A stretch of 64,000 bases of DNA from the NCBI RefSeq assembly GCF_007625205.1, contig NZ_VMNI01000006.1:186001-250000 (forward strand). Direction: 5' to 3'. The DNA is from Denitromonas ohlonensis (lineage in GTDB: Bacteria; Pseudomonadota; Gammaproteobacteria; Burkholderiales; Rhodocyclaceae). The notes beneath the pieces were generated by a model. That model saw only the letters and a program-made list of their open reading frames with translations, ran no database searches and was not told the origin of the DNA. The translations under genes and the position numbers were made by a program. Below, piece by piece: positions 1-64,000 of the stretch (position 1 is its first letter; each line of letters begins with the position of its first letter).

Positions 1-58
1 CGGGTTGAAACCCGCCCTACAACAAACCACCGCTCCGTAGGGCGGGTTTCAACCCGCC
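1..58. repeat. REP family A, inverted pair
   Basis: Two facing copies of the palindromic unit GTAGGGCGGGTTTCAACCCG(CC): positions 1-20 (reverse) and 37-58 (forward), separated by 16 nt. The same unit recurs near 187, 2227, 4554, 20822, 33158, 49238 and 52270. Facing copies could fold into one large cruciform or hairpin in the RNA. The gap 1-233 holds only repeats and no recognisable gene. Confidence 0.85.
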
Positions 59-78
59 ACATCCGACCCGCCAGCCGC

Positions 79-167
79 GTAGGTTGGGCTGACGAAGGAA
101 GCCCAACACCCAGCCGCCCGGCCTGGCACACCGCATGTTGGGCTTCGCTGCGCTCAACCCAACCTAC
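79..167. repeat. REP family B, inverted pair
   Basis: A reverse-oriented diverged unit (79-108, GTAGGTTGGGCTGACGAAGG followed by AAGCCCAACA) faces a full 32-nt forward unit (136-167, starting TGTTGGGCTTCGC and ending CAACCCAACCTAC). The same 32-nt unit brackets the RAYT gene near 40 kb and marks the truncated hsdM-like start near 59.3 kb. Confidence 0.85.
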
Positions 168-186
168 GCGCTCAACCGCCGCCATC

Positions 187-208
187 GTAGGGCGGGTTTC
201 AACCCGCC
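187..208 (+). repeat. REP family A, single copy
   Basis: One forward family A unit, 26 nt before the urtC start codon. No canonical promoter is evident between it and urtC, so urtC is probably transcribed from genes to the left of the window. Confidence 0.85.
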
Positions 209-233
209 AAACCCCTGCCCAAGGGATCACCTC

Positions 234-1390
234 ATGAGAACACCCCTGTCCGTCCGTCTTTTCCAGAGCCTGCCGCGCACCGGCTGGCTGGCGCTGGCGA
301 TCTTCGCCGCCGTGGCCTGGATCGCCATCCCCGCCGCGCATCTGCTGCTGCCCGAATCGAGCCCCTTCCATGTCTCGGCCTACACCGTGACCCTGCTCGG
401 CAAGATCCTCTGCTACGCCGTGGTGGCCGTAGCGATGGACCTGATCTGGGGTTACGCCGGCATCCTGTCGCTCGGCCACGGGGTGTTCTTCGCGCTCGGC
501 GGCTACGCCTTCGGCATGTACCTGATGCGCCAGATCGGCACCGACGGCAGCTACGGCGTCGCGCTGCCCGACTTCATGGTCTTCCTCGACTGGAAGGAAC
601 TGCCATGGTTCTGGATCGGCTCCGACTCCTTCCTGTGGGCGCTTATCATGGTCGTCGCCGTGCCCGGCCTGCTGGCCTTCGTGTTTGGCTGGTTCGCCTT
701 CCGCTCGCGCATCAAGGGCGTGTATTTCTCGATCATCACCCAGGCACTGACCTACGCCACCATGCTGCTGTTCTTCCGCAATGAAACCGGCTTTGGCGGC
801 AACAACGGCTTTACCGACTTCAAGCGCATCCTCGGTTACGACATCACCTCGCCGCAGATGCGCCTGGTGCTGTTCGGCCTGTCGGCAGCGCTGCTGATGG
901 CCGTGCTGATCCTCGGACGCTACCTGGTCACCTCCAAGTTCGGCCGCGTTCTGGCCGCGATCCGAGATGCCGAATCGCGGGTGCGCTTCATTGGCTACCA
1001 GCCGACGCAGTACAAGCTGGCCATCTGGACGCTGTCGGCCGTGCTGTGCGCGCTGGCCGGGGCGCTGTATGTGCCGCAGGTGGGCATCATCAACCCGAGC
1101 GAGATGAGCCCGGCCAACTCCATCGAGATCGCGGTATGGGTGGCCGTGGGCGGGCGCGGCACGCTGATCGGCGGCGTCATCGGCGCCTTCATCGTCAATC
1201 TGGCCAAGAGCTTCTTCACCGTCAGCTTTCCCGACTACTGGCTGTTCTTCCTCGGTTTCCTGTTCATCGGCGTGACCCTGTTTCTGCCCAACGGCGTGGT
1301 CGGCCTGTGGCGCAAGCTGCGCGGCCGCCGCCCGGCCGCCCCCGAAACGGAAACCCCGGCACCGGCCGCCACGACTCAAGGAGCCAAGGC

Positions 1391-1394
<4 letters not shown>
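234..1394 (+). CDS. urtC: Urea ABC transporter permease UrtC
   Basis: One of two membrane subunits of the UrtABCDE urea importer (branched-chain-amino-acid/HAAT type), 386 aa in the inner membrane. Multiple hydrophobic spans are visible from about residue 20 onward. The segment GYAGILSLGHGVFFALGGY is the conserved permease motif of this family, and the C-terminal part (GGRGTLIGGVIGAF) is also typical. The ATG at 234 was chosen because upstream codons run through REP sequence. The stop overlaps the urtD start (ATGA), indicating translational coupling. urtA and urtB would lie to the left of the window. The neighbouring urtD, urtE and urease genes support urea rather than amino acids as substrate. 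Confidence 0.93.
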
Positions 1395-2215
<821 letters not shown>

Positions 2216-2226
2216 AACATGCCTCC

Positions 2227-2248
2227 GTGGGCCGGGCTTCAACCCGCC
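2227..2248 (+). repeat. REP family A, degenerate copy
   Basis: A diverged family A unit (GTGGGCCGGGCTTCAACCCG) beginning 12 nt after the urtD stop. Confidence 0.6.
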
Positions 2249-2307
2249 AACCGATCATCCCCGCGGCCGATGGACGGATAAATTGGGCACCACACACCGA
2301 GCACCGC

Positions 2308-2414
2308 GTAGGGCGGAAAAGCCGAAGGCGCCTTTCGCCGGTCGTCCCTCTCAAGGCGCATGCGCCTTCAAATCATGCCAAACGGTGGATGGCGCTTCGC
2401 TTATCCGCCCTACG
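2308..2414. repeat. Third REP-like palindromic repeat in the urtD-urtE gap
   Basis: GTAGGGCGGAAAAGCCGAAG at 2308 faces a distal arm ending GCTTATCCGCCCTAC at 2414, with GGTGGATGGCGCTTCGC before it. The outer arms GTAGGGCGGA / TCCGCCCTAC are exact reverse complements. This is a different repeat family from the other two in the window, placed inside the urt operon. Confidence 0.6.
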
Positions 2415-2440
2415 ACACCTCAAGCACCGCAGGCCTCCCC

Positions 2441-3145
2441 ATGCTGACAGTCGACAATCTCAACCAGTACTACGGCGGCAGCCACATCCTGCGCAACCTC
2501 GGCTTCGAGGTGCCGATGGGCAAGGTCACCTGCCTGCTCGGGCGCAACGGCGTCGGCAAGACCACGCTGCTCAAGACGCTGATGGGCCTGGTGCCCAGCG
2601 CCACCGGCAGCATCCGGCTCGAGGCCGGCGGCACCACGCATGAGCTGACCCGCACGACGTCCTACGCCCGCGTCAAGGCCGGCATCGGCTATGTGCCGCA
2701 GGGGCGCGAGATCTTTCCGCGGCTCACGGTCGAAGAAAACCTGCAGATGGGCCTGGCCACCTGCTCCGCCCGCACACCGCTGCCCGACCGCATCTTCGAG
2801 ATGTTTCCGGTGCTGCTGCAGATGATGCGCCGACGCGGTGGCGACCTGTCGGGCGGCCAGCAACAGCAGCTGGCCATCGGCCGCGCGCTGGCCATGGGGC
2901 CGAAGCTGCTGATCCTCGACGAGCCCACCGAGGGCATTCAGCCGTCCATCATCAAAGACATCGAACGCGCCATCCGCACCCTCGCTTCCACCGGCGAAAT
3001 GGCGATCTTGCTGGTCGAGCAGTACTACGATTTCGCCGAATCGCTGGCCGACCACTACCTGCTCATGGAGCGCGGCGAGATCATCATGCGCGGCCGGGGT
3101 GACGAGATGGTGGCGCACGGTGTGCGCGAGGCGCTGTCAGTGTGA
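2441..3145 (+). CDS. urtE: Urea ABC transporter ATP-binding protein UrtE
   Basis: Second ATPase subunit (LivF-like) of the urea importer, 234 aa from the ATG at 2441, which matches the usual family length; an upstream in-frame ATG at 2360 would read through repeat sequence. Walker A is GRNGVGKTT, the signature is LSGGQQQQLAIGRAL, Walker B is LLILDEPTEGIQPS, and the switch His is replaced by the LivF-type LLVEQYYDFA. It is the last urt gene. Regulatory sequence and the urease genes follow directly, so imported urea is hydrolysed by the products of the next operon. Confidence 0.93.
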   Translation: MLTVDNLNQYYGGSHILRNLGFEVPMGKVTCLLGRNGVGKTTLLKTLMGLVPSATGSIRLEAGGTTHELTRTTSYARVKAGIGYVPQGREIFPRLTVEENLQMGLATCSARTPLPDRIFEMFPVLLQMMRRRGGDLSGGQQQQLAIGRALAMGPKLLILDEPTEGIQPSIIKDIERAIRTLASTGEMAILLVEQYYDFAESLADHYLLMERGEIIMRGRGDEMVAHGVREALSV

Positions 3146-3191
3146 GCACCATTGTGGACTGCACCACGATGGTGCGCACCACCGCTGTGCA
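3146..3191 (+). promoter_or_regulatory. Tandem NtrC-like enhancer sites upstream of ureD
   Basis: The core TGCACCACGATGGTGCG (3160-3176) matches the known NtrC dyad TGCACC-N5-GGTGCA except for its last base. It is flanked by weaker matches at 3146-3162 (GCACCATTGTGGACTGC) and 3175-3191 (CGCACCACCGCTGTGCA), giving about 15-nt spacing. The block begins directly after the urtE stop and about 115-130 nt before a sigma-54 promoter match, a normal enhancer distance. The same bases can also form a hairpin (3146-3175), but no T-run follows, so a terminator is less likely. Confidence 0.6.
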
Positions 3192-3290
3192 TTCACACGC
3201 CCGGCCCATTGGCACTGCCCGCCGCGCCAACCCCGCCACACGGCGCGGGCCGTGCCCATCTCCCCCGATTTCTCGCCTGCTTCGCCAAGC

Positions 3291-3306
3291 TGGCCCGCAT
3301 GTTGCA
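3291..3306 (+). promoter_or_regulatory. Putative sigma-54 promoter for the urease operon
   Basis: TGGCCCGCATGTTGCA matches the -24/-12 consensus TGGCAC-N5-TTGCA at 15 of 16 informative or free positions, with correct 10-nt spacing between the invariant GG and GC. Transcription would start near 3317, only a base or two from the ureD ATG at 3318, implying a leaderless or nearly leaderless message. That tight placement is a reason for some caution. Confidence 0.55.
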
Positions 3307-3317
3307 ATGGCTGTGGC

Positions 3318-4181
3318 ATGAACGCCCCGCTGCCCCGCATCGACCTGCCACCCGACACCGCCGCGCCTGCCTGGCAAGCCCGGCTATCGCTGGCCTTCGC
3401 GCAGCGCGACGCACGCACCATCCTCTCGCGGCGCGAGCATCTGGGCCCCTTGCGACTGCAAAAGGCGCTCTACCCGGAAGGCGAGGCCATCTGCCACGGC
3501 ATCGTGCTGCATCCGCCCGCCGGCATCGCCGGGGGCGACCAGCTCAGCATTGAGGTCGACGTCGGCACCGGCGCCCACGCCCTGCTAACCACCCCCGGTG
3601 CCGGCAAGTGGTATCGCAGCAATGGCGCCGACGGCCGTCTGACCCAACACCTTTCGGTCGCCGCCGGCGGCGTGCTCGAATGGCTGCCGCAAGAAAACAT
3701 CGTCTTCAACCGCGCCCAGGCGCACATGGAGACCACCATCCGCCTGGCTGCCGGCGCCACGCTGATCGCCATGGACATGACCGCCCTCGGCCGTCACGGC
3801 AGCGGCGAACGTTTCGACGCTGGCGCGCTGGCCCAGACCCTGCGCGTCGACCTGGACGGCCGGGCGCTGTGGCGCGAGCAGATCCGCCTGCACGGCAGCG
3901 ACCCGCTCCTGAACTCGGCCTGCGGCCTGGCCGGCCGCCCGGTGTTCGGCAGCCTGATCGCCGTCGGCGACGGCCTCGACGACGCCCTGCTCGCCGCCTG
4001 CCGCGCCCTGCCGGTTTCCCATGGCGAGGGCGCCATCACCCGCCCGCCCGACCTGCTGGTCGCCCGCTATGTCGGCGAGCGCTGCGAAGCCGGCCGCGCC
4101 TGGTTCAACCAGTTGTGGCAACTGCTGCGCCCCGCACTGACCGGCCGCGACGCCCAAACCCCCCGTATCTGGAACACCTGA
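3318..4181 (+). CDS. ureD: Urease accessory protein UreD
   Basis: Scaffold chaperone (UreH/UreD) that binds apo-urease with UreF and UreG during nickel-centre assembly; cytoplasmic, 287 aa. Conserved family blocks visible are [43 protein letters not shown] and [10 protein letters not shown]. The ATG at 3318 gives the usual family N-terminus shortly before [16 protein letters not shown]. It opens the ure operon and is followed after 8 nt by ureA. Upstream sequence suggests nitrogen-responsive (NtrC/sigma-54) expression. Confidence 0.92.
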
Positions 4182-4189
4182 GGACGCCC

Positions 4190-4492
4190 ATGGAACTGAC
4201 GCCCCGCGAGAAGGACAAGCTGCTCATCTTCACCGCCGGCCTGCTGGCCGAACGCCGGCTGGCGCGCGGCCTGCGGCTCAACTACCCGGAAGCGGTCGCC
4301 TACCTGTCGGCTGCCATCCTCGAAGGCGCACGCGATGGCCGCACCGTGGCCGAGCTGATGAGCCATGGCACCACGCTGCTGGGCCGCGAGCAGGTGATGG
4401 AGGGCGTGCCGGAGATGATCCCGGAGATCCAGGTCGAAGCGACCTTTCCCGACGGCACCAAGCTGGTGACCGTTCACAACCCGATCATCTAG
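4190..4492 (+). CDS. ureA: Urease gamma subunit UreA
   Basis: Small structural subunit of urease (urea to ammonia and carbamate), 100 aa, exactly the family length. The N-terminus [20 protein letters not shown] and the internal GRTVAELM and [17 protein letters not shown] blocks are diagnostic. It begins 8 nt after the ureD stop. A 156-nt gap containing REP sequence separates it from ureB, unusual because ureA and ureB are normally adjacent. Confidence 0.96.
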
Positions 4493-4553
4493 GCGAGGCC
4501 GGCACATGAACGCTCACGCTCGTACAGATCGCCCGCAGCGATCCGAAGAACTC

Positions 4554-4619
4554 GTAGGGCGGGTTTCAACCCGCCATCTGCGCGGGGAAACACCGCGGCC
4601 GGATGAATCCGGCCCTACG
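4554..4619. repeat. REP family A copy plus related palindrome between ureA and ureB
   Basis: A forward family A unit (4554-4575) is followed by a second palindrome, GCGGCCGGATGAATCCGGCC with CTACG after it (4596-4619). Together they fill most of the gap between two structural subunit genes that must be made in equal amounts. Confidence 0.8.
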
Positions 4620-4648
4620 ACGCGGCACATGCCGCTCCGGAGGCCTTC

Positions 4649-4954
4649 ATGATTCCCGGTGAAATCGACACCCTGCCCGGCGAGATCGACCTCAACGTCG
4701 GCCGCGAGACGCTCACGCTCGAAGTCACCAACACCGGCGACCGGCCGGTGCAGGTCGGCTCGCACTACCACTTTTTCGAGACCAACCCGGCGCTCAGCTT
4801 CGACCGCGCGGCGGCACGCGGCTTCCGCCTGAACATCGCCGCCGGCACCGCGGTGCGCTTCGAGCCGGGGCAACTGCGCACGGTCGAACTGGTGGCGCTG
4901 GCCGGGGACCGGAAGGTCTACGGCTTCAACGGCCAAGTCATGGGGAGCCTCTGA
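4649..4954 (+). CDS. ureB: Urease beta subunit UreB
   Basis: Second small structural subunit of urease, 101 aa, full family length. The blocks [35 protein letters not shown] and [11 protein letters not shown] are typical. The start is preceded by GGAGG about 8 nt upstream. Its stop overlaps the ureC start (TGATG), so the two are translationally coupled. Confidence 0.96.
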
Positions 4955-6657
4955 TGAGTTTGAAGATTTCCCGCCGCGCCTACGCGGAAATGTTCGGCCC
5001 CACCGTCGGCGACCGGGTGCGCCTGGCCGACACCGAGCTATGGATCGAGGTCGAAAAGGACTACACCATCCACGGTGAAGAGGTGAAGTTCGGTGGCGGC
5101 AAGGTAATCCGTGACGGCATGGGCCAGAGCCAGCGGCTGTCGGCCGAGGTGGCCGACACGGTGATTACCAACGCACTGATCCTCGACCACTGGGGCATCG
5201 TCAAGGCCGACATCGGCATCAAGAACGGGCGCATCAGCGCCATCGGCAAGGCCGGCAATCCCGACATCCAGCCCGGCGTGACCATCCCCATCGGGCCGGG
5301 CACCGAGATCATCGCCGGTGAGGGCAACATCCTCACCGCCGGCGGCATCGACGCACACATCCACTTCATCTGCCCGCAACAGATCGAAGAGGCGCTGATG
5401 AGCGGCGTCACCACCATGCTCGGCGGCGGCACGGGACCTGCGACGGGCACCTACGCCACCACCTGCACGCCGGGGCCGTGGCATATCCACAAGATGATGC
5501 AGGCCGCCGACGCCTTCCCGATGAACCTCGGTTTTCTCGGCAAGGGCAACGCCAGCCTGCCCGGCGCGCTGGAAGAACAAGTGACGGCCGGCGCCATCGG
5601 CCTCAAGCTGCATGAAGACTGGGGCACCACCCCGGCGGCCATCGACACCTGCCTCGCGGTGGCTGAAAACATGGACGTGCAGGTCGCGATCCACACCGAC
5701 ACGCTCAACGAGTCCGGCTTTGTCGAACACACCGCCGCCGCCTTCAAGGACCGCTGCATCCACACTTTCCACACCGAGGGCGCGGGCGGCGGCCATGCGC
5801 CGGACATCATCAAGCTGGCCTCGCTGCCCAATGTGCTGCCCAGCTCGACCAACCCGACCCGGCCGTACACGGTCAACACCATCGACGAGCACCTCGACAT
5901 GCTGATGGTCTGCCACCACCTCGACCCGGCCATTGCCGAGGACGTCGCCTTTGCCGAGTCGCGCATTCGCCGCGAGACCATCGCCGCCGAAGACATCCTG
6001 CACGACCTGGGCGCCTTCTCGATGATGAGCTCCGACTCGCAGGCCATGGGCCGCGTCGGCGAAGTCATCATCCGCACCTGGCAGACCGCCCACAAGATGA
6101 AGGTGCAGCGCGGCGCGCTGGCCGAGGACACTGCCCGGCACGACAACTTCCGCGCCAAGCGCTACATCGCCAAATACACCATCAACCCGGCGATCAGCCA
6201 CGGCATCAGCCACCTGGTCGGCTCCATCGAGCCGGGCAAGCTGGCCGATCTGGTGGTGTGGAAGCCGGCCTTCTTCGGCGTCAAGCCCAGCCTGATCCTC
6301 AAGGGCGGCATGATCGCCGCCGCCGCCATGGGCGACCCCAATGCTTCCATCCCCACGCCGCAGCCGGTGCACTACCGCCCGATGTTCGGCAGCTACGGCG
6401 GCGGCCTGAAAACGGCGGTCACCTTCACCTCGCAGGCCGCGCTGGCGCAGGGCGCGCTCGACGGCCTGGGCCTGACCCGCCCGCTCGAAGCGGTGCGCAA
6501 CATCCGCGCCATGCGCAAGACCGACATGGTGCACAACGCCTGGATGCCCCGGCTCGAGGTCGACCCGGAAACCTACGAGGTGCGCGCCGACGGTCAGCTG
6601 CTCACCTGCGCGCCGGCCGACATCCTGCCCATGGCGCAACGCTATTTCCTGTTCTGA
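4954..6657 (+). CDS. ureC: Urease alpha (catalytic) subunit UreC
   Basis: Catalytic subunit carrying the dinickel site, 567 aa, full length. Visible active-site elements are [11 protein letters not shown] (two nickel His), [11 protein letters not shown] (the Lys that becomes carbamylated and a His ligand), [15 protein letters not shown], the mobile-flap region [20 protein letters not shown] with its catalytic His, and [12 protein letters not shown] with the Asp ligand. No key residue is missing, so the enzyme should be active once matured by UreDEFG encoded around it. Confidence 0.98.
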
Positions 6658-6667
6658 GGGCACGAAC

Positions 6668-7177
6668 ATGCTGCTGATCGAACACCGCTACACCGGCACC
6701 GACGAGAGCACCAAGACGCTCACACTGAACTTCGACCACCGCACCAAGAGTCGGCTGCGCACCACGCTGGACAGCGGCGAGGACGCCGGCCTGTTCCTGC
6801 CGCGCGGCACCATCCTGCGCGGTGGCGACCGCCTGCTGGCCAGCGACGGCGACATCGTCGAAGTCTATTCATCGCCCGAATCGCTGATCGAAGTGCGCTG
6901 CGAGAACCTGCTCGACCTCGCCCGCGCCGCCTATCACCTGGGCAACCGCCATGTGCCGGTGCAGGTCGGCGGCGACATGCGCGGCGGCTGGCTGCGCCTG
7001 GCCAATGACCATGTGCTGGCCGACATGCTCACCGGCCTGGGCTGCACGCTCACCCGCCTCGACGCACCCTTCGAACCCGAAGCCGGCGCCTACGGTGGCG
7101 GCCACTCGCATGCGGGCGACGACACCTCCGCCGATCGGCGCGGCCCGCGCATCCACGAATACCGCAGTCCCGCATGA
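6668..7177 (+). CDS. ureE: Urease accessory protein UreE
   Basis: Cytoplasmic nickel carrier that feeds the urease active site, 169 aa. N-terminal peptide-binding domain (roughly residues 1-75) with the family's [12 protein letters not shown], then the metal-binding domain with [13 protein letters not shown] containing the conserved dimer-interface His. The tail is only weakly His-rich ([10 protein letters not shown]), unlike the long poly-His tails of some homologues. It starts 10 nt after ureC and ends in an ATGA overlap with ureF. Confidence 0.93.
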
Positions 7178-7857
7178 GCCTGGCCCGCATTCGCCTTCTG
7201 CAACTGACGTCGCCCGCGCTGCCGGTCGGCGCCTACACCTACTCGCAAGGCCTGGAATGGGCGGCCGAGGCCGGCACCGTCACCGACGAGGCCAGCGCCA
7301 GCGCGTGGATCGGCGGCCTCATGCACAGCGCAGTGGCGCGCTTCGAAGCCCCTCTCACTGCGGCCTTGCTGGCCGCCTGGACCCGCGGCGACGATGCCAC
7401 CGTGGCGCGGCTCAACGCCGACTTTCTGGCCAGCCGCGAAGCCGCCGAGCTGCGTGCCGAAACGGTGCAGATGGGCTATTCGCTGGTGCGCCTGCTGCGC
7501 GACCTGCCGGCCTTCGGTGGGGTCCCCGGCCGGGTCGATCGACTTGTTGCCCTGGACACCCCGGCCTTCCCCACCGCCTGGGCGGCCGCCGCCAGTGCCT
7601 GGCAGATTCCTGCCAGAGAGGCCTTGCCCGCCTACCTGTGGGCCTGGCTGGAAAATCAGGTGATGGCTGCGATCAAGGTCGTGCCGCTCGGCCAGTCCGC
7701 CGGGCAGCGACTGCTGGCGCGCCTGGGCGAAGACATCCCGGCGCTGGCCACCACCGCCCTCAGCCTGCCCGAGGCCGAGTGGAGCAACTTCACCCCCGGG
7801 CTCGCGCTGGCCAGTTGCCGTCACGAGACCCAGTATTCCCGACTCTTCCGATCCTGA
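7174..7857 (+). CDS. ureF: Urease accessory protein UreF
   Basis: Assembly factor that bridges UreD and UreG and acts as checkpoint for GTP hydrolysis during nickel insertion; all-helical, cytoplasmic, 227 aa. The opening block [21 protein letters not shown] and the later EVVPLGQ-like region ([14 protein letters not shown]) are family hallmarks. Coupled to ureE by ATGA overlap; ureG begins 11 nt after its stop. Confidence 0.93.
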
Positions 7858-7868
7858 AGCGAGACCTC

Positions 7869-8504
<636 letters not shown>

Positions 8505-8522
8505 CCCTCACAGGAGACCGCC

Positions 8523-8711
8523 ATGTTTCGCAAGATCCTCATGTCCGCCAGCCTCGTCGCACTCAGCTGCGCCCCGGCGCTGGCCCATCCCGGCCACGCC
8601 GATCAATCCATTCACTGGTCCGAATGGCTGGCCACCGCCGTGCTGCTCAGCGCCATCGGCGGCATCGCCATGGCGCGACGGACGGCCCGGCGTCGTCAGT
8701 CGCGGCGGTGA
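8523..8711 (+). CDS. Small exported or membrane protein at end of urease operon
   Basis: A 62-aa ORF with an N-terminal signal peptide (basic MFRK, hydrophobic core, ALA cleavage region near residue 21), a short HPGHADQ segment, a second hydrophobic stretch (WLATAVLLSAIGGIAMA) and a very basic tail RRTARRRQSRR. It has a ribosome-binding site (CAGGAGA) and starts 18 nt after ureG, before the operon terminator, so it is probably co-expressed. The HPGH motif might bind nickel, but that is speculation; no known family is claimed. Confidence 0.65.
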   Translation: MFRKILMSASLVALSCAPALAHPGHADQSIHWSEWLATAVLLSAIGGIAMARRTARRRQSRR

Positions 8712-8742
8712 ACACCGCCCGGCCCCATCTACCAGAGCCATG

Positions 8743-8772
8743 AAAAACGCCCTGCAAGTGCAGGGCGTTTTT
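8743..8772 (+). terminator. Rho-independent terminator of the ure operon
   Basis: Perfect 14-bp stem AAAAACGCCCTGCA / TGCAGGGCGTTTTT with a 2-nt loop. The A and T runs on either side make it usable in both directions, ending the plus-strand ure operon and the convergent cobA transcript (stop at 8797). Confidence 0.9.
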
Positions 8773-8796
8773 ATTTGTGTCGGGCGCGATCAATGC

Positions 8797-9582
8797 TCAA
8801 TCGGTGTCTGCCGCAGCCCCCTGAAACCAGGCCAGCTTGTCGGCCAGCGTAATCACCGTCCCCACCAGCAGCAGCGCCGGCGGCTTGATGTTGGCGGCGG
8901 TGGCCTTGTCCTCGAGGTCAGCCAGCGTGGCGGTGATCACCCGCTGGGCCGGCAGCGTGCCGTGGCGCACCATGGCGGCGGGGGTATCGGGCGACAGACC
9001 ATGGCGGACCAGCTCGCGACAGATCTCGCCGATACGCGACACGCCCATGTAGATCACCACGGTCTGGTTCGGTCGGGCCAGCGCCGGCCAGTCGAGGTCA
9101 ACCGCGCCTTCCTTGCCGTAGCCGGTGGCGAACACCACGCTCTGCACATGCTCACGATGGGTGAGCGGAATGCCGGTGTAGGCCGACACGCCAGAGGCGG
9201 CGGTGATGCCCGGCACCACTTCAAACGGCACGCCCGCCTCGACCAGCGCCTCGGCCTCCTCGCCGCCGCGACCGAAGATGTAGGGGTCTCCACCCTTGAG
9301 CCGCACCACCCGTTTGCCTTCGCGCGCCAGCGACACCAGCAAGGCACAGATCTGTTCCTGCGGCATCGCGTGATCGGCGGCCTTCTTGCCCACGTAGCGC
9401 TGTTCGGCGGTGTCGGGCAACAAGGCCATGACCTCGGGGCCAACGAGGTTGTCGTAGACCACCACATCCGCTTCAGTCAGCAGGCGCGCCGCCCGCAAGG
9501 TCAGCAATTCGGCATCGCCGGGGCCGGCGCCCACCAGATACACCCAGCCGGGACGCGCGGGGTTGTCGATCACTTTACGCAT
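8797..9582 (-). CDS. cobA: Uroporphyrinogen-III C-methyltransferase (SUMT)
   Basis: SAM-dependent methylation of uroporphyrinogen III at C2 and C7 to precorrin-2, the branch point to cobalamin and siroheme. 261 aa from the ATG at 9582, the standard length of single-domain SUMT; upstream in-frame ATG codons would add 41 unrelated residues. Signatures: VYLVGAGPGDAELLT and RLKGGDPYIFGRGGEE. It is the last gene of the minus-strand cobalamin cluster, 82 nt after btuR. No siroheme synthase domain is fused. Confidence 0.93.
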   Translation of the reverse strand: MRKVIDNPARPGWVYLVGAGPGDAELLTLRAARLLTEADVVVYDNLVGPEVMALLPDTAEQRYVGKKAADHAMPQEQICALLVSLAREGKRVVRLKGGDPYIFGRGGEEAEALVEAGVPFEVVPGITAASGVSAYTGIPLTHREHVQSVVFATGYGKEGAVDLDWPALARPNQTVVIYMGVSRIGEICRELVRHGLSPDTPAAMVRHGTLPAQRVITATLADLEDKATAANIKPPALLLVGTVITLADKLAWFQGAAADTD

Positions 9583-9664
9583 GTGTTTCCAGAATTCGCT
9601 CAATGGAACGAAGTATGCCGACCCGCCGCCGCCGGCGCCAGTGCGGTGAGCTGCCGTGAGGCGC

Positions 9665-10273
9665 TCAAAACTCCATGCCGGCCATGGCTTGTATGCCAGC
9701 GGCAAAGGCGTGCTTGGTGAGGCCCATCTCGGTCACGGTGTCGGCCGCGGCCACCAGCTCGGGCGGCGCAGCGCGGCCGGTGACCACCACATGCTGATCG
9801 ACGGGGCGGGCGCGCAGATCGGCCACCACGGCGTTCACCTCCAGATAACCGTATTTGAGCGCGATGTTCAGCTCATCGAGCACCACCAGACCGATCGCCG
9901 GGTCGGTGAGCAGTTGCTGTGCCACCGCCCAGGCCGCCTCGGCGCTGGCCACGTCGCGGGCGCGATCCTGGGTCTCCCAAGTGAAGCCGTCGCCCATCAC
10001 ATGCCACTGGACCTGAGGCTGGCGGCGGAAGAAAGCCTCTTCGCCGGTGTCGGAGCGCCCCTTGATGAACTGCACCACGCCGACCTTCATGCCATGGCCG
10101 AGCGCCCGCGCGACCAGGCCAAAACCGGCGCTGGACTTGCCTTTGCCATTGCCGGTATTGACCAGCAGGACGCCGCGGGCGGTGTCGGCGGCGGCGTTTT
10201 TTTCATCCACGACGGCCTTCTTGCGGGCCATGCGATTCTTGTGCCGCGCGTCGCGGTCGGAGCTATCGGTCAT
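9665..10273 (-). CDS. btuR: Cob(I)yrinic acid a,c-diamide adenosyltransferase
   Basis: CobA/CobO/BtuR-family adenosyltransferase transferring the adenosyl group of ATP to cob(I)alamin or corrinoid precursors, 202 aa. The P-loop NTGNGKGKSSAGFGL sits near residue 39, followed by VGVVQFIKG and VVLDELNIALKYGYL. A charged N-terminal helix (KNRMARKKAVVDEKN) is typical. Its ATG overlaps the btuF stop by one base (TAATG), so the two are coupled. Confidence 0.93.
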   Translation of the reverse strand: MTDSSDRDARHKNRMARKKAVVDEKNAAADTARGVLLVNTGNGKGKSSAGFGLVARALGHGMKVGVVQFIKGRSDTGEEAFFRRQPQVQWHVMGDGFTWETQDRARDVASAEAAWAVAQQLLTDPAIGLVVLDELNIALKYGYLEVNAVVADLRARPVDQHVVVTGRAAPPELVAAADTVTEMGLTKHAFAAGIQAMAGMEF

Positions 10274-11094
10274 TATTTGCGCTGCGCCCGCATGATGCGG
10301 GTCACTTCATCGAGGCCGTCGATCATGCGATGGCCGGGGTTGAGAAAATTGTCGCCATCGAGCGGGATGATCTTGACGCCGGGCGTCGCCTCCAGCACCA
10401 CCTTGCATTCGGTGTCGGCGGCGCGGTTGAAGGTGAACACGATGTCAGGCTGCGTCTTGGCGATCAGCGCGGGCAGGTCGGCCACGGCCTCGCCGGCACG
10501 CACGGCGCGCACCCGCACATCCTCTTCGACCACATTGAAACCGGCGGCGAAAAACAGATCGCCGAGCACATGCTTGCGACCATACGAGTAAGGCGTACCG
10601 GAGCAGGCCGTCAGCAGCAGCACGCGTTCACCGCGTGCGCCGGTGTTTTTGGCGCGGGTGAACCAGCCGCGGCGGAAGCTCGCCACCTTGCCGCCTTCGG
10701 ATGATTGAATGAGCAAGGCGATGTCTTCGAGCATGGACTCGACCTCGAACATCGAGTTGAAGCCGCCCATCCGCGCCGCCTTGGCGCCCTTGGGCACGGC
10801 GGCGGCAAACGCCGCCTCGTCGGCCATGTCGGAGCCGATCACCAGCTCGGGTTTGAGCGCAGCAATGGCCTTGGCGTCCGGGTCCATCACGCCGCCGGTT
10901 CGCGGCAGCTTCGGTTTGAACGCGTCGTAGCGCGACACGCCAACAATGCACTCGCCCTGCCCCAGCCACTCGATGGCCATGGTGAGATAGGGCGACTGGC
11001 TGACGATGCGCGGGCACTCGGCGGCCTGCACACTCGCCATGGCCAGCAGCCAGACGGCAATCAATCGCGACACATAACGCATGACAAACCTCAT
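10273..11094 (-). CDS. btuF: Cobalamin ABC transporter substrate-binding protein
   Basis: Periplasmic binding protein of the BtuF/FhuD class, 273 aa with a signal peptide (about residues 1-24, ending ASVQA). The helical-backbone binding fold is suggested by PRIVSQSPYLTMAIEWLG, IAALKPELVIGSD and the C-terminal HRMIDGLDEV. A second ATG at 11082 is an equally good start (MRYVSRLIAVW); both sit next to the btuD stop (ATGA overlap for the first). Cobalamin specificity is inferred from btuC, btuD and the riboswitch-led btuB in the same cluster. Confidence 0.85.
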   Translation of the reverse strand: MRFVMRYVSRLIAVWLLAMASVQAAECPRIVSQSPYLTMAIEWLGQGECIVGVSRYDAFKPKLPRTGGVMDPDAKAIAALKPELVIGSDMADEAAFAAAVPKGAKAARMGGFNSMFEVESMLEDIALLIQSSEGGKVASFRRGWFTRAKNTGARGERVLLLTACSGTPYSYGRKHVLGDLFFAAGFNVVEEDVRVRAVRAGEAVADLPALIAKTQPDIVFTFNRAADTECKVVLEATPGVKIIPLDGDNFLNPGHRMIDGLDEVTRIMRAQRK

Positions 11095-11870
11095 TCGAGC
11101 AAGAAGGCCACCTGACCTTCGATCACATGACGGCGGAGCGGATGCCCAAACGCCGCACTCAATACATCCGCCTGCAAGACCTCGTCGGCCGTGCCCGACA
11201 CCATCTTGCCGCTGCCGTCGAGCAGCACCACATGGTCGGCAAAACGCGCCGCCAGATTCAGGTCGTGCAACACCATCACCACCCCGGCACCGGCCTGGGC
11301 CAGGGCCGAGAAATGCGCCAGCACCGCCATCTGGTAGTGCAGGTCGAGATGTGACAGCGGTTCATCCAGCAGATACAGGTCCGGCTGCTGCGCCAGCAAA
11401 CTGGCGATGGCCAGACGCTGCCGCTCACCGCCCGACAGGGTGAGGATATTACGCTCCCCCATGTGATCGAGACCCATGCAGATCAATGCTTCATGCGCAA
11501 TGCGCACATCGTCGCCACTTTCCCAGGCCCAGCGCCCCAGATGCGGATGACGACCCACCAGCGCGGTTTCCATTACCGTGGCGGCAAACCAGTCCGGCTG
11601 CGACTGCGGCTGCACGCCGCGCACCTGCGCCAGTTCGCGCCCCGGCCACTCCGCCAGCGCTCGGCCCTGCAAACGCACCTCGCCACGCTGCACGTCGCGC
11701 AAACCGGCCAGCGCATGCAGCAAGGTGGTCTTGCCCGCACCATTGGGGCCGATCAGCACCAGGCGCTCGCCGGGCATCAGCCGCAGCGACAAATCGCAGC
11801 AGATCCAGCGCTCGCCGATCTGCACCGCGAGATCGTCAGCTTCGAGCAGGGCGTAAGCGTCGGACTTCAT
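11091..11870 (-). CDS. btuD: Cobalamin ABC transporter ATP-binding protein
   Basis: Iron-siderophore/B12-type ABC ATPase, 259 aa from the ATG at 11870. Walker A GPNGAGKTTLLHALAGL, signature LSGGERQRLAIASLL, Walker B LYLLDEPLSHLD and switch His MVLHDLNLAARFADHVVLL are all intact. The open frame extends much farther upstream, but that part is antisense-like read-through of btuC in another frame. The start overlaps the btuC stop by ATGA. Confidence 0.92.
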   Translation of the reverse strand: MKSDAYALLEADDLAVQIGERWICCDLSLRLMPGERLVLIGPNGAGKTTLLHALAGLRDVQRGEVRLQGRALAEWPGRELAQVRGVQPQSQPDWFAATVMETALVGRHPHLGRWAWESGDDVRIAHEALICMGLDHMGERNILTLSGGERQRLAIASLLAQQPDLYLLDEPLSHLDLHYQMAVLAHFSALAQAGAGVVMVLHDLNLAARFADHVVLLDGSGKMVSGTADEVLQADVLSAAFGHPLRRHVIEGQVAFLLE

Positions 11871-12847
11871 CGCGGGTGACGCACCAGCAAAAACAGAAAG
11901 ACCGGCACGCCGATCATGGCGGTCAGCACGCCCACCGGTAGCTGAATCGGCGCGACCAGCGTCCGCGCGGCGGTATCGGCCAGCGTCAGCATGGCGCCAC
12001 CGGCCAAGGCCGAGGCGGGCAGCAGAATGCGTTGGTCGTTGCCGGTGGCCAGGCGCACCAGATGGGGCACGATCAAGCCAACAAAGCCCACCAGCCCGAC
12101 CAGCGTCACCGCCGTGGCGGTGAGCAGCGAAGCCAGCAGATAGACCAGCAGACGGAGGCGTTTGGTGCGCACGCCGAGCGCCCGCGCACTCAACTCGCCG
12201 CGCGCCAGCACGTTCAGGTCCCGCGCAAACGGCAGTGTCGCCAGCAAGCCGGCCACCAGCACCGCCAGCGCCGGCCACGGCCGCGATGCGCCGGAGACAT
12301 CGCCGGTCAGCCAGAACAGCATCGATTGAATTCGGGTGTCGGTCGCCATCACCAGCATGAACACCACCACCGCCCCGCAACCCGCGGCGACAATCACGCC
12401 GGTGAGCAGCAAGCGGGTCTGCGTCCACGAGCCATCGCCGCGCGACAGCCCGAACACCACCAGCATGGCCAGCGCCGCGCCAGCAAAGGCCGCGCCATCG
12501 ATCAGCCAGGTCGCCGCACCGAGCAAGATCGCCGACAGTGCGCCCACCGCCGCACCACCGGAAATACCCAGCACATACGGATCGGCCAGCGGGTTGCGCA
12601 GCAAGACCTGCATCAGCGCCCCCGACAGCGCCAGCAAACCGCCGCTGGTAAAAGCGGCGACGGCACGCGGGAGGCGCAACTCGCGGATGACGACACCGAG
12701 CGTGCCATCGACCTGACCGCCCAGCACGGCAAACACGTCGCCCCATGCCGCGTCCAGACTGCCCGCGCGCAAGGCGAGCAGAAAGGCGAACACGCTCAGG
12801 ACGAGCAAACCGGCCAGGGTCAGAAAGGCGGATTTTCGGGCGAACAT
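11867..12847 (-). CDS. btuC: Cobalamin ABC transporter permease
   Basis: FecCD-family membrane subunit, 326 aa from the ATG at 12847, the usual length, with about ten hydrophobic spans and the conserved LRLPRAVAAFTSGGLLALSG and VGFVGLIVPHLVRL motifs. An alternative in-frame ATG at 12961 overlaps the btuB stop (TGATG) and would add 38 mostly polar residues. The overlap argues for coupling, the family length for the shorter form. Partner of btuD and btuF. Confidence 0.88.
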   Translation of the reverse strand: MFARKSAFLTLAGLLVLSVFAFLLALRAGSLDAAWGDVFAVLGGQVDGTLGVVIRELRLPRAVAAFTSGGLLALSGALMQVLLRNPLADPYVLGISGGAAVGALSAILLGAATWLIDGAAFAGAALAMLVVFGLSRGDGSWTQTRLLLTGVIVAAGCGAVVVFMLVMATDTRIQSMLFWLTGDVSGASRPWPALAVLVAGLLATLPFARDLNVLARGELSARALGVRTKRLRLLVYLLASLLTATAVTLVGLVGFVGLIVPHLVRLATGNDQRILLPASALAGGAMLTLADTAARTLVAPIQLPVGVLTAMIGVPVFLFLLVRHPR

Positions 12848-12960
12848 CCGGTTATGCAAGGCTCGGGCAGTCAGAACCGCCCTAGTGTCGCCCGAAAACG
12901 GCGCTGCCGCACGCGGATGAGCCGCAGTGCCCGACGAGATCGGCAGCGCCTTGGTGCGCA

Positions 12961-14796
12961 TCAACGCTTGGGTTGGTACTTCAGGGTCACGAACACGCTG
13001 CGACCTTCCTGATTGTAGAAGCGCGCGGTTTCGTATTCGTGGTCGAACGCGTTGCCGATCGTGCCCTGCAGACGCCAATCCGAGGTCAGCTTGTATTCGG
13101 CGCGCAGGTCGACCACGCCATAGCCGCCCAGACGATTGGTGTTGGCCACCTCGTCGTAGCGGTGGCTGGCCGCCAGCAGCGAGGCACCGACGCTGAACTT
13201 GCCGTAGTCGCGGTCGGCATCGACACGCAAGGTCTGCTTGGCGCGACGCGGCAACAGGTTGCCGTCGTTCTTGCCGCCCGACTGATCACGTGGGTCGAGC
13301 AGGGTCACGCTGGTGCGCAAGTCCCACTGGGCCAGACGCGCGCCGATCACGCCCTCGATGCCGCGAATCCGGGCCTGGCTGATGTTGTTAGCCAGGAAAA
13401 TGCTGGCGTCGTAGCCAATCAGATCTTCCACATGCGTCTGAAACACATTGGCCGACCAGTAGCCCCAGCCGCCCCGACCCGACAGACCGAACTCCACGGT
13501 ACGCGAACGCTCGGGCTCCAGATCGGTATTGCCGTAGAACGGGAAGTACAGCTCGTTGAAGGTCGGTGCTTTGTAGGCCGTGCCATAACTCGCGGTCAGG
13601 CGCAGCGCGTCGGACACGGTGTAGCCCCAGGCGATGGCGCCAGTGTTGTGACGGCCATAGCGCTCGTCGTCGTCGCTGCGCAGGCTGACCTGATAGTCAT
13701 GCTGGCCCAGCGCGCCCTGATACAGCGCAAACACGCCGTCGTTGGTGCGCGTGGTTTCCGGGTAGGCCGTGGTGCTGGTGATCTCGTCGTCCTGGTGATC
13801 CAGACCGAGGGTCAGCATCGTGTTGGCGCCCAGCGCGATATCGTTTTGCCACGACAGCGTGGTGCGCTCGGTGTCGAAGCTGCTCTTGAACAGGTCGTCC
13901 TTGTAGTTGTTCGAGTCGTCCGTGCTCACCCCGGCGCTGAAAGACATCTTCCAGGCCGCGACCGGCGAGAACGAGAAACGGCCGCCAAACACTTCCTGCA
14001 CCGTATCGCTTTCGTTCTGGAATGAACCGTCGAAGTCGGACTTGGCCTGGGTACGCATCCAGTTCACATTGACCTCGGCCCCGCCCGTAAAGCGGTAGCC
14101 GGCGCGCACCGAACCGGACAGATTCTGATAGCCGTCGCGATCCGGTTCGTTGTTGAAGCAACCACCAAAACCGTCCGCCTCTGCCCGGCATGAATCGAAA
14201 CCATCAGTCGCGTCATGGGACAAATTCAGACTCACCCAACCCTGCTCGCCACCGCCATCCAGGCCGATGCTCGCCTTGCGCGCGCCCTTGCTGCCAAAGC
14301 CAATGCTGCCGCTGGGGCGGAACTCACCGCCGCCACGCTTGGTGAAAATCTGGATCACACCACCAATGGCTTCCGAGCCATACAGGCTGGAGCGCGGGCC
14401 GCGGACAATTTCGATGCGCTCGATCATATCGACCGGCATGTCCTGGAAGGCCGCGGAACCGGAAGTTGCCGAACCGACCTTGATGCCATCGATGAGCACC
14501 ACCAGATGGTCTGACTCGGTGCCGCGCATGAAGACCGAGGTCTGCTTGCCACGACCGCCGTTGTTGGTGAGTGAAATGCCAACCTGACCGCGCAGCAGAT
14601 CGGGCACCGAGCGCGCCTGCAGGCGCTCGATATCGGCCTGCGTAATCACCGTCACTGCGGCCAGCGACTCATCGACCGTGCGCGCCGTGCGCGTCGCGGT
14701 CACCACCACCGTATCGCCGACCGAATCGGCCGCCATCGAAACCAAAGGAAAAGCACAGGACACCGCCAGTGCGGCGGTAGACAAACGAAGTCGCAC
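12961..14796 (-). CDS. btuB: TonB-dependent vitamin B12 outer-membrane receptor
   Basis: Outer-membrane 22-strand beta-barrel that takes up cobalamin using TonB energy, 611 aa. The start is GTG at 14796, about 8 nt after GGGAG; it gives a signal peptide ending VSMA and a length matching BtuB. The TonB box region is DTVVVTATRTAR, then the plug (VPDLLRGQVGISLTNNGGRG, RGPRSSLYGSEAIGGVIQIF) and many amphipathic strands. The barrel ends VFVTLKYQPKR, so the last residue is not the usual aromatic. Identity is strongly supported by the B12 riboswitch in its leader and by btuCDF downstream. Confidence 0.93.
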   Translation of the reverse strand: MRLRLSTAALAVSCAFPLVSMAADSVGDTVVVTATRTARTVDESLAAVTVITQADIERLQARSVPDLLRGQVGISLTNNGGRGKQTSVFMRGTESDHLVVLIDGIKVGSATSGSAAFQDMPVDMIERIEIVRGPRSSLYGSEAIGGVIQIFTKRGGGEFRPSGSIGFGSKGARKASIGLDGGGEQGWVSLNLSHDATDGFDSCRAEADGFGGCFNNEPDRDGYQNLSGSVRAGYRFTGGAEVNVNWMRTQAKSDFDGSFQNESDTVQEVFGGRFSFSPVAAWKMSFSAGVSTDDSNNYKDDLFKSSFDTERTTLSWQNDIALGANTMLTLGLDHQDDEITSTTAYPETTRTNDGVFALYQGALGQHDYQVSLRSDDDERYGRHNTGAIAWGYTVSDALRLTASYGTAYKAPTFNELYFPFYGNTDLEPERSRTVEFGLSGRGGWGYWSANVFQTHVEDLIGYDASIFLANNISQARIRGIEGVIGARLAQWDLRTSVTLLDPRDQSGGKNDGNLLPRRAKQTLRVDADRDYGKFSVGASLLAASHRYDEVANTNRLGGYGVVDLRAEYKLTSDWRLQGTIGNAFDHEYETARFYNQEGRSVFVTLKYQPKR

Positions 14797-14921
14797 GAGA
14801 ACACTCCCAGGCACACCGGACGACCCCGTCCAAACATGCCAACGCAAAGAAAATGGCGTACCGAAGAGAGTGAGACAGGCGTGACGCACCCGTGACCGCC
14901 CCCCGCGGCACTTCCGCTTGT

Positions 14922-15108
14922 GCAGTTCCGGGCCGGTATCCGGGCTCATGGTTGGCGCGCTGATTGCGCCGGGGGCATCGCCTTCCCAGATCCGAAGATC
15001 CAGTGGCGGTTGGATGCGCCTTGTCACCACTTACCGTTGCGGGGGCAGCACAGGCCTTGCGACCGCTCCAGAGGAGCGTTTGATATCGTCGCGCACCTGT
15101 TTCCCGTT
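14922..15108 (-). promoter_or_regulatory. Cobalamin (AdoCbl-type) riboswitch
   Basis: Read on the minus strand, the leader of btuB shows the classic element order: GGGAAACAGGTG, the conserved CTGTGCTGCCCCCGCAACGG, then TAAGT, GCCACTGGATCT, GGGAAGGCGATGCCC, and the B12 box region ATGAGCCCGGATACCGGCC. Spacing and order match the known cobalamin riboswitch consensus. Cobalamin binding is expected to repress btuB and the coupled downstream genes. A G-rich stretch (about 14895-14912) follows before the GTG start. Confidence 0.93.
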
Positions 15109-15218
15109 TATCCCGCGAATGGATGCATTCGCAGGCACCTGAAACATGCGTTTGCCCGCAATCGCGAGCAGTCGGCAATAATACACTGCTTACCACGGCT
15201 TGTGCGACGCACCATTCC

Positions 15219-15782
15219 ATGCCCACCGAACTCATCCTAGGCGGCGCCCGCTCCGGCAAGAGCCGGCTCGCCGAACAACGCGCGCTGGACCACGGCGGCC
15301 CGGTCACCGTCACCGTCATCGCCACCGCCGAAGCCGGCGACGCCGAGATGGCCGCGCGCATTGCCCGCCACCGCGCCGACCGGCCCGAGCACTGGCACAC
15401 CATCGAAGCGCCCACCGCGCTGGCCGACACACTGCAAGCCGCCGCGCACGCCGATGGCTGCGTGATCGTCGATTGCCTCACCCTGTGGCTGTCGAACCTG
15501 CTGATGCACGACGGGGCCGAGCTGCGTGCACCGCATGTGGCCGACGCCCTGCCCGGCTGGCAGCGAGAACACGCCGCGCTGCTCGCCTGCCTGCCCGAGC
15601 TACCCGGCCTGACGATCCTGGTGGCCAACGAGGTCGGCCTCGGTCTGGTGCCCGACTCACCGCTGGGGCGGCTGTTTCGCGACGAAGCGGGCCGGCTCAA
15701 CCAGTCGGTCGCCGCCGTGTGCGACCGCGTCACTTTCGTCGCCGCCGGCCTGCCGCTGACGCTCAAGGCGCCCCCAGCCTGA
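15219..15782 (+). CDS. cobU: Adenosylcobinamide kinase / guanylyltransferase
   Basis: Bifunctional enzyme that phosphorylates adenosylcobinamide and transfers GMP to it, 187 aa from the ATG at 15219. P-loop [15 protein letters not shown] at the N-terminus, the [12 protein letters not shown] segment carrying the guanylylated His, [12 protein letters not shown], and [21 protein letters not shown] are hallmarks. Upstream in-frame ATG codons lie in the leader region and give no family sequence. First gene of the nucleotide-loop operon, divergent from btuB; it has no riboswitch of its own on this strand. Confidence 0.94.
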
Positions 15783-15831
15783 GCCGGGCTGCGTGCTACC
15801 ATCCGCCCGACTTTTGACGGATTTTTCTCCC

Positions 15832-16866
15832 ATGTCCTACGACATCGCCCCACTCGACACCGCCTTGGTTGACGCCCTGCAAGCCAAGGTCGATGGCAAA
15901 ACCAAACCCCTCGGCGCACTCGGCCGGCTGGAGTTGCTGGCCATGCAGATCGGGCGCATCCAACAGACGCTGACGCCGTCACTGACCCAACCGCACGTGC
16001 TGGTGTTTGCCGGCGACCACGGCGCTGCCAAGGCCGGCGTGTCGGCCTATCCGCAGGATGTCACCTGGCAGATGGTCGAGAACTTCCTCGCCGGGGGCGC
16101 AGCCATCAACGTGTTTGCGCGCCAGATGCGCCTCGGCCTGCGGATTGTGGACGCTGGCGTAGCGCATGACTTCGGCCCGCGCGAGGGGCTGATCAACGGC
16201 AAGATCGCCGCCGGCACCGCCAACTACATCGAACAGCCGGCCATGACGCCGACGCAGTGCGACAAGGCGATCCGGTCCGGGCGCAAGCTGGCGCACAGCC
16301 TCGCCGAGCGCGGTTGCAACGCCGTCGGCTTTGGCGAAATGGGCATCGGCAACACCGCCTCGGCCTCGCTCATCACCCATGGCATCACCAGCGTCCCACT
16401 GCCGCAGGTGGTCGGCCGCGGCACCGGGCTGGACGACGCCGGCCTCGACCGCAAGCAGGCACTGCTCGGCGCCGCGCTGGCCCGCGGCGGGCGGCCGGAC
16501 GACCCGCTGGCGCTACTCGCCGAATACGGCGGCTTCGAAATCGCGATGATGGTCGGCGCCATGCTCGGCGCCGCCGAAAAGCGCATGGTGCTGGTGATCG
16601 ACGGTTTCATCGTCACCGCCGCCCTGCTCGTGGCGCAGGCCATCGCCCCCGCCATCACCGACTACTGCGTGTTTGCCCACCGCTCCGAAGAAGCCGGCCA
16701 CATCGCCCAGCTACGCCACCTCAATGCCGCACCGCTGCTCGACCTCGGCCTGCGCCTGGGCGAAGGCACCGGCGCCGCACTGGCCTGGCCGCTGCTGCAG
16801 GCGGCGGTCAATTTCCTCAATGACATGGCCAGTTTCGAATCCGCCGGCGTCAGCGGAAAGGCGTGA
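15832..16866 (+). CDS. cobT: Nicotinate-nucleotide:dimethylbenzimidazole phosphoribosyltransferase
   Basis: Makes alpha-ribazole phosphate for the lower ligand of cobalamin; 344 aa, normal length. Conserved blocks: [58 protein letters not shown], and the catalytic-Glu region [15 protein letters not shown]. The ATG at 15832 was chosen over one at 15793 because it begins the recognisable N-terminus. 49 nt after cobU. Confidence 0.95.
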
Positions 16867-16903
16867 TGAGACTGCCCCCCCCACGCTCACAACTGCTCGC
16901 GGA

Positions 16904-16927
16904 GGGCTGTCTTTGCACAGACAGCCC
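16904..16927 (+). other. Hairpin between cobT and cobS
   Basis: Perfect 9-bp stem GGGCTGTCT / AGACAGCCC with a 6-nt loop (TTGCAC) in the 147-nt gap. No T-run follows, so it may be a processing or attenuation element rather than a true terminator. Confidence 0.4.
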
Positions 16928-17013
16928 GTGGGGCATGCGCGGAGCCGTTCGCGACCTGTCGCGGGCGGATTCATCGCCATGGTGCCGCTTGATGACTCGA
17001 AGACGCTGACCGC

Positions 17014-17784
17014 ATGCGCTACCAGCTCGAACTCTTCTTCACCGCGCTCGGCTTCTTCACCCGCATCCCGGTGCCGGGCTGGGTGCCCTACTCGCCCGAG
17101 CGGCTCAACCATGCCGCGCGCTACTTCCCGTGGGTCGGCCTCGTCGTCGGCGCCGCCGGCGCGGCGGTGTTCTGGTTTGCGCGGCAGTGGCTACCGGCCA
17201 GCCTGTCGGTGATTCTGTCGATGGCGGCCACCATCCGCCTGACCGGCGCCTTCCATGAAGACGGCTGGGCCGACGCCTGCGACGGCCTCGGCGGCGGTTG
17301 GGAGAAGTTGCAGGTGCTGGAGATCATGAAAGACTCGCGCATCGGCAGCTACGGCGCGACGGGCTTGGTGCTGATGCTGCTGGCCAAGGCCGCCGCGCTG
17401 GTCGAGATTGCCGCCCACGGCATCCCCAACGCCATCACGGCGATGATCGTCGCCCACACCCTCTCGCGCCTCGCCTCGACCAGCCTGATCCACACCCTGA
17501 GCTATGTGCGCGAGGACGAAACCAGCAAGTCCAAACCGCTGGCCAAGCAGTTGAGCCGCATGGAGCTTTCGATTGCCGGCGCCGGGGGGCTGCTGCCGTT
17601 GCTGCTGCTCGGCCCCGTTGAAGCACTCGGCGCGGTGGTCGCGGTCGTCATCGTCACCACCTGGGCGGCGCGCATGTTCGTGCGCCGCATCGGCGGCTAC
17701 ACCGGCGACTGTCTGGGCGCCGCCCAGCAAGTCAGCGAGCTGGCCACTTACCTCGGAATCCTGATCGCATGGAACTCTATCTGA
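17014..17784 (+). CDS. cobS: Adenosylcobinamide-GDP ribazoletransferase (cobalamin synthase)
   Basis: Integral membrane enzyme joining adenosylcobinamide-GDP and alpha-ribazole (phosphate), 256 aa with several membrane spans. Family landmarks are [10 protein letters not shown] near the N-terminus and the catalytic [18 protein letters not shown]. The C-terminal [16 protein letters not shown] is also conserved. It overlaps cobC by 16 nt, so both are almost certainly co-translated. Confidence 0.94.
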
Positions 17785-18317
17785 TCCGCCACCCGCGGCC
17801 CGATGTGCCGCCCGGCGTGTGCTACGGCCAGACCGACGTCGGCTTGGCGGAGTCCGCCACCGATGTGGCCGAGCGTCTCAAACCGCTGCTGCCCACCGAC
17901 TATCTTCTGCACAGCAGCCCGCTGCAACGCGCGCACCGCCTCGCCACCGAATTCGGTACACCGGCGGTGGACGCCCGCCTGCAGGAGATCAGCTTCGGCC
18001 AGTGGGAAGGGCAGACATTCGAATCCCTCGGCAGCGCCATCGACGACTGGTCAAAAGACCCGATGAACTTCCGCCCGCCCGGCGGCGAAACCCCGCTAGA
18101 GATGGCCACCCGCGTGCGCAGCTGGATGGAAGCCGCGCTCGACCCGGACGCCGCCGCGCATGTGGTGGTCGGTCATGGCGGGCCGTTGCGGGTCATCGCC
18201 GGGCAGCTTCTGGGCCTGGCACCCGACCGCTGGCTGGGGCTCGATTTTGCCTGCGGCCAGGCCACCCGGCTGGACATCCACGCCTGGGGCGTGACGCTCA
18301 AATGGTTCAACCGCTAG
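17769..18317 (+). CDS. cobC: Alpha-ribazole phosphatase (histidine phosphatase family)
   Basis: Phosphoglycerate-mutase-like enzyme removing the 5'-phosphate from alpha-ribazole phosphate or adenosylcobalamin phosphate, 182 aa. The catalytic motif reads [19 protein letters not shown], the RHP variant found in many betaproteobacterial CobC instead of RHG; the second His lies in [14 protein letters not shown]. It overlaps cobS by 16 nt and ends the cobU-T-S-C operon. Confidence 0.92.
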
Positions 18318-18327
18318 GGGCGTCCGG

Positions 18328-18333
18328 TATACT
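18328..18333 (+). promoter_or_regulatory. Candidate -10 box for the phosphatase-msbA pair
   Basis: TATACT lies in the 91-nt gap after cobC, about 75 nt before the GTG start of the phosphatase-like gene. A weak -35-like TTCAAC lies 16 nt upstream. Only the -10 is convincing. Confidence 0.3.
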
Positions 18334-18408
18334 CCGCCCCTGATCCGCGCCGATTGCCGGCGCCACGCGACGCGCGCTGTCGCGTGCCAAACGCCTTTTG
18401 AGCACTGA

Positions 18409-19071
18409 GTGGCTAAAGACATCTCCACCCCGGTTGGTCGTTTTCTCGCCTGGCTCGACATGCATGTGGTCGACCACGGCTTTATCCGTGCGATCTACAA
18501 CAACTTTCACGACCTGGGCGGCGGCATGTTCCGCAGCAGCCAGCCCAGCCCGGCGCAGATCCGTCGCTACCATCGCAAGCATGGCCTGCGGACCATCCTT
18601 AATCTGCGCGGCGAGAGCGAGTTCGGCTCCTACACGCTGGAGCGCCAGGTCTGCGAGGAGCTCGGCATTGCCTTCATCGACGCCAAAATGTTCTCGCGTG
18701 GCGCACCGAGCCGGGCGCGCATCCACATGCTTAAAGACCTGTTCGCGTCCATCGAGTACCCCGCGCTGATGCACTGCAAGTCCGGCGCCGACCGGGCCGG
18801 CATCGCCGCCGCGCTCTACCGCATCCTGCATCTGGGTCACCCGGTGGCCGACACCATGAGCGAGCTGCACTGGCGCTACGGCCACTCGCGCAAAGCGCGC
18901 ACCGGCGTGCTGGACTTCTTCCTCGCCAGCTATGTGGCGTACAACGAGAAGACGCCGATCGACTTCATGACATGGGTGGATACGGTGTACGAAGATGAGG
19001 CACTCAAGCAGCAATTCCGCTCGGATGGCTGGTCGAGTCTGATCGTAGACAAGGTGTTACACCGCGAATGA
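18409..19071 (+). CDS. Tyrosine/dual-specificity phosphatase-like protein
   Basis: A 220-aa protein with the Cys-based phosphatase signature MHCKSGADRAG (Cys about 123, Arg about 129, matching C-x5-R) and the DSP-like SSQPSPAQIRRYHRKHGLRTILNLRGE. The start is GTG at 18409; no better ATG occurs before the conserved region. The stop overlaps the msbA start (ATGA), so it is coupled to lipid A export. It could dephosphorylate a lipid, sugar or protein-tyrosine substrate; the context favours an envelope role, but the substrate is unknown. Confidence 0.82.
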   Translation: MAKDISTPVGRFLAWLDMHVVDHGFIRAIYNNFHDLGGGMFRSSQPSPAQIRRYHRKHGLRTILNLRGESEFGSYTLERQVCEELGIAFIDAKMFSRGAPSRARIHMLKDLFASIEYPALMHCKSGADRAGIAAALYRILHLGHPVADTMSELHWRYGHSRKARTGVLDFFLASYVAYNEKTPIDFMTWVDTVYEDEALKQQFRSDGWSSLIVDKVLHRE

Positions 19072-20825
19072 AAGAAGGCCTCGCCCTCTACCGCCGACTG
19101 CTCGGCAGCATCCTGCCCTACCGCAAGGTGGTGGCGCTGTCGGTGATCGCCATGATCGCCGCCGCCTCGCTGGAGCCGGTGCTACCGGCGCTGCTCAAGC
19201 CGCTGATCGACGAGAGCCTGATAGGCAAGAGCGAGAGCGCGCAGTGGAAGGTGCCGCTGCTGCTGATGCTGGCCTTTCTGGGCAAGGGCATTGCCGAGTA
19301 CCTGTCGAGCGTCTCCAGCCAGTGGGTGGCCAACAAGGCCATCACCGATCTGCGCCAGCAAGTGTTTCGCCACCAGATGCATCTGCCGGTGTCGGCGCAT
19401 CAGGCCGAAGCGCAGGGGCGCATGCTCTCGCGCATCCTCTACGACATCCCCCAGGTGGGCAGCGCGCTGTCCAACGCCTGGATCATCGTGGTGCGCGACA
19501 CCCTGGTGGTGATCGGCCTCACCGGCTACCTGGTGTGGACCGCCTGGGAGCTGACCCTGCTGCTGCTGATCGTCGCGCCGGTGATGGCGATCATCATCCG
19601 TCAGGCCAGCCGCAAGCTGCGCGGCGGCAACCGCGCCATGCAGGCCACCACCGGCCACATGACCGGCGCGGTCGAAGAGAGCCTGAACGGGGTGCGCGAG
19701 ATCAAGATCTTCGGCGCACACGATCACGAAAACAGCCGCTTCGCCGAAATCTCCGAGCGCCTGCGCAAAGAAACCATGCGCACCGTGCGCGTCTCGGCCG
19801 CCAACGTGCCCATCGTGCAGATCGTCGCCGCCACCGCCGTGTCGCTGGTCATCTGGGCCGCCTCTGCGCTGTCGGCCGAAGACCGGCTCACGCCCGGCAC
19901 CTTCGTTTCGTTCGTGGCCGCCATGGCCATGCTCTTCGAGCCCATCCGCCGGCTGACCAATGTGAACAACGTCATCCAGAAAGGTCTGGCCGGGGCGCAA
20001 AGCATCTTCGAACTTCTCGACAGCCCGGCCGAGCCGGACACCGCCGTCGGCACCGTCGAACGCGGTCGCGGCGCACTGCGCTTCGAATCGGTTGGCTTCC
20101 GCTACGCCGGCCAGAGCCAGGCGGCGGTCAGCGACTTCACGCTCGACATCCCGCCCGGCAAGACCGTCGCCCTGGTCGGCGCCTCGGGCAGCGGCAAGAC
20201 CACCATCATCCAGCTCATCGCGCGCTTCTTCGACCCGGCCAGCGGTCGCATCCTGCTCGACGGCACCCCGCTGTCCGAGCTGCCGCTGGCAGCGCTGCGC
20301 GCGCAGATCGGCTGGGTCGGCCAGCAAGTGGTGCTGTTCGACGACACCATCGCCGCCAACATCGCCTACGGCCGGCCGGACATCACCGCCGAAGACATCG
20401 AAACCGCCGCCCGCCATGCCCACGCCATGGAATTCATCGCCAAGCTGCCCGACGGCCTGGCCACCCGCGTCGGCGCCAACGGCAGCCAGCTCTCCGGCGG
20501 CCAGCGCCAGCGCGTCGCCATCGCCCGCGCCTTCCTCAAGAATGCGCCCATCCTGCTGCTCGATGAAGCCACCTCGGCCCTCGACAACGAGTCCGAACGC
20601 GCCGTCAAGGACGCCCTCGCCGAGCTACGCCAGAACCGCACCGTGCTGGTCGTCGCCCACCGCCTGTCGACCATCCGCGACGCCGACCTGATCGTGGTGA
20701 TGGAACACGGTCGCATCGTCGAGCAAGGCACACACGCCGAGCTCGCCAATAGCGGCGGCGCGTATGCGCGGCTGCTGGCGAGCGGAGAAGGCGTGGTGGT
20801 CGACGAGGACGCGCCGGCGTCGTAG
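19068..20825 (+). CDS. msbA: Lipid A export ABC transporter MsbA
   Basis: Half-transporter of 585 aa: an N-terminal six-helix membrane domain (about residues 1-310), then an ATPase with Walker A GASGSGKTT, signature LSGGQRQRVAIARAF, Walker B ILLLDEATSALD and switch His VVAHRLSTI. MsbA is known to flip lipid A-core across the inner membrane, which fits the adjoining LPS glycan cluster; a related lipid or peptide exporter cannot be fully excluded. The TAG stop is formed by the first bases of a REP family A unit. Confidence 0.9.
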   Translation: MKEGLALYRRLLGSILPYRKVVALSVIAMIAAASLEPVLPALLKPLIDESLIGKSESAQWKVPLLLMLAFLGKGIAEYLSSVSSQWVANKAITDLRQQVFRHQMHLPVSAHQAEAQGRMLSRILYDIPQVGSALSNAWIIVVRDTLVVIGLTGYLVWTAWELTLLLLIVAPVMAIIIRQASRKLRGGNRAMQATTGHMTGAVEESLNGVREIKIFGAHDHENSRFAEISERLRKETMRTVRVSAANVPIVQIVAATAVSLVIWAASALSAEDRLTPGTFVSFVAAMAMLFEPIRRLTNVNNVIQKGLAGAQSIFELLDSPAEPDTAVGTVERGRGALRFESVGFRYAGQSQAAVSDFTLDIPPGKTVALVGASGSGKTTIIQLIARFFDPASGRILLDGTPLSELPLAALRAQIGWVGQQVVLFDDTIAANIAYGRPDITAEDIETAARHAHAMEFIAKLPDGLATRVGANGSQLSGGQRQRVAIARAFLKNAPILLLDEATSALDNESERAVKDALAELRQNRTVLVVAHRLSTIRDADLIVVMEHGRIVEQGTHAELANSGGAYARLLASGEGVVVDEDAPAS

Positions 20826-20889
20826 GGCGGGTTTCAACCCGCCATCGGTGTTCGCATACAGGTTGTTGGCGGGTTGAAACCCGCCCTAC
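20822..20889. repeat. REP family A, inverted pair after msbA
   Basis: A forward unit (20822-20843) and a reverse unit (20868-20889) are separated by 24 nt between the convergent msbA and the 82-aa membrane-protein gene. The GTAG end gives the TAG stop of msbA, and the CTAC end gives the TAG stop of the opposing gene. The paired arms would form a very stable hairpin and could end both transcripts. Confidence 0.88.
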
Positions 20890-21134
20890 GCCTCGGCGAA
20901 TCGCGCGATCGACAGCGCAATCACAGCCACCTGGAACACGATGAGGCACGCAAACAGCGCTTGTGCCTCACGTGCGCTGCCGAGATTCTTGCGAAGATAG
21001 GCAAAAACGCTTCCCGCCTCACGTATCGACACGTTCAGCCGGGTTGCCAGGAAAGCCCCCGTCGCGCCGGCCACCAACAGCATCAGATAAATGAATCCGG
21101 TATGCGCCTGCAGCCACGCGCCCATCGCCGTCAC
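20886..21134 (-). CDS. Small two-span membrane protein
   Basis: An 82-aa protein with hydrophobic spans at about residues 12-30 (GFIYLMLLVAGATGAFLAT) and 59-78 (ALFACLIVFQVAVIALSIA), and a central polar region with Arg and Lys. It has no recognised family. Its start overlaps the sulfotransferase stop (ATGA), making it the last gene of the minus-strand glycan operon. The stop codon lies inside a REP unit, so the original C-terminus may have been trimmed or extended by the repeat. Confidence 0.6.
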   Translation of the reverse strand: MTAMGAWLQAHTGFIYLMLLVAGATGAFLATRLNVSIREAGSVFAYLRKNLGSAREAQALFACLIVFQVAVIALSIARFAEA

Positions 21135-21796
21135 GCCGCCGGGTCGAACGAATACCCGAAAATCTCGATATCCCGCGCAAAGTGCCTGGCCACCGCCTCG
21201 GCAATTTCGTCCGAGTAATAGCTGCGGTAGTCCTTTTTACGATCCTTGGCCTGGCGCTTGTGCTGCAGTTCGGGCGCGCGCACGCCGATGCGGCGACAGG
21301 CCTCTTCGAAATCGTCGTGCAGGTTTTCGTAACGCCCCATGAAGTCGACCAGCACCTTGCCGTGCAGATCGACCACATAATCGCTCTGCAACTCGATGCT
21401 GGTGTCCACATGAAACTGGTAGGGGCGTTCGGGGTCGAGCTTCCAGCGGATGAACTCGTCGAAGGTCTCGATATGCGCCATCAAGTGCGGGCGCTCGCGC
21501 CGGATGTGGTGGAAGGAGCTGACCTGCAGGTCCCACGGGTTGCGCACAAAGACGAACTTGAACAGATTGTCGAAGGTCTCGGCCGGCAGCATTTCCTTGG
21601 CGGCGATGATCTTGGAGTGGCGTGGAAACTTGATGCCCAGCCGGTGCCCCGACAGCGACGACAGGCGCGAGCACAGAAACTGCGCCACGAACCACGGGTC
21701 GCGCAGGCGCAACGGCCGCAGCGAATCGCGCACCGAAGTGCCGCCGGTCTTGGCGATGTGCACGAACAGAAAATTGTGTTTCAGGGACAGCAGCAT
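21131..21796 (-). CDS. Sulfotransferase-family protein
   Basis: A 221-aa member of the Golgi-type/carbohydrate sulfotransferase family. FLFVHIAKTGGTSVRDSL near residue 9 is the 5'-phosphosulfate-binding loop for PAPS, and FKFVFVRNPWDLQVSSFHH carries the 3'-phosphate Arg. It starts directly before the GT4 gene's stop position in the same operon. Likely sulfates a glycan made by the neighbouring glycosyltransferases; the acceptor is unknown, and no PAPS-synthesis genes are in the window. Confidence 0.82.
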   Translation of the reverse strand: MLLSLKHNFLFVHIAKTGGTSVRDSLRPLRLRDPWFVAQFLCSRLSSLSGHRLGIKFPRHSKIIAAKEMLPAETFDNLFKFVFVRNPWDLQVSSFHHIRRERPHLMAHIETFDEFIRWKLDPERPYQFHVDTSIELQSDYVVDLHGKVLVDFMGRYENLHDDFEEACRRIGVRAPELQHKRQAKDRKKDYRSYYSDEIAEAVARHFARDIEIFGYSFDPAA

Positions 21797-22930
21797 TCAG
21801 GTTTCTCCTCGGTCGCTATTGTCGCCCACGTCCGCATTCAGGCCCAGCGCGGCAAGATACGCGCCCGCCGAGGCCTCGCGCGAATACTCGGCCACCGCCG
21901 ACTTGAGCACCTCGGCCGGCAGCGGTGCGGCCAGCGTCTCGATCATCGCCTGCCCCAGCCCGGCCGCATCGCCGACCGGCACCAGCGCGCCAAAGCGCCC
22001 GCCCGCCAGCACCTCGCGCGGACCGCTCGGGCAGTCCGTCGCCACGCTCGGCACGCCCAGCGCCAGCGCCTCGGTCAGTACATTGGGCGAGCCCTCCCAG
22101 GCGGAGCTGAGCACAAACAGATCGGCTTTGGCCATCCACGCATAGGGGTTGGGCGTGAAGCCCGGCAGGTCGATATCGTCGGCCACGCCGAGCTCGGCGG
22201 CCAAGGCTTCGAGCTTCTTGCGCTGGCGACCGTCGCCGAGAATCACCAGCCGCGCCGGCTGTGCGCGGCGCAGCACGGCGAAGGCGCGCACCAGGGTCGG
22301 GAAATCTTTCTGCTCGGTGAGCCGCCCGGCGGCCAGCACCAGCGGCACCGAACGATCCACCACCCACGGATGATGCACCGACTCAGCCGCCATCTCGACC
22401 AGGCGCGGCGTCACCACCGGGTTGCGGATCACCTGCAGCTGCCCCACCGGCAGGCCGGTCAGGCGCACGGTGTCGTCGAGCACGCCTTGCGACACACACA
22501 CGACGCGATCCACGGCCGGATAAAACCAGCGCATCGGCGCCACCCGCAGCCAGCGCGACAGGCCCGCGCGGTCTTCCAGCGCGGCCGACAGATTGGTGCC
22601 CAACCGCCCGACGATGCGCACCGGCACGCGTGCCAGTGCCCGCGCCAGTACGGCGGCACGGATCGCCCGATCCTTGGCCACCAGCATGGCTTGCGGCCGA
22701 TGCTGGCGCAGATAGCGCATCAACGGCCACACGGCGAGGCCGCTGTGGCGCACACCCAGATCAATCAGCCGCACGCCCTCGGGCAGGCTGCCCAGGTGCG
22801 CGCTGTCGGCACGGATGGCCAGCAGATCGACCGCAAAGCCACGCGCGGCGAAGCCTTCGACCAGGTTGAGCACCATGCGCTCGACGCCGCCCTCGCCGGA
22901 AAAAGAGATGAATACCGCAAGCCGGGTCAT
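21797..22930 (-). CDS. Glycosyltransferase family 4 (paralogue 1)
   Basis: GT-B fold retaining glycosyltransferase, 377 aa. N-terminal FISFSGEGGVERMVLNLVEG is the GT4 glycine-rich acceptor loop; VILGDGRQRKKLE and AWEGSPNVLTEALALGVPSV are the donor-binding C-domain with the conserved EX7E. The C-terminus ends like its neighbour (AYLAALGLNAD). Overlaps the next upstream gene by ATGA. Donor and acceptor sugars cannot be read from sequence; the context implies LPS or capsule. Confidence 0.88.
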   Translation of the reverse strand: MTRLAVFISFSGEGGVERMVLNLVEGFAARGFAVDLLAIRADSAHLGSLPEGVRLIDLGVRHSGLAVWPLMRYLRQHRPQAMLVAKDRAIRAAVLARALARVPVRIVGRLGTNLSAALEDRAGLSRWLRVAPMRWFYPAVDRVVCVSQGVLDDTVRLTGLPVGQLQVIRNPVVTPRLVEMAAESVHHPWVVDRSVPLVLAAGRLTEQKDFPTLVRAFAVLRRAQPARLVILGDGRQRKKLEALAAELGVADDIDLPGFTPNPYAWMAKADLFVLSSAWEGSPNVLTEALALGVPSVATDCPSGPREVLAGGRFGALVPVGDAAGLGQAMIETLAAPLPAEVLKSAVAEYSREASAGAYLAALGLNADVGDNSDRGET

Positions 22931-24036
22931 TGAAATGCCTTGAAACCGAGCGCCGCCAGATAGGCGCGTGCGCTCGCTGAATCAGAATAGCCCGCCACCG
23001 CCGCGCGCGATTGCGCCGCCGGCACGGGTTGCGCGAGCTGGCGACGCAGGCCCTCGGCCAGCGCCGCCACGTCGCCCACCGGCACCAGCGGGCCGACCGT
23101 GCCGCCGGCGAGCACCTCGCGCGGACCACTCGGGCAGTCGCAGGCCACCGAAGGCGCGCCCAGCGCCAGCGCTTCGATCAGCACCACCGGCATGCCTTCC
23201 CAACGCGAACACAGCGCAAACACCGCGGCGCGCGCCATGTACGGATAGGGATTGGCCGTGAAGCCCGGCAGCGCCACATCGTCGGCCACGCCCAGCTCGA
23301 CGGCGAGGCGCTCCAGTTCACCACGGCGACGCCCCTCGCCGAGAATCACCAGGCGGCAGGGGCGCGTCGCGCGGACCTGCGCGAACGCACGCAGCAGCGT
23401 GGCAAAGTCCTTGCGCTCCGACAGCTCGCCGACGCCGAGAACAACCGGCAGCTGCCCCTTGGCAAACCACGGGTGATCCAGCGGTTCGGCGGCACGCGCC
23501 AGCAAGGCATCGGTAAGGATCGGGCTGGGCACTACATGAATACGCTCGCGCGGCAGTCGGGCGAAGGCGGCCAAGTCGTCGGCCGCGCCAGCCGACGGCA
23601 CCAGCAGCGCGTCGGCCGCCGGGTAGCACCAGCGCATCGACAGCGTCTGCACCCAGCGATCCATCACCCCGCGACTGGCCAGATTGACCGACACCGTCGT
23701 GCCCTGGCGCAAGCCAACCCGTGTCGGCACCCGCGCCACGGCACGCGCCAGCAGCGCTGCGCGATTGACCCGGTCCTTGTCCGAGAGCATGGCCTGCGGA
23801 CGCTCGCGGCGCAGGTAGCGGATCAGCGCCGGGATGGCCGAATTGACATGCTGGGCGCCCAGCGGCAGGTGTCGTGCGCCCTCGGGGAGTTGTTCGAAAT
23901 GCGGGCCGTGGCCCTCGATGCCGAGCACATCCACCGTCACGCCCAGACGCGCGATCGCCGGCACCAGATTGCGCAGTACGCGATCGACGCCGCTGTGTCC
24001 GGAGGTGGCGGCAAAGATGGCCAGATCGGTGCTCAT
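22927..24036 (-). CDS. Glycosyltransferase family 4 (paralogue 2)
   Basis: A 369-aa GT-B enzyme clearly duplicated with its neighbours: DCPSGPREVLAGGTVGPLVP and the ending ARAYLAALGFKAFQ parallel paralogue 1. The N-terminal loop is TSGHSGVDRVLRNLVPAI, and the donor site is WEGMPVVLIEALALGAP. It overlaps genes on both sides by 4 nt (ATGA). Probably adds one residue of an envelope glycan. Confidence 0.88.
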   Translation of the reverse strand: MSTDLAIFAATSGHSGVDRVLRNLVPAIARLGVTVDVLGIEGHGPHFEQLPEGARHLPLGAQHVNSAIPALIRYLRRERPQAMLSDKDRVNRAALLARAVARVPTRVGLRQGTTVSVNLASRGVMDRWVQTLSMRWCYPAADALLVPSAGAADDLAAFARLPRERIHVVPSPILTDALLARAAEPLDHPWFAKGQLPVVLGVGELSERKDFATLLRAFAQVRATRPCRLVILGEGRRRGELERLAVELGVADDVALPGFTANPYPYMARAAVFALCSRWEGMPVVLIEALALGAPSVACDCPSGPREVLAGGTVGPLVPVGDVAALAEGLRRQLAQPVPAAQSRAAVAGYSDSASARAYLAALGFKAFQ

Positions 24037-25145
24037 GCGCGCCCCTCGGCCAGCAGTAATTCGAACAACGCGTGATAGCGCTCGGCGCAGGTGACCGCCG
24101 AATACTCTTGCACCGCCTCACGCCGGCGATCGGCATCGCCCGGCGCATCCAGCGTCGCCAGCATCGCCGCCGCCATGGCCTCGGCGTCATCCACCGGCAC
24201 CAACGGCGCGACCTCGCCGCCGCGCAACACCTCGCGCGGCCCGGCCGGGCAGTCGGTCGCCACCACCGGTACACCGAGCGCCAGCGCTTCGGTGAGCGCG
24301 TTGGGTGAGCCTTCGCGCCGTGACGAGAGCACGAACAAGGCCGCGCGGGCCAGGTAGCGATAGGGGTTGGCGTCGAAGCCCGGCAGGGCGACATCCTCAG
24401 CCACGCCAAGGCGCGACGCTTGCGCTTCGAGCTCGCCGCGCAGACGCCCCTCGCCCAGAATCATCAGCCGCACCGAGCGCTCGGCACGCACACGGGCAAA
24501 GGCATCGAGCAGCACATCGAAGCCCTTGACTTGCCCAAGCCGGCCCACACCGAGAACGACCGGCGGCTGCCCCGGCGCAAACCACGGATGATCGAGCGGC
24601 GCCCCGGCCTGCGACAGCAGCTGCGGCGTCACTACCGGATTGCGGATCAGGTGCATGCGTCCGGCCGGCAGACCGGCAGCGGCCGCCACATCGGCCACCA
24701 CCTCGACCGAATTGCCGACCACCGCGTCGGCGCCCTGATACACCCGGCGCACCCGCGCCCGGGCACGCCAGCGGCTGAAGGGGCGCAGCTCGGCAAAACG
24801 CGCGCTGTAGCTGGTGCCCGGCCGCATGACGATGCGCAGCGGCACGCCGGACAGGCGACGGGCGAGCTGCATCGACAGCCCGGCGCGGTCCTTACCGCAC
24901 AGCACCACATCGGGCCGCTCGCCGCGCAGGTATTGCCGTAGCTGAAGCTGCTCCGCGAACGCGCCGCCGCGTGATGTCTCGATCAATCGCACGGCGGGCG
25001 CAAGGCTGTCCACATACGGCGCCTCGCGGCTGCGGGTCAGAAAATCCACCGACACCCCGCGCGCGCTCAGCGCGCTCGCCAGATTCACGAGCATCCGCTC
25101 GGCACCGCCGTCACCGAACGAAGGAATGAAAATGGCAACACGCAT
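24033..25145 (-). CDS. Glycosyltransferase family 4 (paralogue 3)
   Basis: A 370-aa GT4 enzyme and first gene of the minus-strand operon. The ATG at 25145 gives the standard start MRVAIFIPSFGDGGAERMLV; longer in-frame starts only read leader sequence. C-domain motifs are VILGVGRLGQVKGFDVLLDA (in part), LMILGEGRLRGELEA and REGSPNALTEALALGVPVV. A TATACT -10 box lies about 25 nt upstream. Confidence 0.88.
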   Translation of the reverse strand: MRVAIFIPSFGDGGAERMLVNLASALSARGVSVDFLTRSREAPYVDSLAPAVRLIETSRGGAFAEQLQLRQYLRGERPDVVLCGKDRAGLSMQLARRLSGVPLRIVMRPGTSYSARFAELRPFSRWRARARVRRVYQGADAVVGNSVEVVADVAAAAGLPAGRMHLIRNPVVTPQLLSQAGAPLDHPWFAPGQPPVVLGVGRLGQVKGFDVLLDAFARVRAERSVRLMILGEGRLRGELEAQASRLGVAEDVALPGFDANPYRYLARAALFVLSSRREGSPNALTEALALGVPVVATDCPAGPREVLRGGEVAPLVPVDDAEAMAAAMLATLDAPGDADRRREAVQEYSAVTCAERYHALFELLLAEGRA

Positions 25146-25169
25146 GCAGGGCTCCGGAACAAGGCTGCG

Positions 25170-25175
25170 AGTATA
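25170..25175 (-). promoter_or_regulatory. Candidate -10 box, minus-strand glycan operon
   Basis: TATACT on the minus strand, about 25 nt before the GT4 start at 25145, in the 123-nt divergent gap. It mirrors an identical hexamer for the opposite operon. No clear -35 was found. Confidence 0.35.
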
Positions 25176-25235
25176 GCCGAGGCCGGCGCCAGCCCCGAAG
25201 CATGGCGGGCCGGCATTGAGGCCACCAGAGCGCGA

Positions 25236-25241
25236 TATACT
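25236..25241 (+). promoter_or_regulatory. Candidate -10 box, plus-strand glycan operon
   Basis: TATACT on the plus strand, 28 nt before the GT4 start at 25269. The -35 region (GCATTG at 17-nt spacing) is weak. With the mirror-image box it suggests balanced expression of the two operons. Confidence 0.35.
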
Positions 25242-25268
25242 TGCCGCTTTCATTGCACACCGGGCGTC

Positions 25269-26351
25269 ATGCCGGACTTCATCTACCTCGCCCGCGGCCG
25301 CCCGCAGCGCCCCCGAGCCAACCTGATCCAGACCCTGCACACGGTCGAGGCCATTGCCAAAGCCGGTGTCGACGCGCGCCTGTATGTGCCGCCACTGCCG
25401 CGCGGCTTCGACACCGCGGGGTTTCTGGCCGGCATGGGCATTCGCCACCCCATCGACCTGCGCGGCGCACTAACCCTGCACAGCAAATGGAAGGGCTGGC
25501 CCTTCGTGCTGACTCACCGTCGCGAGTTGCGCGAAGCGCGGACGGTGTATACCCGCGTGCCGGACTTCTCCGTGCTGCTCGCCCGCAGCGGGCTACGTCA
25601 TTTTCTCGAAGTGCATGACACCGAATCGCTGATCGCCGACGGCCTGATGACACCCCTGCTGCAAGCGCAGCAGCATGGCCTGCTGCGCGGGCTCACCGCG
25701 ATCACCGCCGCCGGACGCGATGCGCTGGTCGAGGCCGGTTTCGACGCCGCGCGCATTGCGGTGCTGCCCAGCGGCGTCGACCTGGCCGCGTTCAATGCCG
25801 TGCCGACCGCCACCGAGGCGGATTTCGCGCAACCGCACGCGCTCTACGTCGGGCGCATCAGCCGCGATCGCGGTCTGCCGCTGTTCGAGGCCATCGCCAG
25901 CGCCGGCTTTGCGGTCACGCTGATCGGCCCGCGCGATCACGAGCCCGTCCAGCCGCAGGACACGCTTCGCGTCGAAAATGCTGTACCGCACGCCGAGGTG
26001 CCGGCTGCGCTGGCCCGCGGTGCTGTCGCGCTGATGCCTTACCAGGCCGATCTGCGCCACGCAGCCACGATCAGCCCGATCAAGCTCTTTGAAGCCATGG
26101 CCGCCGGCCGGCTGGTGATTGCCTCCGATCTGGCGCCCATCCGCGAAGTCATCCGCCATGGCGAAAACGGCCTGCTCGTGCCGGCCGGCGATCCCGCCGC
26201 CTGGATCGCCGCCATGCGTCAGGTCCAGAACGATCCGGCTGCCGCACTGGCCATGGCCGAAGCGGGCCGGATCACCGCCCGCGACTACGGCTGGGACGCC
26301 CGTGCCGCCAAGCTGCTCGCCTTTGTTCACAACACGGACGCGTCCACATGA
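25269..26351 (+). CDS. Glycosyltransferase family 4
   Basis: A 360-aa GT-B enzyme opening the plus-strand operon. Its N-domain diverges from the minus-strand paralogues (MPDFIYLARGRPQRPRANLI), while the C-domain has VLPSGVDLAAFNAVP, ALYVGRISRDRGLPLFEAI and SPIKLFEAMAAGRLVIASD, typical of GT4. A coupled ATGA overlap joins it to the ligase-like gene. Confidence 0.85.
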   Translation: MPDFIYLARGRPQRPRANLIQTLHTVEAIAKAGVDARLYVPPLPRGFDTAGFLAGMGIRHPIDLRGALTLHSKWKGWPFVLTHRRELREARTVYTRVPDFSVLLARSGLRHFLEVHDTESLIADGLMTPLLQAQQHGLLRGLTAITAAGRDALVEAGFDAARIAVLPSGVDLAAFNAVPTATEADFAQPHALYVGRISRDRGLPLFEAIASAGFAVTLIGPRDHEPVQPQDTLRVENAVPHAEVPAALARGAVALMPYQADLRHAATISPIKLFEAMAAGRLVIASDLAPIREVIRHGENGLLVPAGDPAAWIAAMRQVQNDPAAALAMAEAGRITARDYGWDARAAKLLAFVHNTDAST

Positions 26352-27637
26352 ACTGGCTTCACCGGATCGGCGTCTTCGGCCTCGGTCTGTTCGCCCTGAC
26401 CAGCGTCTGGAAGACCGCGCCCGGCCACATCGGTATCGCCCTGTGCCTGCCCGCCATCGCATTCGCCCTGTGGCAGCGCCGCCGTATTCCCTGGGATACC
26501 GCCAGCGCACTCGCCGCGTTCGTCGCCCTGTGGCTATGCGCCCGCTACGCACTGCAAAGCTGGGGCGGCCTGGCCGAGCCGGGGCTGCTCACGCCCAAAG
26601 AGGTCTTCATCGACTGGCTGTTCGTGCCGGTCTTCGCCTTGCTGGCCATCCTGCCCTGCGACGACCCCGTACGACGCCTGCGCCGGCTGTGGATGCTGGC
26701 CATGCTCGGCTTTACGCTCGGCGTCATCAGCTTCCTCTGGCAGCGCGGCCTCGCCGTGCTGTGGTCGGGCGAGCGGCTCGGCTTCCATCTGAACCGCGCG
26801 CTGGGCGTCGGCCTGTATGCCGGCGCCTTTGCCGTGGCGCTGATCGCGACGGTCCGACTGTGGTGGTCGGTGGCCGGCGGCCTGCGCTGGCCCGCGCGAA
26901 TCGCCGGCATCGCACTGATCGCGCTCAATCTCGAGGTGCTGCTGACCGCCCAGAACCGCAGCACCTATCTGGCGCTGGCCATCGTCGCCGCCGGCGCCGT
27001 CACCATCGCGGTGTGGCGCAGCTTGCGCAATCGCAGCACGCGTCCGGGGCAGCGGCGCGTGGCGCTGGGCCTGATCGGCGCGCTGCTCGCCGGCCTCGTC
27101 TTTGCCGGAAATCTCGATGTCGTACAGCAACGCATCGAGGCCGAACGCGCCACCATCGAAACCGTGCTCACCGAGGGGCTGGACGCGGCCCCCGCCGCCT
27201 CGGTCACCGTCCGCCTGCGCCTGTGGCGTTACGTGCTGCAGCGCTTCCCCGACGCGCCCTGGATCGGCCATGGCTTCGGCGACGTGAAGGACATCATCGA
27301 CCGCGATGTACGCCCGGTGGCCGCGCTCAACGAAAGCGAGCGCTACGACCAGGTGCACAACAGCTACCTGCAGACCCTGTGGGGTCAGGGCCTGATCGGC
27401 ACCGCGCTGTGGATCGCGCTGTCGCTGGTGCTGATCCGTGACGCCGTGCGCGCGGCCCGCACCGATCGCCAGCGCCAGATGCTGCTGCCAGCAATGTGGG
27501 CGGTGCTCGCCTTCACCGCCGTGTGGGCCTTCTTCGACTATCGCCTCTCGCACCCCGACATGCGCTTCTTCTCGATCCTGCTGCTGCTCTCGCTGCGCCT
27601 GCTCGGTCAGCGCTCATCCACGGCGGTGCGCACATGA
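26348..27637 (+). CDS. O-antigen ligase-like membrane protein
   Basis: Polytopic membrane protein of 429 aa with about ten to twelve hydrophobic spans and a periplasmic loop containing RYDQVHNSYLQTLWGQGLIG, the Wzy_C/WaaL signature. Earlier the Arg-containing TAQNRSTYLAL is also a WaaL hallmark. Expected to transfer undecaprenyl-linked glycan to lipid A-core, or to polymerise repeat units (Wzy). The neighbouring heptosyltransferase-like and MsbA genes favour a ligase. Confidence 0.82.
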   Translation: MNWLHRIGVFGLGLFALTSVWKTAPGHIGIALCLPAIAFALWQRRRIPWDTASALAAFVALWLCARYALQSWGGLAEPGLLTPKEVFIDWLFVPVFALLAILPCDDPVRRLRRLWMLAMLGFTLGVISFLWQRGLAVLWSGERLGFHLNRALGVGLYAGAFAVALIATVRLWWSVAGGLRWPARIAGIALIALNLEVLLTAQNRSTYLALAIVAAGAVTIAVWRSLRNRSTRPGQRRVALGLIGALLAGLVFAGNLDVVQQRIEAERATIETVLTEGLDAAPAASVTVRLRLWRYVLQRFPDAPWIGHGFGDVKDIIDRDVRPVAALNESERYDQVHNSYLQTLWGQGLIGTALWIALSLVLIRDAVRAARTDRQRQMLLPAMWAVLAFTAVWAFFDYRLSHPDMRFFSILLLLSLRLLGQRSSTAVRT

Positions 27638-28668
27638 AACGCATCCTCATCGTCCGCGCCTCCGCCATTGGCGACGTGGTCTTCGCCTCGCCCTTCGCCG
27701 CCGCGCTCAAGGCCACTTACCCAGATGCCCATGTGGCCTGGCTGGTCGAGCCGGGCATTCACACGCTGCTCGAAGCCGATCCGTGCATCGACGAGCTGAT
27801 CCTGTGGCCCAAGGGCGAGTGGAAGAAGCTGTGGCAGGCGAAGCGTTTCGACGCCTTCTTCAGTGCGGTGCGGGCCTTTTCGCGTGAGCTGAAATCGCGC
27901 CAGTTCGACACCGCCATCGACATGCAGAGCCTGCTCAAGAGTGGCGTGCTGACCTGGCTGTCGGGCGCGCCGCGGCGCATCGGCTTGGGCTCACGCGAAG
28001 GCAGTCAGCACCTGATGACCGAGGTGGTCGCCAAGGGCGGCGACGCCGGACGGATCAGCTCCGAATATCTGTACCTCGCGCAGCAGCTCGGCCTCGACAC
28101 CGGCGAGTTTCTGCCGCGCCTGTGCGTGGCCAGCGAGACCGCGACGCGGGTCGATGCCCTGCTTGCCGAGCGTGGCCTCGCCCGCGGCGGCTATGCGGTG
28201 TTCGCGCCCTTCACCACGCGTCCGCAAAAGCATTGGTTCGAAGACGCCTGGGTGGCGCTCGGGCCGCAAGTGCGTGGCGGCCTCGGCCTCACGCCGGTGA
28301 TCCTCGGCGGCCCGGCCGAGCGCGAGGCCGCCGAACGCATGGCCGCCGCGATTCCCGGCGCGGTGTCGCTGGCCGGGCAAACCGGTCTGGCCGACGCCGC
28401 CGCGCTCATCGAACGCGCCGGTCTGCTAGTCGGCGTCGATACCGGCCTCACCCACATGGGCATCGCCTTCAGCACGCCGACCGTGGCGCTGTTCGGCTCG
28501 ACCCGCCCTTATCTCGACACCGGCCGCGCCAATGCCAAGGTGATCTGGCTGGGGCTCGAATGTTCACCCTGCCGCCGCCGACCCACCTGCGATGGCGCCT
28601 TCACCTGCCTGCGTGACATCCGGCCGGATCGGGTCATGGCCGTCGCCCGCGAGGTGCTTTCCCGATGA
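27634..28668 (+). CDS. Heptosyltransferase-family (GT9) protein
   Basis: Inverting GT9 enzyme of 344 aa resembling WaaC/WaaF. The start MKRILIVRASAIGDVVFASP is highly typical, FAPFTTRPQKHWFEDAWVAL and VGVDTGLTHMGIAFSTPTV form the donor site, and the Cys cluster CSPCRRRPTC ... CL near the end is usual for the family. The ATG at 27634 overlaps the ligase stop. Likely adds heptose to the LPS inner core. Confidence 0.87.
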   Translation: MKRILIVRASAIGDVVFASPFAAALKATYPDAHVAWLVEPGIHTLLEADPCIDELILWPKGEWKKLWQAKRFDAFFSAVRAFSRELKSRQFDTAIDMQSLLKSGVLTWLSGAPRRIGLGSREGSQHLMTEVVAKGGDAGRISSEYLYLAQQLGLDTGEFLPRLCVASETATRVDALLAERGLARGGYAVFAPFTTRPQKHWFEDAWVALGPQVRGGLGLTPVILGGPAEREAAERMAAAIPGAVSLAGQTGLADAAALIERAGLLVGVDTGLTHMGIAFSTPTVALFGSTRPYLDTGRANAKVIWLGLECSPCRRRPTCDGAFTCLRDIRPDRVMAVAREVLSR

Positions 28669-29747
28669 AAGTGCTGCACATCGAAGCCGGCCGACACCTC
28701 TACGGCGGCGCCAAACAAGTGCTCTACATCATGCAAGGCTTGGCCACGCGCGGGGTGAGCAATGTGCTGGCCTGCCCGAGCGGCGCGCACATCGCCGCCG
28801 AGGCCCGCGCCTTTGCCGAGGTGGTCGAGATGCCCATGGGCGGCGATGCCGATCTCGGCATGGTGCTGCGCCTCAAGCAGGCGATCCGCACGCACCAGCC
28901 TGACATCGTGCACATCCACAGCCGCCGCGGCGCCGACATCTGGGGCGGCCTTGCAGCCAAACTGGACGGCGTGCCCTGCGTGCTCTCGCGCCGGGTGGAC
29001 AACCCCGAAGCGCGCTGGGCGGTGTCGCTCAAATACCGCCTGTTCGACCATGTGATCACCATCTCCGAAGGCATCCGGCAGGTGCTGCTGGCCGAGGGCT
29101 TGGCGCCCGAAAACGTCAGCTGCGTGCGCAGCGCCGTCGACCCGACCCCCTATCTGCACGACTACGACAAGACCGCCTTTCGCGCCGACCTCGGCTTTGA
29201 GGCCGACACGCCCATCGTCGGCATGGTCGCCCAGCTCATCCCGCGCAAGGGCCATCGCTACCTGCTCGCCGCACTGCCGGCCGTGCTGGCCGAGCACCCG
29301 AATGTGCAGGTCTTGATCTACGGCCGCGGCCCGCTCGAAGCCGAGTTGCGCCAGGCCATCGCCCATCAAGGGCTGGCCGGCCAGGTCACGCTGATGGGCT
29401 TTGCCGACGACCTGCCCGCTCAGCTCGGCTGCCTCGATCTGCTGGTGCACCCGGCCGACATGGAAGGCCTCGGCGTGTCGCTGCTGCAGGCCTCGGCGGC
29501 GCGGGTGCCGATCATCGCCAGCCGCGCCGGCGGCATGCCCGAGGCGGTTATCGATGGCGAAAACGGCGTGCTGATCGAGGTCGGCGACGTCGCCGCCCTG
29601 GCCGCCGCCATGAATCAGCTCCTCGGCGATGCCGAGCTGCGCAAACGCATGGGCGATGCCGGCTGGACGATGGTGATGCACGACTTCTCGATCGACACCA
29701 TGTGCGCCGGAAACCTCGCCATCTACAACAAGGTGCTGGCCCGATGA
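28665..29747 (+). CDS. Glycosyltransferase family 4
   Basis: A 360-aa GT4 enzyme: MKVLHIEAGRHLYGGAKQVL, HIHSRRGADIWGGLAAKLDG, AVDPTPYLHDYDKT, VGMVAQLIPRKGHRYLLAAL and PADMEGLGVSLLQASAARVP. Coupled by ATGA to both neighbours. Probably an LPS core glycosyltransferase; sugar not predictable. Confidence 0.88.
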   Translation: MKVLHIEAGRHLYGGAKQVLYIMQGLATRGVSNVLACPSGAHIAAEARAFAEVVEMPMGGDADLGMVLRLKQAIRTHQPDIVHIHSRRGADIWGGLAAKLDGVPCVLSRRVDNPEARWAVSLKYRLFDHVITISEGIRQVLLAEGLAPENVSCVRSAVDPTPYLHDYDKTAFRADLGFEADTPIVGMVAQLIPRKGHRYLLAALPAVLAEHPNVQVLIYGRGPLEAELRQAIAHQGLAGQVTLMGFADDLPAQLGCLDLLVHPADMEGLGVSLLQASAARVPIIASRAGGMPEAVIDGENGVLIEVGDVAALAAAMNQLLGDAELRKRMGDAGWTMVMHDFSIDTMCAGNLAIYNKVLAR

Positions 29748-30814
29748 AGTCTCTCCACATCCTCGGCAGCAAGGAGATGGGCGGCGCCGAGCGCTGGCTG
29801 GTGCGCTTCGTGCGCGCCATGCTCCGCCATGGCGAATCGGTCGAAGTCATCGTGCGTCGCGACTCCGACCTCGCCCGCCACCATCTCGACGGCGTCAGCA
29901 TGCGCGAGTCGCCCATGCGCACGGTGTGGGACCCGCTCTCGCGCTGGGAACTCTCGCGCCTGATCGCCGCGAGCGACGCGCCCATCGTACAAACCTACAT
30001 GGGCCGCGCCACCCGCCTCACCCACCTCAAGCGCGGTCGCGGCAAGGTGCATCTGTCGCGTCTGGGCGGCTACTACAAGCTCACCCCCTTCCGCCACGCC
30101 CACGCCTGGATCGGCAACACCAAGGGCCTGTGCGACTGGATGATCCAGGGCGGGCTGCCGGCCGAGCGGGTGCACCACATCACCAATTTCGCCGACCCGG
30201 CCAAGCCGCTCGACGCCGAGGTGCAGCACGCGCTGCGCCAGCAACTCGCCTTGCAAGCCGACGACTGGCTGATCGTCACCGCCGGCCGACTGATCGACGT
30301 CAAAGGCCAGGACACGCTGATCGACGCCTTCAGCCAGTTGCCCGCCGAACTCGCCGGCAAGCGCCTGCGCCTGGCGATTCTCGGCGACGGGCCGCTGCGC
30401 GAAGCGCTTGAGACGCAAGCACGCCAGCTCGGCGTGGCCGAGCGGGTGCATTTCGCCGGCTGGCAGCACGACCCGGCGCCGTGGTTCCATCTGTCCGATA
30501 TGGTGGCCTTCCCCTCGCGCGACGCCGAAACCCTGGGCAACGTCATTCTCGAAGCCTGGGCCTACGGCAAACCGCTGGCCTGCACCGCATTTCGCGGCGC
30601 GCGCGAGATCGCCCATCACGGCCTGGATGCCTGGGTGTCACCCTGCGACGATGCCCCCGCCCTGGCGGCAGGCATGCGCGAAGTCATCACCAACGAGGCG
30701 CTGCAGCGCGACATGATCCGCGCCGGCACAATGCGCATCGAGGCCGAGTTTGGCGAGGCCGCCGTGATCGACCAATATCGTGCGCTGTACGCCCAATTGC
30801 TGGACAATCGCTGA
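29744..30814 (+). CDS. Glycosyltransferase family 4
   Basis: A 356-aa GT4 enzyme starting at the ATG at 29744 (MKSLHILGSKEMGGAERWLV), which overlaps the previous stop. C-domain motifs are VTAGRLIDVKGQDTLIDAFS, LAILGDGPLREALE and PSRDAETLGNVILEAWAYGK. Only 1 nt separates its stop from the deacetylase ATG. Confidence 0.88.
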   Translation: MKSLHILGSKEMGGAERWLVRFVRAMLRHGESVEVIVRRDSDLARHHLDGVSMRESPMRTVWDPLSRWELSRLIAASDAPIVQTYMGRATRLTHLKRGRGKVHLSRLGGYYKLTPFRHAHAWIGNTKGLCDWMIQGGLPAERVHHITNFADPAKPLDAEVQHALRQQLALQADDWLIVTAGRLIDVKGQDTLIDAFSQLPAELAGKRLRLAILGDGPLREALETQARQLGVAERVHFAGWQHDPAPWFHLSDMVAFPSRDAETLGNVILEAWAYGKPLACTAFRGAREIAHHGLDAWVSPCDDAPALAAGMREVITNEALQRDMIRAGTMRIEAEFGEAAVIDQYRALYAQLLDNR

Positions 30815-30815
30815 C

Positions 30816-31586
30816 ATGACCACCGGCATCAACATTCTCATGTACCACCAGGTGGGCGACTTCGCCCCCATGAAAGGGCATCGCTCGACCTACTGCCATC
30901 ACAAGCGCTTTGCCCGCCAGATGGCTTACCTCGCGCGCTTCGGCTACACCGTGCTGTCGATGGACCAGGTGCTCACCTGTCTGCGCGGCGAGCAGCCGAT
31001 GCCGCCCAAGGCCGTGGCCCTGACCTTCGATGACGGCTACGAGAACTTTTATGAGTACGCCTGGCCGGTGCTGCAAAAGCACGGCTTTCCGGCGCTGGTG
31101 TATCTGATCTCCGACCTGCTCGGCCAGCCATCCAGCTGGTTTGCGGCCGACGGCCGTGACACCCCGCCGCTGATGAGCGCCGCGCGGGTGCGTCAGCTGC
31201 ACGGCGAGGGCGTCACCTTCGGTTCGCACACCGCCACGCACGCCAAGCTCTCCGAGCAGGAAACCCCGCGCATTCGCGAGGAAGTCACCCGCTCCAAGGC
31301 CACGCTCGAAGACGTGCTGGGCGCGCCGGTCAATCACTTCTGCTACCCCTTCGGCAGCCACGACCGCCGGGCGGTGGACGCCGTGGCCGATGCCGGCTAC
31401 CTCAGCGCCACCACCTGCATCCGGGCACCGGCGACGGTGGCCGACGACCCGCTCACCCTGCCGCGCAAGGCGATTTCCTACGGCGACAACCTGCTGGGCT
31501 ACTTCTGGCGCCTGCACGTCAAGAACGCGCCCAAACGCGCGTCCATTCGCCGAGCAGGCGAAACCTTCGACGCGCTCACGGCCTGA
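30816..31586 (+). CDS. Polysaccharide deacetylase (NodB domain)
   Basis: A 256-aa CE4-type deacetylase. ALTFDDGYENFYEYAWPVL carries the catalytic and metal Asp pair, TFGSHTATHAKLSE the metal-binding His pair, and FCYPFGSHDRRAVD the motif-3 region. No signal peptide is visible, so it may act on a cytoplasmic lipid-linked sugar. It ends the plus-strand glycan operon, 1 nt before the convergent zinc-finger gene stop. Confidence 0.87.
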   Translation: MTTGINILMYHQVGDFAPMKGHRSTYCHHKRFARQMAYLARFGYTVLSMDQVLTCLRGEQPMPPKAVALTFDDGYENFYEYAWPVLQKHGFPALVYLISDLLGQPSSWFAADGRDTPPLMSAARVRQLHGEGVTFGSHTATHAKLSEQETPRIREEVTRSKATLEDVLGAPVNHFCYPFGSHDRRAVDAVADAGYLSATTCIRAPATVADDPLTLPRKAISYGDNLLGYFWRLHVKNAPKRASIRRAGETFDALTA

Positions 31587-31587
31587 G

Positions 31588-31785
31588 TCAGCGATCCTCC
31601 CGGTCGGGCGTCTCGCCACGCGAGAACCGCGACATCGCCGTGCGCATGAACTGCATCTGCGCATCAAAACGGCGGCACGCCGCGCACATCATCAAGTGCA
31701 CCCGGAACGACAAGCGCTCGCGCAGGCTCAAGGAGCGGTCCCGTTTTTCTGACGCTAACCGCGTCACCTGCTTGCAGCTCAACAT
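31588..31785 (-). CDS. Zinc-finger (anti-sigma-like) small protein
   Basis: A 65-aa protein from the ATG at 31785 with MLSCKQVTRLASEKRDRSLS and later VHLMMCAACRRFDAQ, the H-x3-C-x2-C pattern of zf-HC2 anti-sigma domains. These normally follow an ECF sigma-factor gene, but none is present here. It may still bind a sigma factor encoded elsewhere. Convergent with the deacetylase. Confidence 0.7.
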   Translation of the reverse strand: MLSCKQVTRLASEKRDRSLSLRERLSFRVHLMMCAACRRFDAQMQFMRTAMSRFSRGETPDREDR

Positions 31786-31928
31786 TGCCCCTCCGTCGAT
31801 CCGATCGCACCTGTGATCGCGGGCTGGAAAAGCCCGCGTACCGCCCACGCTCGCCAGCCACGGCGCACCGCGGCTGCACCTGCGTGTGATGCATAGACAT
31901 TCGAAGCTCGGCTGTTCTTACAGACGAA

Positions 31929-33113
31929 TCATCGGCCCGCTTTCAAGGCGTCCAGAATCTTGCGCCCGGCGCGGCCGTTGGCCTCGAAGCCGAGGCGTGT
32001 CTGCTCGTCGGCAATGGCCGCACGGCTGCGGCTGCCGATCATGCCGTCCACCTCGCCGATATCGTGGCCGCGATCGAGCAACAATTGCTGCAGCTCGCGC
32101 CGCTCGTTGCGGCCAATGCCCGGATCGTCGGTCGGCCAGGCGGTGACAAAGGGCGCACCGCCACGCAGCCGGTCGGACAGGTGCGCAATCGCCAGTGCGT
32201 AGCTTTCGGCCGCGTTGTAGCTGTAGATGGCATTGAAGTTGCGGAAGACCAGAAAGGCCGGCCCCTCGGCCCCCGCCGGCAACAGCACCGCCGCCGAGCT
32301 ATCGTCCGGCGCGATCGCGCTACCGTCGATTCGCTTGACGCCCATGCGCACCCACTCGGCCAACGGGCGGCGCGCCTTGCGCCCCGCGATGCTTTCGTCG
32401 AACCCAACCGGCAGGCGGATCTCGTAACCCCAGCCCTCGCCCGTGCGCCAGCCGGCGCGCTTGAGGTAGTTGGCGGTCGAGGCCAGCGCGTCGGGCACGC
32501 TGTCGATCAGGTCGCGGCGACCGTCGCCGTCAAAATCCACCGCCACGCGCATGAAGGTCGAGGGCATGAACTGGGTGTGACCAAAGGCGCCCGCCCACGA
32601 GCCGGTCAGCCGGTCCGCCGCAATATGGCCTTCCTGCACGATGCGCAAGGTGGTGAAAAACTCGCCCTTGAAAAAGCTCTGCCGCCGCCCCTCGCAGGAC
32701 AGCGTCGCCAGCGAGGTGATCAGCGGCCGGCTGCCGAAGTTGCGCCCGAAATTGCTCTCCACGCCCCACACCGCCACCACCGTGGCCGGATCGACGCCGT
32801 ACTCGGCCGCCACCTTGTCCAGCACCCCGGCCCATTCCTTGAGCCCGGCCGCGCCATCGTCGATGCGCTCCTGATCGACCAGCGCGGCGAGGTAATCCCA
32901 GATCGGGGTGACGAACTCGGGCTGGCGGTCGAGCGCCTCGAGCACCGTCGGATCGGGGACGAGGCCGGCGGTGAGCCGGTCGAAGGTGTCGGTCGTCACC
33001 TGCTTCGAAGGCGCCTCGGCGCGCAAGCGCGACAGGCAAGCGTCAAAATCGGCATTGGCGTGAGCCGCCGGGGCAGCGACCAGCAAAAACAGGGGCAGGA
33101 GCAGTTTTTTCAT
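31929..33113 (-). CDS. Lytic murein transglycosylase, MltB family
   Basis: Exported peptidoglycan-cleaving enzyme of 394 aa with a signal peptide (residues 1-19, ending AAHA; no lipobox Cys). The SLT_2 catalytic domain includes VAVWGVESNFGRNFG, with catalytic Glu near 119, and FGHTQFMPSTFMRVAVDFDGDG. A C-terminal PG_binding_1 domain (about 335-394, LQQLLLDRGHDIGEVDGMIG) anchors it to murein. Monocistronic by position. Confidence 0.92.
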   Translation of the reverse strand: MKKLLLPLFLLVAAPAAHANADFDACLSRLRAEAPSKQVTTDTFDRLTAGLVPDPTVLEALDRQPEFVTPIWDYLAALVDQERIDDGAAGLKEWAGVLDKVAAEYGVDPATVVAVWGVESNFGRNFGSRPLITSLATLSCEGRRQSFFKGEFFTTLRIVQEGHIAADRLTGSWAGAFGHTQFMPSTFMRVAVDFDGDGRRDLIDSVPDALASTANYLKRAGWRTGEGWGYEIRLPVGFDESIAGRKARRPLAEWVRMGVKRIDGSAIAPDDSSAAVLLPAGAEGPAFLVFRNFNAIYSYNAAESYALAIAHLSDRLRGGAPFVTAWPTDDPGIGRNERRELQQLLLDRGHDIGEVDGMIGSRSRAAIADEQTRLGFEANGRAGRKILDALKAGR

Positions 33114-33157
33114 GGCGCCATTCTATTCACTGGCGGCTCACAAAGCAGTAACGAATC

Positions 33158-33179
33158 GTAGGGCGGGTTTCAACCCGCC
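33158..33179 (+). repeat. REP family A, single copy
   Basis: One full family A unit in the 85-nt gap between the ligase stop (33199) and the transglycosylase start (33113). Confidence 0.85.
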
Positions 33180-33198
33180 AGCACTACGCCCGCCAAAC

Positions 33199-34047
33199 CT
33201 ACAGCGGCTCGCGCACCCGCCAGAAACTGGCGAAGCGCGGCAAGCCGGTCGCCGTCAGGCCGCGATAGCGGAAGCTGATCTGCGCACCCACCGCCGGTGG
33301 CGCACGCCGCTCGGCGTCTGAAAACCCGGTGCCGATGCGGAATCGCCGGCCGTCGGCCATGCGCACTTCCAGCGCCCCGAGCATGCCCGCAAAGCGCCCC
33401 TGCCCCGACAGATGCGCGGTCACGACCGCCTCCGCATCCTGCCAGGGCTTGAGCTTGAGCAGCGCATCGCTGCGCCCCGTAAGGTAAGGCGCATCGGCCC
33501 GGTGCAGCATCAAGCCCTCGCCCCCGTCCGCCAACACCTCGGCGAGCCGGGCCGTCAGCGCCGCGCGGTTGGGCACCCGCGCTTGCGCCACGGCGCCAAG
33601 CCACGGCACATCGGCCGAGGCCACCAAGGCCCGCATCGCCATCACCCGCTGCGAAAAATCGCCCGGCGCGTCCGGCAATTCGAAAATCAGGTAACGCACC
33701 GCCCGCCATTCGGCGTCCACCGGCACCTGCTTGCGCACCACGCCCGACAGCTCGGCAAAACGCCCGCGCCCCAGCCACAACTCGCCATCCATGGCCTGCG
33801 ACGGCAGCGCCTGCACGAACCAGTCCGGCGCGTGCACCGGCCGACCACTGCGAAAACGCAGCGCCCGGCCATCCCAGATCGCCCGCACGCCATCGAGTTT
33901 TTCGCTCACCCAGTAAGGCGCCGGGTCGATGCCCTCGGTCGCCTCGCGCGCCAGCAACACGGACGGCGGCGACGCCATGGCGATCGGCGCCAGCGCGCAT
34001 AGGCCAAAACGCAGCAGCCACACCAGCAACAACAATGTCATTCGCAT
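33199..34047 (-). CDS. Secreted ATP-dependent DNA ligase (LigE-like)
   Basis: A 282-aa small ATP-dependent ligase with an N-terminal signal peptide (about residues 1-25, LLLLVWLLRFGLCALAPIAMA). The adenylation motif SEKLDGVRA places the catalytic Lys near residue 50; GELWLGRGRF, RYLIFELPD, EGLMLHRADAPY and LLKLKPW correspond to nucleotidyltransferase motifs III-V. A C-terminal OB-fold follows. Lig E enzymes in Proteobacteria are known to be minimal and probably periplasmic, suggested to act on extracellular DNA. ATG at 34047; 34041 is also possible. Confidence 0.88.
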   Translation of the reverse strand: MRMTLLLLVWLLRFGLCALAPIAMASPPSVLLAREATEGIDPAPYWVSEKLDGVRAIWDGRALRFRSGRPVHAPDWFVQALPSQAMDGELWLGRGRFAELSGVVRKQVPVDAEWRAVRYLIFELPDAPGDFSQRVMAMRALVASADVPWLGAVAQARVPNRAALTARLAEVLADGGEGLMLHRADAPYLTGRSDALLKLKPWQDAEAVVTAHLSGQGRFAGMLGALEVRMADGRRFRIGTGFSDAERRAPPAVGAQISFRYRGLTATGLPRFASFWRVREPL

Positions 34048-34110
34048 GAACGCGAGTATAGGCGAATACGCCGCGTCGGCCGACACACGAGGGGCGTCGC
34101 CCGAATTCAG

Positions 34111-34187
34111 GCCGGAGTCCGGAATCCGGGATCATCGCTTAAGCCACCACCGCCCGCGGATTCCGCTGCGCGGCTTCCGGGCTACAC
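34111..34187. repeat. Dispersed GGCCGGAGTCC/GGATTCC repeat, copy 1
   Basis: The segment from GCCGGAGTCCGGAATCCGGG to CTTCCGGGCTACACT resembles 37883-37953 in order (GGCCGGAGTCCG, GCTTRAGCCACC, GGATTCCRCTGCGC, GAGCTAC/GGGCTAC). Both copies lie directly upstream of a membrane-protein gene and end near a TACACT or TAGACT hexamer that might be a -10 box. Confidence 0.5.
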
Positions 34188-34224
34188 TGGCTATCGCCCT
34201 GTCACTCCTGCGCTTGAGCACACC

Positions 34225-34662
34225 ATGCCCGAACACCTCACCGACCTCTCTCACGCCATCCAGCTCGCCGTCGCGCCGGTGTTTCTGCTCACCGCGCTGG
34301 CCACGCTGATCAACGCCATGAGCGGCCGGCTGGCGCGGGTGGTCGACCGCCGCCGCGTCGTCCGCCGTCGCCTGCAGGAAAAAACCGCACCCGACCAGAA
34401 AGACGCGCTCGAACGCGAGCTGGCCCTGCTCGCCCGCCGCGGCACCCAGATCTACCAGGCCATCTTCTGCCAGGTGCTCAGCGCCTTGCTGGTGTGCCTG
34501 GTGGTGGCGGGCGCTTTTGTCGGCACCCTCGTGCGGGTTGAACTCACGGGGACGATCGCCACCCTGTTCATCCTCGCCATGCTGGCCATGATCAGCGGGC
34601 TCGGCCTGTTTTTGCGCGAGGTGTATATCGCAGTGCGCCGGCCCACGCACTGGGAGCCGTAA
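34225..34662 (+). CDS. DUF2721 family membrane protein
   Basis: A 145-aa membrane protein with a hydrophobic N-terminal span (AIQLAVAPVFLLTALATLIN), a highly basic middle (RLARVVDRRRVVRRRLQEK), and two C-terminal spans around residues 83-125. Length and layout match DUF2721; its function is unknown. Convergent with the GGDEF gene 20 nt away. Confidence 0.8.
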   Translation: MPEHLTDLSHAIQLAVAPVFLLTALATLINAMSGRLARVVDRRRVVRRRLQEKTAPDQKDALERELALLARRGTQIYQAIFCQVLSALLVCLVVAGAFVGTLVRVELTGTIATLFILAMLAMISGLGLFLREVYIAVRRPTHWEP

Positions 34663-34682
34663 CGCGGCCAGCACCCGACCGG

Positions 34683-35624
34683 TCAGAGCGCGCCAACGAT
34701 GCAGTTGCGACCGCGTTGCTTGGCTTGGTAGAGGCGCTGGTCGACCATCTCGACAAAGTCGATGGCCGCTTCGTGACGCGCGGGAATGGTGGTGCCGACG
34801 CCAAGGCTGATCGTCAGCAGCTGGCCCGCCGGTGAGGCGTCGTGCGGGATCTGCGCCTTGAAGATCAAACTTCGGCAGCGCTCGGCCACCGTCAATGCTG
34901 ACGCGGCATCGGTGCCCGGCAGAATCAGAACGAACTCTTCTCCGCCAAAACGGGCAAAGCCGTCCCCGCTTCGGGTGGCCGCACCGGCGAGCACCTGAGC
35001 CACCTGCTTGAGGCAGGTATCGCCCTGAATGTGGCCATAGCGGTCGTTGTACTGCTTGAAGTAGTCGATATCAATCAGGATCAGCGACAGCGCCTGACCC
35101 ATGCGCCGTGCCTCGACCCATTCGGCGTCGAGGATGGAATCGAACATCCGGCGGTTGGACACTCCGGTCAACCCGTCCTTGAACGACAGTGACTCGAGTT
35201 CCTTTTGCATCGCGAGCAGTTTCTGCTCGGCGGCCTTGCGCTCGCTAATGTCGAACATGAAGCCGATCAGCGACTCGACGTCACCGGCGTCGTTGCGCTT
35301 CACATGTACCACGTCCCGAATCCACACTACGTCACCGTCCTTGGTCAGCGCACGATAGTCGGCCTCGTGATCGGTACCGGCCTGCGACTGCGCCACGCAG
35401 AAATCGACCACCCGTTCGCGGTCTTCCGGATGCATGCGTTCAGCCCAGTCCTGCACCGTCACCCAACTCGACGGCGACCAGCCAAGCAGTTGCTCGATCT
35501 GCGGGCCAATATAGGTGAACTGCAGGGTCTTCCAGTCGATCTGCCAGGGAATGGCCTTGGTCGATTCAAGCAAGGTTTTATAGACCGTGCTGTCGGCCGG
35601 GACATCATCGGCGGCGTGAGTCAT
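34683..35624 (-). CDS. PAS-GGDEF diguanylate cyclase
   Basis: A 313-aa cytosolic c-di-GMP synthase candidate: PAS/PAC sensor domain (about 20-140, ending GFMFDISERK) and a GGDEF domain with active-site ARFGGEEF. RSGD lies five residues before GGEEF, the expected RxxD inhibitory site, so product inhibition is likely. The ATG at 35624 (MTHAADDVPAD) begins the folded region; in-frame ATGs farther upstream lie in the gap. The neighbouring PAS-GGDEF-EAL gene could oppose or tune it. Confidence 0.88.
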   Translation of the reverse strand: MTHAADDVPADSTVYKTLLESTKAIPWQIDWKTLQFTYIGPQIEQLLGWSPSSWVTVQDWAERMHPEDRERVVDFCVAQSQAGTDHEADYRALTKDGDVVWIRDVVHVKRNDAGDVESLIGFMFDISERKAAEQKLLAMQKELESLSFKDGLTGVSNRRMFDSILDAEWVEARRMGQALSLILIDIDYFKQYNDRYGHIQGDTCLKQVAQVLAGAATRSGDGFARFGGEEFVLILPGTDAASALTVAERCRSLIFKAQIPHDASPAGQLLTISLGVGTTIPARHEAAIDFVEMVDQRLYQAKQRGRNCIVGAL

Positions 35625-35772
35625 GACGGGATCCGTTGAAAACAATGGCACATCAAATGCGGCGAGCCGGCCGGCCACGGGTTTCGCAAATACAAGACAG
35701 CGCATGGGCGAGCACGTCACCCAACGAGACCGCAAAGCCAGAGGGGCGCTCATTTCCCATTGCAGCGCCTAT

Positions 35773-37698
35773 TCACTGCGGCTCGCCAGTCGGCGCGATA
35801 TTCTGCGTCGGCTTGATCGCCAGGCAACGGTCTGCAAACGCCTCGGCGGCAAGCGGCGGGCTGAACAGATAGCCCTGGCACACATCACACGACAACGTCT
35901 GCAAGGCCGCCAGTTGCGAGGGTCGCTCAACCCCTTCGGCCACCACCTGCATATCGAAGGCGCGCGACATGGCAATCGTCGCCTTCAAGATCGCATCGCC
36001 GCGCGCATCGTCCGGTGCGTCGACGTTGGCGACGAAACTGCGGTCGATCTTCAGCGTATCGAAGGGCAGCACGCCCAGATAGGACAGCGACGAATAGCCA
36101 GTGCCAAAATCGTCCAGTGCGAGCCGGATTCCGCGCCGGTGCAGCAGGCGTAACTCGCCCAGCGCAGCCGCTTCCGGGTGCAGGAAAATCGACTCGGTCA
36201 CCTCCACCTCCAGCACCTCGGCTGGCAGTGCGCGCTGGGCCAGCGCCGCCAGCACCATGGCCGCAAAACCCGGCTGGACCAGCTGGCGTGCCGATACGTT
36301 GATGGCCACCCGCGGCGGCGCCAAGCCCTCGGCCCGCCAAGCGGCAATGTGATCAAGCGCCCGGCCGACCACCCACTCACCAATCGGCAGAATCTGGCCG
36401 GACGCCTCCGCCACCGGGATGAAACGATCCGGCGGCACGCAGTGCCCCTCGCCGTCACGCCAGCGCAGCAGCGCTTCGCAGCCCACCAGCGCGCCCGTGG
36501 CAATGCTTAACTGTGGCTGGAAATGCAGCGACAACTCCTCACGCGCAATCGCCTGACGCAAGCCACTCTCGATCGCCACCCGCTGACACACCGCATCGTT
36601 CATCTCGCGGGTATAGAAACGCGCCACGTTGCCCCCCGAACGCTTGGCGTCATACAGCGCCGTATCGGCATTGCGCAGCAATGTCTGTGCATCGGCCGCA
36701 TCATCCGGAAACAGGCTCACCCCGATACTGGCACTCACACACAATTCCACCTCGCCGGCGGTGAGCGGCTGGCGCACGGCCTCGAGCAGTTTGGCCACCA
36801 CCGGCGCCACGGTCGTTGGCGCATCGACCGCCGACATCACCATGATGAATTCGTCTCCCCCCTGGCGCACCAGCGTATCGGACTCGCGCACACAGCCGTG
36901 CAGGCGCCTGGCCAGTTCAACCAGCAACACGTCGCCGGTGGCATGACCGTGCACATCGTTCACATCCTTGAAACGATCGATATCGATGAACAACACCGCC
37001 ACACCGGCAGGTTTTCCCCGGGATGCCTGGGCAATGGCCAGATCCAGGCGATCGGCCAGCAGCGCCCGATTGGCCAGGCCGGTGAGCTGATCGTGATACG
37101 CCAGATAATGAATACGCGCCTCGGTCTCCTTGCGCTTGGTAATGTCCGACACCGACCCGGCCATCAGCACCGCACGGCCGCGCCGGTTACGCACGGCCTC
37201 GCCGCGCGAGGCAATCCAGCGGTAACTGCTGTCGCGCGCGCGAACCCGGTACTCGAAGTAGAAAAACGGCGTCTCGCCCTTGAGATGCCGGGCCACCGCC
37301 TGGTTGTAGCCGGCCCGGTCATCCGGATGCACCAGGTCCAGCCAGCCATGCGTATCGTCCAGAAAATTGCTCGAATAGCCGAGAATCGCCAGCAGCCGGT
37401 CGCCCACCCACAGCCGCTTGCTCACCGGGTCCCACGACCACAGCCCATCGTGTGCCCCGCGCATCGCCAAGCCGTGTGCACGATAGATCTCGTGCAGACG
37501 GCGCAGCTCCTGCCAGCCGAGCATCAGTGTCACCGCCAACAGGGCCAATCCCGCCATAAAGGCCACATCGGACGCCCACTGCGCACCGACCGCGAGGCAA
37601 GCCGCCGCCCCCAGTCCAACCACCAACAGCCGCATCCGCTTATCCCGCAGGACCTTCGTCACCGACACCACTCGATCGCCTCTCCTCAACCCCATCAC
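35773..37698 (-). CDS. PAS-GGDEF-EAL c-di-GMP protein
   Basis: A 641-aa protein: two N-terminal hydrophobic spans (about 25-65), a PAS domain with PAC (to about 205), GGDEF with RQGGDEF intact (about 215-375), and EAL (about 385-630). The phosphodiesterase motifs CEALLRW, NVSARQL, EVTESIF, LDDFGTGYSSL, KIDRSFV and VVAEGVE are all present, so phosphodiesterase activity is expected; cyclase activity is possible. MRLLVVGL could be an alternative start. Confidence 0.9.
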   Translation of the reverse strand: MMGLRRGDRVVSVTKVLRDKRMRLLVVGLGAAACLAVGAQWASDVAFMAGLALLAVTLMLGWQELRRLHEIYRAHGLAMRGAHDGLWSWDPVSKRLWVGDRLLAILGYSSNFLDDTHGWLDLVHPDDRAGYNQAVARHLKGETPFFYFEYRVRARDSSYRWIASRGEAVRNRRGRAVLMAGSVSDITKRKETEARIHYLAYHDQLTGLANRALLADRLDLAIAQASRGKPAGVAVLFIDIDRFKDVNDVHGHATGDVLLVELARRLHGCVRESDTLVRQGGDEFIMVMSAVDAPTTVAPVVAKLLEAVRQPLTAGEVELCVSASIGVSLFPDDAADAQTLLRNADTALYDAKRSGGNVARFYTREMNDAVCQRVAIESGLRQAIAREELSLHFQPQLSIATGALVGCEALLRWRDGEGHCVPPDRFIPVAEASGQILPIGEWVVGRALDHIAAWRAEGLAPPRVAINVSARQLVQPGFAAMVLAALAQRALPAEVLEVEVTESIFLHPEAAALGELRLLHRRGIRLALDDFGTGYSSLSYLGVLPFDTLKIDRSFVANVDAPDDARGDAILKATIAMSRAFDMQVVAEGVERPSQLAALQTLSCDVCQGYLFSPPLAAEAFADRCLAIKPTQNIAPTGEPQ

Positions 37699-37882
37699 TG
37701 GCTATCCGCCTACTACGAACGTTCTACGGCGGAATCGAGACAGTCTTGAAGTCCGAAGCGTCCAAACGCCGACAAGTACCGCAAATCGGCGGGTGAAGCA
37801 GCGGGGCAAGCCGTCGCCGCAACGACAGCGTGCGGCGGATTCGTGACGCGGTTCGGGGGCGCCAGTCCGGGTGCAGTCCGAA

Positions 37883-37953
37883 GGCCGGAGTCCGCGATTT
37901 GTGCTTGAGCCACCGACGATTCCCGGATTCCACTGCGCTGCATTCGAGCTACG
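37883..37953. repeat. Dispersed GGCCGGAGTCC/GGATTCC repeat, copy 2
   Basis: Second copy of the repeat at 34111-34187, in the 295-nt divergent gap between the c-di-GMP gene and the 435-aa membrane-protein gene. TAGACT (37959-37964) follows 30 nt before the ATG at 37994. Nothing else recognisable was seen in the gap. Confidence 0.5.
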
Positions 37954-37993
37954 CTTGCTAGACTCAAACTCCGGAAGCCATCGGAGCCCCCGC

Positions 37994-39301
37994 ATGGAAA
38001 CGCCACTGCCATCCGCCCCCGACAGCCCGGTGCGTCGCAGCCGCCGGCGCGCGGCGGGCGTGGCGTGCTACCTCATCGGCTGCGTGCTCAGCGTGGTGTC
38101 GGTGGCCGTCGCCTTTGCGGCGTTTGATCAACCACGCCACTGGCTGGCCGGCGCGATTGTCGCCACCGTGCTGCTGCTGATCGCGGTCGCCGTGCTGGTC
38201 GCGGCGGAACACTTTTTCGTGCCCAGCGTCGCCGACGTACTCGCGCACGATGCCCGCCCGCCGGTGGTCTATCTACGCCCCTTCGGCGAGGACGAAGCCC
38301 TCACCTACGACGTCATCAGCACCGGCGAAACCACCACCGCCATCACCGCCAAAGCCGAAGACTTTCTGCTCGCGCTCAACGCCATCGGCCCGCTGGTCTC
38401 CATCGCCGAACCCAATCGCTGGGCGCGCCTCGGCATGCACCCGCACGGCGCCTACCGCGACTTCGTCGGCGAAGGCGACTGGCAGGCGCGTGTCCAGACC
38501 TGGCTCGACCAGGCCGGCATGGTCGTGCTGGCCATGGGCGACTCACCCGGCATCGAATGGGAAATCCAGCAAGTGCGCCAACGCGTCGGCCCGCAGTCGC
38601 TGCTGCTCTACCTGCCCCCGCGCCCCGCCGACGCCTTCACCCGCAAGGGGCGGCACAAGAAAGAACAGGCCATCTACGAACACTTCAGAGCGCTGGTCGA
38701 AAAACACTTCGGCCTGACGATGCCGCCGTTCACCGAATCGACCTACCTTATCGGCTTCGATGCCGACGGCACCCCGGTCATGGCGCCCGACGCGCCGCGC
38801 AAACGCTGGGCGTTCACCGAACACGGCCGCGTCGCCGACGCCATCCGCAGCCAACTCGGCGCCGTCCTCGCCAAGGTCCGCCCCGACACCCAACTCGACA
38901 CCTACCAAATCGCCGGCCGCCCCGGCCTGTGGGCACGCACCATCGCCGCGACCACGCTCATCCTGACCAGCATCGGTATCGGCCTGCTCGGCGGGTCTGC
39001 CGGCGTGTTCACCCATTTCGCCCTGCAAGCCCTCCCCGGCCTCATGCTCACCGCCGGCTGGGTGTTGCTCGCGCGTTATTTTGGAAAGCGGTGGGTGTGG
39101 ATCGTCCCGATCGCACTCGGGATATCCGTCGCGCTCAACATTGGCGTGCAGGCGTATGCGCAGATTGATCCGGAGGCCGGATACATGCTTCTACGCTCGC
39201 CGTGGTACCAACTGGCGGGGTCGCTGGTCCATTGGATCTACGTGGGAGCCGTGTTGACGCTCGGGGTGGCGTTGGCGGGACGACGGGCGGGGGATGGTTG
39301 A
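37994..39301 (+). CDS. Membrane protein with possible TIR-like cytosolic domain
   Basis: 435 aa, no confidently named family. Two N-terminal spans (about 22-44 and 49-72), a soluble domain (about 88-290), and C-terminal spans (about 316-430). The soluble part shows alternating predicted strands VVYLRPFGED, GPLVSIAEP, AGMVVLAMGDSPGIEWEI and QSLLLYLPPRP. The order, and a Glu after Trp in SPGIEWEI (Glu about 190), recall TIR folds, where a Glu in a similar place is catalytic. This is inference from pattern only. Start ATG 37994; an upstream ATG at 37871 would translate repeat sequence. Confidence 0.65.
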   Translation: METPLPSAPDSPVRRSRRRAAGVACYLIGCVLSVVSVAVAFAAFDQPRHWLAGAIVATVLLLIAVAVLVAAEHFFVPSVADVLAHDARPPVVYLRPFGEDEALTYDVISTGETTTAITAKAEDFLLALNAIGPLVSIAEPNRWARLGMHPHGAYRDFVGEGDWQARVQTWLDQAGMVVLAMGDSPGIEWEIQQVRQRVGPQSLLLYLPPRPADAFTRKGRHKKEQAIYEHFRALVEKHFGLTMPPFTESTYLIGFDADGTPVMAPDAPRKRWAFTEHGRVADAIRSQLGAVLAKVRPDTQLDTYQIAGRPGLWARTIAATTLILTSIGIGLLGGSAGVFTHFALQALPGLMLTAGWVLLARYFGKRWVWIVPIALGISVALNIGVQAYAQIDPEAGYMLLRSPWYQLAGSLVHWIYVGAVLTLGVALAGRRAGDG

Positions 39302-39308
39302 GGGGGGT

Positions 39309-39340
39309 TGTTGGGCTTCGCTGCGCTCAACCCAACCTAC
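39309..39340 (+). repeat. REP family B, 32-nt copy
   Basis: Forward unit identical to the copy at 136-167, 8 nt after the stop of the 435-aa membrane-protein gene. Its CTAC end gives the TAG stop of the small reverse ORF at 39337-39546. Confidence 0.88.
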
Positions 39341-39546
39341 GTGGTCCAGACTGTTGCAATCGCTAAAACTCCAACGAAGCCGAGACACATCACAATTGCC
39401 AAAGCGACGGGAAGTGAGGTGGTCACATCAAGCTCTGTTGGACCGAAACGTGTTTCCTGCTTTATTCGAACTCTCATCGCCACTGCCGGCAATAAAATTC
39501 GTTCTGATGTTGTATCGAGTTGTTCGGCTTCAAGATCAGACTTCAT
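39337..39546 (-). CDS. Possible small membrane-anchored protein
   Basis: A 69-aa ORF with a polar N-terminal half (MKSDLEAEQLDTTSERILLP) and one clear C-terminal span (SLPVALAIVMCLGFVGVLAI). Base composition is visibly less GC-rich than the surroundings, suggesting acquired DNA. The stop is in a family B repeat. No family is recognised, and no strong ribosome-binding site was seen, so it may not be a gene. The rest of 39302-39738 holds only repeats and unassigned sequence. Confidence 0.35.
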   Translation of the reverse strand: MKSDLEAEQLDTTSERILLPAVAMRVRIKQETRFGPTELDVTTSLPVALAIVMCLGFVGVLAIATVWTT

Positions 39547-39685
39547 TCGGCCCCCGGCTATCGCAATCCGACTCGCCCTACAGCCCCCAAACTGGTCGCC
39601 GTAGGCGCGGGCAAAAAGCCCCAGCCGGTGACCAAAGGTACCCCGTGACTTGTCTCATGTTCAGACAAAGAGGTGACAAGTATGG

Positions 39686-39717
39686 GTAGGTTGGGTTGAG
39701 CAAAGCGAAGCCCAACA
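39686..39717 (-). repeat. REP family B, 32-nt copy
   Basis: Reverse unit (GTAGGTTGGGTTGAGCAAAG, ending CCCAACA) 22 nt beyond the RAYT stop codon. It has the AAAG central variant shared with the two copies on the other side of the gene. Confidence 0.88.
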
Positions 39718-39738
39718 ACCACGCCATGACACCCGCAA

Positions 39739-40236
39739 CTATTCCACACCCCACCCGCCCTTCACCAGCCCTTCCCGCATAAACCGGTGAATCGACGAAT
39801 ACGGCCAGTCCGTGGCGCACTGGGCGTGACCGTGTTTGACCGGATTGTTGTGGATGTAATCAACGTGTTGCTGGAGGTCCGCGTCATCCCGAATCTGGTG
39901 CTCCCAATAACGGCGCTGCCAGATACCGCGCTCTCGCTTTTGGACTCGGCCGGGGTGAATCGCTTCGGTTTTTGGTATCGCGCGGGAAAAGGCGCTTTTG
40001 ATCAAAGCCCAGCGTAGCGGGTAGTCGGCGTCGCCTACCGGCAACGTCCAGATGGCGTGGAGATGATCGGGTAAGACGACCGTGGCGACGATATGAAAGG
40101 GGTGGCGTTGCTGGACGGATCGGGTGACGGCCCGTAGATCATCGATGTGACGCACCAGCAGATCACTGCTTCGATCGGCGAGGTTGACGGTGAAGAAGAA
40201 GGTGCCGCCTTCGATCAAGGACCGTCGGTATCGCAT
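39739..40236 (-). CDS. REP-associated tyrosine transposase (RAYT)
   Basis: A 165-aa Y1 transposase of the IS200-like/RAYT family. The HUH-type metal site is LPDHLHAIWTLP, and the catalytic Tyr is expected in HVDYIHNNPVKHG. RRYWEHQIRDDAD and DWPYSSIHRF are family-typical. Such enzymes are chromosomally domesticated and cut or move single-stranded REP hairpins. Unlike true insertion sequences it lacks classical ends, but it is flanked by family B repeats, the presumed substrate. Confidence 0.9.
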   Translation of the reverse strand: MRYRRSLIEGGTFFFTVNLADRSSDLLVRHIDDLRAVTRSVQQRHPFHIVATVVLPDHLHAIWTLPVGDADYPLRWALIKSAFSRAIPKTEAIHPGRVQKRERGIWQRRYWEHQIRDDADLQQHVDYIHNNPVKHGHAQCATDWPYSSIHRFMREGLVKGGWGVE

Positions 40237-40263
40237 GGGATGTCGCCGCTGTCGTGAGGGGGT

Positions 40264-40295
40264 TGTTGGGCTTCGCTTTGCTCAACCCAACCTAC
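40264..40295 (+). repeat. REP family B, 32-nt copy
   Basis: Forward unit upstream of the RAYT start, central variant GCTTTGCTC. Confidence 0.88.
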
Positions 40296-40325
40296 AGACC
40301 GATGACAACCGCGTAGGGCACTGGC

Positions 40326-40357
40326 GTAGGTTGGGTTGAGCAAAGCGAAGCCCAACA
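40326..40357 (-). repeat. REP family B, 32-nt copy
   Basis: Reverse unit facing the copy at 40264-40295 with a 30-nt spacer; together they form an inverted pair between the RAYT gene and polA. Confidence 0.88.
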
Positions 40358-40419
40358 TTTACCGCGACACAATGACATTTGCAACCCAAACCACGCGACC
40401 CGCGCCGTGCGTCACACCC

Positions 40420-43152
<2,733 letters not shown>

Positions 43153-43217
43153 GGGGATGTCACCGGCAAGGGTTGTCGGAAGGCGGACCCGCCACTACGC
43201 ACTGCACACGAGGCCAC

Positions 43218-43943
43218 ATGAACGTCAAGGACAAACTCCCCGCCGACCTGCCCAATGCCGCCGTGCCGCAGTACAACGCGCGCGAATCCTGGCGAATCTT
43301 CGGAATTATGTCAGAGTTCTTCGAGGCCACCGAACGGCTCAGCGCGATCCGTCCGGCGGTCTCCATCTTTGGCAGCGCCCGCACGCCGGCGGACCACCCC
43401 TATTACGTGCTCGCCGAGCAGATCGCCCGCAAGCTGTCAGACGCCGGCTTTTCAGTCATCTCGGGCGGCGGCCCGGGCATCATGGAAGCGGTCAACAAGG
43501 GCGCCTTTTTTGGCAAGAGTCCGTCGATCGGGCTGAACATCCAGTTGCCGCACGAGCAGCAGGCCAACCCGTATCAGGACATCTCGCAGACCTTCCAGCA
43601 CTTTTTTGCGCGCAAGTTCATGTTCGTGAAGTTCGCCTCGGCCTATGTCGTCATGCCCGGCGGCTTCGGCACGCTCGACGAGTTGCTCGAAGCGATGACG
43701 CTGATGCAGACCGGCAAGACCCGCAACATCCCGATCATTCTGGTGCACACGCCGTTCTGGGAAGGCCTGCTGGCGTGGTTCAAGGACCGACTGGTCAGCG
43801 AGCGCATGATCAACCCAGAAGACCTCGACCTGATCCAGCTCATCGACGACCCGGACCAGGTGGTCGAGGCGATCTTCAAGCATTACGAAACCCGCGGCTT
43901 CCTGCCGCTGCCCGACGAACACGAGTTGATGCTGAATCTATGA
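43218..43943 (+). CDS. LOG-family protein (TIGR00730-type Rossmann fold)
   Basis: A 241-aa member of the cytokinin-activating LOG / putative lysine decarboxylase family: ISGGGPGIMEAVNKGAF and the diagnostic VVMPGGFGTLDELLEAMTL. Family members release free bases from nucleoside 5'-monophosphates; the physiological role in bacteria is often unclear. ATG at 43218. Coupled to the FAH gene by ATGA. Confidence 0.88.
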   Translation: MNVKDKLPADLPNAAVPQYNARESWRIFGIMSEFFEATERLSAIRPAVSIFGSARTPADHPYYVLAEQIARKLSDAGFSVISGGGPGIMEAVNKGAFFGKSPSIGLNIQLPHEQQANPYQDISQTFQHFFARKFMFVKFASAYVVMPGGFGTLDELLEAMTLMQTGKTRNIPIILVHTPFWEGLLAWFKDRLVSERMINPEDLDLIQLIDDPDQVVEAIFKHYETRGFLPLPDEHELMLNL

Positions 43944-44791
43944 AGCTGCTGCGCTACGGCCCCGCAGGCGAAGAGCGCCCCGGACTGCTCGACACAAACG
44001 GCACGCTGCGCGACCTGTCTGCGATCGTCGGCGACATCACGCCGGCCACGCTCGGCCCCGAGGCCTTGTCCGCCCTGCGCGCGCTCGACACTAACAGCCT
44101 GCCCGTGGTGACGGGCGCCCCCCGCCTCGGCGTGCCCTGGGCGGGCTGCGGCAAGTTCGTCGCCATCGGTCTCAATTATTCCGATCACGCCACCGAAGCC
44201 GGTCTGCCCGAGCCGGCCGAGCCGGTGATGTTTCCCAAATGGACGAGCTGCCTGTGCGGTGCCAACGACGACATCGTGCCGCCGCCAGACTTCACCCGGC
44301 TCGACTGGGAGGTGGAACTGGGCATCGTCATCGGCCGGCAGGCGCGCTCGGTGAGCGAGGCCGAGGCGCTGGACTATGTGGCCGGCTACTGCGTGGCCAA
44401 CGACGTCTCGGAGCGCAGCTACCAGTTCGACCGCTCCGGCGGCCAGTGGGGCAAGGGCAAGGGCTTCGACACCTTCGGCCCGGTCGGCCCCTGGCTGGTC
44501 ACCGCCGACGACGTGCCCGACCCGCAGGCCCTCGGCCTGTGGTTGAGCGTCAATGGCGAGCGCATGCAAAACGGCCATACCGCCACCATGATCTTCTCCT
44601 GCGCCCGCCTGGTGGCCGAGTGCAGCCGGGTGATGACGCTGGAACCCGGCGACCTGATCATCACCGGTACGCCGCCGGGCGTCGGCATGGGCCAGAAGCC
44701 GCCGCGCTACCTGCAGGTGGGCGATGTGGTCGAAGCCGGCATCGACGGGCTGGGCGCGCAGGTGCAGCGGGTGCGGGCGCCGGCCACTTGA
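43940..44791 (+). CDS. Fumarylacetoacetate hydrolase family protein
   Basis: A 283-aa FAH-fold enzyme, usually acting on 2-keto-3-deoxy acids, ureidoglycolate or acylpyruvates. VAIGLNYSDHATEAGLPEP is the catalytic His loop, DWEVELGIVIG supplies two metal-binding Glu, and KGFDTFGPVGPWLVT and ITGTPPGVGMGQKPP complete the site. Substrate not predictable; context uninformative. Confidence 0.88.
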   Translation: MKLLRYGPAGEERPGLLDTNGTLRDLSAIVGDITPATLGPEALSALRALDTNSLPVVTGAPRLGVPWAGCGKFVAIGLNYSDHATEAGLPEPAEPVMFPKWTSCLCGANDDIVPPPDFTRLDWEVELGIVIGRQARSVSEAEALDYVAGYCVANDVSERSYQFDRSGGQWGKGKGFDTFGPVGPWLVTADDVPDPQALGLWLSVNGERMQNGHTATMIFSCARLVAECSRVMTLEPGDLIITGTPPGVGMGQKPPRYLQVGDVVEAGIDGLGAQVQRVRAPAT

Positions 44792-44890
44792 ACCACAGGC
44801 CTGGCCGCGGCAGCAATGTAAGCAAACGCTAAAACCAAGCGATGGCGCAGAGGTCAAACTGCTAGAATCGCGCCAATCAAGGAGAACCCC

Positions 44891-45235
44891 ATGCGCAAGC
44901 CGACCTTTGCCCTGCTGATTGCCGCCCCGCTGTTTGCCTTCACCCTGTCCGCCAGCGCGCAGGATCGACCGGCAAACCTCGCAGATGTCCCCGCGCCGCC
45001 GCCGATTCCGGCCGGCGTAACCGAGGAAGACTTCGAGCCGCAGGTCACCATCGTCAAGCGCGGCGAAGACGTGGTCGAGGAGTATCGTTCCCACGGCAAG
45101 CTCTACATGGTCAAGGTCACGCCGCCGCATGGCACGCCCTACTACATGATCGACCGCCGCGGCGACGGCACCTTCGAGCATGTCACCGGCGAAAAGCCGC
45201 TGTCCGTGCCAATGTGGATCGTCAAGTCCTGGTAA
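44891..45235 (+). CDS. DUF2782 family exported protein
   Basis: A 114-aa protein with a signal peptide (about 1-23, ending ASAQ), a Pro-rich stretch (VPAPPPIPAG) and the DUF2782 core (VVEEYRSHGKLYMVKVTPPH). Conserved next to polA and thrB in betaproteobacteria; function unknown. It has a ribosome-binding site AAGGAGA, and TAGAAT (44863-44868) is a plausible -10. Confidence 0.85.
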   Translation: MRKPTFALLIAAPLFAFTLSASAQDRPANLADVPAPPPIPAGVTEEDFEPQVTIVKRGEDVVEEYRSHGKLYMVKVTPPHGTPYYMIDRRGDGTFEHVTGEKPLSVPMWIVKSW

Positions 45236-45283
45236 GTTCAATTCTCTCGCCGGCCGGGCCACGGTCCGGTCGGTGATATCACT

Positions 45284-46231
45284 ATGTCTGTTTTCACACC
45301 GGTTACCTCCGACGCCCTCGACGAGTGGCTGTCCAACTACGCCATCGGTCACTTGATCGAGTTGCGCGGCATCTCCGAAGGGGTGCAGAACAGCAATTTC
45401 TTCGTCACCACCAGCCTCGGCCGCTATGTGCTGACGCTGTTCGAAACCCTGTCGCACGCCGAGCTGCCCTTCTATCTGCACCTGATGGCGCATCTGGCGC
45501 GCCACGGTCTGCCCGTGCCGGCGCCGATTGCCGACCTCGACAACGAATACCTCGGCACGCTCTCGGGCAAGCCGGCCGCACTGGTGCGTCGCCTCTCGGG
45601 CGCCTCCGACATGTCGCCGGACGCCGCGCGCTGCACCAAGGTCGGCACCATGATGGCCGGGCTGCATCTGGCCGGGCAGCGCTTCGGCCGCCGCCAGGAC
45701 AACCCGCGCGGCCCCGAATGGCGCGCCCGCACCGCGCAAGCCGTGCGCCCCTATCTGAGCACCGACGAGCAAGCCCTGCTCGACGCCGAGCTCGCCTTCC
45801 AGGCCAGCATCGACGTCGCAGCGCTGCCCAGCGGCGCCATCCACGCCGACCTGTTCCGCGACAACCTGCTGTGGGACGGCGACGAGGTCGGCGGCGTGAT
45901 CGACTTCTACTTTGCCGGCAACGACGCACTGCTCTTCGATCTGGCCGTCACGGTCAACGACTGGTGCGCCGACGCGACCGGCCAGCTCGACCCGGTCCGC
46001 ACCCGCGCCCTGCTCACCGGCTACCATGCCGAGCGTCCGCTGACCGACCCCGAACACGCCGCCTGGCCGGCCATGCTGCGCGCTGCGGCGCTGCGCTTCT
46101 GGCTGTCGCGGGCCGAAGACTTCCACCTGCCGCGCGACGGCGAAATGGTGCTGGTCAAAGACCCCAACGAATACCGCGACATCCTCCGCCAGCGCATCGC
46201 CGCGGGTGACACGCTGCACTGGCACGACTGA
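45284..46231 (+). CDS. thrB: Homoserine kinase (ThrB, type II)
   Basis: Phosphorylates homoserine in threonine synthesis, 315 aa. It belongs to the aminoglycoside-phosphotransferase-like fold used by many beta- and alphaproteobacteria rather than the GHMP type: SNFFVTTSLGRYVLTLFE for nucleotide binding, catalytic IHADLFRDNLLWDG, and GVIDFYFAGND with the metal Asp. Its TGA overlaps the start of the next gene. Confidence 0.93.
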   Translation: MSVFTPVTSDALDEWLSNYAIGHLIELRGISEGVQNSNFFVTTSLGRYVLTLFETLSHAELPFYLHLMAHLARHGLPVPAPIADLDNEYLGTLSGKPAALVRRLSGASDMSPDAARCTKVGTMMAGLHLAGQRFGRRQDNPRGPEWRARTAQAVRPYLSTDEQALLDAELAFQASIDVAALPSGAIHADLFRDNLLWDGDEVGGVIDFYFAGNDALLFDLAVTVNDWCADATGQLDPVRTRALLTGYHAERPLTDPEHAAWPAMLRAAALRFWLSRAEDFHLPRDGEMVLVKDPNEYRDILRQRIAAGDTLHWHD

Positions 46232-46986
46232 TGACCGACACCCACCCCGACCTCCCGCCCGCGCACGCCCTGCGCCCCAGCGCCTGTCTGAGCTGGCTGG
46301 CCCATGGCTGGCGCTTGTTTCTGCGCGACCCGGCACGCTGGGCGGTAATCGCGCTCATTTTCGTGCTGATCCTGGCTGCGCTCGGCTTCGTGCCGCTGGT
46401 CGGCTGGGCGTTCAGCCTGGTCGGGCTGCCGGTGCTCACCGCCGGCCTGCTGATGGTGGCCGATGACGCCGCCGCCGGTCGGGCGGTGCGCATCGACGGC
46501 CTGTTCGACGGCCTGCGCCGCGACGCCGGCAAGCATGTGATGGTCGGCATCTGCTATCTGGTCGGCGGCCTGCTGTCGGCCTTCATCGCCGCCGCCATTG
46601 GTGGCAGCGCCGCGCTCACCGGCGCGTTGATCGGCCCGCTGGCGGCCGCCGGGCTCACCGCCGGCGGGGTGATGATTGCCAGCATCGTCTTCATGGCGCT
46701 GTGGATCGGCCTGATGATGGCGCTGTGGTACGCCCCGGCGCTGGTGGTATTTCACCAGGCCGAGCCGGTCGCCGCCCTGCGCCACTCGGCCCGCGCCTGC
46801 CTGCACAACCTGCCGGTGTTCTTCGTGCTGGCCCTGTGCCTGTATGTGCTCGGCTGGCTGGCCATGCTGCCCGCCGGTCTGGGCATGCTGGTGCTGGTGC
46901 CCGTCGTGGCCGGCGCGCAGCACGCCGCCTACCTTGAAACCTTTGGCAATCGCCCCGCCCTGCCGCCGCCCAACGAGTCCGTCTGA
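46231..46986 (+). CDS. BPSS1780-type membrane protein (first copy)
   Basis: A 251-aa integral membrane protein with roughly six spans, matching the BPSS1780/DUF2189-like family. The motif ACLSWLAHGWRLFLRDPARW opens the domain. Function unknown; it is followed by a clear paralogue, suggesting tandem duplication. Confidence 0.8.
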   Translation: MTDTHPDLPPAHALRPSACLSWLAHGWRLFLRDPARWAVIALIFVLILAALGFVPLVGWAFSLVGLPVLTAGLLMVADDAAAGRAVRIDGLFDGLRRDAGKHVMVGICYLVGGLLSAFIAAAIGGSAALTGALIGPLAAAGLTAGGVMIASIVFMALWIGLMMALWYAPALVVFHQAEPVAALRHSARACLHNLPVFFVLALCLYVLGWLAMLPAGLGMLVLVPVVAGAQHAAYLETFGNRPALPPPNESV

Positions 46987-46987
46987 C

Positions 46988-47761
46988 ATGCAAGCGTACA
47001 AACGCAACCCCACCCGCGGCTTTGCCTGGATCGCCGAAGGCTTCCGCCTGTGGAAGCGCAGCCCGGCCCTGATCACCTATCTGACCTTCGGCTATCTGCT
47101 GATTCTGGTGGTGCTCAGCGTCATCCCGCTGCTTGGTCAGGCCGTCGCCTCGCTGATCCTGCCGATCATCTCGCTCGGCGTGCTCAACGGCACCCTGGCC
47201 GTGCACGAGGGTCGCAAGGTCGGGCCGGAGGTGTTGCTGTCGGGCTTCAAGAGCAATGTCGCCGGTCTGATCACGGTCGGCGGCCTGTACCTCACCGGCA
47301 CCCTGCTGGCGCTGGGCGCCACGGCGCTGATCGACGGCGGCATGCTGCTCAAGATCATGGTCGGCAATCACCCGCTCAATGAAGAAGCCATGGCCACGCC
47401 GGGCCTGATGAACGCCTCGCTGTTCGGCACGCTGCTGACCACCCCGCTGATGATGGCCTACTGGTTTGCCGCCATGCTGGTCGGCTGGCACGGGCTGTCG
47501 GCGCCCAAAGCCATGTTCTTCAGCCTGATCGCCTGCTGGCGCAGTTTCGGCGCCTTCAGCATGTATTTGCTGGGGATCTTTTTCCTGGTCGTCGGCGGCC
47601 CCGCGCTGCTGGTGGCGACCATCGCCCAGAGCTCGCCGGCGCTGGCCAGCCTGCTCACCGTGCCGCTGCCGCTGATCACCATCCCGATCGTGTTCGCCTC
47701 CTTCCTGCCCAATGTGCTCGACATCTTCGGCCACGAACCGCCGCCCGCCGCCCATGGCTGA
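46988..47761 (+). CDS. BPSS1780-type membrane protein (second copy)
   Basis: A 257-aa integral membrane protein, paralogous to the preceding one (GFAWIAEGFRLWKRSPALIT parallels the first copy's opening). About six spans. ATG at 46988, one base after the previous stop; its 3' end overlaps nadD by 8 nt. No function assigned. Confidence 0.8.
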   Translation: MQAYKRNPTRGFAWIAEGFRLWKRSPALITYLTFGYLLILVVLSVIPLLGQAVASLILPIISLGVLNGTLAVHEGRKVGPEVLLSGFKSNVAGLITVGGLYLTGTLLALGATALIDGGMLLKIMVGNHPLNEEAMATPGLMNASLFGTLLTTPLMMAYWFAAMLVGWHGLSAPKAMFFSLIACWRSFGAFSMYLLGIFFLVVGGPALLVATIAQSSPALASLLTVPLPLITIPIVFASFLPNVLDIFGHEPPPAAHG

Positions 47762-48416
47762 GGGACCGATCGGGCTGCTCGGCGGCACCTTCGACCCCAT
47801 CCACATCGGCCACCTGCGTCTGGCCGAAGAGGCGCGCGAAAGCCTCGGCCTGGCCGAGCTACGCCTGATTCCGGCCGGCGAACCACCTCACCGCGGCGCG
47901 CCACGCTGCCCCGGCGAACATCGCCTGGCCATGGCCCGACTGGCCGTGGCGGGCAATCCGTTGCTGACCGTCGACGACAGCGAAGTGCGCAGCGACGGCC
48001 CGAGCTACACCGTGCTCACGCTGGAGCGCCTGCGCGCGCAGGTCGGGCCTGACCGGGCGCTGGTACTGATCCTCGGCGCCGACGCCTTCGAAGGCCTGCC
48101 GAGCTGGCATCGCTGGAACGAGCTGTTCGATCTCGCCCACATCGCCGTCGCCAACCGCCCCGGCTACGCCCCGCATGGCCGACGTTGGCCGGCGGTTTTA
48201 TCGACGGCGCTTGAAGCGGCCTGCCAGGGTCGCCGGCTGAACCACCCCGATCAGCTGAGCGCCGCACCAGCGGGTGGTCTGCTGCCTTTTGACATGACCC
48301 CACTGGCCATTTCGGCCACCCACATCCGGGAACTGCTGGCGCAAGGGCACAGTGCCCGATATTTGCTCCCGGCTCCGGTTCTCGACTATATTGCCGCGCA
48401 TTCCCTCTATAGCTGA
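47754..48416 (+). CDS. nadD: Nicotinate-nucleotide adenylyltransferase
   Basis: Makes NaAD from NaMN and ATP, 220 aa. GLLGGTFDPIHIGHLRLAEE carries the (H/T)xGH nucleotidyl site, and ISATHIRELLAQG near the end is the conserved ISxTxIR motif. ATG at 47754, overlapping the upstream membrane-protein gene by 8 nt. Confidence 0.95.
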   Translation: MAEGPIGLLGGTFDPIHIGHLRLAEEARESLGLAELRLIPAGEPPHRGAPRCPGEHRLAMARLAVAGNPLLTVDDSEVRSDGPSYTVLTLERLRAQVGPDRALVLILGADAFEGLPSWHRWNELFDLAHIAVANRPGYAPHGRRWPAVLSTALEAACQGRRLNHPDQLSAAPAGGLLPFDMTPLAISATHIRELLAQGHSARYLLPAPVLDYIAAHSLYS

Positions 48417-48420
48417 CCCC

Positions 48421-48774
48421 ATGGAACTCGACCAACTCCAACAGATCGTTATCAACGCACTCGAAGATGTCAAAGCGATCGACATCGAAGTCATCGACAC
48501 CACGAAACTCACCGCGCTGTTTGATCGCATGATCATCGCCAGCGGTAATTCGGGCCGTCAGACCCGCGCCCTGGCGCGCAACGTGCAGGACGAGGTCAAG
48601 AAGGCCGGCGGCACCGTGGCCAGCGTCGAAGGCGAAGACAGCGGCGACTGGGTGCTGGTCGACCTCGGCGGCATCGTGGTGCACGTCATGCAACCCGCCG
48701 TGCGTGCCTACTACAACCTCGAAGAGCTCTGGAAGGCCACCCCCAAAAATCCGAAGCCCGCGCCCAAAGCGTGA
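48421..48774 (+). CDS. rsfS: Ribosomal silencing factor RsfS
   Basis: A 117-aa protein that binds L14 and blocks subunit joining under starvation. [38 protein letters not shown] and YYNLEELW are diagnostic. Four nt after nadD and overlapping rlmH (GTGA). Confidence 0.95.
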
Positions 48775-49241
48775 AGCTGCTGATTGTCGCCGTAGGCACG
48801 CGCATGCCCGACTGGGTCAGCGCGGGCTACGACGACTACGCCCGCCGCATGCCGCGCGAGGCGAGCATCGAGCTGATTGAAGTCAAGGCCGAGCCGCGCA
48901 CCACCGGCAAGACGGTGCCGGCCATGATGGCCGCCGAAGCCGCGCGCATTGAAGCCGCGCTGCCCGAACGCTGCCACCGCGTCATTCTCGACGAGCGCGG
49001 CACCGAGCTGACCACCCGAAAACTGGCCGAGCGCTTCGAGCGCTGGCTGGGCGACGGGCAGGACGTGGCCTTCATCGTCGGCGGCCCCGACGGCCTCGAC
49101 CCGACCATCAAGTCCACCGCCCACGACACCGTGCGCCTCTCGGGCCTGACCCTGCCGCATGCGCTGGTGCGCCCGCTGCTGGCCGAGGCGCTCTACCGCG
49201 CCTGGAGCCTCACCCGCAACCACCCCTATCACCGCGAGTAG
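48771..49241 (+). CDS. rlmH: 23S rRNA pseudouridine-1915 N3-methyltransferase
   Basis: SPOUT-family methyltransferase, 156 aa. GTG start overlapping the rsfS stop. [21 protein letters not shown] and [11 protein letters not shown] are conserved landmarks (the usual ending is YHR or YHRE). The TAG stop is formed by the first bases of a REP unit immediately after the final Glu codon. Confidence 0.95.
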
Positions 49242-49300
49242 GGCGGGTTTCAACCCGCCGACACCTCCATGATCTCCTGGCCGGTTGAAACCGGCCCTAC
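49238..49300. repeat. REP family A copy plus related reverse copy
   Basis: A forward unit (49238-49259) and a reverse variant GGCCGGTTGAAACCGGCC with CTAC after it (49279-49300). The forward copy's GTAG overlaps and supplies the rlmH stop codon. Confidence 0.85.
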
Positions 49301-49378
49301 GCTGCCCGGTCAACGCCCATCATCGGCCGTGCGGGGACCGAATCCCGTAAAATGGCGCAGATCCCACCCGACCCCGCC

Positions 49379-49987
49379 ATGCAAAACGCCATCTACCTCG
49401 CTTCGAACAGCCCCCGCCGCCGCGAACTGCTCCGCCAGATCGGCGTGCGTTTCGACGTGCTGCTGTTCCGCGACATGGCCCGCGGCGACCACGACATCGA
49501 CGAAACCCCGCTGCCGGACGAGATCCCGGCCGACTACGTGCAGCGCGTGGCGCTGGCCAAGGCCGAGGGCGGCATGGGGCGCGTGCAGTGGCGTCACCTG
49601 CCGCACCGCCCGGTGCTGGCGGCCGACACCACGCTGGAAGTCGACGGCCAGATCATCGGCAAGCCCGACGACGCCGAACACGCCGCCCAGATCCTGCGCA
49701 CCCTGTCGGGGCGCGAGCATGTGGTGCACACCGCCATCGCGCTGACCGACGGCCAGCGCACCGAACACCGACTGAATACCAACCGGGTGCGCTTCCGCAC
49801 CCTGAGCGACGCCGACATCCGCCGCTACATCGCCACCGGCGAGCCCATGGACAAAGCCGGCGCGTACGGCATCCAGGGCCGCGCCGCGATGTTCGTCGAA
49901 CACATCGAGGGCAGCTACACCGGCATCATGGGCCTGCCCCTGTTCGACACCGCCGCGCTGCTCGAGCGCTTCGGCCTCGCCCCCTGA
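49379..49987 (+). CDS. maf: Maf family nucleoside triphosphate pyrophosphatase
   Basis: House-cleaning NTP pyrophosphatase (dTTP/UTP- or m7GTP-type), 202 aa from the ATG at 49379; an upstream ATG (49352) would add nine residues. The opening YLASNSPRRRELLRQIG, LAADTTLEVDGQIIGKP and DKAGAYGIQGRAAMFVEHIE form the active site. Sits between rlmH and rng, a standard arrangement. Confidence 0.94.
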   Translation: MQNAIYLASNSPRRRELLRQIGVRFDVLLFRDMARGDHDIDETPLPDEIPADYVQRVALAKAEGGMGRVQWRHLPHRPVLAADTTLEVDGQIIGKPDDAEHAAQILRTLSGREHVVHTAIALTDGQRTEHRLNTNRVRFRTLSDADIRRYIATGEPMDKAGAYGIQGRAAMFVEHIEGSYTGIMGLPLFDTAALLERFGLAP

Positions 49988-50011
49988 ATTCTCACTCTTG
50001 CCGACCCGTCC

Positions 50012-51466
50012 ATGACCGAAGACTTTCTGATCAATTTCACCCCGCAGGAAACCCGTGCCGCCCTGATGCAACAAGGCGTGGTCCAGGAACTCCATGTCGA
50101 GCGCACCGCCAGCCGCGGCATCGTCGGCAATGTGTATCAGGGCCGCGTCGTGCGCGTCCTGCCCGGCATGCAGTCGGCCTTCATCGACATCGGCCTCGAG
50201 CGCACCGCCTTCCTGCATGTGGCCGATATCTGGAGCGATCGCCACAACGGTGATCACGCCCGCCCGATCGAAAAAATCCTGATGGAAGGCCAGAGCCTGA
50301 TGGTGCAGGTGCTCAAAGACCCGATCGGCACCAAGGGCGCGCGCCTGTCCACGCAGGTCAGCATCGCCGGTCGCCTGCTGGTGTATCTGCCGCAGGAGAA
50401 GCACATCGGCATCTCCCAGCGCATTGAGGACGAAGCCGGCCGCGAAGCCCTGCGCGAGCGCCTCGCCCGCCTGATGGGCGAGAACGAAACCGGCGGCTTC
50501 ATCGTGCGCACCATGGCCGAGCAGGCCAGCGACGCCGAACTGGCCGCCGACATCGCCTACCTGCGCAAGCTGTGGCAAGAGATCATGAGCCGCGCCAGCG
50601 GTGCCAAACCCCCGCTGGCGCTGTATCAAGACCTGACGCTCGGCCAGCGCGTGCTGCGCGACCTGGTCACCGACTCGACCTCGCGCATCATCGTCGACTC
50701 GCGCGAGAACTTCATCAAGCTCACCGCCTTCGCCAAGGAATACATGCCGCGGGTGCTGCCGCTGATTACCCACTACACCGGCGAGCGGCCACTGTTCGAC
50801 CTGCACAACGTCGAAGACGAGATCGAAAAAGCACTGGCCCGGCGGGTGGACCTCAAAAGCGGCGGCTACCTGATCATCGACCAGACCGAAGCGATGACCA
50901 CCATCGATGTGAACACCGGCGGCTTCGTCGGCGCGCGCAGCTTTGACGACACCATCTTCAAGACCAACCTCGAAGCGGCGCAGACCATCGCCCGGCAGCT
51001 GCGCCTGCGCAACCTGGGCGGCATCATCATCATCGACTTCATCGACATGGAAACCCTGGAGCACCGCGACGCCGTGCTCGGCGAGTTCAAACGCTCGCTG
51101 GAGCGCGACCACACCAAGATGACGGTCAATGGCTTTACTGCGCTCGGCCTGGTCGAGATGACCCGCAAGCGCACCCGTGAGTCGCTGGCCCACACCTTGT
51201 GCGAGCCCTGCCCCACCTGCGACGGCCGCGGCGAAGTGCAGACCGCCCGCACCGTGTGCTACGAGATCCTGCGCGAGCTGCTGCGCGAGGCCCGCCAGTA
51301 CAACGCCCGCGAGTTCCGCGTGCTGGCCGCGCCGAACGTGTGCGACCTTTTCCTCGACGAAGAATCCCAGGCGCTGGCCATGCTGTCGGACTTCATCAAC
51401 AAGACCATCTCGCTGCACCCCGAAGCCAGCTACACCCAGGAGCAATACGACATTGTACTGCTCTGA
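50012..51466 (+). CDS. rng: Ribonuclease G
   Basis: Endoribonuclease of the RNase E/G family, 484 aa, for 16S 5'-end maturation and mRNA decay. S1 domain with GNVYQGRVVRVLPGMQSAFIDIG; catalytic magnesium Asp residues in TIDVNTGGFVG and IIIIDFIDME; zinc-link CEPCPTCDGRGEV. Full RNase G length, without the long C-terminal scaffold of RNase E. Confidence 0.95.
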   Translation: MTEDFLINFTPQETRAALMQQGVVQELHVERTASRGIVGNVYQGRVVRVLPGMQSAFIDIGLERTAFLHVADIWSDRHNGDHARPIEKILMEGQSLMVQVLKDPIGTKGARLSTQVSIAGRLLVYLPQEKHIGISQRIEDEAGREALRERLARLMGENETGGFIVRTMAEQASDAELAADIAYLRKLWQEIMSRASGAKPPLALYQDLTLGQRVLRDLVTDSTSRIIVDSRENFIKLTAFAKEYMPRVLPLITHYTGERPLFDLHNVEDEIEKALARRVDLKSGGYLIIDQTEAMTTIDVNTGGFVGARSFDDTIFKTNLEAAQTIARQLRLRNLGGIIIIDFIDMETLEHRDAVLGEFKRSLERDHTKMTVNGFTALGLVEMTRKRTRESLAHTLCEPCPTCDGRGEVQTARTVCYEILRELLREARQYNAREFRVLAAPNVCDLFLDEESQALAMLSDFINKTISLHPEASYTQEQYDIVLL

Positions 51467-51518
51467 AGAGACCAGTCAGCGTCGTTCCGACCACATCGTC
51501 CCCCGGCCAACGCGCACC

Positions 51519-52220
51519 ATGCCCCACACGCGCCACACCCCGGAAGTGCATCACGCCCATCGCGCCGGATGGCTGCGCGCGGCGGTGCTGGGCGCCAATG
51601 ACGGCATTGTGTCGACCGCCAGCCTGATGCTCGGCGTGGCCGCCGCCGACGCCGGACACAGCGCCCTGCTGATCGCCGGCGTGGCCGGACTGGTGGCCGG
51701 CGCCATGTCGATGGCGGCCGGCGAGTATGTCTCGGTCAGCTCCCAGGCCGACACCGAGCAGGCCGACCTGCGCCGCGAGCGCGCCGAACTGGACGCCCAC
51801 CCGATCTACGAACACCAGGAACTGGCCGCCATCTACGTCAAGCGCGGCCTCAGCCCGACGCTGGCCGACCAGGTGGCGCACCAGCTGATGGACCACGACG
51901 CGCTCGGCGCCCATGCGCGCGACGAGCTGGGCATTACCGACACCCTGAGCGCCCGCCCCGTGCAGGCGGCACTGACCTCCGCCGCCACCTTCGCCGTCGG
52001 CGCCGCGCTGCCGCTGGCGGCGGCGATTGTCGCCCCGGCCCCCTGGCTGGTGCCGACCGTATCGGGCACCTCGCTGGTCGTGCTCGCGGCGCTGGGCACC
52101 CTGGCGGCCCGAGCCGGCGGGGCACCGATGCTCCGCGCCGCCGTTCGGGTCACGTTCTGGGGGGCGCTGGCGATGACGCTCACCGCGGCCGTCGGCCGCC
52201 TGTTCGGCACCGCGCTCTGA
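51519..52220 (+). CDS. VIT1/CCC1-family iron/manganese transporter
   Basis: A 233-aa membrane protein of the vacuolar iron transporter family. AAVLGANDGIVSTASLMLGV (span 1) and AGAMSMAAGEYVSVSSQADT (span 2) are diagnostic. A cytosolic Glu-rich loop (EQADLRRERAELDAH) provides metal ligands, and three C-terminal spans complete the fold. Probably exports or detoxifies Fe(II)/Mn(II). Confidence 0.88.
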   Translation: MPHTRHTPEVHHAHRAGWLRAAVLGANDGIVSTASLMLGVAAADAGHSALLIAGVAGLVAGAMSMAAGEYVSVSSQADTEQADLRRERAELDAHPIYEHQELAAIYVKRGLSPTLADQVAHQLMDHDALGAHARDELGITDTLSARPVQAALTSAATFAVGAALPLAAAIVAPAPWLVPTVSGTSLVVLAALGTLAARAGGAPMLRAAVRVTFWGALAMTLTAAVGRLFGTAL

Positions 52221-52269
52221 ATAAAAGCCTTGGCGGCTGGTGGTCTGCTTTGCAATTGTTGCCCCCCCT

Positions 52270-52291
52270 GTAGGGCGGTTTTCAACCCGCC
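52270..52291 (+). repeat. REP family A, single copy
   Basis: One slightly diverged unit (GTAGGGCGGTTTTCAACCCG) 50 nt after the VIT gene, followed by the palindrome GTCGGCTGAAGCCGAC. Confidence 0.8.
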
Positions 52292-52343
52292 TTGGTCGGC
52301 TGAAGCCGACCCGACGCGGCATGGGGACTTCGCAAGCACTACA

Positions 52344-52502
52344 CTAGATTTTTCCAAGCAGCCACAGCACCAGCAGAATCAGCAGCACCAGACCAAGCCC
52401 GCCGCTGGGGCCATAGCCCCAGCCACGGCTGTGCGGCCAGGTGGGAATCACGCCCAGCAGCATCAGAATCACCACAATCAACAACACGGTTCCCAACGAC
52501 AT
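52344..52502 (-). CDS. DUF3309 family small membrane protein
   Basis: A 52-aa protein: MSLGTVLLIVVILMLLGVIP, then TWPHSRGWGYGPSGGLGLV and a second span ending LWLLGKI. This is the DUF3309 pattern, common beside stress genes in betaproteobacteria. Strong ribosome-binding site (GAGAGGAGAATGAA). It follows the BON gene by 80 nt and may be co-transcribed. Confidence 0.88.
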   Translation of the reverse strand: MSLGTVLLIVVILMLLGVIPTWPHSRGWGYGPSGGLGLVLLILLVLWLLGKI

Positions 52503-52520
52503 TTCATTCTCCTCTCACGC

Positions 52521-52577
52521 CATCGCGGCCACGGCGTGTGTCCGCGATGGCACGGCGGCCGGTGTCTTACCGGCCGC
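52521..52577. other. Two hairpins between the BON and DUF3309 genes
   Basis: CATCGCGG/CCGCGATG (52521-52528 with 52542-52549) and GCGGCCGGT/ACCGGCCGC (52555-52563 with 52569-52577, loop GTCTT). The second is followed by TTTGTTT on the plus strand only, so for the minus-strand genes it is more likely an attenuator or mRNA-stability element. Confidence 0.45.
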
Positions 52578-52582
52578 TTTGT

Positions 52583-52897
52583 TTATTTGACCCGCATGTC
52601 GTTCTTGACCGACGTCACACCCGCCACGCCGCGCGCCACCTCGGTCGCCCGGTTGGCCGCCGCCCGCGAGCTGACAAAGCCGCTCAGTTGAACGACCCCC
52701 TTGAAGGTTTCCACATTGATCTCGGCCGACTTGAGCATCGGATCACCGAAAATCGCCACTTTCACCTTGGATGTCACGACGCTGTCGTCGATGTATTCGC
52801 CCGTGCCTTCCTGCCTCGGCGTGGAACTGCAGCCCACCGAAGTAAGCAATGCCGCGGCCAGGACAATGGCTGACAAATAAGTACCGATACGATTCAT
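52583..52897 (-). CDS. BON-domain lipoprotein
   Basis: A 104-aa exported protein. Signal peptide with lipobox LLTSVGC (Cys 23), then one BON domain (DSVVTSKVKVAIFGDPMLKS, GVVQLSGFVSSRAAANRATE, GVTSVKNDMRV). OsmY-like proteins of this class protect the envelope under osmotic or general stress. Ribosome-binding site AAGGAGA. A Crp-type palindrome lies about 183 nt upstream. Confidence 0.92.
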   Translation of the reverse strand: MNRIGTYLSAIVLAAALLTSVGCSSTPRQEGTGEYIDDSVVTSKVKVAIFGDPMLKSAEINVETFKGVVQLSGFVSSRAAANRATEVARGVAGVTSVKNDMRVK

Positions 52898-53072
52898 GAT
52901 GTGTTCTCCTTGATGGGATGGACCTGCGGTTCTCGCACCAGAAAACACCGTACGAGCCACTGTTTCTGCAGCGATCGGCCTGAACGTCGCGAGGTGCTGG
53001 CGGGGCAGGCCCCGATTCGCACACCCACGTCGCTTGACTGGCACCAGCATAGCCATTGGTCATCGCCGAATC

Positions 53073-53088
53073 GGTACGCTAGCGAACA
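53073..53088 (-). promoter_or_regulatory. Crp-type palindrome, BON gene side
   Basis: On the minus strand TGTTCGCTAGCGTACC, 16 bp, member of the shared motif TGTKCG-N4-CGMACA. TATGCT follows 32 nt from its centre, consistent with a site near -42. Confidence 0.5.
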
Positions 53089-53156
53089 CATCACCCCCGC
53101 ACGGGGAATACCAAACCCAAGCGAAGCGCTTTCCGTCGGTGCGCGGCGCCGGCCTG

Positions 53157-53172
53157 TGTGCGCGGACGCACA
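53157..53172 (+). promoter_or_regulatory. Crp-type palindrome, desaturase promoter
   Basis: TGTGCGCGGACGCACA: perfect 6-bp inverted repeat around a 4-nt centre, the same overall size as the Crp half-site spacing (16 bp). Centre 106 nt before the desaturase ATG. Confidence 0.6.
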
Positions 53173-53270
53173 GACGCTGCAGGGTCATGCGCGCGATCAT
53201 CATGCTTGAGACGCCCGTGTCGTACGCAACCGCAAGGCATGAGGTCGCCGTGCTCCAGGAGAACCCGCAA

Positions 53271-54470
53271 ATGCCCATCCCCGTGCTTGATCTTCCCTGG
53301 TGGGGGGTCGTGCTGGTTACACTTGGCCTGACCCAACTCACCATCCTCTCGGTGACAGTTTTTCTCCACCGCCACCAGGCCCATCGCGCCTTGACGCTGC
53401 ATCCGGCCATCAGCCACGCCTTCCGTTTCTGGCTGTGGCTGAGCACCGGCATGATCACGCGCGAATGGGTCGCCATTCACCGCAAGCACCACGCCACCAC
53501 CGACACGGCCGACGACCCGCACAGTCCGCAGATCCACGGCATCCGCAAGGTGCTGCTCGAAGGCGCCGAGCTTTACCGGGAAGAGAGCTGCTGCGCCGCG
53601 ACAATCGAAAAATACGGCCACCACACGCCGGATGACTGGATCGAGCGCCGCCTGTACACCCGTCACAGCCAGCTCGGCATCGGCTTCATGCTGATCCTCG
53701 ACCTGCTGCTGTTCGGTCCGATCGGGCTGACCGTCTGGGCGGTGCAGATGCTGTGGATTCCGTTCTTTGCCGCGGGTGTGATCAACGGCATCGGCCACTA
53801 CTGGGGCTATCGCAACTTCGCCTCCAGCGACGCCTCGCGCAACATCGCGCCTTGGGGCGTCCTGATCGGCGGCGAAGAGCTGCACAACAACCACCACGCC
53901 TATATCAGCTCGGCGAAATTCTCGAATCGATGGTGGGAGTTCGACAGCGGCTGGGCGCTCATCCGCCTGCTTGAACTGCTCGGCCTGGCACAAGTGAGCC
54001 GGCTGGCGCCGACCATCCGCTACAACACAGCCAAACAGCGCTGCGACGCCGACACCCTGGCGTCGGTGCTCACCCACCGCTTCGATGTCCTGGCCGGTTT
54101 CGCCCGCGCCGTCAGCGGCGTCTCACGCGACGCACTGCACCGCCTCGCCTCCGGCGCCCAGCCCCCATCGCTGCGCGACGTCACCTTGCGTGACGCGGTC
54201 AGGCACTGGCTCTGGGCAAGCGTCGGCACCCTGCCCGAACCGGAGCGCCGGGCACTGGAAGACGCGCTGCCGGCCAGTGCCGTGCTGCGCACCCTGTATG
54301 GCCTGCGCGAGGATCTGGCCGCCCTGTGGCGTCGCTCCGATGCCTCCACGGCGCAACTGACCGCCCAGCTGGAGCGCTGGTGCCAACGCGCCGAGACCAG
54401 CGGCATCGCCGCGTTGCACGACTTCTCGCAGACACTTCGCAGCTACGAGTCCGTCGCCGCCCGGCCATAG
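53271..54470 (+). CDS. Membrane fatty-acid (acyl-CoA/lipid) desaturase
   Basis: A 399-aa di-iron desaturase with membrane spans and all three His boxes: HRHQAH (33-38), HRKHH (70-74) and HNNHH (205-209). The core resembles Delta-9 acyl desaturases (Ole1/DesC-like). An unusual C-terminal extension (about residues 280-399) is helical and basic. The ATG at 53271 has a good ribosome-binding site (CAGGAGA); longer starts read the promoter. Expected role: membrane unsaturation under stress. Confidence 0.9.
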   Translation: MPIPVLDLPWWGVVLVTLGLTQLTILSVTVFLHRHQAHRALTLHPAISHAFRFWLWLSTGMITREWVAIHRKHHATTDTADDPHSPQIHGIRKVLLEGAELYREESCCAATIEKYGHHTPDDWIERRLYTRHSQLGIGFMLILDLLLFGPIGLTVWAVQMLWIPFFAAGVINGIGHYWGYRNFASSDASRNIAPWGVLIGGEELHNNHHAYISSAKFSNRWWEFDSGWALIRLLELLGLAQVSRLAPTIRYNTAKQRCDADTLASVLTHRFDVLAGFARAVSGVSRDALHRLASGAQPPSLRDVTLRDAVRHWLWASVGTLPEPERRALEDALPASAVLRTLYGLREDLAALWRRSDASTAQLTAQLERWCQRAETSGIAALHDFSQTLRSYESVAARP

Positions 54471-54497
54471 CGAGCGCCACGGCCGCGCTGCTGTGGC

Positions 54498-54788
54498 TCA
54501 CTTCTTCTTGACCGTCCTGAGCCGCTCGGTCATCTCCTTGAGCGCCTCCCAGGCGGCGTCGGTATTGGTTTTGATCTGCTCCCAGTTCTCATCGTTCGCC
54601 TGCTGCAAATCTGACAGGTGCTGCAATGCCTCTTTGCGCTTGGTGTGGAGCGTCTCGATGTTCGTCTCGTACTGCCGCTTCACACGAACCTCCCACTGCT
54701 CGGCCTCGGCCAGGAGCGGCTCGATTTGCTCCTTCCATTCGGCCAACTGCTTTTCCATCAAGGCCAGATAGTCTTCTCGCTTGCTCAT
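54498..54788 (-). CDS. Coiled-coil stress-island protein
   Basis: A 96-aa acidic/basic helical protein (MSKREDYLALMEKQLAEWKE, then long heptad-rich helices to LRTVKKK), probably a coiled coil with no membrane span or signal. Ribosome-binding site AAGGAGC. A nearly perfect Crp-type palindrome lies 121 nt upstream. Family not named; similar small proteins accompany CsbD/BON genes. Confidence 0.82.
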   Translation of the reverse strand: MSKREDYLALMEKQLAEWKEQIEPLLAEAEQWEVRVKRQYETNIETLHTKRKEALQHLSDLQQANDENWEQIKTNTDAAWEALKEMTERLRTVKKK

Positions 54789-54901
54789 CTGAGTGCTCCT
54801 TCTCTTGGGTGTGCCATTCGATGCCAGCCGCAGCCCGCGCCGACAAATCGGCACAGCACGACCGGAAACCTGCAGCATGGGATCGAGTGCAAACGCCGGT
54901 C

Positions 54902-54917
54902 TGTTCGCTCGCGAACA
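54902..54917 (-). promoter_or_regulatory. Crp-type palindrome, coiled-coil gene promoter
   Basis: TGTTCGCTCGCGAACA, 7 bp of exact inverted repeat on each side of a 2-nt centre; the strongest of the five sites. CATGCT on the minus strand (54874-54879) lies 33 nt from the centre as a possible -10. Confidence 0.6.
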
Positions 54918-55002
54918 TAAGGTCGGCGCCGGGCACGAAGCCCCTACAAAAGCGGCGCGCAGCATGAATGCCCGAGCACTCACGCTGCGCGCCGCAGAAA
55001 AA

Positions 55003-55188
55003 TCAGATGGGCTTGGTCACGCTCTTCAGTTCTTCTTTGACATCCCCGGCAACGGCCTGGACCTTGCCCGCGACCTCGTCAATCTTGCCTTTTTGCTCAA
55101 GGTCCTTGTTGCCAACAAGCTGCCCGGCAGCTTGCTCAAGCTTGCCCTTCACCGCTTCGACACGGCCCTGCACTTGATCTTTGTTCAT
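55003..55188 (-). CDS. CsbD family stress protein
   Basis: A 61-aa hydrophilic helical protein: MNKDQVQGRVEAVKGKLEQA, GQLVGNKDLEQKGKIDEVAG, ending VKEELKSVTKPI. CsbD-like proteins are strongly induced in general stress responses; the biochemical role is unknown. A Crp-type site lies 112 nt upstream. Confidence 0.93.
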   Translation of the reverse strand: MNKDQVQGRVEAVKGKLEQAAGQLVGNKDLEQKGKIDEVAGKVQAVAGDVKEELKSVTKPI

Positions 55189-55292
55189 GTACTACTCCTC
55201 GGTGTTGCTATGTGGCAAAGGGATCTGCAGCACCCGCTTCCGGGCACCAGAGCCACCACACATTCACACTACCGCCGCGGTTCATGGCCGTC

Positions 55293-55308
55293 TGTGCGCC
55301 AGCGCCCA
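55293..55308 (-). promoter_or_regulatory. Crp-type palindrome between csbD-like and regulator genes
   Basis: TGTGCGCCAGCGCCCA (plus-strand reading), one or two mismatches from the dyad. Centre 112 nt from the CsbD ATG and 152 nt from the regulator ATG, so it could serve either or both. Confidence 0.5.
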
Positions 55309-55417
55309 TTGCAACGCAGCCGGCGCAAGAAAACCCAGCGCCGTCGCCTGCCGGTCGGCCTGACGCGCAAGCACGACCAATCCACGCCCTTGCATCGCGC
55401 GCGGACGCTCTCGCGCC

Positions 55418-55423
55418 TATACT
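55418..55423 (+). promoter_or_regulatory. Candidate -10 box of the Crp-like regulator
   Basis: TATACT, 30 nt before the ATG at 55453. No convincing -35 at 16-18 nt, which would fit activator dependence. Confidence 0.35.
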
Positions 55424-55452
55424 GAAAACGTCTTGTCCCACCCCGCGGCCCA

Positions 55453-56175
55453 ATGGCACAGAGCGAACCACATCCCCGCCAGAACCACCTCCTCGCGGCG
55501 CTTCCAGCGGCCGATGCCGAACGCATCTTCCCGCAACTCGAATACGTGCCGATGCCACTGGGCCACGTGCTATATGAATCCGGCATCCAGATGCGCCACG
55601 TCTATTTCCCGGCCACCTCGATCGTCTCCTTGCTCTACGTCATGGAAGACGGCGCATCCGCCGAAATTGCGATCGTCGGCAACGAGGGCATCGTCGGCGT
55701 CTCCCTTTTCATGGGCGGAGAAACCACCCCCAGCCGCGCAGTGGTCCAAAGTGCCGGCCACGCCTACCGCTGGGCGGGCCAGGCACTGAAAAACGAGTTC
55801 TATCTCGCCGGCCCCATGCAGCGTTTGCTGCTGCGCTACACCCAGAGCCTGATGACCCAGATGGCGCAGACCGCCGTCTGCAACCGCCACCACACCCTCG
55901 ACCAGCAGTTCTGCCGCTGGTTACTGCTGTCGCTCGACCGCCTGTCCTCAAACGAACTGGTGATGACCCAGGAGCTGATCGCCAACATGCTCGGCGTGCG
56001 CCGCGAAGGGGTCACCGAAGCGGCCGGCAACGTCCAGCGTGCCGGCCTCATCACCTACCAGCGCGGACACATCTCGGTCATCGACCGCCCCGGCCTCGAA
56101 GCACGCACCTGCGAGTGCTACGCGGTGGTCAAGAAAGAACTCGACCGCCTGCTCCCCTATTCCGACGGCCTCTAG
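55453..56175 (+). CDS. Crp/Fnr-family transcriptional regulator
   Basis: A 240-aa regulator: N-terminal cyclic-nucleotide-binding-like beta-roll (about 15-110), a dimer helix (about 120-165) and a winged helix (about 168-225). The recognition region is TQELIANMLGVRREGVTEAA; its Arg-Glu pair lines up with Crp Arg180-Glu181, which reads TGTG-like half-sites. The FNR iron-sulfur Cys cluster and the Crp cAMP residues are not evident, so the signal is unknown. It lies within the island whose promoters carry the shared palindrome and is the obvious candidate regulator. Confidence 0.88.
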   Translation: MAQSEPHPRQNHLLAALPAADAERIFPQLEYVPMPLGHVLYESGIQMRHVYFPATSIVSLLYVMEDGASAEIAIVGNEGIVGVSLFMGGETTPSRAVVQSAGHAYRWAGQALKNEFYLAGPMQRLLLRYTQSLMTQMAQTAVCNRHHTLDQQFCRWLLLSLDRLSSNELVMTQELIANMLGVRREGVTEAAGNVQRAGLITYQRGHISVIDRPGLEARTCECYAVVKKELDRLLPYSDGL

Positions 56176-56228
56176 CCACACCGCCCATCGGGATTCTTAT
56201 TGCCCGGCGCCAGCGCGCGCCCGGCGTG

Positions 56229-56244
56229 TGTGCGCTGACGGACA
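56229..56244 (+). promoter_or_regulatory. Crp-type palindrome, DUF1840 promoter
   Basis: TGTGCGCTGACGGACA, one mismatch in the dyad, centre 110 nt before the DUF1840 ATG. TAGCAT (56267-56272) lies 33 nt downstream of the centre, placing the site near -43. Confidence 0.6.
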
Positions 56245-56345
56245 GACCGCCATGCCCCGCGACGCGTAGCATTGTCACCCTGACCGCAGCCCGCGCAACC
56301 GCGAATCCCGTCCGCGGCCATCAGCCCCCTACAAGGAGACCCTGC

Positions 56346-56663
56346 ATGCTGATCACCTTCAAATCCGCCGCCAGCGGCGACGTCATTTTCCTCGAGAAAA
56401 TCGGAAAGAGAATGCTCGATGTGCTGCACAAGGACCGGGACGCCGCACAAGGCATCGTCACCGTCGAACAACTCCCCAAAGCGATCACTCGCGTGCGCGA
56501 GGCCATCGCCGCCGACGTCGCCGCGCAAGCCGGCCAGCCCCCCCGTGACAACACCGAAGAAACCCCCGACGCCGACCTCTCCTTCCATCAGCGGGGTCTG
56601 CCCCTGCTCGAACTGCTGGAACGATCACTGGCGGAAAAAGCCGTCGTGACCTGGGGCGTATGA
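56346..56663 (+). CDS. DUF1840 family protein
   Basis: A 105-aa cytosolic protein: MLITFKSAASGDVIFLEKIG, LHKDRDAAQGIVTVEQLP, and a C-terminal LLELLERSLAEKAVVTWGV. This is the DUF1840 pattern, frequent in betaproteobacteria; function unknown. Ribosome-binding site AAGGAGA. Last gene of the stress island. Confidence 0.87.
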   Translation: MLITFKSAASGDVIFLEKIGKRMLDVLHKDRDAAQGIVTVEQLPKAITRVREAIAADVAAQAGQPPRDNTEETPDADLSFHQRGLPLLELLERSLAEKAVVTWGV

Positions 56664-57215
56664 CGCTCGACGGAGTCCCTCTCCCGCACGATGCATGCGT
56701 CGTTCCGAGATTGAAACGTAAGAACCCGGCAAGCTCGGACTTGGGGCGGCTATCGGCCATTCACCGTCGTCGATGCTTCCGGAAAGCGGGTATCCGACCG
56801 ACAGCCACTCCCCAGGACCTGCCAGAAGGCCACTTCACACAATTCGGCCCGAGGAGCCGTTCGCGTGTGATGCTCCGAATGGCTGGAATACGATTCGAGA
56901 TCGGGCGTTCGTCGCAAGATTTTTTGAGGCATGTTTCTAGGCCTTCCGTTGTGCTTCCATTACTGCACCTGGCGACACGCTTCCCTAGCTGCATTTCTGA
57001 ATCCAACTCCAATCGGCCCGTTTCCGAGACAGCGAACACGCCCGCGGGGACAGGGTCTGGGTCGGCGTGAGTTTGAGGCAAATGGCCGTTGCGGCGTCGG
57101 AACTCAAGCGTGCTGGACTGTATTGATCATCAAGCGTCGAGGAGGGATTCTGTAGTCTCCTGTTAGACTGATGACGATTTAAGACGACTCTGAGACACGT
57201 CCGAGAGCTAATGCC
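56664..57215. other. 552-nt stretch without recognised gene
   Basis: Less GC-rich than the flanks, with short open frames on both strands that show no recognisable domain or ribosome-binding site. TAGACT at 57164-57169 may be a -10 for the HTH gene. It probably marks the left junction of an acquired or decayed segment. Confidence 0.5.
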
Positions 57216-57422
57216 ATGAGTGCTGAACCGTGGGTCACCGCAAGCGAAGTCGCTCAGCACCTGGGCGTCGTGAAGGATACGGTCTACCGCTGGCGCGAGC
57301 ACAAGGGCCTGCCCGCGCACAAGATCGGCCGACTGTGGAAATTCCAGCTGTCCGAGGTTGATGAATGGGTGCGCACGGGCGGGGCCGGCGACGAGTCGGA
57401 TGGCGGGGGCGAACAAGAGTGA
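57216..57422 (+). CDS. Excisionase-type HTH (MerR-like) small protein
   Basis: A 68-aa DNA-binding protein: MSAEPWVTASEVAQHLGVVK, DTVYRWREHKGLPAHKIGRL and WKFQLSEVDEWVRTGG form the HTH_17 domain. This variant commonly sits at the start of restriction-modification or other defence loci, probably as an autoregulator. It overlaps or abuts the AlbA_2 gene. Confidence 0.87.
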   Translation: MSAEPWVTASEVAQHLGVVKDTVYRWREHKGLPAHKIGRLWKFQLSEVDEWVRTGGAGDESDGGGEQE

Positions 57423-57444
57423 CGCAAAGCAAGGAAAGGATCGC

Positions 57445-59079
57445 GTGAGCCTGGAAGGACAACTCCTCGACCAGAAGTCCCTGCGGGCAGTGACTGGCAA
57501 GACGGCAGACTGGAACGAAATCGCCAAGGATTGCATCGCCTTTGCCAATGCAACGGGCGGTCGGTTGTTGCTGGGCATCGAGGACGGGAAGGATGCCCCG
57601 CCAGTCGGTCAAAAAATCCCCACCGATTTGCCCGACACCATTCGGCGCAAGCTGGCCGAGCGCACGGTCAATGTTGCGGTGCTGCCGGATATCGTCACCG
57701 CCGCGAATGGTGGTCAGTACATCGAGTTGCGGATTCCTCGCGCCCTGGCTGTGGCATCCACCACCGATGGCCGCTACTTTCTGCGCGTGGCCGACCAAAG
57801 CAAGCCCGTCACGGGCGACGACGTGATGCGGCTGGCCAGCGAGCGTTCCGCGCGGCCGTGGGAAACGCAGACCACACTGCATATTCCTCGCATCGAGGTT
57901 GATGCCGTCAGTCGCGACAAGCTGCTACAGGCCTTGCGCGCATCCGACCGTGTCAAGGCCTCGGTCAAGGAGAAGTCCGACGATGAACTACTCGACCACT
58001 ATCAGCTGGCGCAGGGGCAGGCCCTGACCAATCTGGGCGTTCTTTGCCTTGGCCGCCAGCACCACCGCGCCCAACTGACCACGGCACCGGTCATCCAGTT
58101 CATCAAGTACGACGAGCACAACCAGAAGGTCAATAAGCTGGTATGGGATGACCACACGCAGAGCCCGATGGAGCTGATCGAGGCAGTTTGGCTGGAGGTG
58201 CCCGACTTCCGCGAGCGCTACGAACTGCCCGATGGCCTGTACCGGCAGAACGTGCCCGCCTTCGACGAAATCGTGGTGCGTGAACTGCTGGTCAACGCAC
58301 TGGTCCATCGCCCCTACACCCAGCGAGGTGATATCTTCCTGAATCTGCACCCAGACCGATTGGAAGTGGTAAACCCCGGCCCATTGCCGCTGGGCGTCAC
58401 CCCGCAGAACGTGCTGCATACCACCGTGCGCCGCAACGAGCACCTGGCCCGCCTGTTCCACGACCTGAAGCTGATGGAGCGCGAAGGCAGTGGCTTCGAC
58501 AAGATCTTCGAGGTGCTGCTGTCGCAAGGCCGCCCGGCGCCGCAGTTGATCGAAACCCACGACCGCGTGCAGGTCACGGTACGCCGCCGCATTCTCAAGG
58601 CGGAAGTCATCGATTTCATTGCCAAGGCGGATCAGACCTACCAGCTAACCCAGCGCGAACGCATCGCCCTGGGTTTGCTGGCGCAGCACGACGCCATGAC
58701 CGCACGCGAACTGTCTGTGGTATTGGAGCTGCCCTCGGTCGAGGCGCTGCAACCGTGGATCAAGCGGCTGCTGGATTGGGATCTGATCCAGAGCGCAGGG
58801 CGCACGCAAGCCACGCGCTATTTCGTCGATCCGGGGCTGCTGCGCCATCTCGATTTTGCCGGGGAGACTACCCTGAAGCGGATCGAGCCGCACCGGCTTG
58901 CGGCCCTGATTCTGGAGGACCTCAAGCGCTACCCCGAATCCGCGATCGGCGATATCCGCCAGCGCATCGGTAGCGAAATCCACCCGAGGCAGGTCAAGCG
59001 TGCGGTGGATGGCCTGGTCGACAAGGGCGACGTGCGCTTTGAGGGCGACAAGCGCTGGCGGCGCTACTGGGCGGTGTAA
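57445..59079 (+). CDS. Schlafen AlbA_2 domain ATP-binding protein
   Basis: A 544-aa protein from the GTG at 57445, which has AAGGAAAGGA 4-13 nt upstream; an ATG at 57400, overlapping the HTH gene by 23 nt, is possible. AlbA_2 (Schlafen-type) domain at about 1-130 (DCIAFANATGGRLLLGIEDG), a HATPase_c_4 module (VVRELLVNALVHRPYTQRGD, then VVNPGPLPLGV), and C-terminal winged-helix segments (LTQRERIALGLLAQHDAMTA). Such proteins are often annotated as RecG-like helicases or transcription regulators and are frequent in defence islands. Confidence 0.87.
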   Translation: MSLEGQLLDQKSLRAVTGKTADWNEIAKDCIAFANATGGRLLLGIEDGKDAPPVGQKIPTDLPDTIRRKLAERTVNVAVLPDIVTAANGGQYIELRIPRALAVASTTDGRYFLRVADQSKPVTGDDVMRLASERSARPWETQTTLHIPRIEVDAVSRDKLLQALRASDRVKASVKEKSDDELLDHYQLAQGQALTNLGVLCLGRQHHRAQLTTAPVIQFIKYDEHNQKVNKLVWDDHTQSPMELIEAVWLEVPDFRERYELPDGLYRQNVPAFDEIVVRELLVNALVHRPYTQRGDIFLNLHPDRLEVVNPGPLPLGVTPQNVLHTTVRRNEHLARLFHDLKLMEREGSGFDKIFEVLLSQGRPAPQLIETHDRVQVTVRRRILKAEVIDFIAKADQTYQLTQRERIALGLLAQHDAMTARELSVVLELPSVEALQPWIKRLLDWDLIQSAGRTQATRYFVDPGLLRHLDFAGETTLKRIEPHRLAALILEDLKRYPESAIGDIRQRIGSEIHPRQVKRAVDGLVDKGDVRFEGDKRWRRYWAV

Positions 59080-59249
59080 TGAACAGGCTATCGGACAACT
59101 TGCGCCCTATCGGCAATAGCTGGACGATAGAAAACGAGCGATACGCCAGCACAGATCAAATAAATCAAAGCCTTATATCGATCGCCGCGGATGAGGCCCA
59201 GTCAATAGCGGCCCTACAGAATCCCTCGCATTCCAGGACGCACCCATGA
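59079..59249 (+). CDS. Small coupled ORF between AlbA_2 and hsdM fragment
   Basis: A 56-aa ORF, MNRLSDNLRPIGNSWTIENE onward, too short for many gene callers. Its ATG overlaps the AlbA_2 stop (TAATG), and its TGA overlaps the hsdM-like ATG (ATGA). The chained overlaps on both sides are the main evidence that it is real. No family recognised. Confidence 0.45.
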   Translation: MNRLSDNLRPIGNSWTIENERYASTDQINQSLISIAADEAQSIAALQNPSHSRTHP

Positions 59250-59302
59250 GCGCCAACTTCGAACAACTCGCCAATTTCATCTGGTCAGCGCGCGTACGCT
59301 GA
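59246..59302 (+). pseudogene. Truncated hsdM-like start (type I methyltransferase remnant)
   Basis: The reading frame gives MSANFEQLANFIWSARVR then stop. The first 14 residues match the conserved HsdM opening (MSANFQxLANFIWSVADLLR, from memory of the family), then the sequence turns into a family B repeat (GCTGACGAAGGAAGCCCAAC). The rest of hsdM, hsdS and hsdR is absent, replaced by unrelated phaC-like DNA. Interpreted as a deletion or recombination at the repeat. Confidence 0.6.
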
Positions 59303-59383
59303 GCTGACGAAGGAAGCCCAACACTCAGTGTTTCATGATTGCGCGGTTGAATGTTGGGGCTCGCTGCGCTCAATCCAGCCTAC
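59295..59383. repeat. REP family B, inverted pair at the truncation point
   Basis: A diverged reverse unit (59295-59319, GTACGCTGAGCTGACGAAGG plus AAGCCCAACA-like) and a forward 32-nt unit with four changes (59352-59383). It has the same paired layout as 79-167. The first arm fuses directly to the hsdM-like codons. Confidence 0.75.
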
Positions 59384-59448
59384 ATGGTGCCGTTGCGCAC
59401 TTACGACGGACGGCTCCGGGTCGACTCCAGCCCCACACGTCGCCACGC

Positions 59449-60591
59449 TCAACGCCCCTGCCGCCCGCCGGCGCGTAACCAGAGGGCGATCTGCGGCCAG
59501 CATTCGGTCAGTGTCCTGGAACCCATGAACAGCCCGATGTGCCCGCCCGCGACGAGTTTCTTGACGATGTCGGCCTTGGGGGTGCCGAGGTATTTCTCGG
59601 CGTCGAAGACCTGTTCCTTGGTGGTGATGTCGTCCTCCGATCCGGCCAGCAGGTAGACCGGGCACACGATGTCCTTGAGCGACAGGCGTTGGCCAAGGCC
59701 AACGAACTCGCCCTTGGCAAAGCGGTTCTCCTTGAAGAGCTGCTGGATGGTCTGGAGGTAGTACGCGCCGGGCAGATCGATGGGATTTTCGTACCATCGC
59801 TCGAAATGCTCGGTGCGGCGCAGGAAGTTCTTGTCTTCGATGTGTGCATACAGGTCGATGAACTTGCCCAGGTATTGCTCGTCTGCGTTCATGCCTTTCC
59901 AGCCAGCGAGCATGGTCTGGCCGAGCATCCGGCCATCGCCCGCGGCCACCATTTGCTCGTAAAGGCTCAACGGCAGCGTATGCGCGAGCTTCTTGATCGG
60001 CCCGTCGCCGGCATCGGTGTCGATGGGCGCGCCGGCGAGCACGATGCAGTGCACCTTGTGCGGAAAGCGCGCGGCATACATGGCGCTCATCCACCCGCCC
60101 TGGCACAGGCCGACGAGATCGACCTTGCCCCCCAGGTGGTCGACGACCCTGTCGATGTCGGCCAGATAGGTGTCGATGTCGAAGTCCTTCATCTCGGCGG
60201 TGGCGTTTTTCCAGTCGGTGACCAGCACCTGCGTGAGGCCACTGGCCATGAGGGTTTCGACCAGGCTCTGGCCGACGGCGTAGTCGGCGATGGTCGAGCT
60301 GTGGCCGGCGTAGGGGGCGTCCACCAGCACCGGGGTTTGCGCGGCGTTCTGACCGGGGGGCGAGAAGTCGCGCAGACGCAGGGTGTCGAGCTCCAGCACG
60401 ATGCGATTTTCGGTGGCCCACTCGGGGTCAGATGGGTCACCAAACGCGATGGCTTTCTCGACGAATCGCAGGTTATTCTGGAACAGGGTGAGGCCTTCTT
60501 CTCCGAGCTCGATCGCGGCGGCCATGGGCCAGAAGCACGGCACGGAGTGTTCATGGCAGGGGAAGTGAGTCGCTTTGGGGGAGGTGTTCAT
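59449..60591 (-). CDS. PHA synthase/depolymerase-like alpha/beta hydrolase
   Basis: A 380-aa alpha/beta hydrolase from the ATG at 60591. Its nucleophile elbow is GLCQGG, with Cys instead of Ser, as in PhaC synthases and intracellular PhaZ depolymerases. LVTDWKNATAEMKDFDIDTY, LAGAPIDTDAG, YYLQTIQQLFKENRFAKGEF, GSEDDITT (Asp) and GGHIGLFMG (His) support this superfamily. Length is nearest class III PhaC or PhaZ; which reaction it performs is not decided. No phaA, phaB or phasin gene adjoins it. Confidence 0.75.
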   Translation of the reverse strand: MNTSPKATHFPCHEHSVPCFWPMAAAIELGEEGLTLFQNNLRFVEKAIAFGDPSDPEWATENRIVLELDTLRLRDFSPPGQNAAQTPVLVDAPYAGHSSTIADYAVGQSLVETLMASGLTQVLVTDWKNATAEMKDFDIDTYLADIDRVVDHLGGKVDLVGLCQGGWMSAMYAARFPHKVHCIVLAGAPIDTDAGDGPIKKLAHTLPLSLYEQMVAAGDGRMLGQTMLAGWKGMNADEQYLGKFIDLYAHIEDKNFLRRTEHFERWYENPIDLPGAYYLQTIQQLFKENRFAKGEFVGLGQRLSLKDIVCPVYLLAGSEDDITTKEQVFDAEKYLGTPKADIVKKLVAGGHIGLFMGSRTLTECWPQIALWLRAGGRQGR

Positions 60592-60657
60592 GACAGGGAC
60601 TCCATGGGTTCTGACGAGCGACAGATCGGTCGTCGATTCACCCGGTCGGTAGCAGCC

Positions 60658-60675
60658 TGCCGGCAACATGCCGGC
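60658..60675. other. Short hairpin between atpG and hydrolase gene
   Basis: GCCGGCA / TGCCGGC with a 3-nt loop, downstream of the atpG stop (60712) on the minus strand. No T-run, so termination is uncertain. Confidence 0.3.
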
Positions 60676-60711
60676 GGCCAGTGTGATATGCCGCCCGATG
60701 GGGGCGCGGCC

Positions 60712-61617
60712 TTAAGGTTTGGCCTCGCCTCGGCCGTGTTCGTCTGCCAGGGCTTCGAAGCCCGCGACCACATCGAACAGCTCGGCGTCGATGCCGCTCT
60801 GGCGCAGGCGGTGGAAGCGGCGCTTCAGGACGTCGAGCAGCTCACCAATGTTTTTCTCCGCCCGCTGCATGGCCGCCAGCCGGCTGGCGTTTTCACTGGC
60901 CAGCGATTCGGCACAGGCGCGAAACAGCGAGATGAACAGGTATTCGCGCACAAAGGCCGGCAACGTCCGGGCCGGGCCGTTCATCAGTTCCGGCAAGTTA
61001 CCGGTCGGCCAGGGCGTCTGCGCCCATTGCTGCCGCCACGCCGCATCCAGCGGCAGCAGACGCTGACCGACGGGCCGGTACAGTGCGCCCGGCTGCGGCT
61101 GGTTGTGGAATAGCCAGACAGCGCCAACCTCGCCCGCGTCACGCCGTTGCTCCAGTGCGTTCAGAACGCGCCCCACCAGTGCGGTGATGGCCGCGATGCC
61201 ATTGGGCAGCGCAAAGGGCGCGCCCGCCGCCAGCCCGACGTCGGCCAGACGGGCCTGGATACGCTCCCCCACCGCCCACACCACGGCCCCGCCTGGTGGT
61301 GCGCCCAGCGTCTCGACCACATAGGACAGCAAGACCTCGTTGAAACGGCCAACCAGCCCCTGGTCGGAACCGAACACCACGGCACCGACCGGCGCGTCGC
61401 GCCCCGACGCGGGCGCGAGCACCGCAGTGGTGTCGACCGGGCGCAAACTGGCGGCCAGCCCCAATTGCACGGTGCGGGCGTATTCGTCGAGCGAACGCAC
61501 TGCGTTCTCGTACTGGCCGATGCTGGAGGCCGCCATGGCCTTCATGGTGCGCACCACCGTGGCCAACTCGCCGGCCCCGGCAATCTGGTGGCGCAAGCCG
61601 GCGACGCCGTCGCTCAT
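60712..61617 (-). CDS. atpG: N-type F1F0 ATPase gamma subunit
   Basis: Central-stalk subunit, 301 aa from the ATG at 61617 ([20 protein letters not shown]). [20 protein letters not shown] replaces the usual gamma N-terminal KITKAMKMVAASK, a divergence seen in the N-ATPase group. [18 protein letters not shown] and the C-terminal [20 protein letters not shown] are gamma-specific. Last gene of the operon; start overlaps the atpA stop. Confidence 0.88.
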
Positions 61618-63170
61618 GGGGTCGGCGCCTCCGTCGGTTCGGCGGCGTCTTTCACAAAGCCCGCCAGCGCCTCGCGTGCGCGCCCAACAATCTCTGCACG
61701 GTCGGCGTCGCTCAAGGTATCGGCCGCATCGAGCCGCGCACACAGCGCATCGGGCAGCGCCACCGCGACCGCGCGCACGGCGGCCTCGGCGGTGGGCATA
61801 TCAGACAAGGGCACCGCGTCAAACAAGCCATCGCTCAAGGCGAGCAGCACGGCAATCTGCGCGGGCATGGGGATCGGCGCGCCATCGGGCTGCTTGAGGC
61901 AGGCGCGGATGCGCCGACCGTGGTCGATCATGCGCACGGTGTCCTCGTCCAGCCGCGCGCCAAAGCGGGTAAAGCTCTCCAGCTCTTCGAACTGGGCGTA
62001 GGCCAGTTTCAGGTCGCCGGCCACCGCGCGGTAAGCGGCTCGCTGCGCCTTGCCGCCGACGCGCGACACCGACATGCCCACATCAACCGCCGGCAGCACG
62101 CCCAACTCGAACAGGGTCGGCGACAGGTAGATCTGCCCGTCGGTGATCGAAATCAGATTGGTCGGGATGTAAGCCGAAATATCCTGCGCCTCGGTCTCGA
62201 TAATCGGCAGCGCGGTCAGCGAGCCGCCACCGAGGTCGTCACGCAAATGGGTGGCACGCTCGAGCAGGCGCGAGTGGATGTAGAAGATGTCGCCCGGAAA
62301 GGCCTCCCGCCCCGGCGGCCGACGCAACAGCAAGGACAACTCGCGATAGGCGCGCGCATGGTGGGTGAGGTCGTCGTACACCACCAGCACATCCCGCCCC
62401 TGGGCCATGAAATGCTCGGCAATGCTGGTGGCTGCATAGGGCGCGATATAGCTCAGCCCGGGCGCGTCATTACCCTCGGTGACCACTGCCACGGTGTAGG
62501 CCATGGCCTCGTGCTCACGCAGCATGGCGATCACCTTGGCCACCCCGGCGGCGCGCTGGCCGATGGCGCAGTACACGCACAGCACGTTCTTGCCGCGCTG
62601 GTTGAGGATGGTGTCGACGGCGATGGCGGTCTTGCCGCTTTGCCGGTCGCCGAGAATCAGCTCGCGCTGACCGCGCCCGATCGGGATCAGCGCATCGATG
62701 ACCTTGATGCCGGTCTGCAGCGGCACGGTCACCGGCGCACGATCCATGATGTGCGCCGCCGGGCGTTCGACCGGCAATCGCGCATCGCTCAGCAGCGGCG
62801 GACCGCCGTCCAGCACCCGCCCCGTGGGGTCGATGAGGCGGCCGATCAGGGCCTCGCCCACCGGCACGTCAACCACATGCCCCAGCCGCGTCACCCGGTC
62901 TCCGGCGCGCAGCGGCCAGTAGTCGCCGAGCAACACCACACCGATCTCGTCTTCGTCCACATTGAAGGCGATGCCAGTCAGCCCGCCGGGGAAGGCCAGC
63001 ACCTCCTCGAAGGCTACGCCGGGCAGGCCCGAGACGCGTGCGACGCCGGCGGCGACATGCGTCACCGTGCCGGTTTCTTTCGGCGCAAGCGGCGGTGCAA
63101 AAGCCTCGCGCGCCTGGGCGATGGTGTCTAAGCGCTGCGCGAGGGCCGAGGCGAGGCTGTCACCCGGCAT
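61614..63170 (-). CDS. atpA: N-type F1F0 ATPase alpha subunit
   Basis: Non-catalytic nucleotide-binding alpha subunit, 518 aa. Walker [12 protein letters not shown] (Lys about 180), [20 protein letters not shown], and [20 protein letters not shown] with [17 protein letters not shown] are conserved. N-terminus and gene order (F, A, G with no separate delta gene) differ from the housekeeping operon and match the alternative N-ATPase. It overlaps atpF by 11 nt. Confidence 0.92.
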
Positions 63171-63978
63171 CGGTCGGCACCTTGAGTTTGATACTGGGCT
63201 TGGCCTCGCCCGCCGGGGGCGCCGGCGCCGCCAGCAGCTCGGTCACGCTCGCCTGCAGCGCATCGAGGTAGTCTGCGATGCTCCAGCCCAGCGCCTGGCC
63301 CGCCGAAGCGATTTCGATCCCGGCCACCCGGTCGGACGCAATCTCGAATTGCGGCGCCTGGGCGATGCCCAAATCGTCCTTCAAGGCAGCCTGCACGGCG
63401 GCGCGATCCGCGTCGGACAAGGCGAAGGCGCTGCGCACCACCAAGGGCGCCACCGATGTCTTGAAGCCCGCCAACAGCGCCGCTTCGTCCGTCGCACGGG
63501 CCGCCTGCAACCGACGCACAAAGGTGGCCACCATGCGCGACTCCAGGCCGGCATCGGCCAGGTCGCCCAGGGCCTTGCGGCACACTGCAAACACTTCGTG
63601 TTGCGTGCGCTCGGCGAGCGCCTGCCTGAGCGCCGTCGCCTGCGTGGCCAGTCGCTGCGTCTGGTGGGCCTCCAGTTCGGTCGCACGCTGACGCGCAGCC
63701 TCGATCAGGCGCTTTCCTTCGGCATCGGCCTCGGCCGTCGCGGTGGCGAGCAGTGCCTCGCGCTGTGCGTCCAGCGCCGCCTGCTGCTCACGAAAATGCG
63801 TCTGCTCGGCCTGGGCCGCATTGCGCGTGGCGTCGGCCTGTGCCAGTTCCTTGGCAATCCGGTGCTCGCGCGCGTCGATCGCGTCGAGCACTGGCTGATA
63901 CAGGAAGCGCTTGAGCAACCACACCAGAATCAGAAAATTGAGCAACTGCGCAACAACGGTAAACCAATCGATGAGCAT
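63160..63978 (-). CDS. atpF: N-type F1F0 ATPase b subunit (extended AtpF)
   Basis: Peripheral-stalk subunit of 272 aa, much longer than ordinary b (about 156 aa). One N-terminal span ([20 protein letters not shown]), a long helical stalk, then a delta-like C-terminal half (from about residue 130), as in N-ATPase AtpF where b and delta functions are combined. Ribosome-binding site AGGAAG upstream of the ATG at 63978. The rest of the operon (c, a and other subunits) lies beyond the window edge. Confidence 0.88.
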
Positions 63979-64000
63979 GGCTCAACTTCCTGCACTCTGG

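Follow-up and report, generated by a model that had tools for sequence, protein, structure and literature searches.

Within the window, the 64,000-nucleotide stretch of Denitromonas ohlonensis DNA that was analysed, a Crp/Fnr-type regulator is encoded in the middle of a compact gene island, where it very likely acts locally, as a class II activator, on envelope-stress genes through five palindromic operators. This reading is drawn from comparison of sequences among related bacteria, and we infer that the regulator activates rather than represses and that its targets have a common role in stress. The assignment of the regulator to these operators is predicted from sequence and strongly supported, both by co-occurrence of the two among genomes and by the sites found upstream of the regulator genes themselves. 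The original prediction had placed the island under one apparent switch, and this is very probably so.

The island lies in a genome of 4.42 Mb in 40 contigs. The regulator gene (55453..56175, plus strand) specifies 240 aa with the Pfam domains cNMP_binding and HTH_Crp_2 (PF00027, 31.4 bits against a cut-off of 27.5; PF13545, 47.8 against 27). On its left are an OsmY/DolP-like lipoprotein with a BON domain (52583..52897, minus strand; Pfam BON, 2.6e-18), which scores under the cut-offs of the NCBIfam OsmY and DolP-type models, and a 52-aa membrane protein known from its translation (52344..52502, minus strand), presumably DUF3309-like, which adjoins BON in the same-genus loci L199 and L202 as well and is probably the second gene behind BON. 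A fatty acid desaturase (53271..54470, plus strand) belongs to the DesA family by the NCBIfam equivalog model NF049918 (592.5 bits, cut-off 400) and carries an ISL3-transposase-like C-terminal tail (NF049919, 111.4 bits). There follow a coiled-coil protein of the sll1863 stress response family (54498..54788, minus strand; NCBIfam NF052504, 71.1 bits, cut-off 35) and a CsbD-like protein (55003..55188, minus strand; Pfam CsbD, 1.1e-13), while a DUF1840 protein (56346..56663, plus strand; Pfam DUF1840, 7.7e-25) lies beyond the regulator.

All five palindromes are present where they had been predicted, with cores starting at 53073, 53157, 54902, 55293 and 56229. Relative to TGTKCG-N4-CGMACA, those at 53157 and 54902 are exact, those at 55293 and 56229 have one mismatch and that at 53073 has two. 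As 20-bp operators, scored with a comparative matrix described below, they are site 1 (53071..53090, 24.2 bits), facing the BON lipoprotein; site 2 (53155..53174, 18.5 bits), upstream of the desaturase; site 3 (54900..54919, 21.8 bits), upstream of the sll1863-family gene; site 4 (55291..55310, 19.0 bits), upstream of CsbD and between CsbD and the regulator; and site 5 (56227..56246, 22.1 bits), upstream of DUF1840. Sites 2, 3 and 5 are perfect 20-mers. The distance from centre to ATG is 106 to 121 nt for the desaturase, coiled-coil, CsbD and DUF1840 genes, as had been claimed; for the BON lipoprotein it is about 183 nt.

Every one of the five sites is followed, in the direction of its gene, by a -10-like hexamer that begins 29 or 30 nt beyond the centre, so that the middles of the hexamers are 32 to 33 nt away, the spacing of the original prediction. 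These are TATGCT (53046..53051, minus strand, 29 nt past the centre of site 1), GATCAT (53195..53200, plus strand, 30 nt past site 2), CATGCT (54874..54879, minus strand, 30 nt past site 3), TAGTGT (55266..55271, minus strand, 29 nt past site 4) and TAGCAT (56267..56272, plus strand, 30 nt past site 5). Each has A in second and T in sixth place; TATGCT, TAGCAT and GATCAT match TATAAT at 4/6 bases, and CATGCT and TAGTGT, at 3/6, are weak. From the site at 55293 towards the regulator gene no well-placed -10 was found in the window; the gene's own likely -10, TATACT (55418-55423), is some 118 nt from site 4, and self-activation of the regulator is thus unsupported in the window, although regulator genes elsewhere commonly have a site upstream.

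That the five palindromes arose by chance, or have a structural role unconnected to the regulator, is a reading to which almost no probability can be given. It draws on the loose form of the pattern, since TGTKCG-N4-CGMACA with up to three mismatches is at chance frequency in the window, without enrichment (123 matches against 141 expected). For this reason the sites were tested against other genomes, and there the comparative counts (palindrome search, matrices, co-occurrence, hexamer offsets and sites upstream of regulator genes) contradict chance. In the window itself, 60 dinucleotide shuffles yielded three sites in total at 18 bits or more, the best of 20.9.

The comparative sample consisted of the best 80 of at least 589 loci of regulator relatives, found from an alignment of 16 relatives; it includes near relatives (three Collimonas and three Cupriavidus records), so that counts from it are not fully independent. 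When any perfect 6+6 palindrome with a spacer of 0 to 12 was allowed, TGTGCG-N4-CGCACA was found in 14 of these 80 best loci, as was a form that overlaps it; the only commoner palindromes were of the CAGCAG (25 loci) and AGCAGC (16 loci) patterns, and TGTACG-N4-CGTACA was present in 7. Exact TGTNCG-N4-CGNACA occurs 75 times, in 48/80 best loci, against twice in the reversed sequences. The operator derived from the 80 loci is a 20-bp palindrome, TNTGTNCG-NYRN-CGNACANA, whose final matrix finds 310 sites at 14 bits or more in 77 of the 80 best loci, against 8 in reversed sequences; L088, L100 and L112 have no site at that threshold. The sites cluster near the regulator: among 36 full-length loci, 72 of the 152 are less than 2 kb from it, and the next four 2-kb bins hold 23, 14, 16 and 25. 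Many other bacteria thus have the motif near their own relatives of the regulator.

The window had been left out of the training of this matrix, in which a same-genus locus, L050 (Denitromonas iodatirespirans), was kept. Applied to the window, the matrix ranks the five sites highest (24.2, 22.1, 21.8, 19.0 and 18.5 bits), the sixth match reaching 9.2. A matrix built from the 25 loci titled gammaproteobacteria again puts the five sites on top, at 24.5 to 18.5 bits, with the next match at 8.2.

Loci of the same genus preserve much of the arrangement. In L199, whose regulator is 95% identical to that of the window, the order is membrane protein, BON, two sites, desaturase, sll1863 protein, CsbD, two sites and regulator, with a fifth site beyond. 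Between CsbD and the regulator L199 has an extra gene, which from its sequence reads as a glycine-zipper lipoprotein, and an extra site; the corresponding gap in the window is several hundred bases shorter. L202 has the same gene order and seven sites of 12 bits or more, with DUF1840 behind the last. Site 1 has a counterpart before BON in L199, L200, L201 and L202. Site 3 is identical in L202 and not found in L199, where no site of 12 bits stands before the sll1863-family gene. The counterparts of site 4 in L199 and L202 are weaker, and site 5 has its counterpart in L202.

The original prediction had proposed a genome-wide motif scan and a test of co-occurrence with the regulator gene, both carried out here with patterns rather than with a whole-genome matrix. 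A relative of the regulator at E<=1e-20 is encoded in 101 of 300 genomes of the order. The strict 20-bp pattern is present in 74 of these 101 genomes and in 23 of the 199 others (Fisher p 4e-27, by a test that treats genomes as independent and ignores kinship), and the predicted association is thereby borne out, with 27 regulator genomes having no strict 20-mer and 23 genomes having one without a regulator. The reversed control pattern gave 14 sites across the 101 genomes and 22 across the 199.

In the genome of the island itself there are 10 copies of the exact core TGTNCG-N4-CGNACA (7 in the reversed control), three of them in the island, and three of the exact 20-bp form (none in the control), every one in the island. 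Allowing one mismatch, there are 10 matches to the 20-mer (control, 5), four in the island and six outside; site 4, with two mismatches, falls beyond this limit. The own-genome matches L001, L003 (= L197) and L192 (17.6 bits) lie inside long gene-like reading frames, that around L192 being presumably LptG. The remaining matches outside the island are also in long open frames; the test is a weak one, because island sites stand in such frames too. Matches outside the island were taken as chance, the reversed control being equally frequent. Judged by the strict patterns, the regulon does not extend beyond the island in this genome, and weaker members could exist elsewhere.

The assignment of the regulator to the sites, offered originally as an inference, now has comparative support, including a site 20-400 nt upstream of the regulator gene in 65 of 92 close relatives (27 are site-less in this interval, two of them for want of DNA). 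In the same loci, relatives of less than 58% identity have such an upstream site more often, 35 times in 41. These neighbours also have a similar recognition helix and probably the same operator, and it might be argued that one of them, or some other Crp/Fnr protein, is the true binder and the regulator a mere neighbour. This is very unlikely in view of the own genome, where a single-protein search at E<=0.001 returned the regulator as the sole match to itself; the genome thus has the sites but, by this search, none of these relatives.

Promoter geometry among the loci argues for activation. At 215 gene-oriented sites, a -10-like hexamer stands at 29 nt in 26 cases, at 30 nt in 13 and at 26 nt in 11, every other tested offset having 0 to 7. 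In the opposite direction the peak is likewise at 29 nt (26 cases), which fits divergent promoters with a common site. In a set of 393 downstream ORFs, each overlapping regulator genes by at most 90 nt, a hexamer at 28-30 nt precedes 197, whereas four control offsets give 20, 33, 33 and 21. Restricted to 29 or 30 nt the count is 185, and eleven other pairs of offsets yield 9 to 28. With the centre of the site at -41.5, a hexamer whose first base is the 30th beyond it falls at -12, and the -10 hexamers are thus at the distance that matches a class II position. The class II geometry claimed originally holds family-wide and in position at all five window sites, with the reservation that some of the hexamers are weak.

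The weak hexamers at sites 3 and 4 bear on a different account, in which the same regulator represses, or activates at some sites and represses at others. Some sites are also far from a good -10, the TATACT of the regulator gene about 118 nt from site 4 being an example, and a small group has its hexamer at offset 67 (7 of the 215). Repression or mixed action is nevertheless unlikely: the prevailing offset, 29 to 30 nt, corresponds to the spacing of a class II activator, and weak hexamers, which are typical of activator-dependent promoters of Crp and Fnr, are to be expected if the regulator activates.

The genes behind the sites in other species resemble those of the island. Among the 393 ORFs, 174 have the hexamer, begin 30 nt or more from the centre and are less than 1200 aa long, and 171 remain once ORFs of the window and any with unread bases are removed. 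Pfam was run on 150 of the 171, the other 21, mostly long or doubtful, having been taken out by hand under no fixed rule. The 150 ORFs matched 71 families; among the 25 families listed, BON (10) and glycine zipper (10) rank first, before CsbD (6) and GGDEF, desaturase and YSC84 (5 each). Stress gene sets of the BON, CsbD, YSC84 and sll1863 type have the same content as the island and the genes behind the sites; what distinguishes the island version is its tie to a Crp/Fnr operator. Parts of PMC11719878 describe a cluster of CsbD, DUF1328 and BON genes jointly induced in an antimonite-resistant Achromobacter mutant, and in those parts Crp or Fnr go unmentioned. Parts of PMC11267869 report that seven of the Allochromatium genes Alvin_1143 to 1154, one of them for a CsbD protein, are induced on pyrite. 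This latter set is not found behind the sites in the three related loci L123, L091 and L102, where the genes are YSC84, hemerythrin and mostly ones with no match.

By its domains, its AlphaFold model (mean pLDDT 91.6) and VIA matches over residues 4-220, the regulator has the fold of the Crp/Fnr superfamily, and the comparative motif supplies the palindromic operator typical of the superfamily, to which it is predicted to bind. The best structural matches by VIA are MtbCRP (4a2u; Z 20.9, rmsd 2.7, 217 aligned), GlxR (3r6s; Z 20.6, rmsd 2.6, 216 aligned) and A. fischeri holo-FNR (5e44; Z 19.9, rmsd 2.8, 217 aligned). The likeness to MtbCRP and GlxR is one of fold, whereas identity to either is 19% or less, and a profile comparison with solved sequences gave E-values no better than 4e-9.

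The operator of Crp is a palindrome with TGT...ACA ends and the half-site TGTGA. The regulator resembles Crp in the ends of its palindrome and in the class II position, but differs in the half-site, which is TGTNCG, and in having conserved cysteines. It has the cNMP-binding-type barrel, and nothing here points to cAMP as its signal. The recognition helix had been said to keep the Arg-Glu pair of Crp: the Arg is indeed invariant, whereas the Glu is kept in 80 of 92 close relatives. At the position of the second Arg of Crp, Arg185, most relatives of the regulator have Glu189. With FNR the regulator shares a predicted activator role and cysteines as a possible sensor. The half-site of FNR, however, is TTGAT, and in the regulator the conserved cysteines and histidine lie where the long helix ends and close to the beginning of the last one. 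Its only cysteines are 143, 154, 220 and 222; none precedes residue 143, so that the N-terminal iron-sulphur ligands of FNR are missing, and the regulator was rejected as FNR proper, which has an N-terminal [4Fe-4S] cysteine cluster.

Conservation of these residues was surveyed in 131 proteins from the 80 best loci and the window, 6 of 137 matches having been omitted as short or containing stops. Cys143 and His147 are invariant in the 131; of these, 128 are long enough to include positions 220 and 222, and each of the 128 has both cysteines. Cys154 is found in 92/92 close relatives and in 1/39 of the others. Among 60 more distant proteins, 37 have all four of Cys143, His147, Cys220 and Cys222, 18 have none and 5 have just one; when 4,159 position pairs were compared, the five with the strongest association all connected two of these four residues. 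The 23 rows without the full set comprise 17 from one clade (support 87/75), five outlying and one alone, so that few independent losses are represented. A counter-example comes from the same genus: the regulator of L202 has lost, in frame, the stretch with Cys220 and Cys222.

In the predicted secondary structure, the final turn of the long helix contains Cys143, with His147 directly behind that helix; Cys220 immediately precedes the last helix, whose first turn contains Cys222. The four residues are hypothesized to meet in space. Because they are kept or lost together, we propose that Cys143, His147, Cys220 and Cys222 may form a 3Cys-1His metal or redox sensor. None of the VIA matches was recognised as having a C-terminal cysteine site, which does not imply that such sites are absent from them. 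A broader reading is held tentatively, at somewhat under even chances: a widespread Crp/Fnr clade would sense through 3Cys-1His, as a metal, iron-sulphur or thiol switch situated between the dimer helix and the DNA-binding domain, not in the barrel or the N-terminus, and would use TGTNCG-N4-CGNACA to drive self-contained envelope-stress islands.

The following pathway is envisaged for the window. A dimer of the regulator (55453-56175) would bind the 20-bp palindrome TNTGTNCG-NYRN-CGNACANA, located near -41.5 or -42.5 at every one of the five promoters, and would activate all five through a class II interaction with RNA polymerase. The targets would be the BON lipoprotein together with the small membrane protein encoded behind it, the desaturase, the sll1863-family protein, CsbD and DUF1840. 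Cys143, His147, Cys220 and Cys222 might form a metal or thiol-redox site linking the hinge with the DNA-binding domain.

A search of titles and the beginnings of abstracts, in literature other than subscription papers and preprints, returned no paper on the operator or the regulator. What appears to be new is a Crp/Fnr branch with its own operator, a local regulon and an unusual set of conserved residues. A relative is encoded in roughly one of every three genomes sampled from the order (101/300), and the result provides the regulator with an operator and target genes ready in many species. BON, CsbD, YSC84, glycine-zipper and sll1863 proteins, whose functions are unclear, would be tied to one switch, and Cys143, His147, Cys220 and Cys222 are the residues that may point to its signal.

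In several of the loci fetched around relatives of the regulator in other bacteria (L046, L048, L050, L052, L054, L057, L068 and L109), a second regulator of 38-43% identity lies behind the first, with a predicted operator site between the two. As a group, relatives of this second type lack Cys154 and retain Cys143, His147, Cys220 and Cys222, the residues of the proposed sensor site. One of these, the Accumulibacter locus L048, carries 14 predicted operator sites across ~16.5 kb (454-16870), some of them upstream of CsbD, phasin and GGDEF-PAS genes.

Directly adjoining the island is a gene for a VIT1-family membrane protein (window 51519-52217), whose place beside the island is also retained in the same-genus locus L199; the matrix scan of the window found no strong operator site upstream of it.

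In a second same-genus genome (locus L202), the regulator (4540-5193) is missing, through an in-frame loss, the C-terminal stretch with Cys220 and Cys222; the genome retains its predicted operator sites. The desaturase match of the same locus (1447-2644) is broken in two near residue 143, reflecting either a frameshift or a sequencing error. The window's own desaturase (53271-54470) carries at its C-terminus an ISL3-transposase-like tail, matched by Pfam DDE_Tnp_ISL3 (residues 264-393) and by NCBIfam NF049919; the fusion is odd, yet curated.
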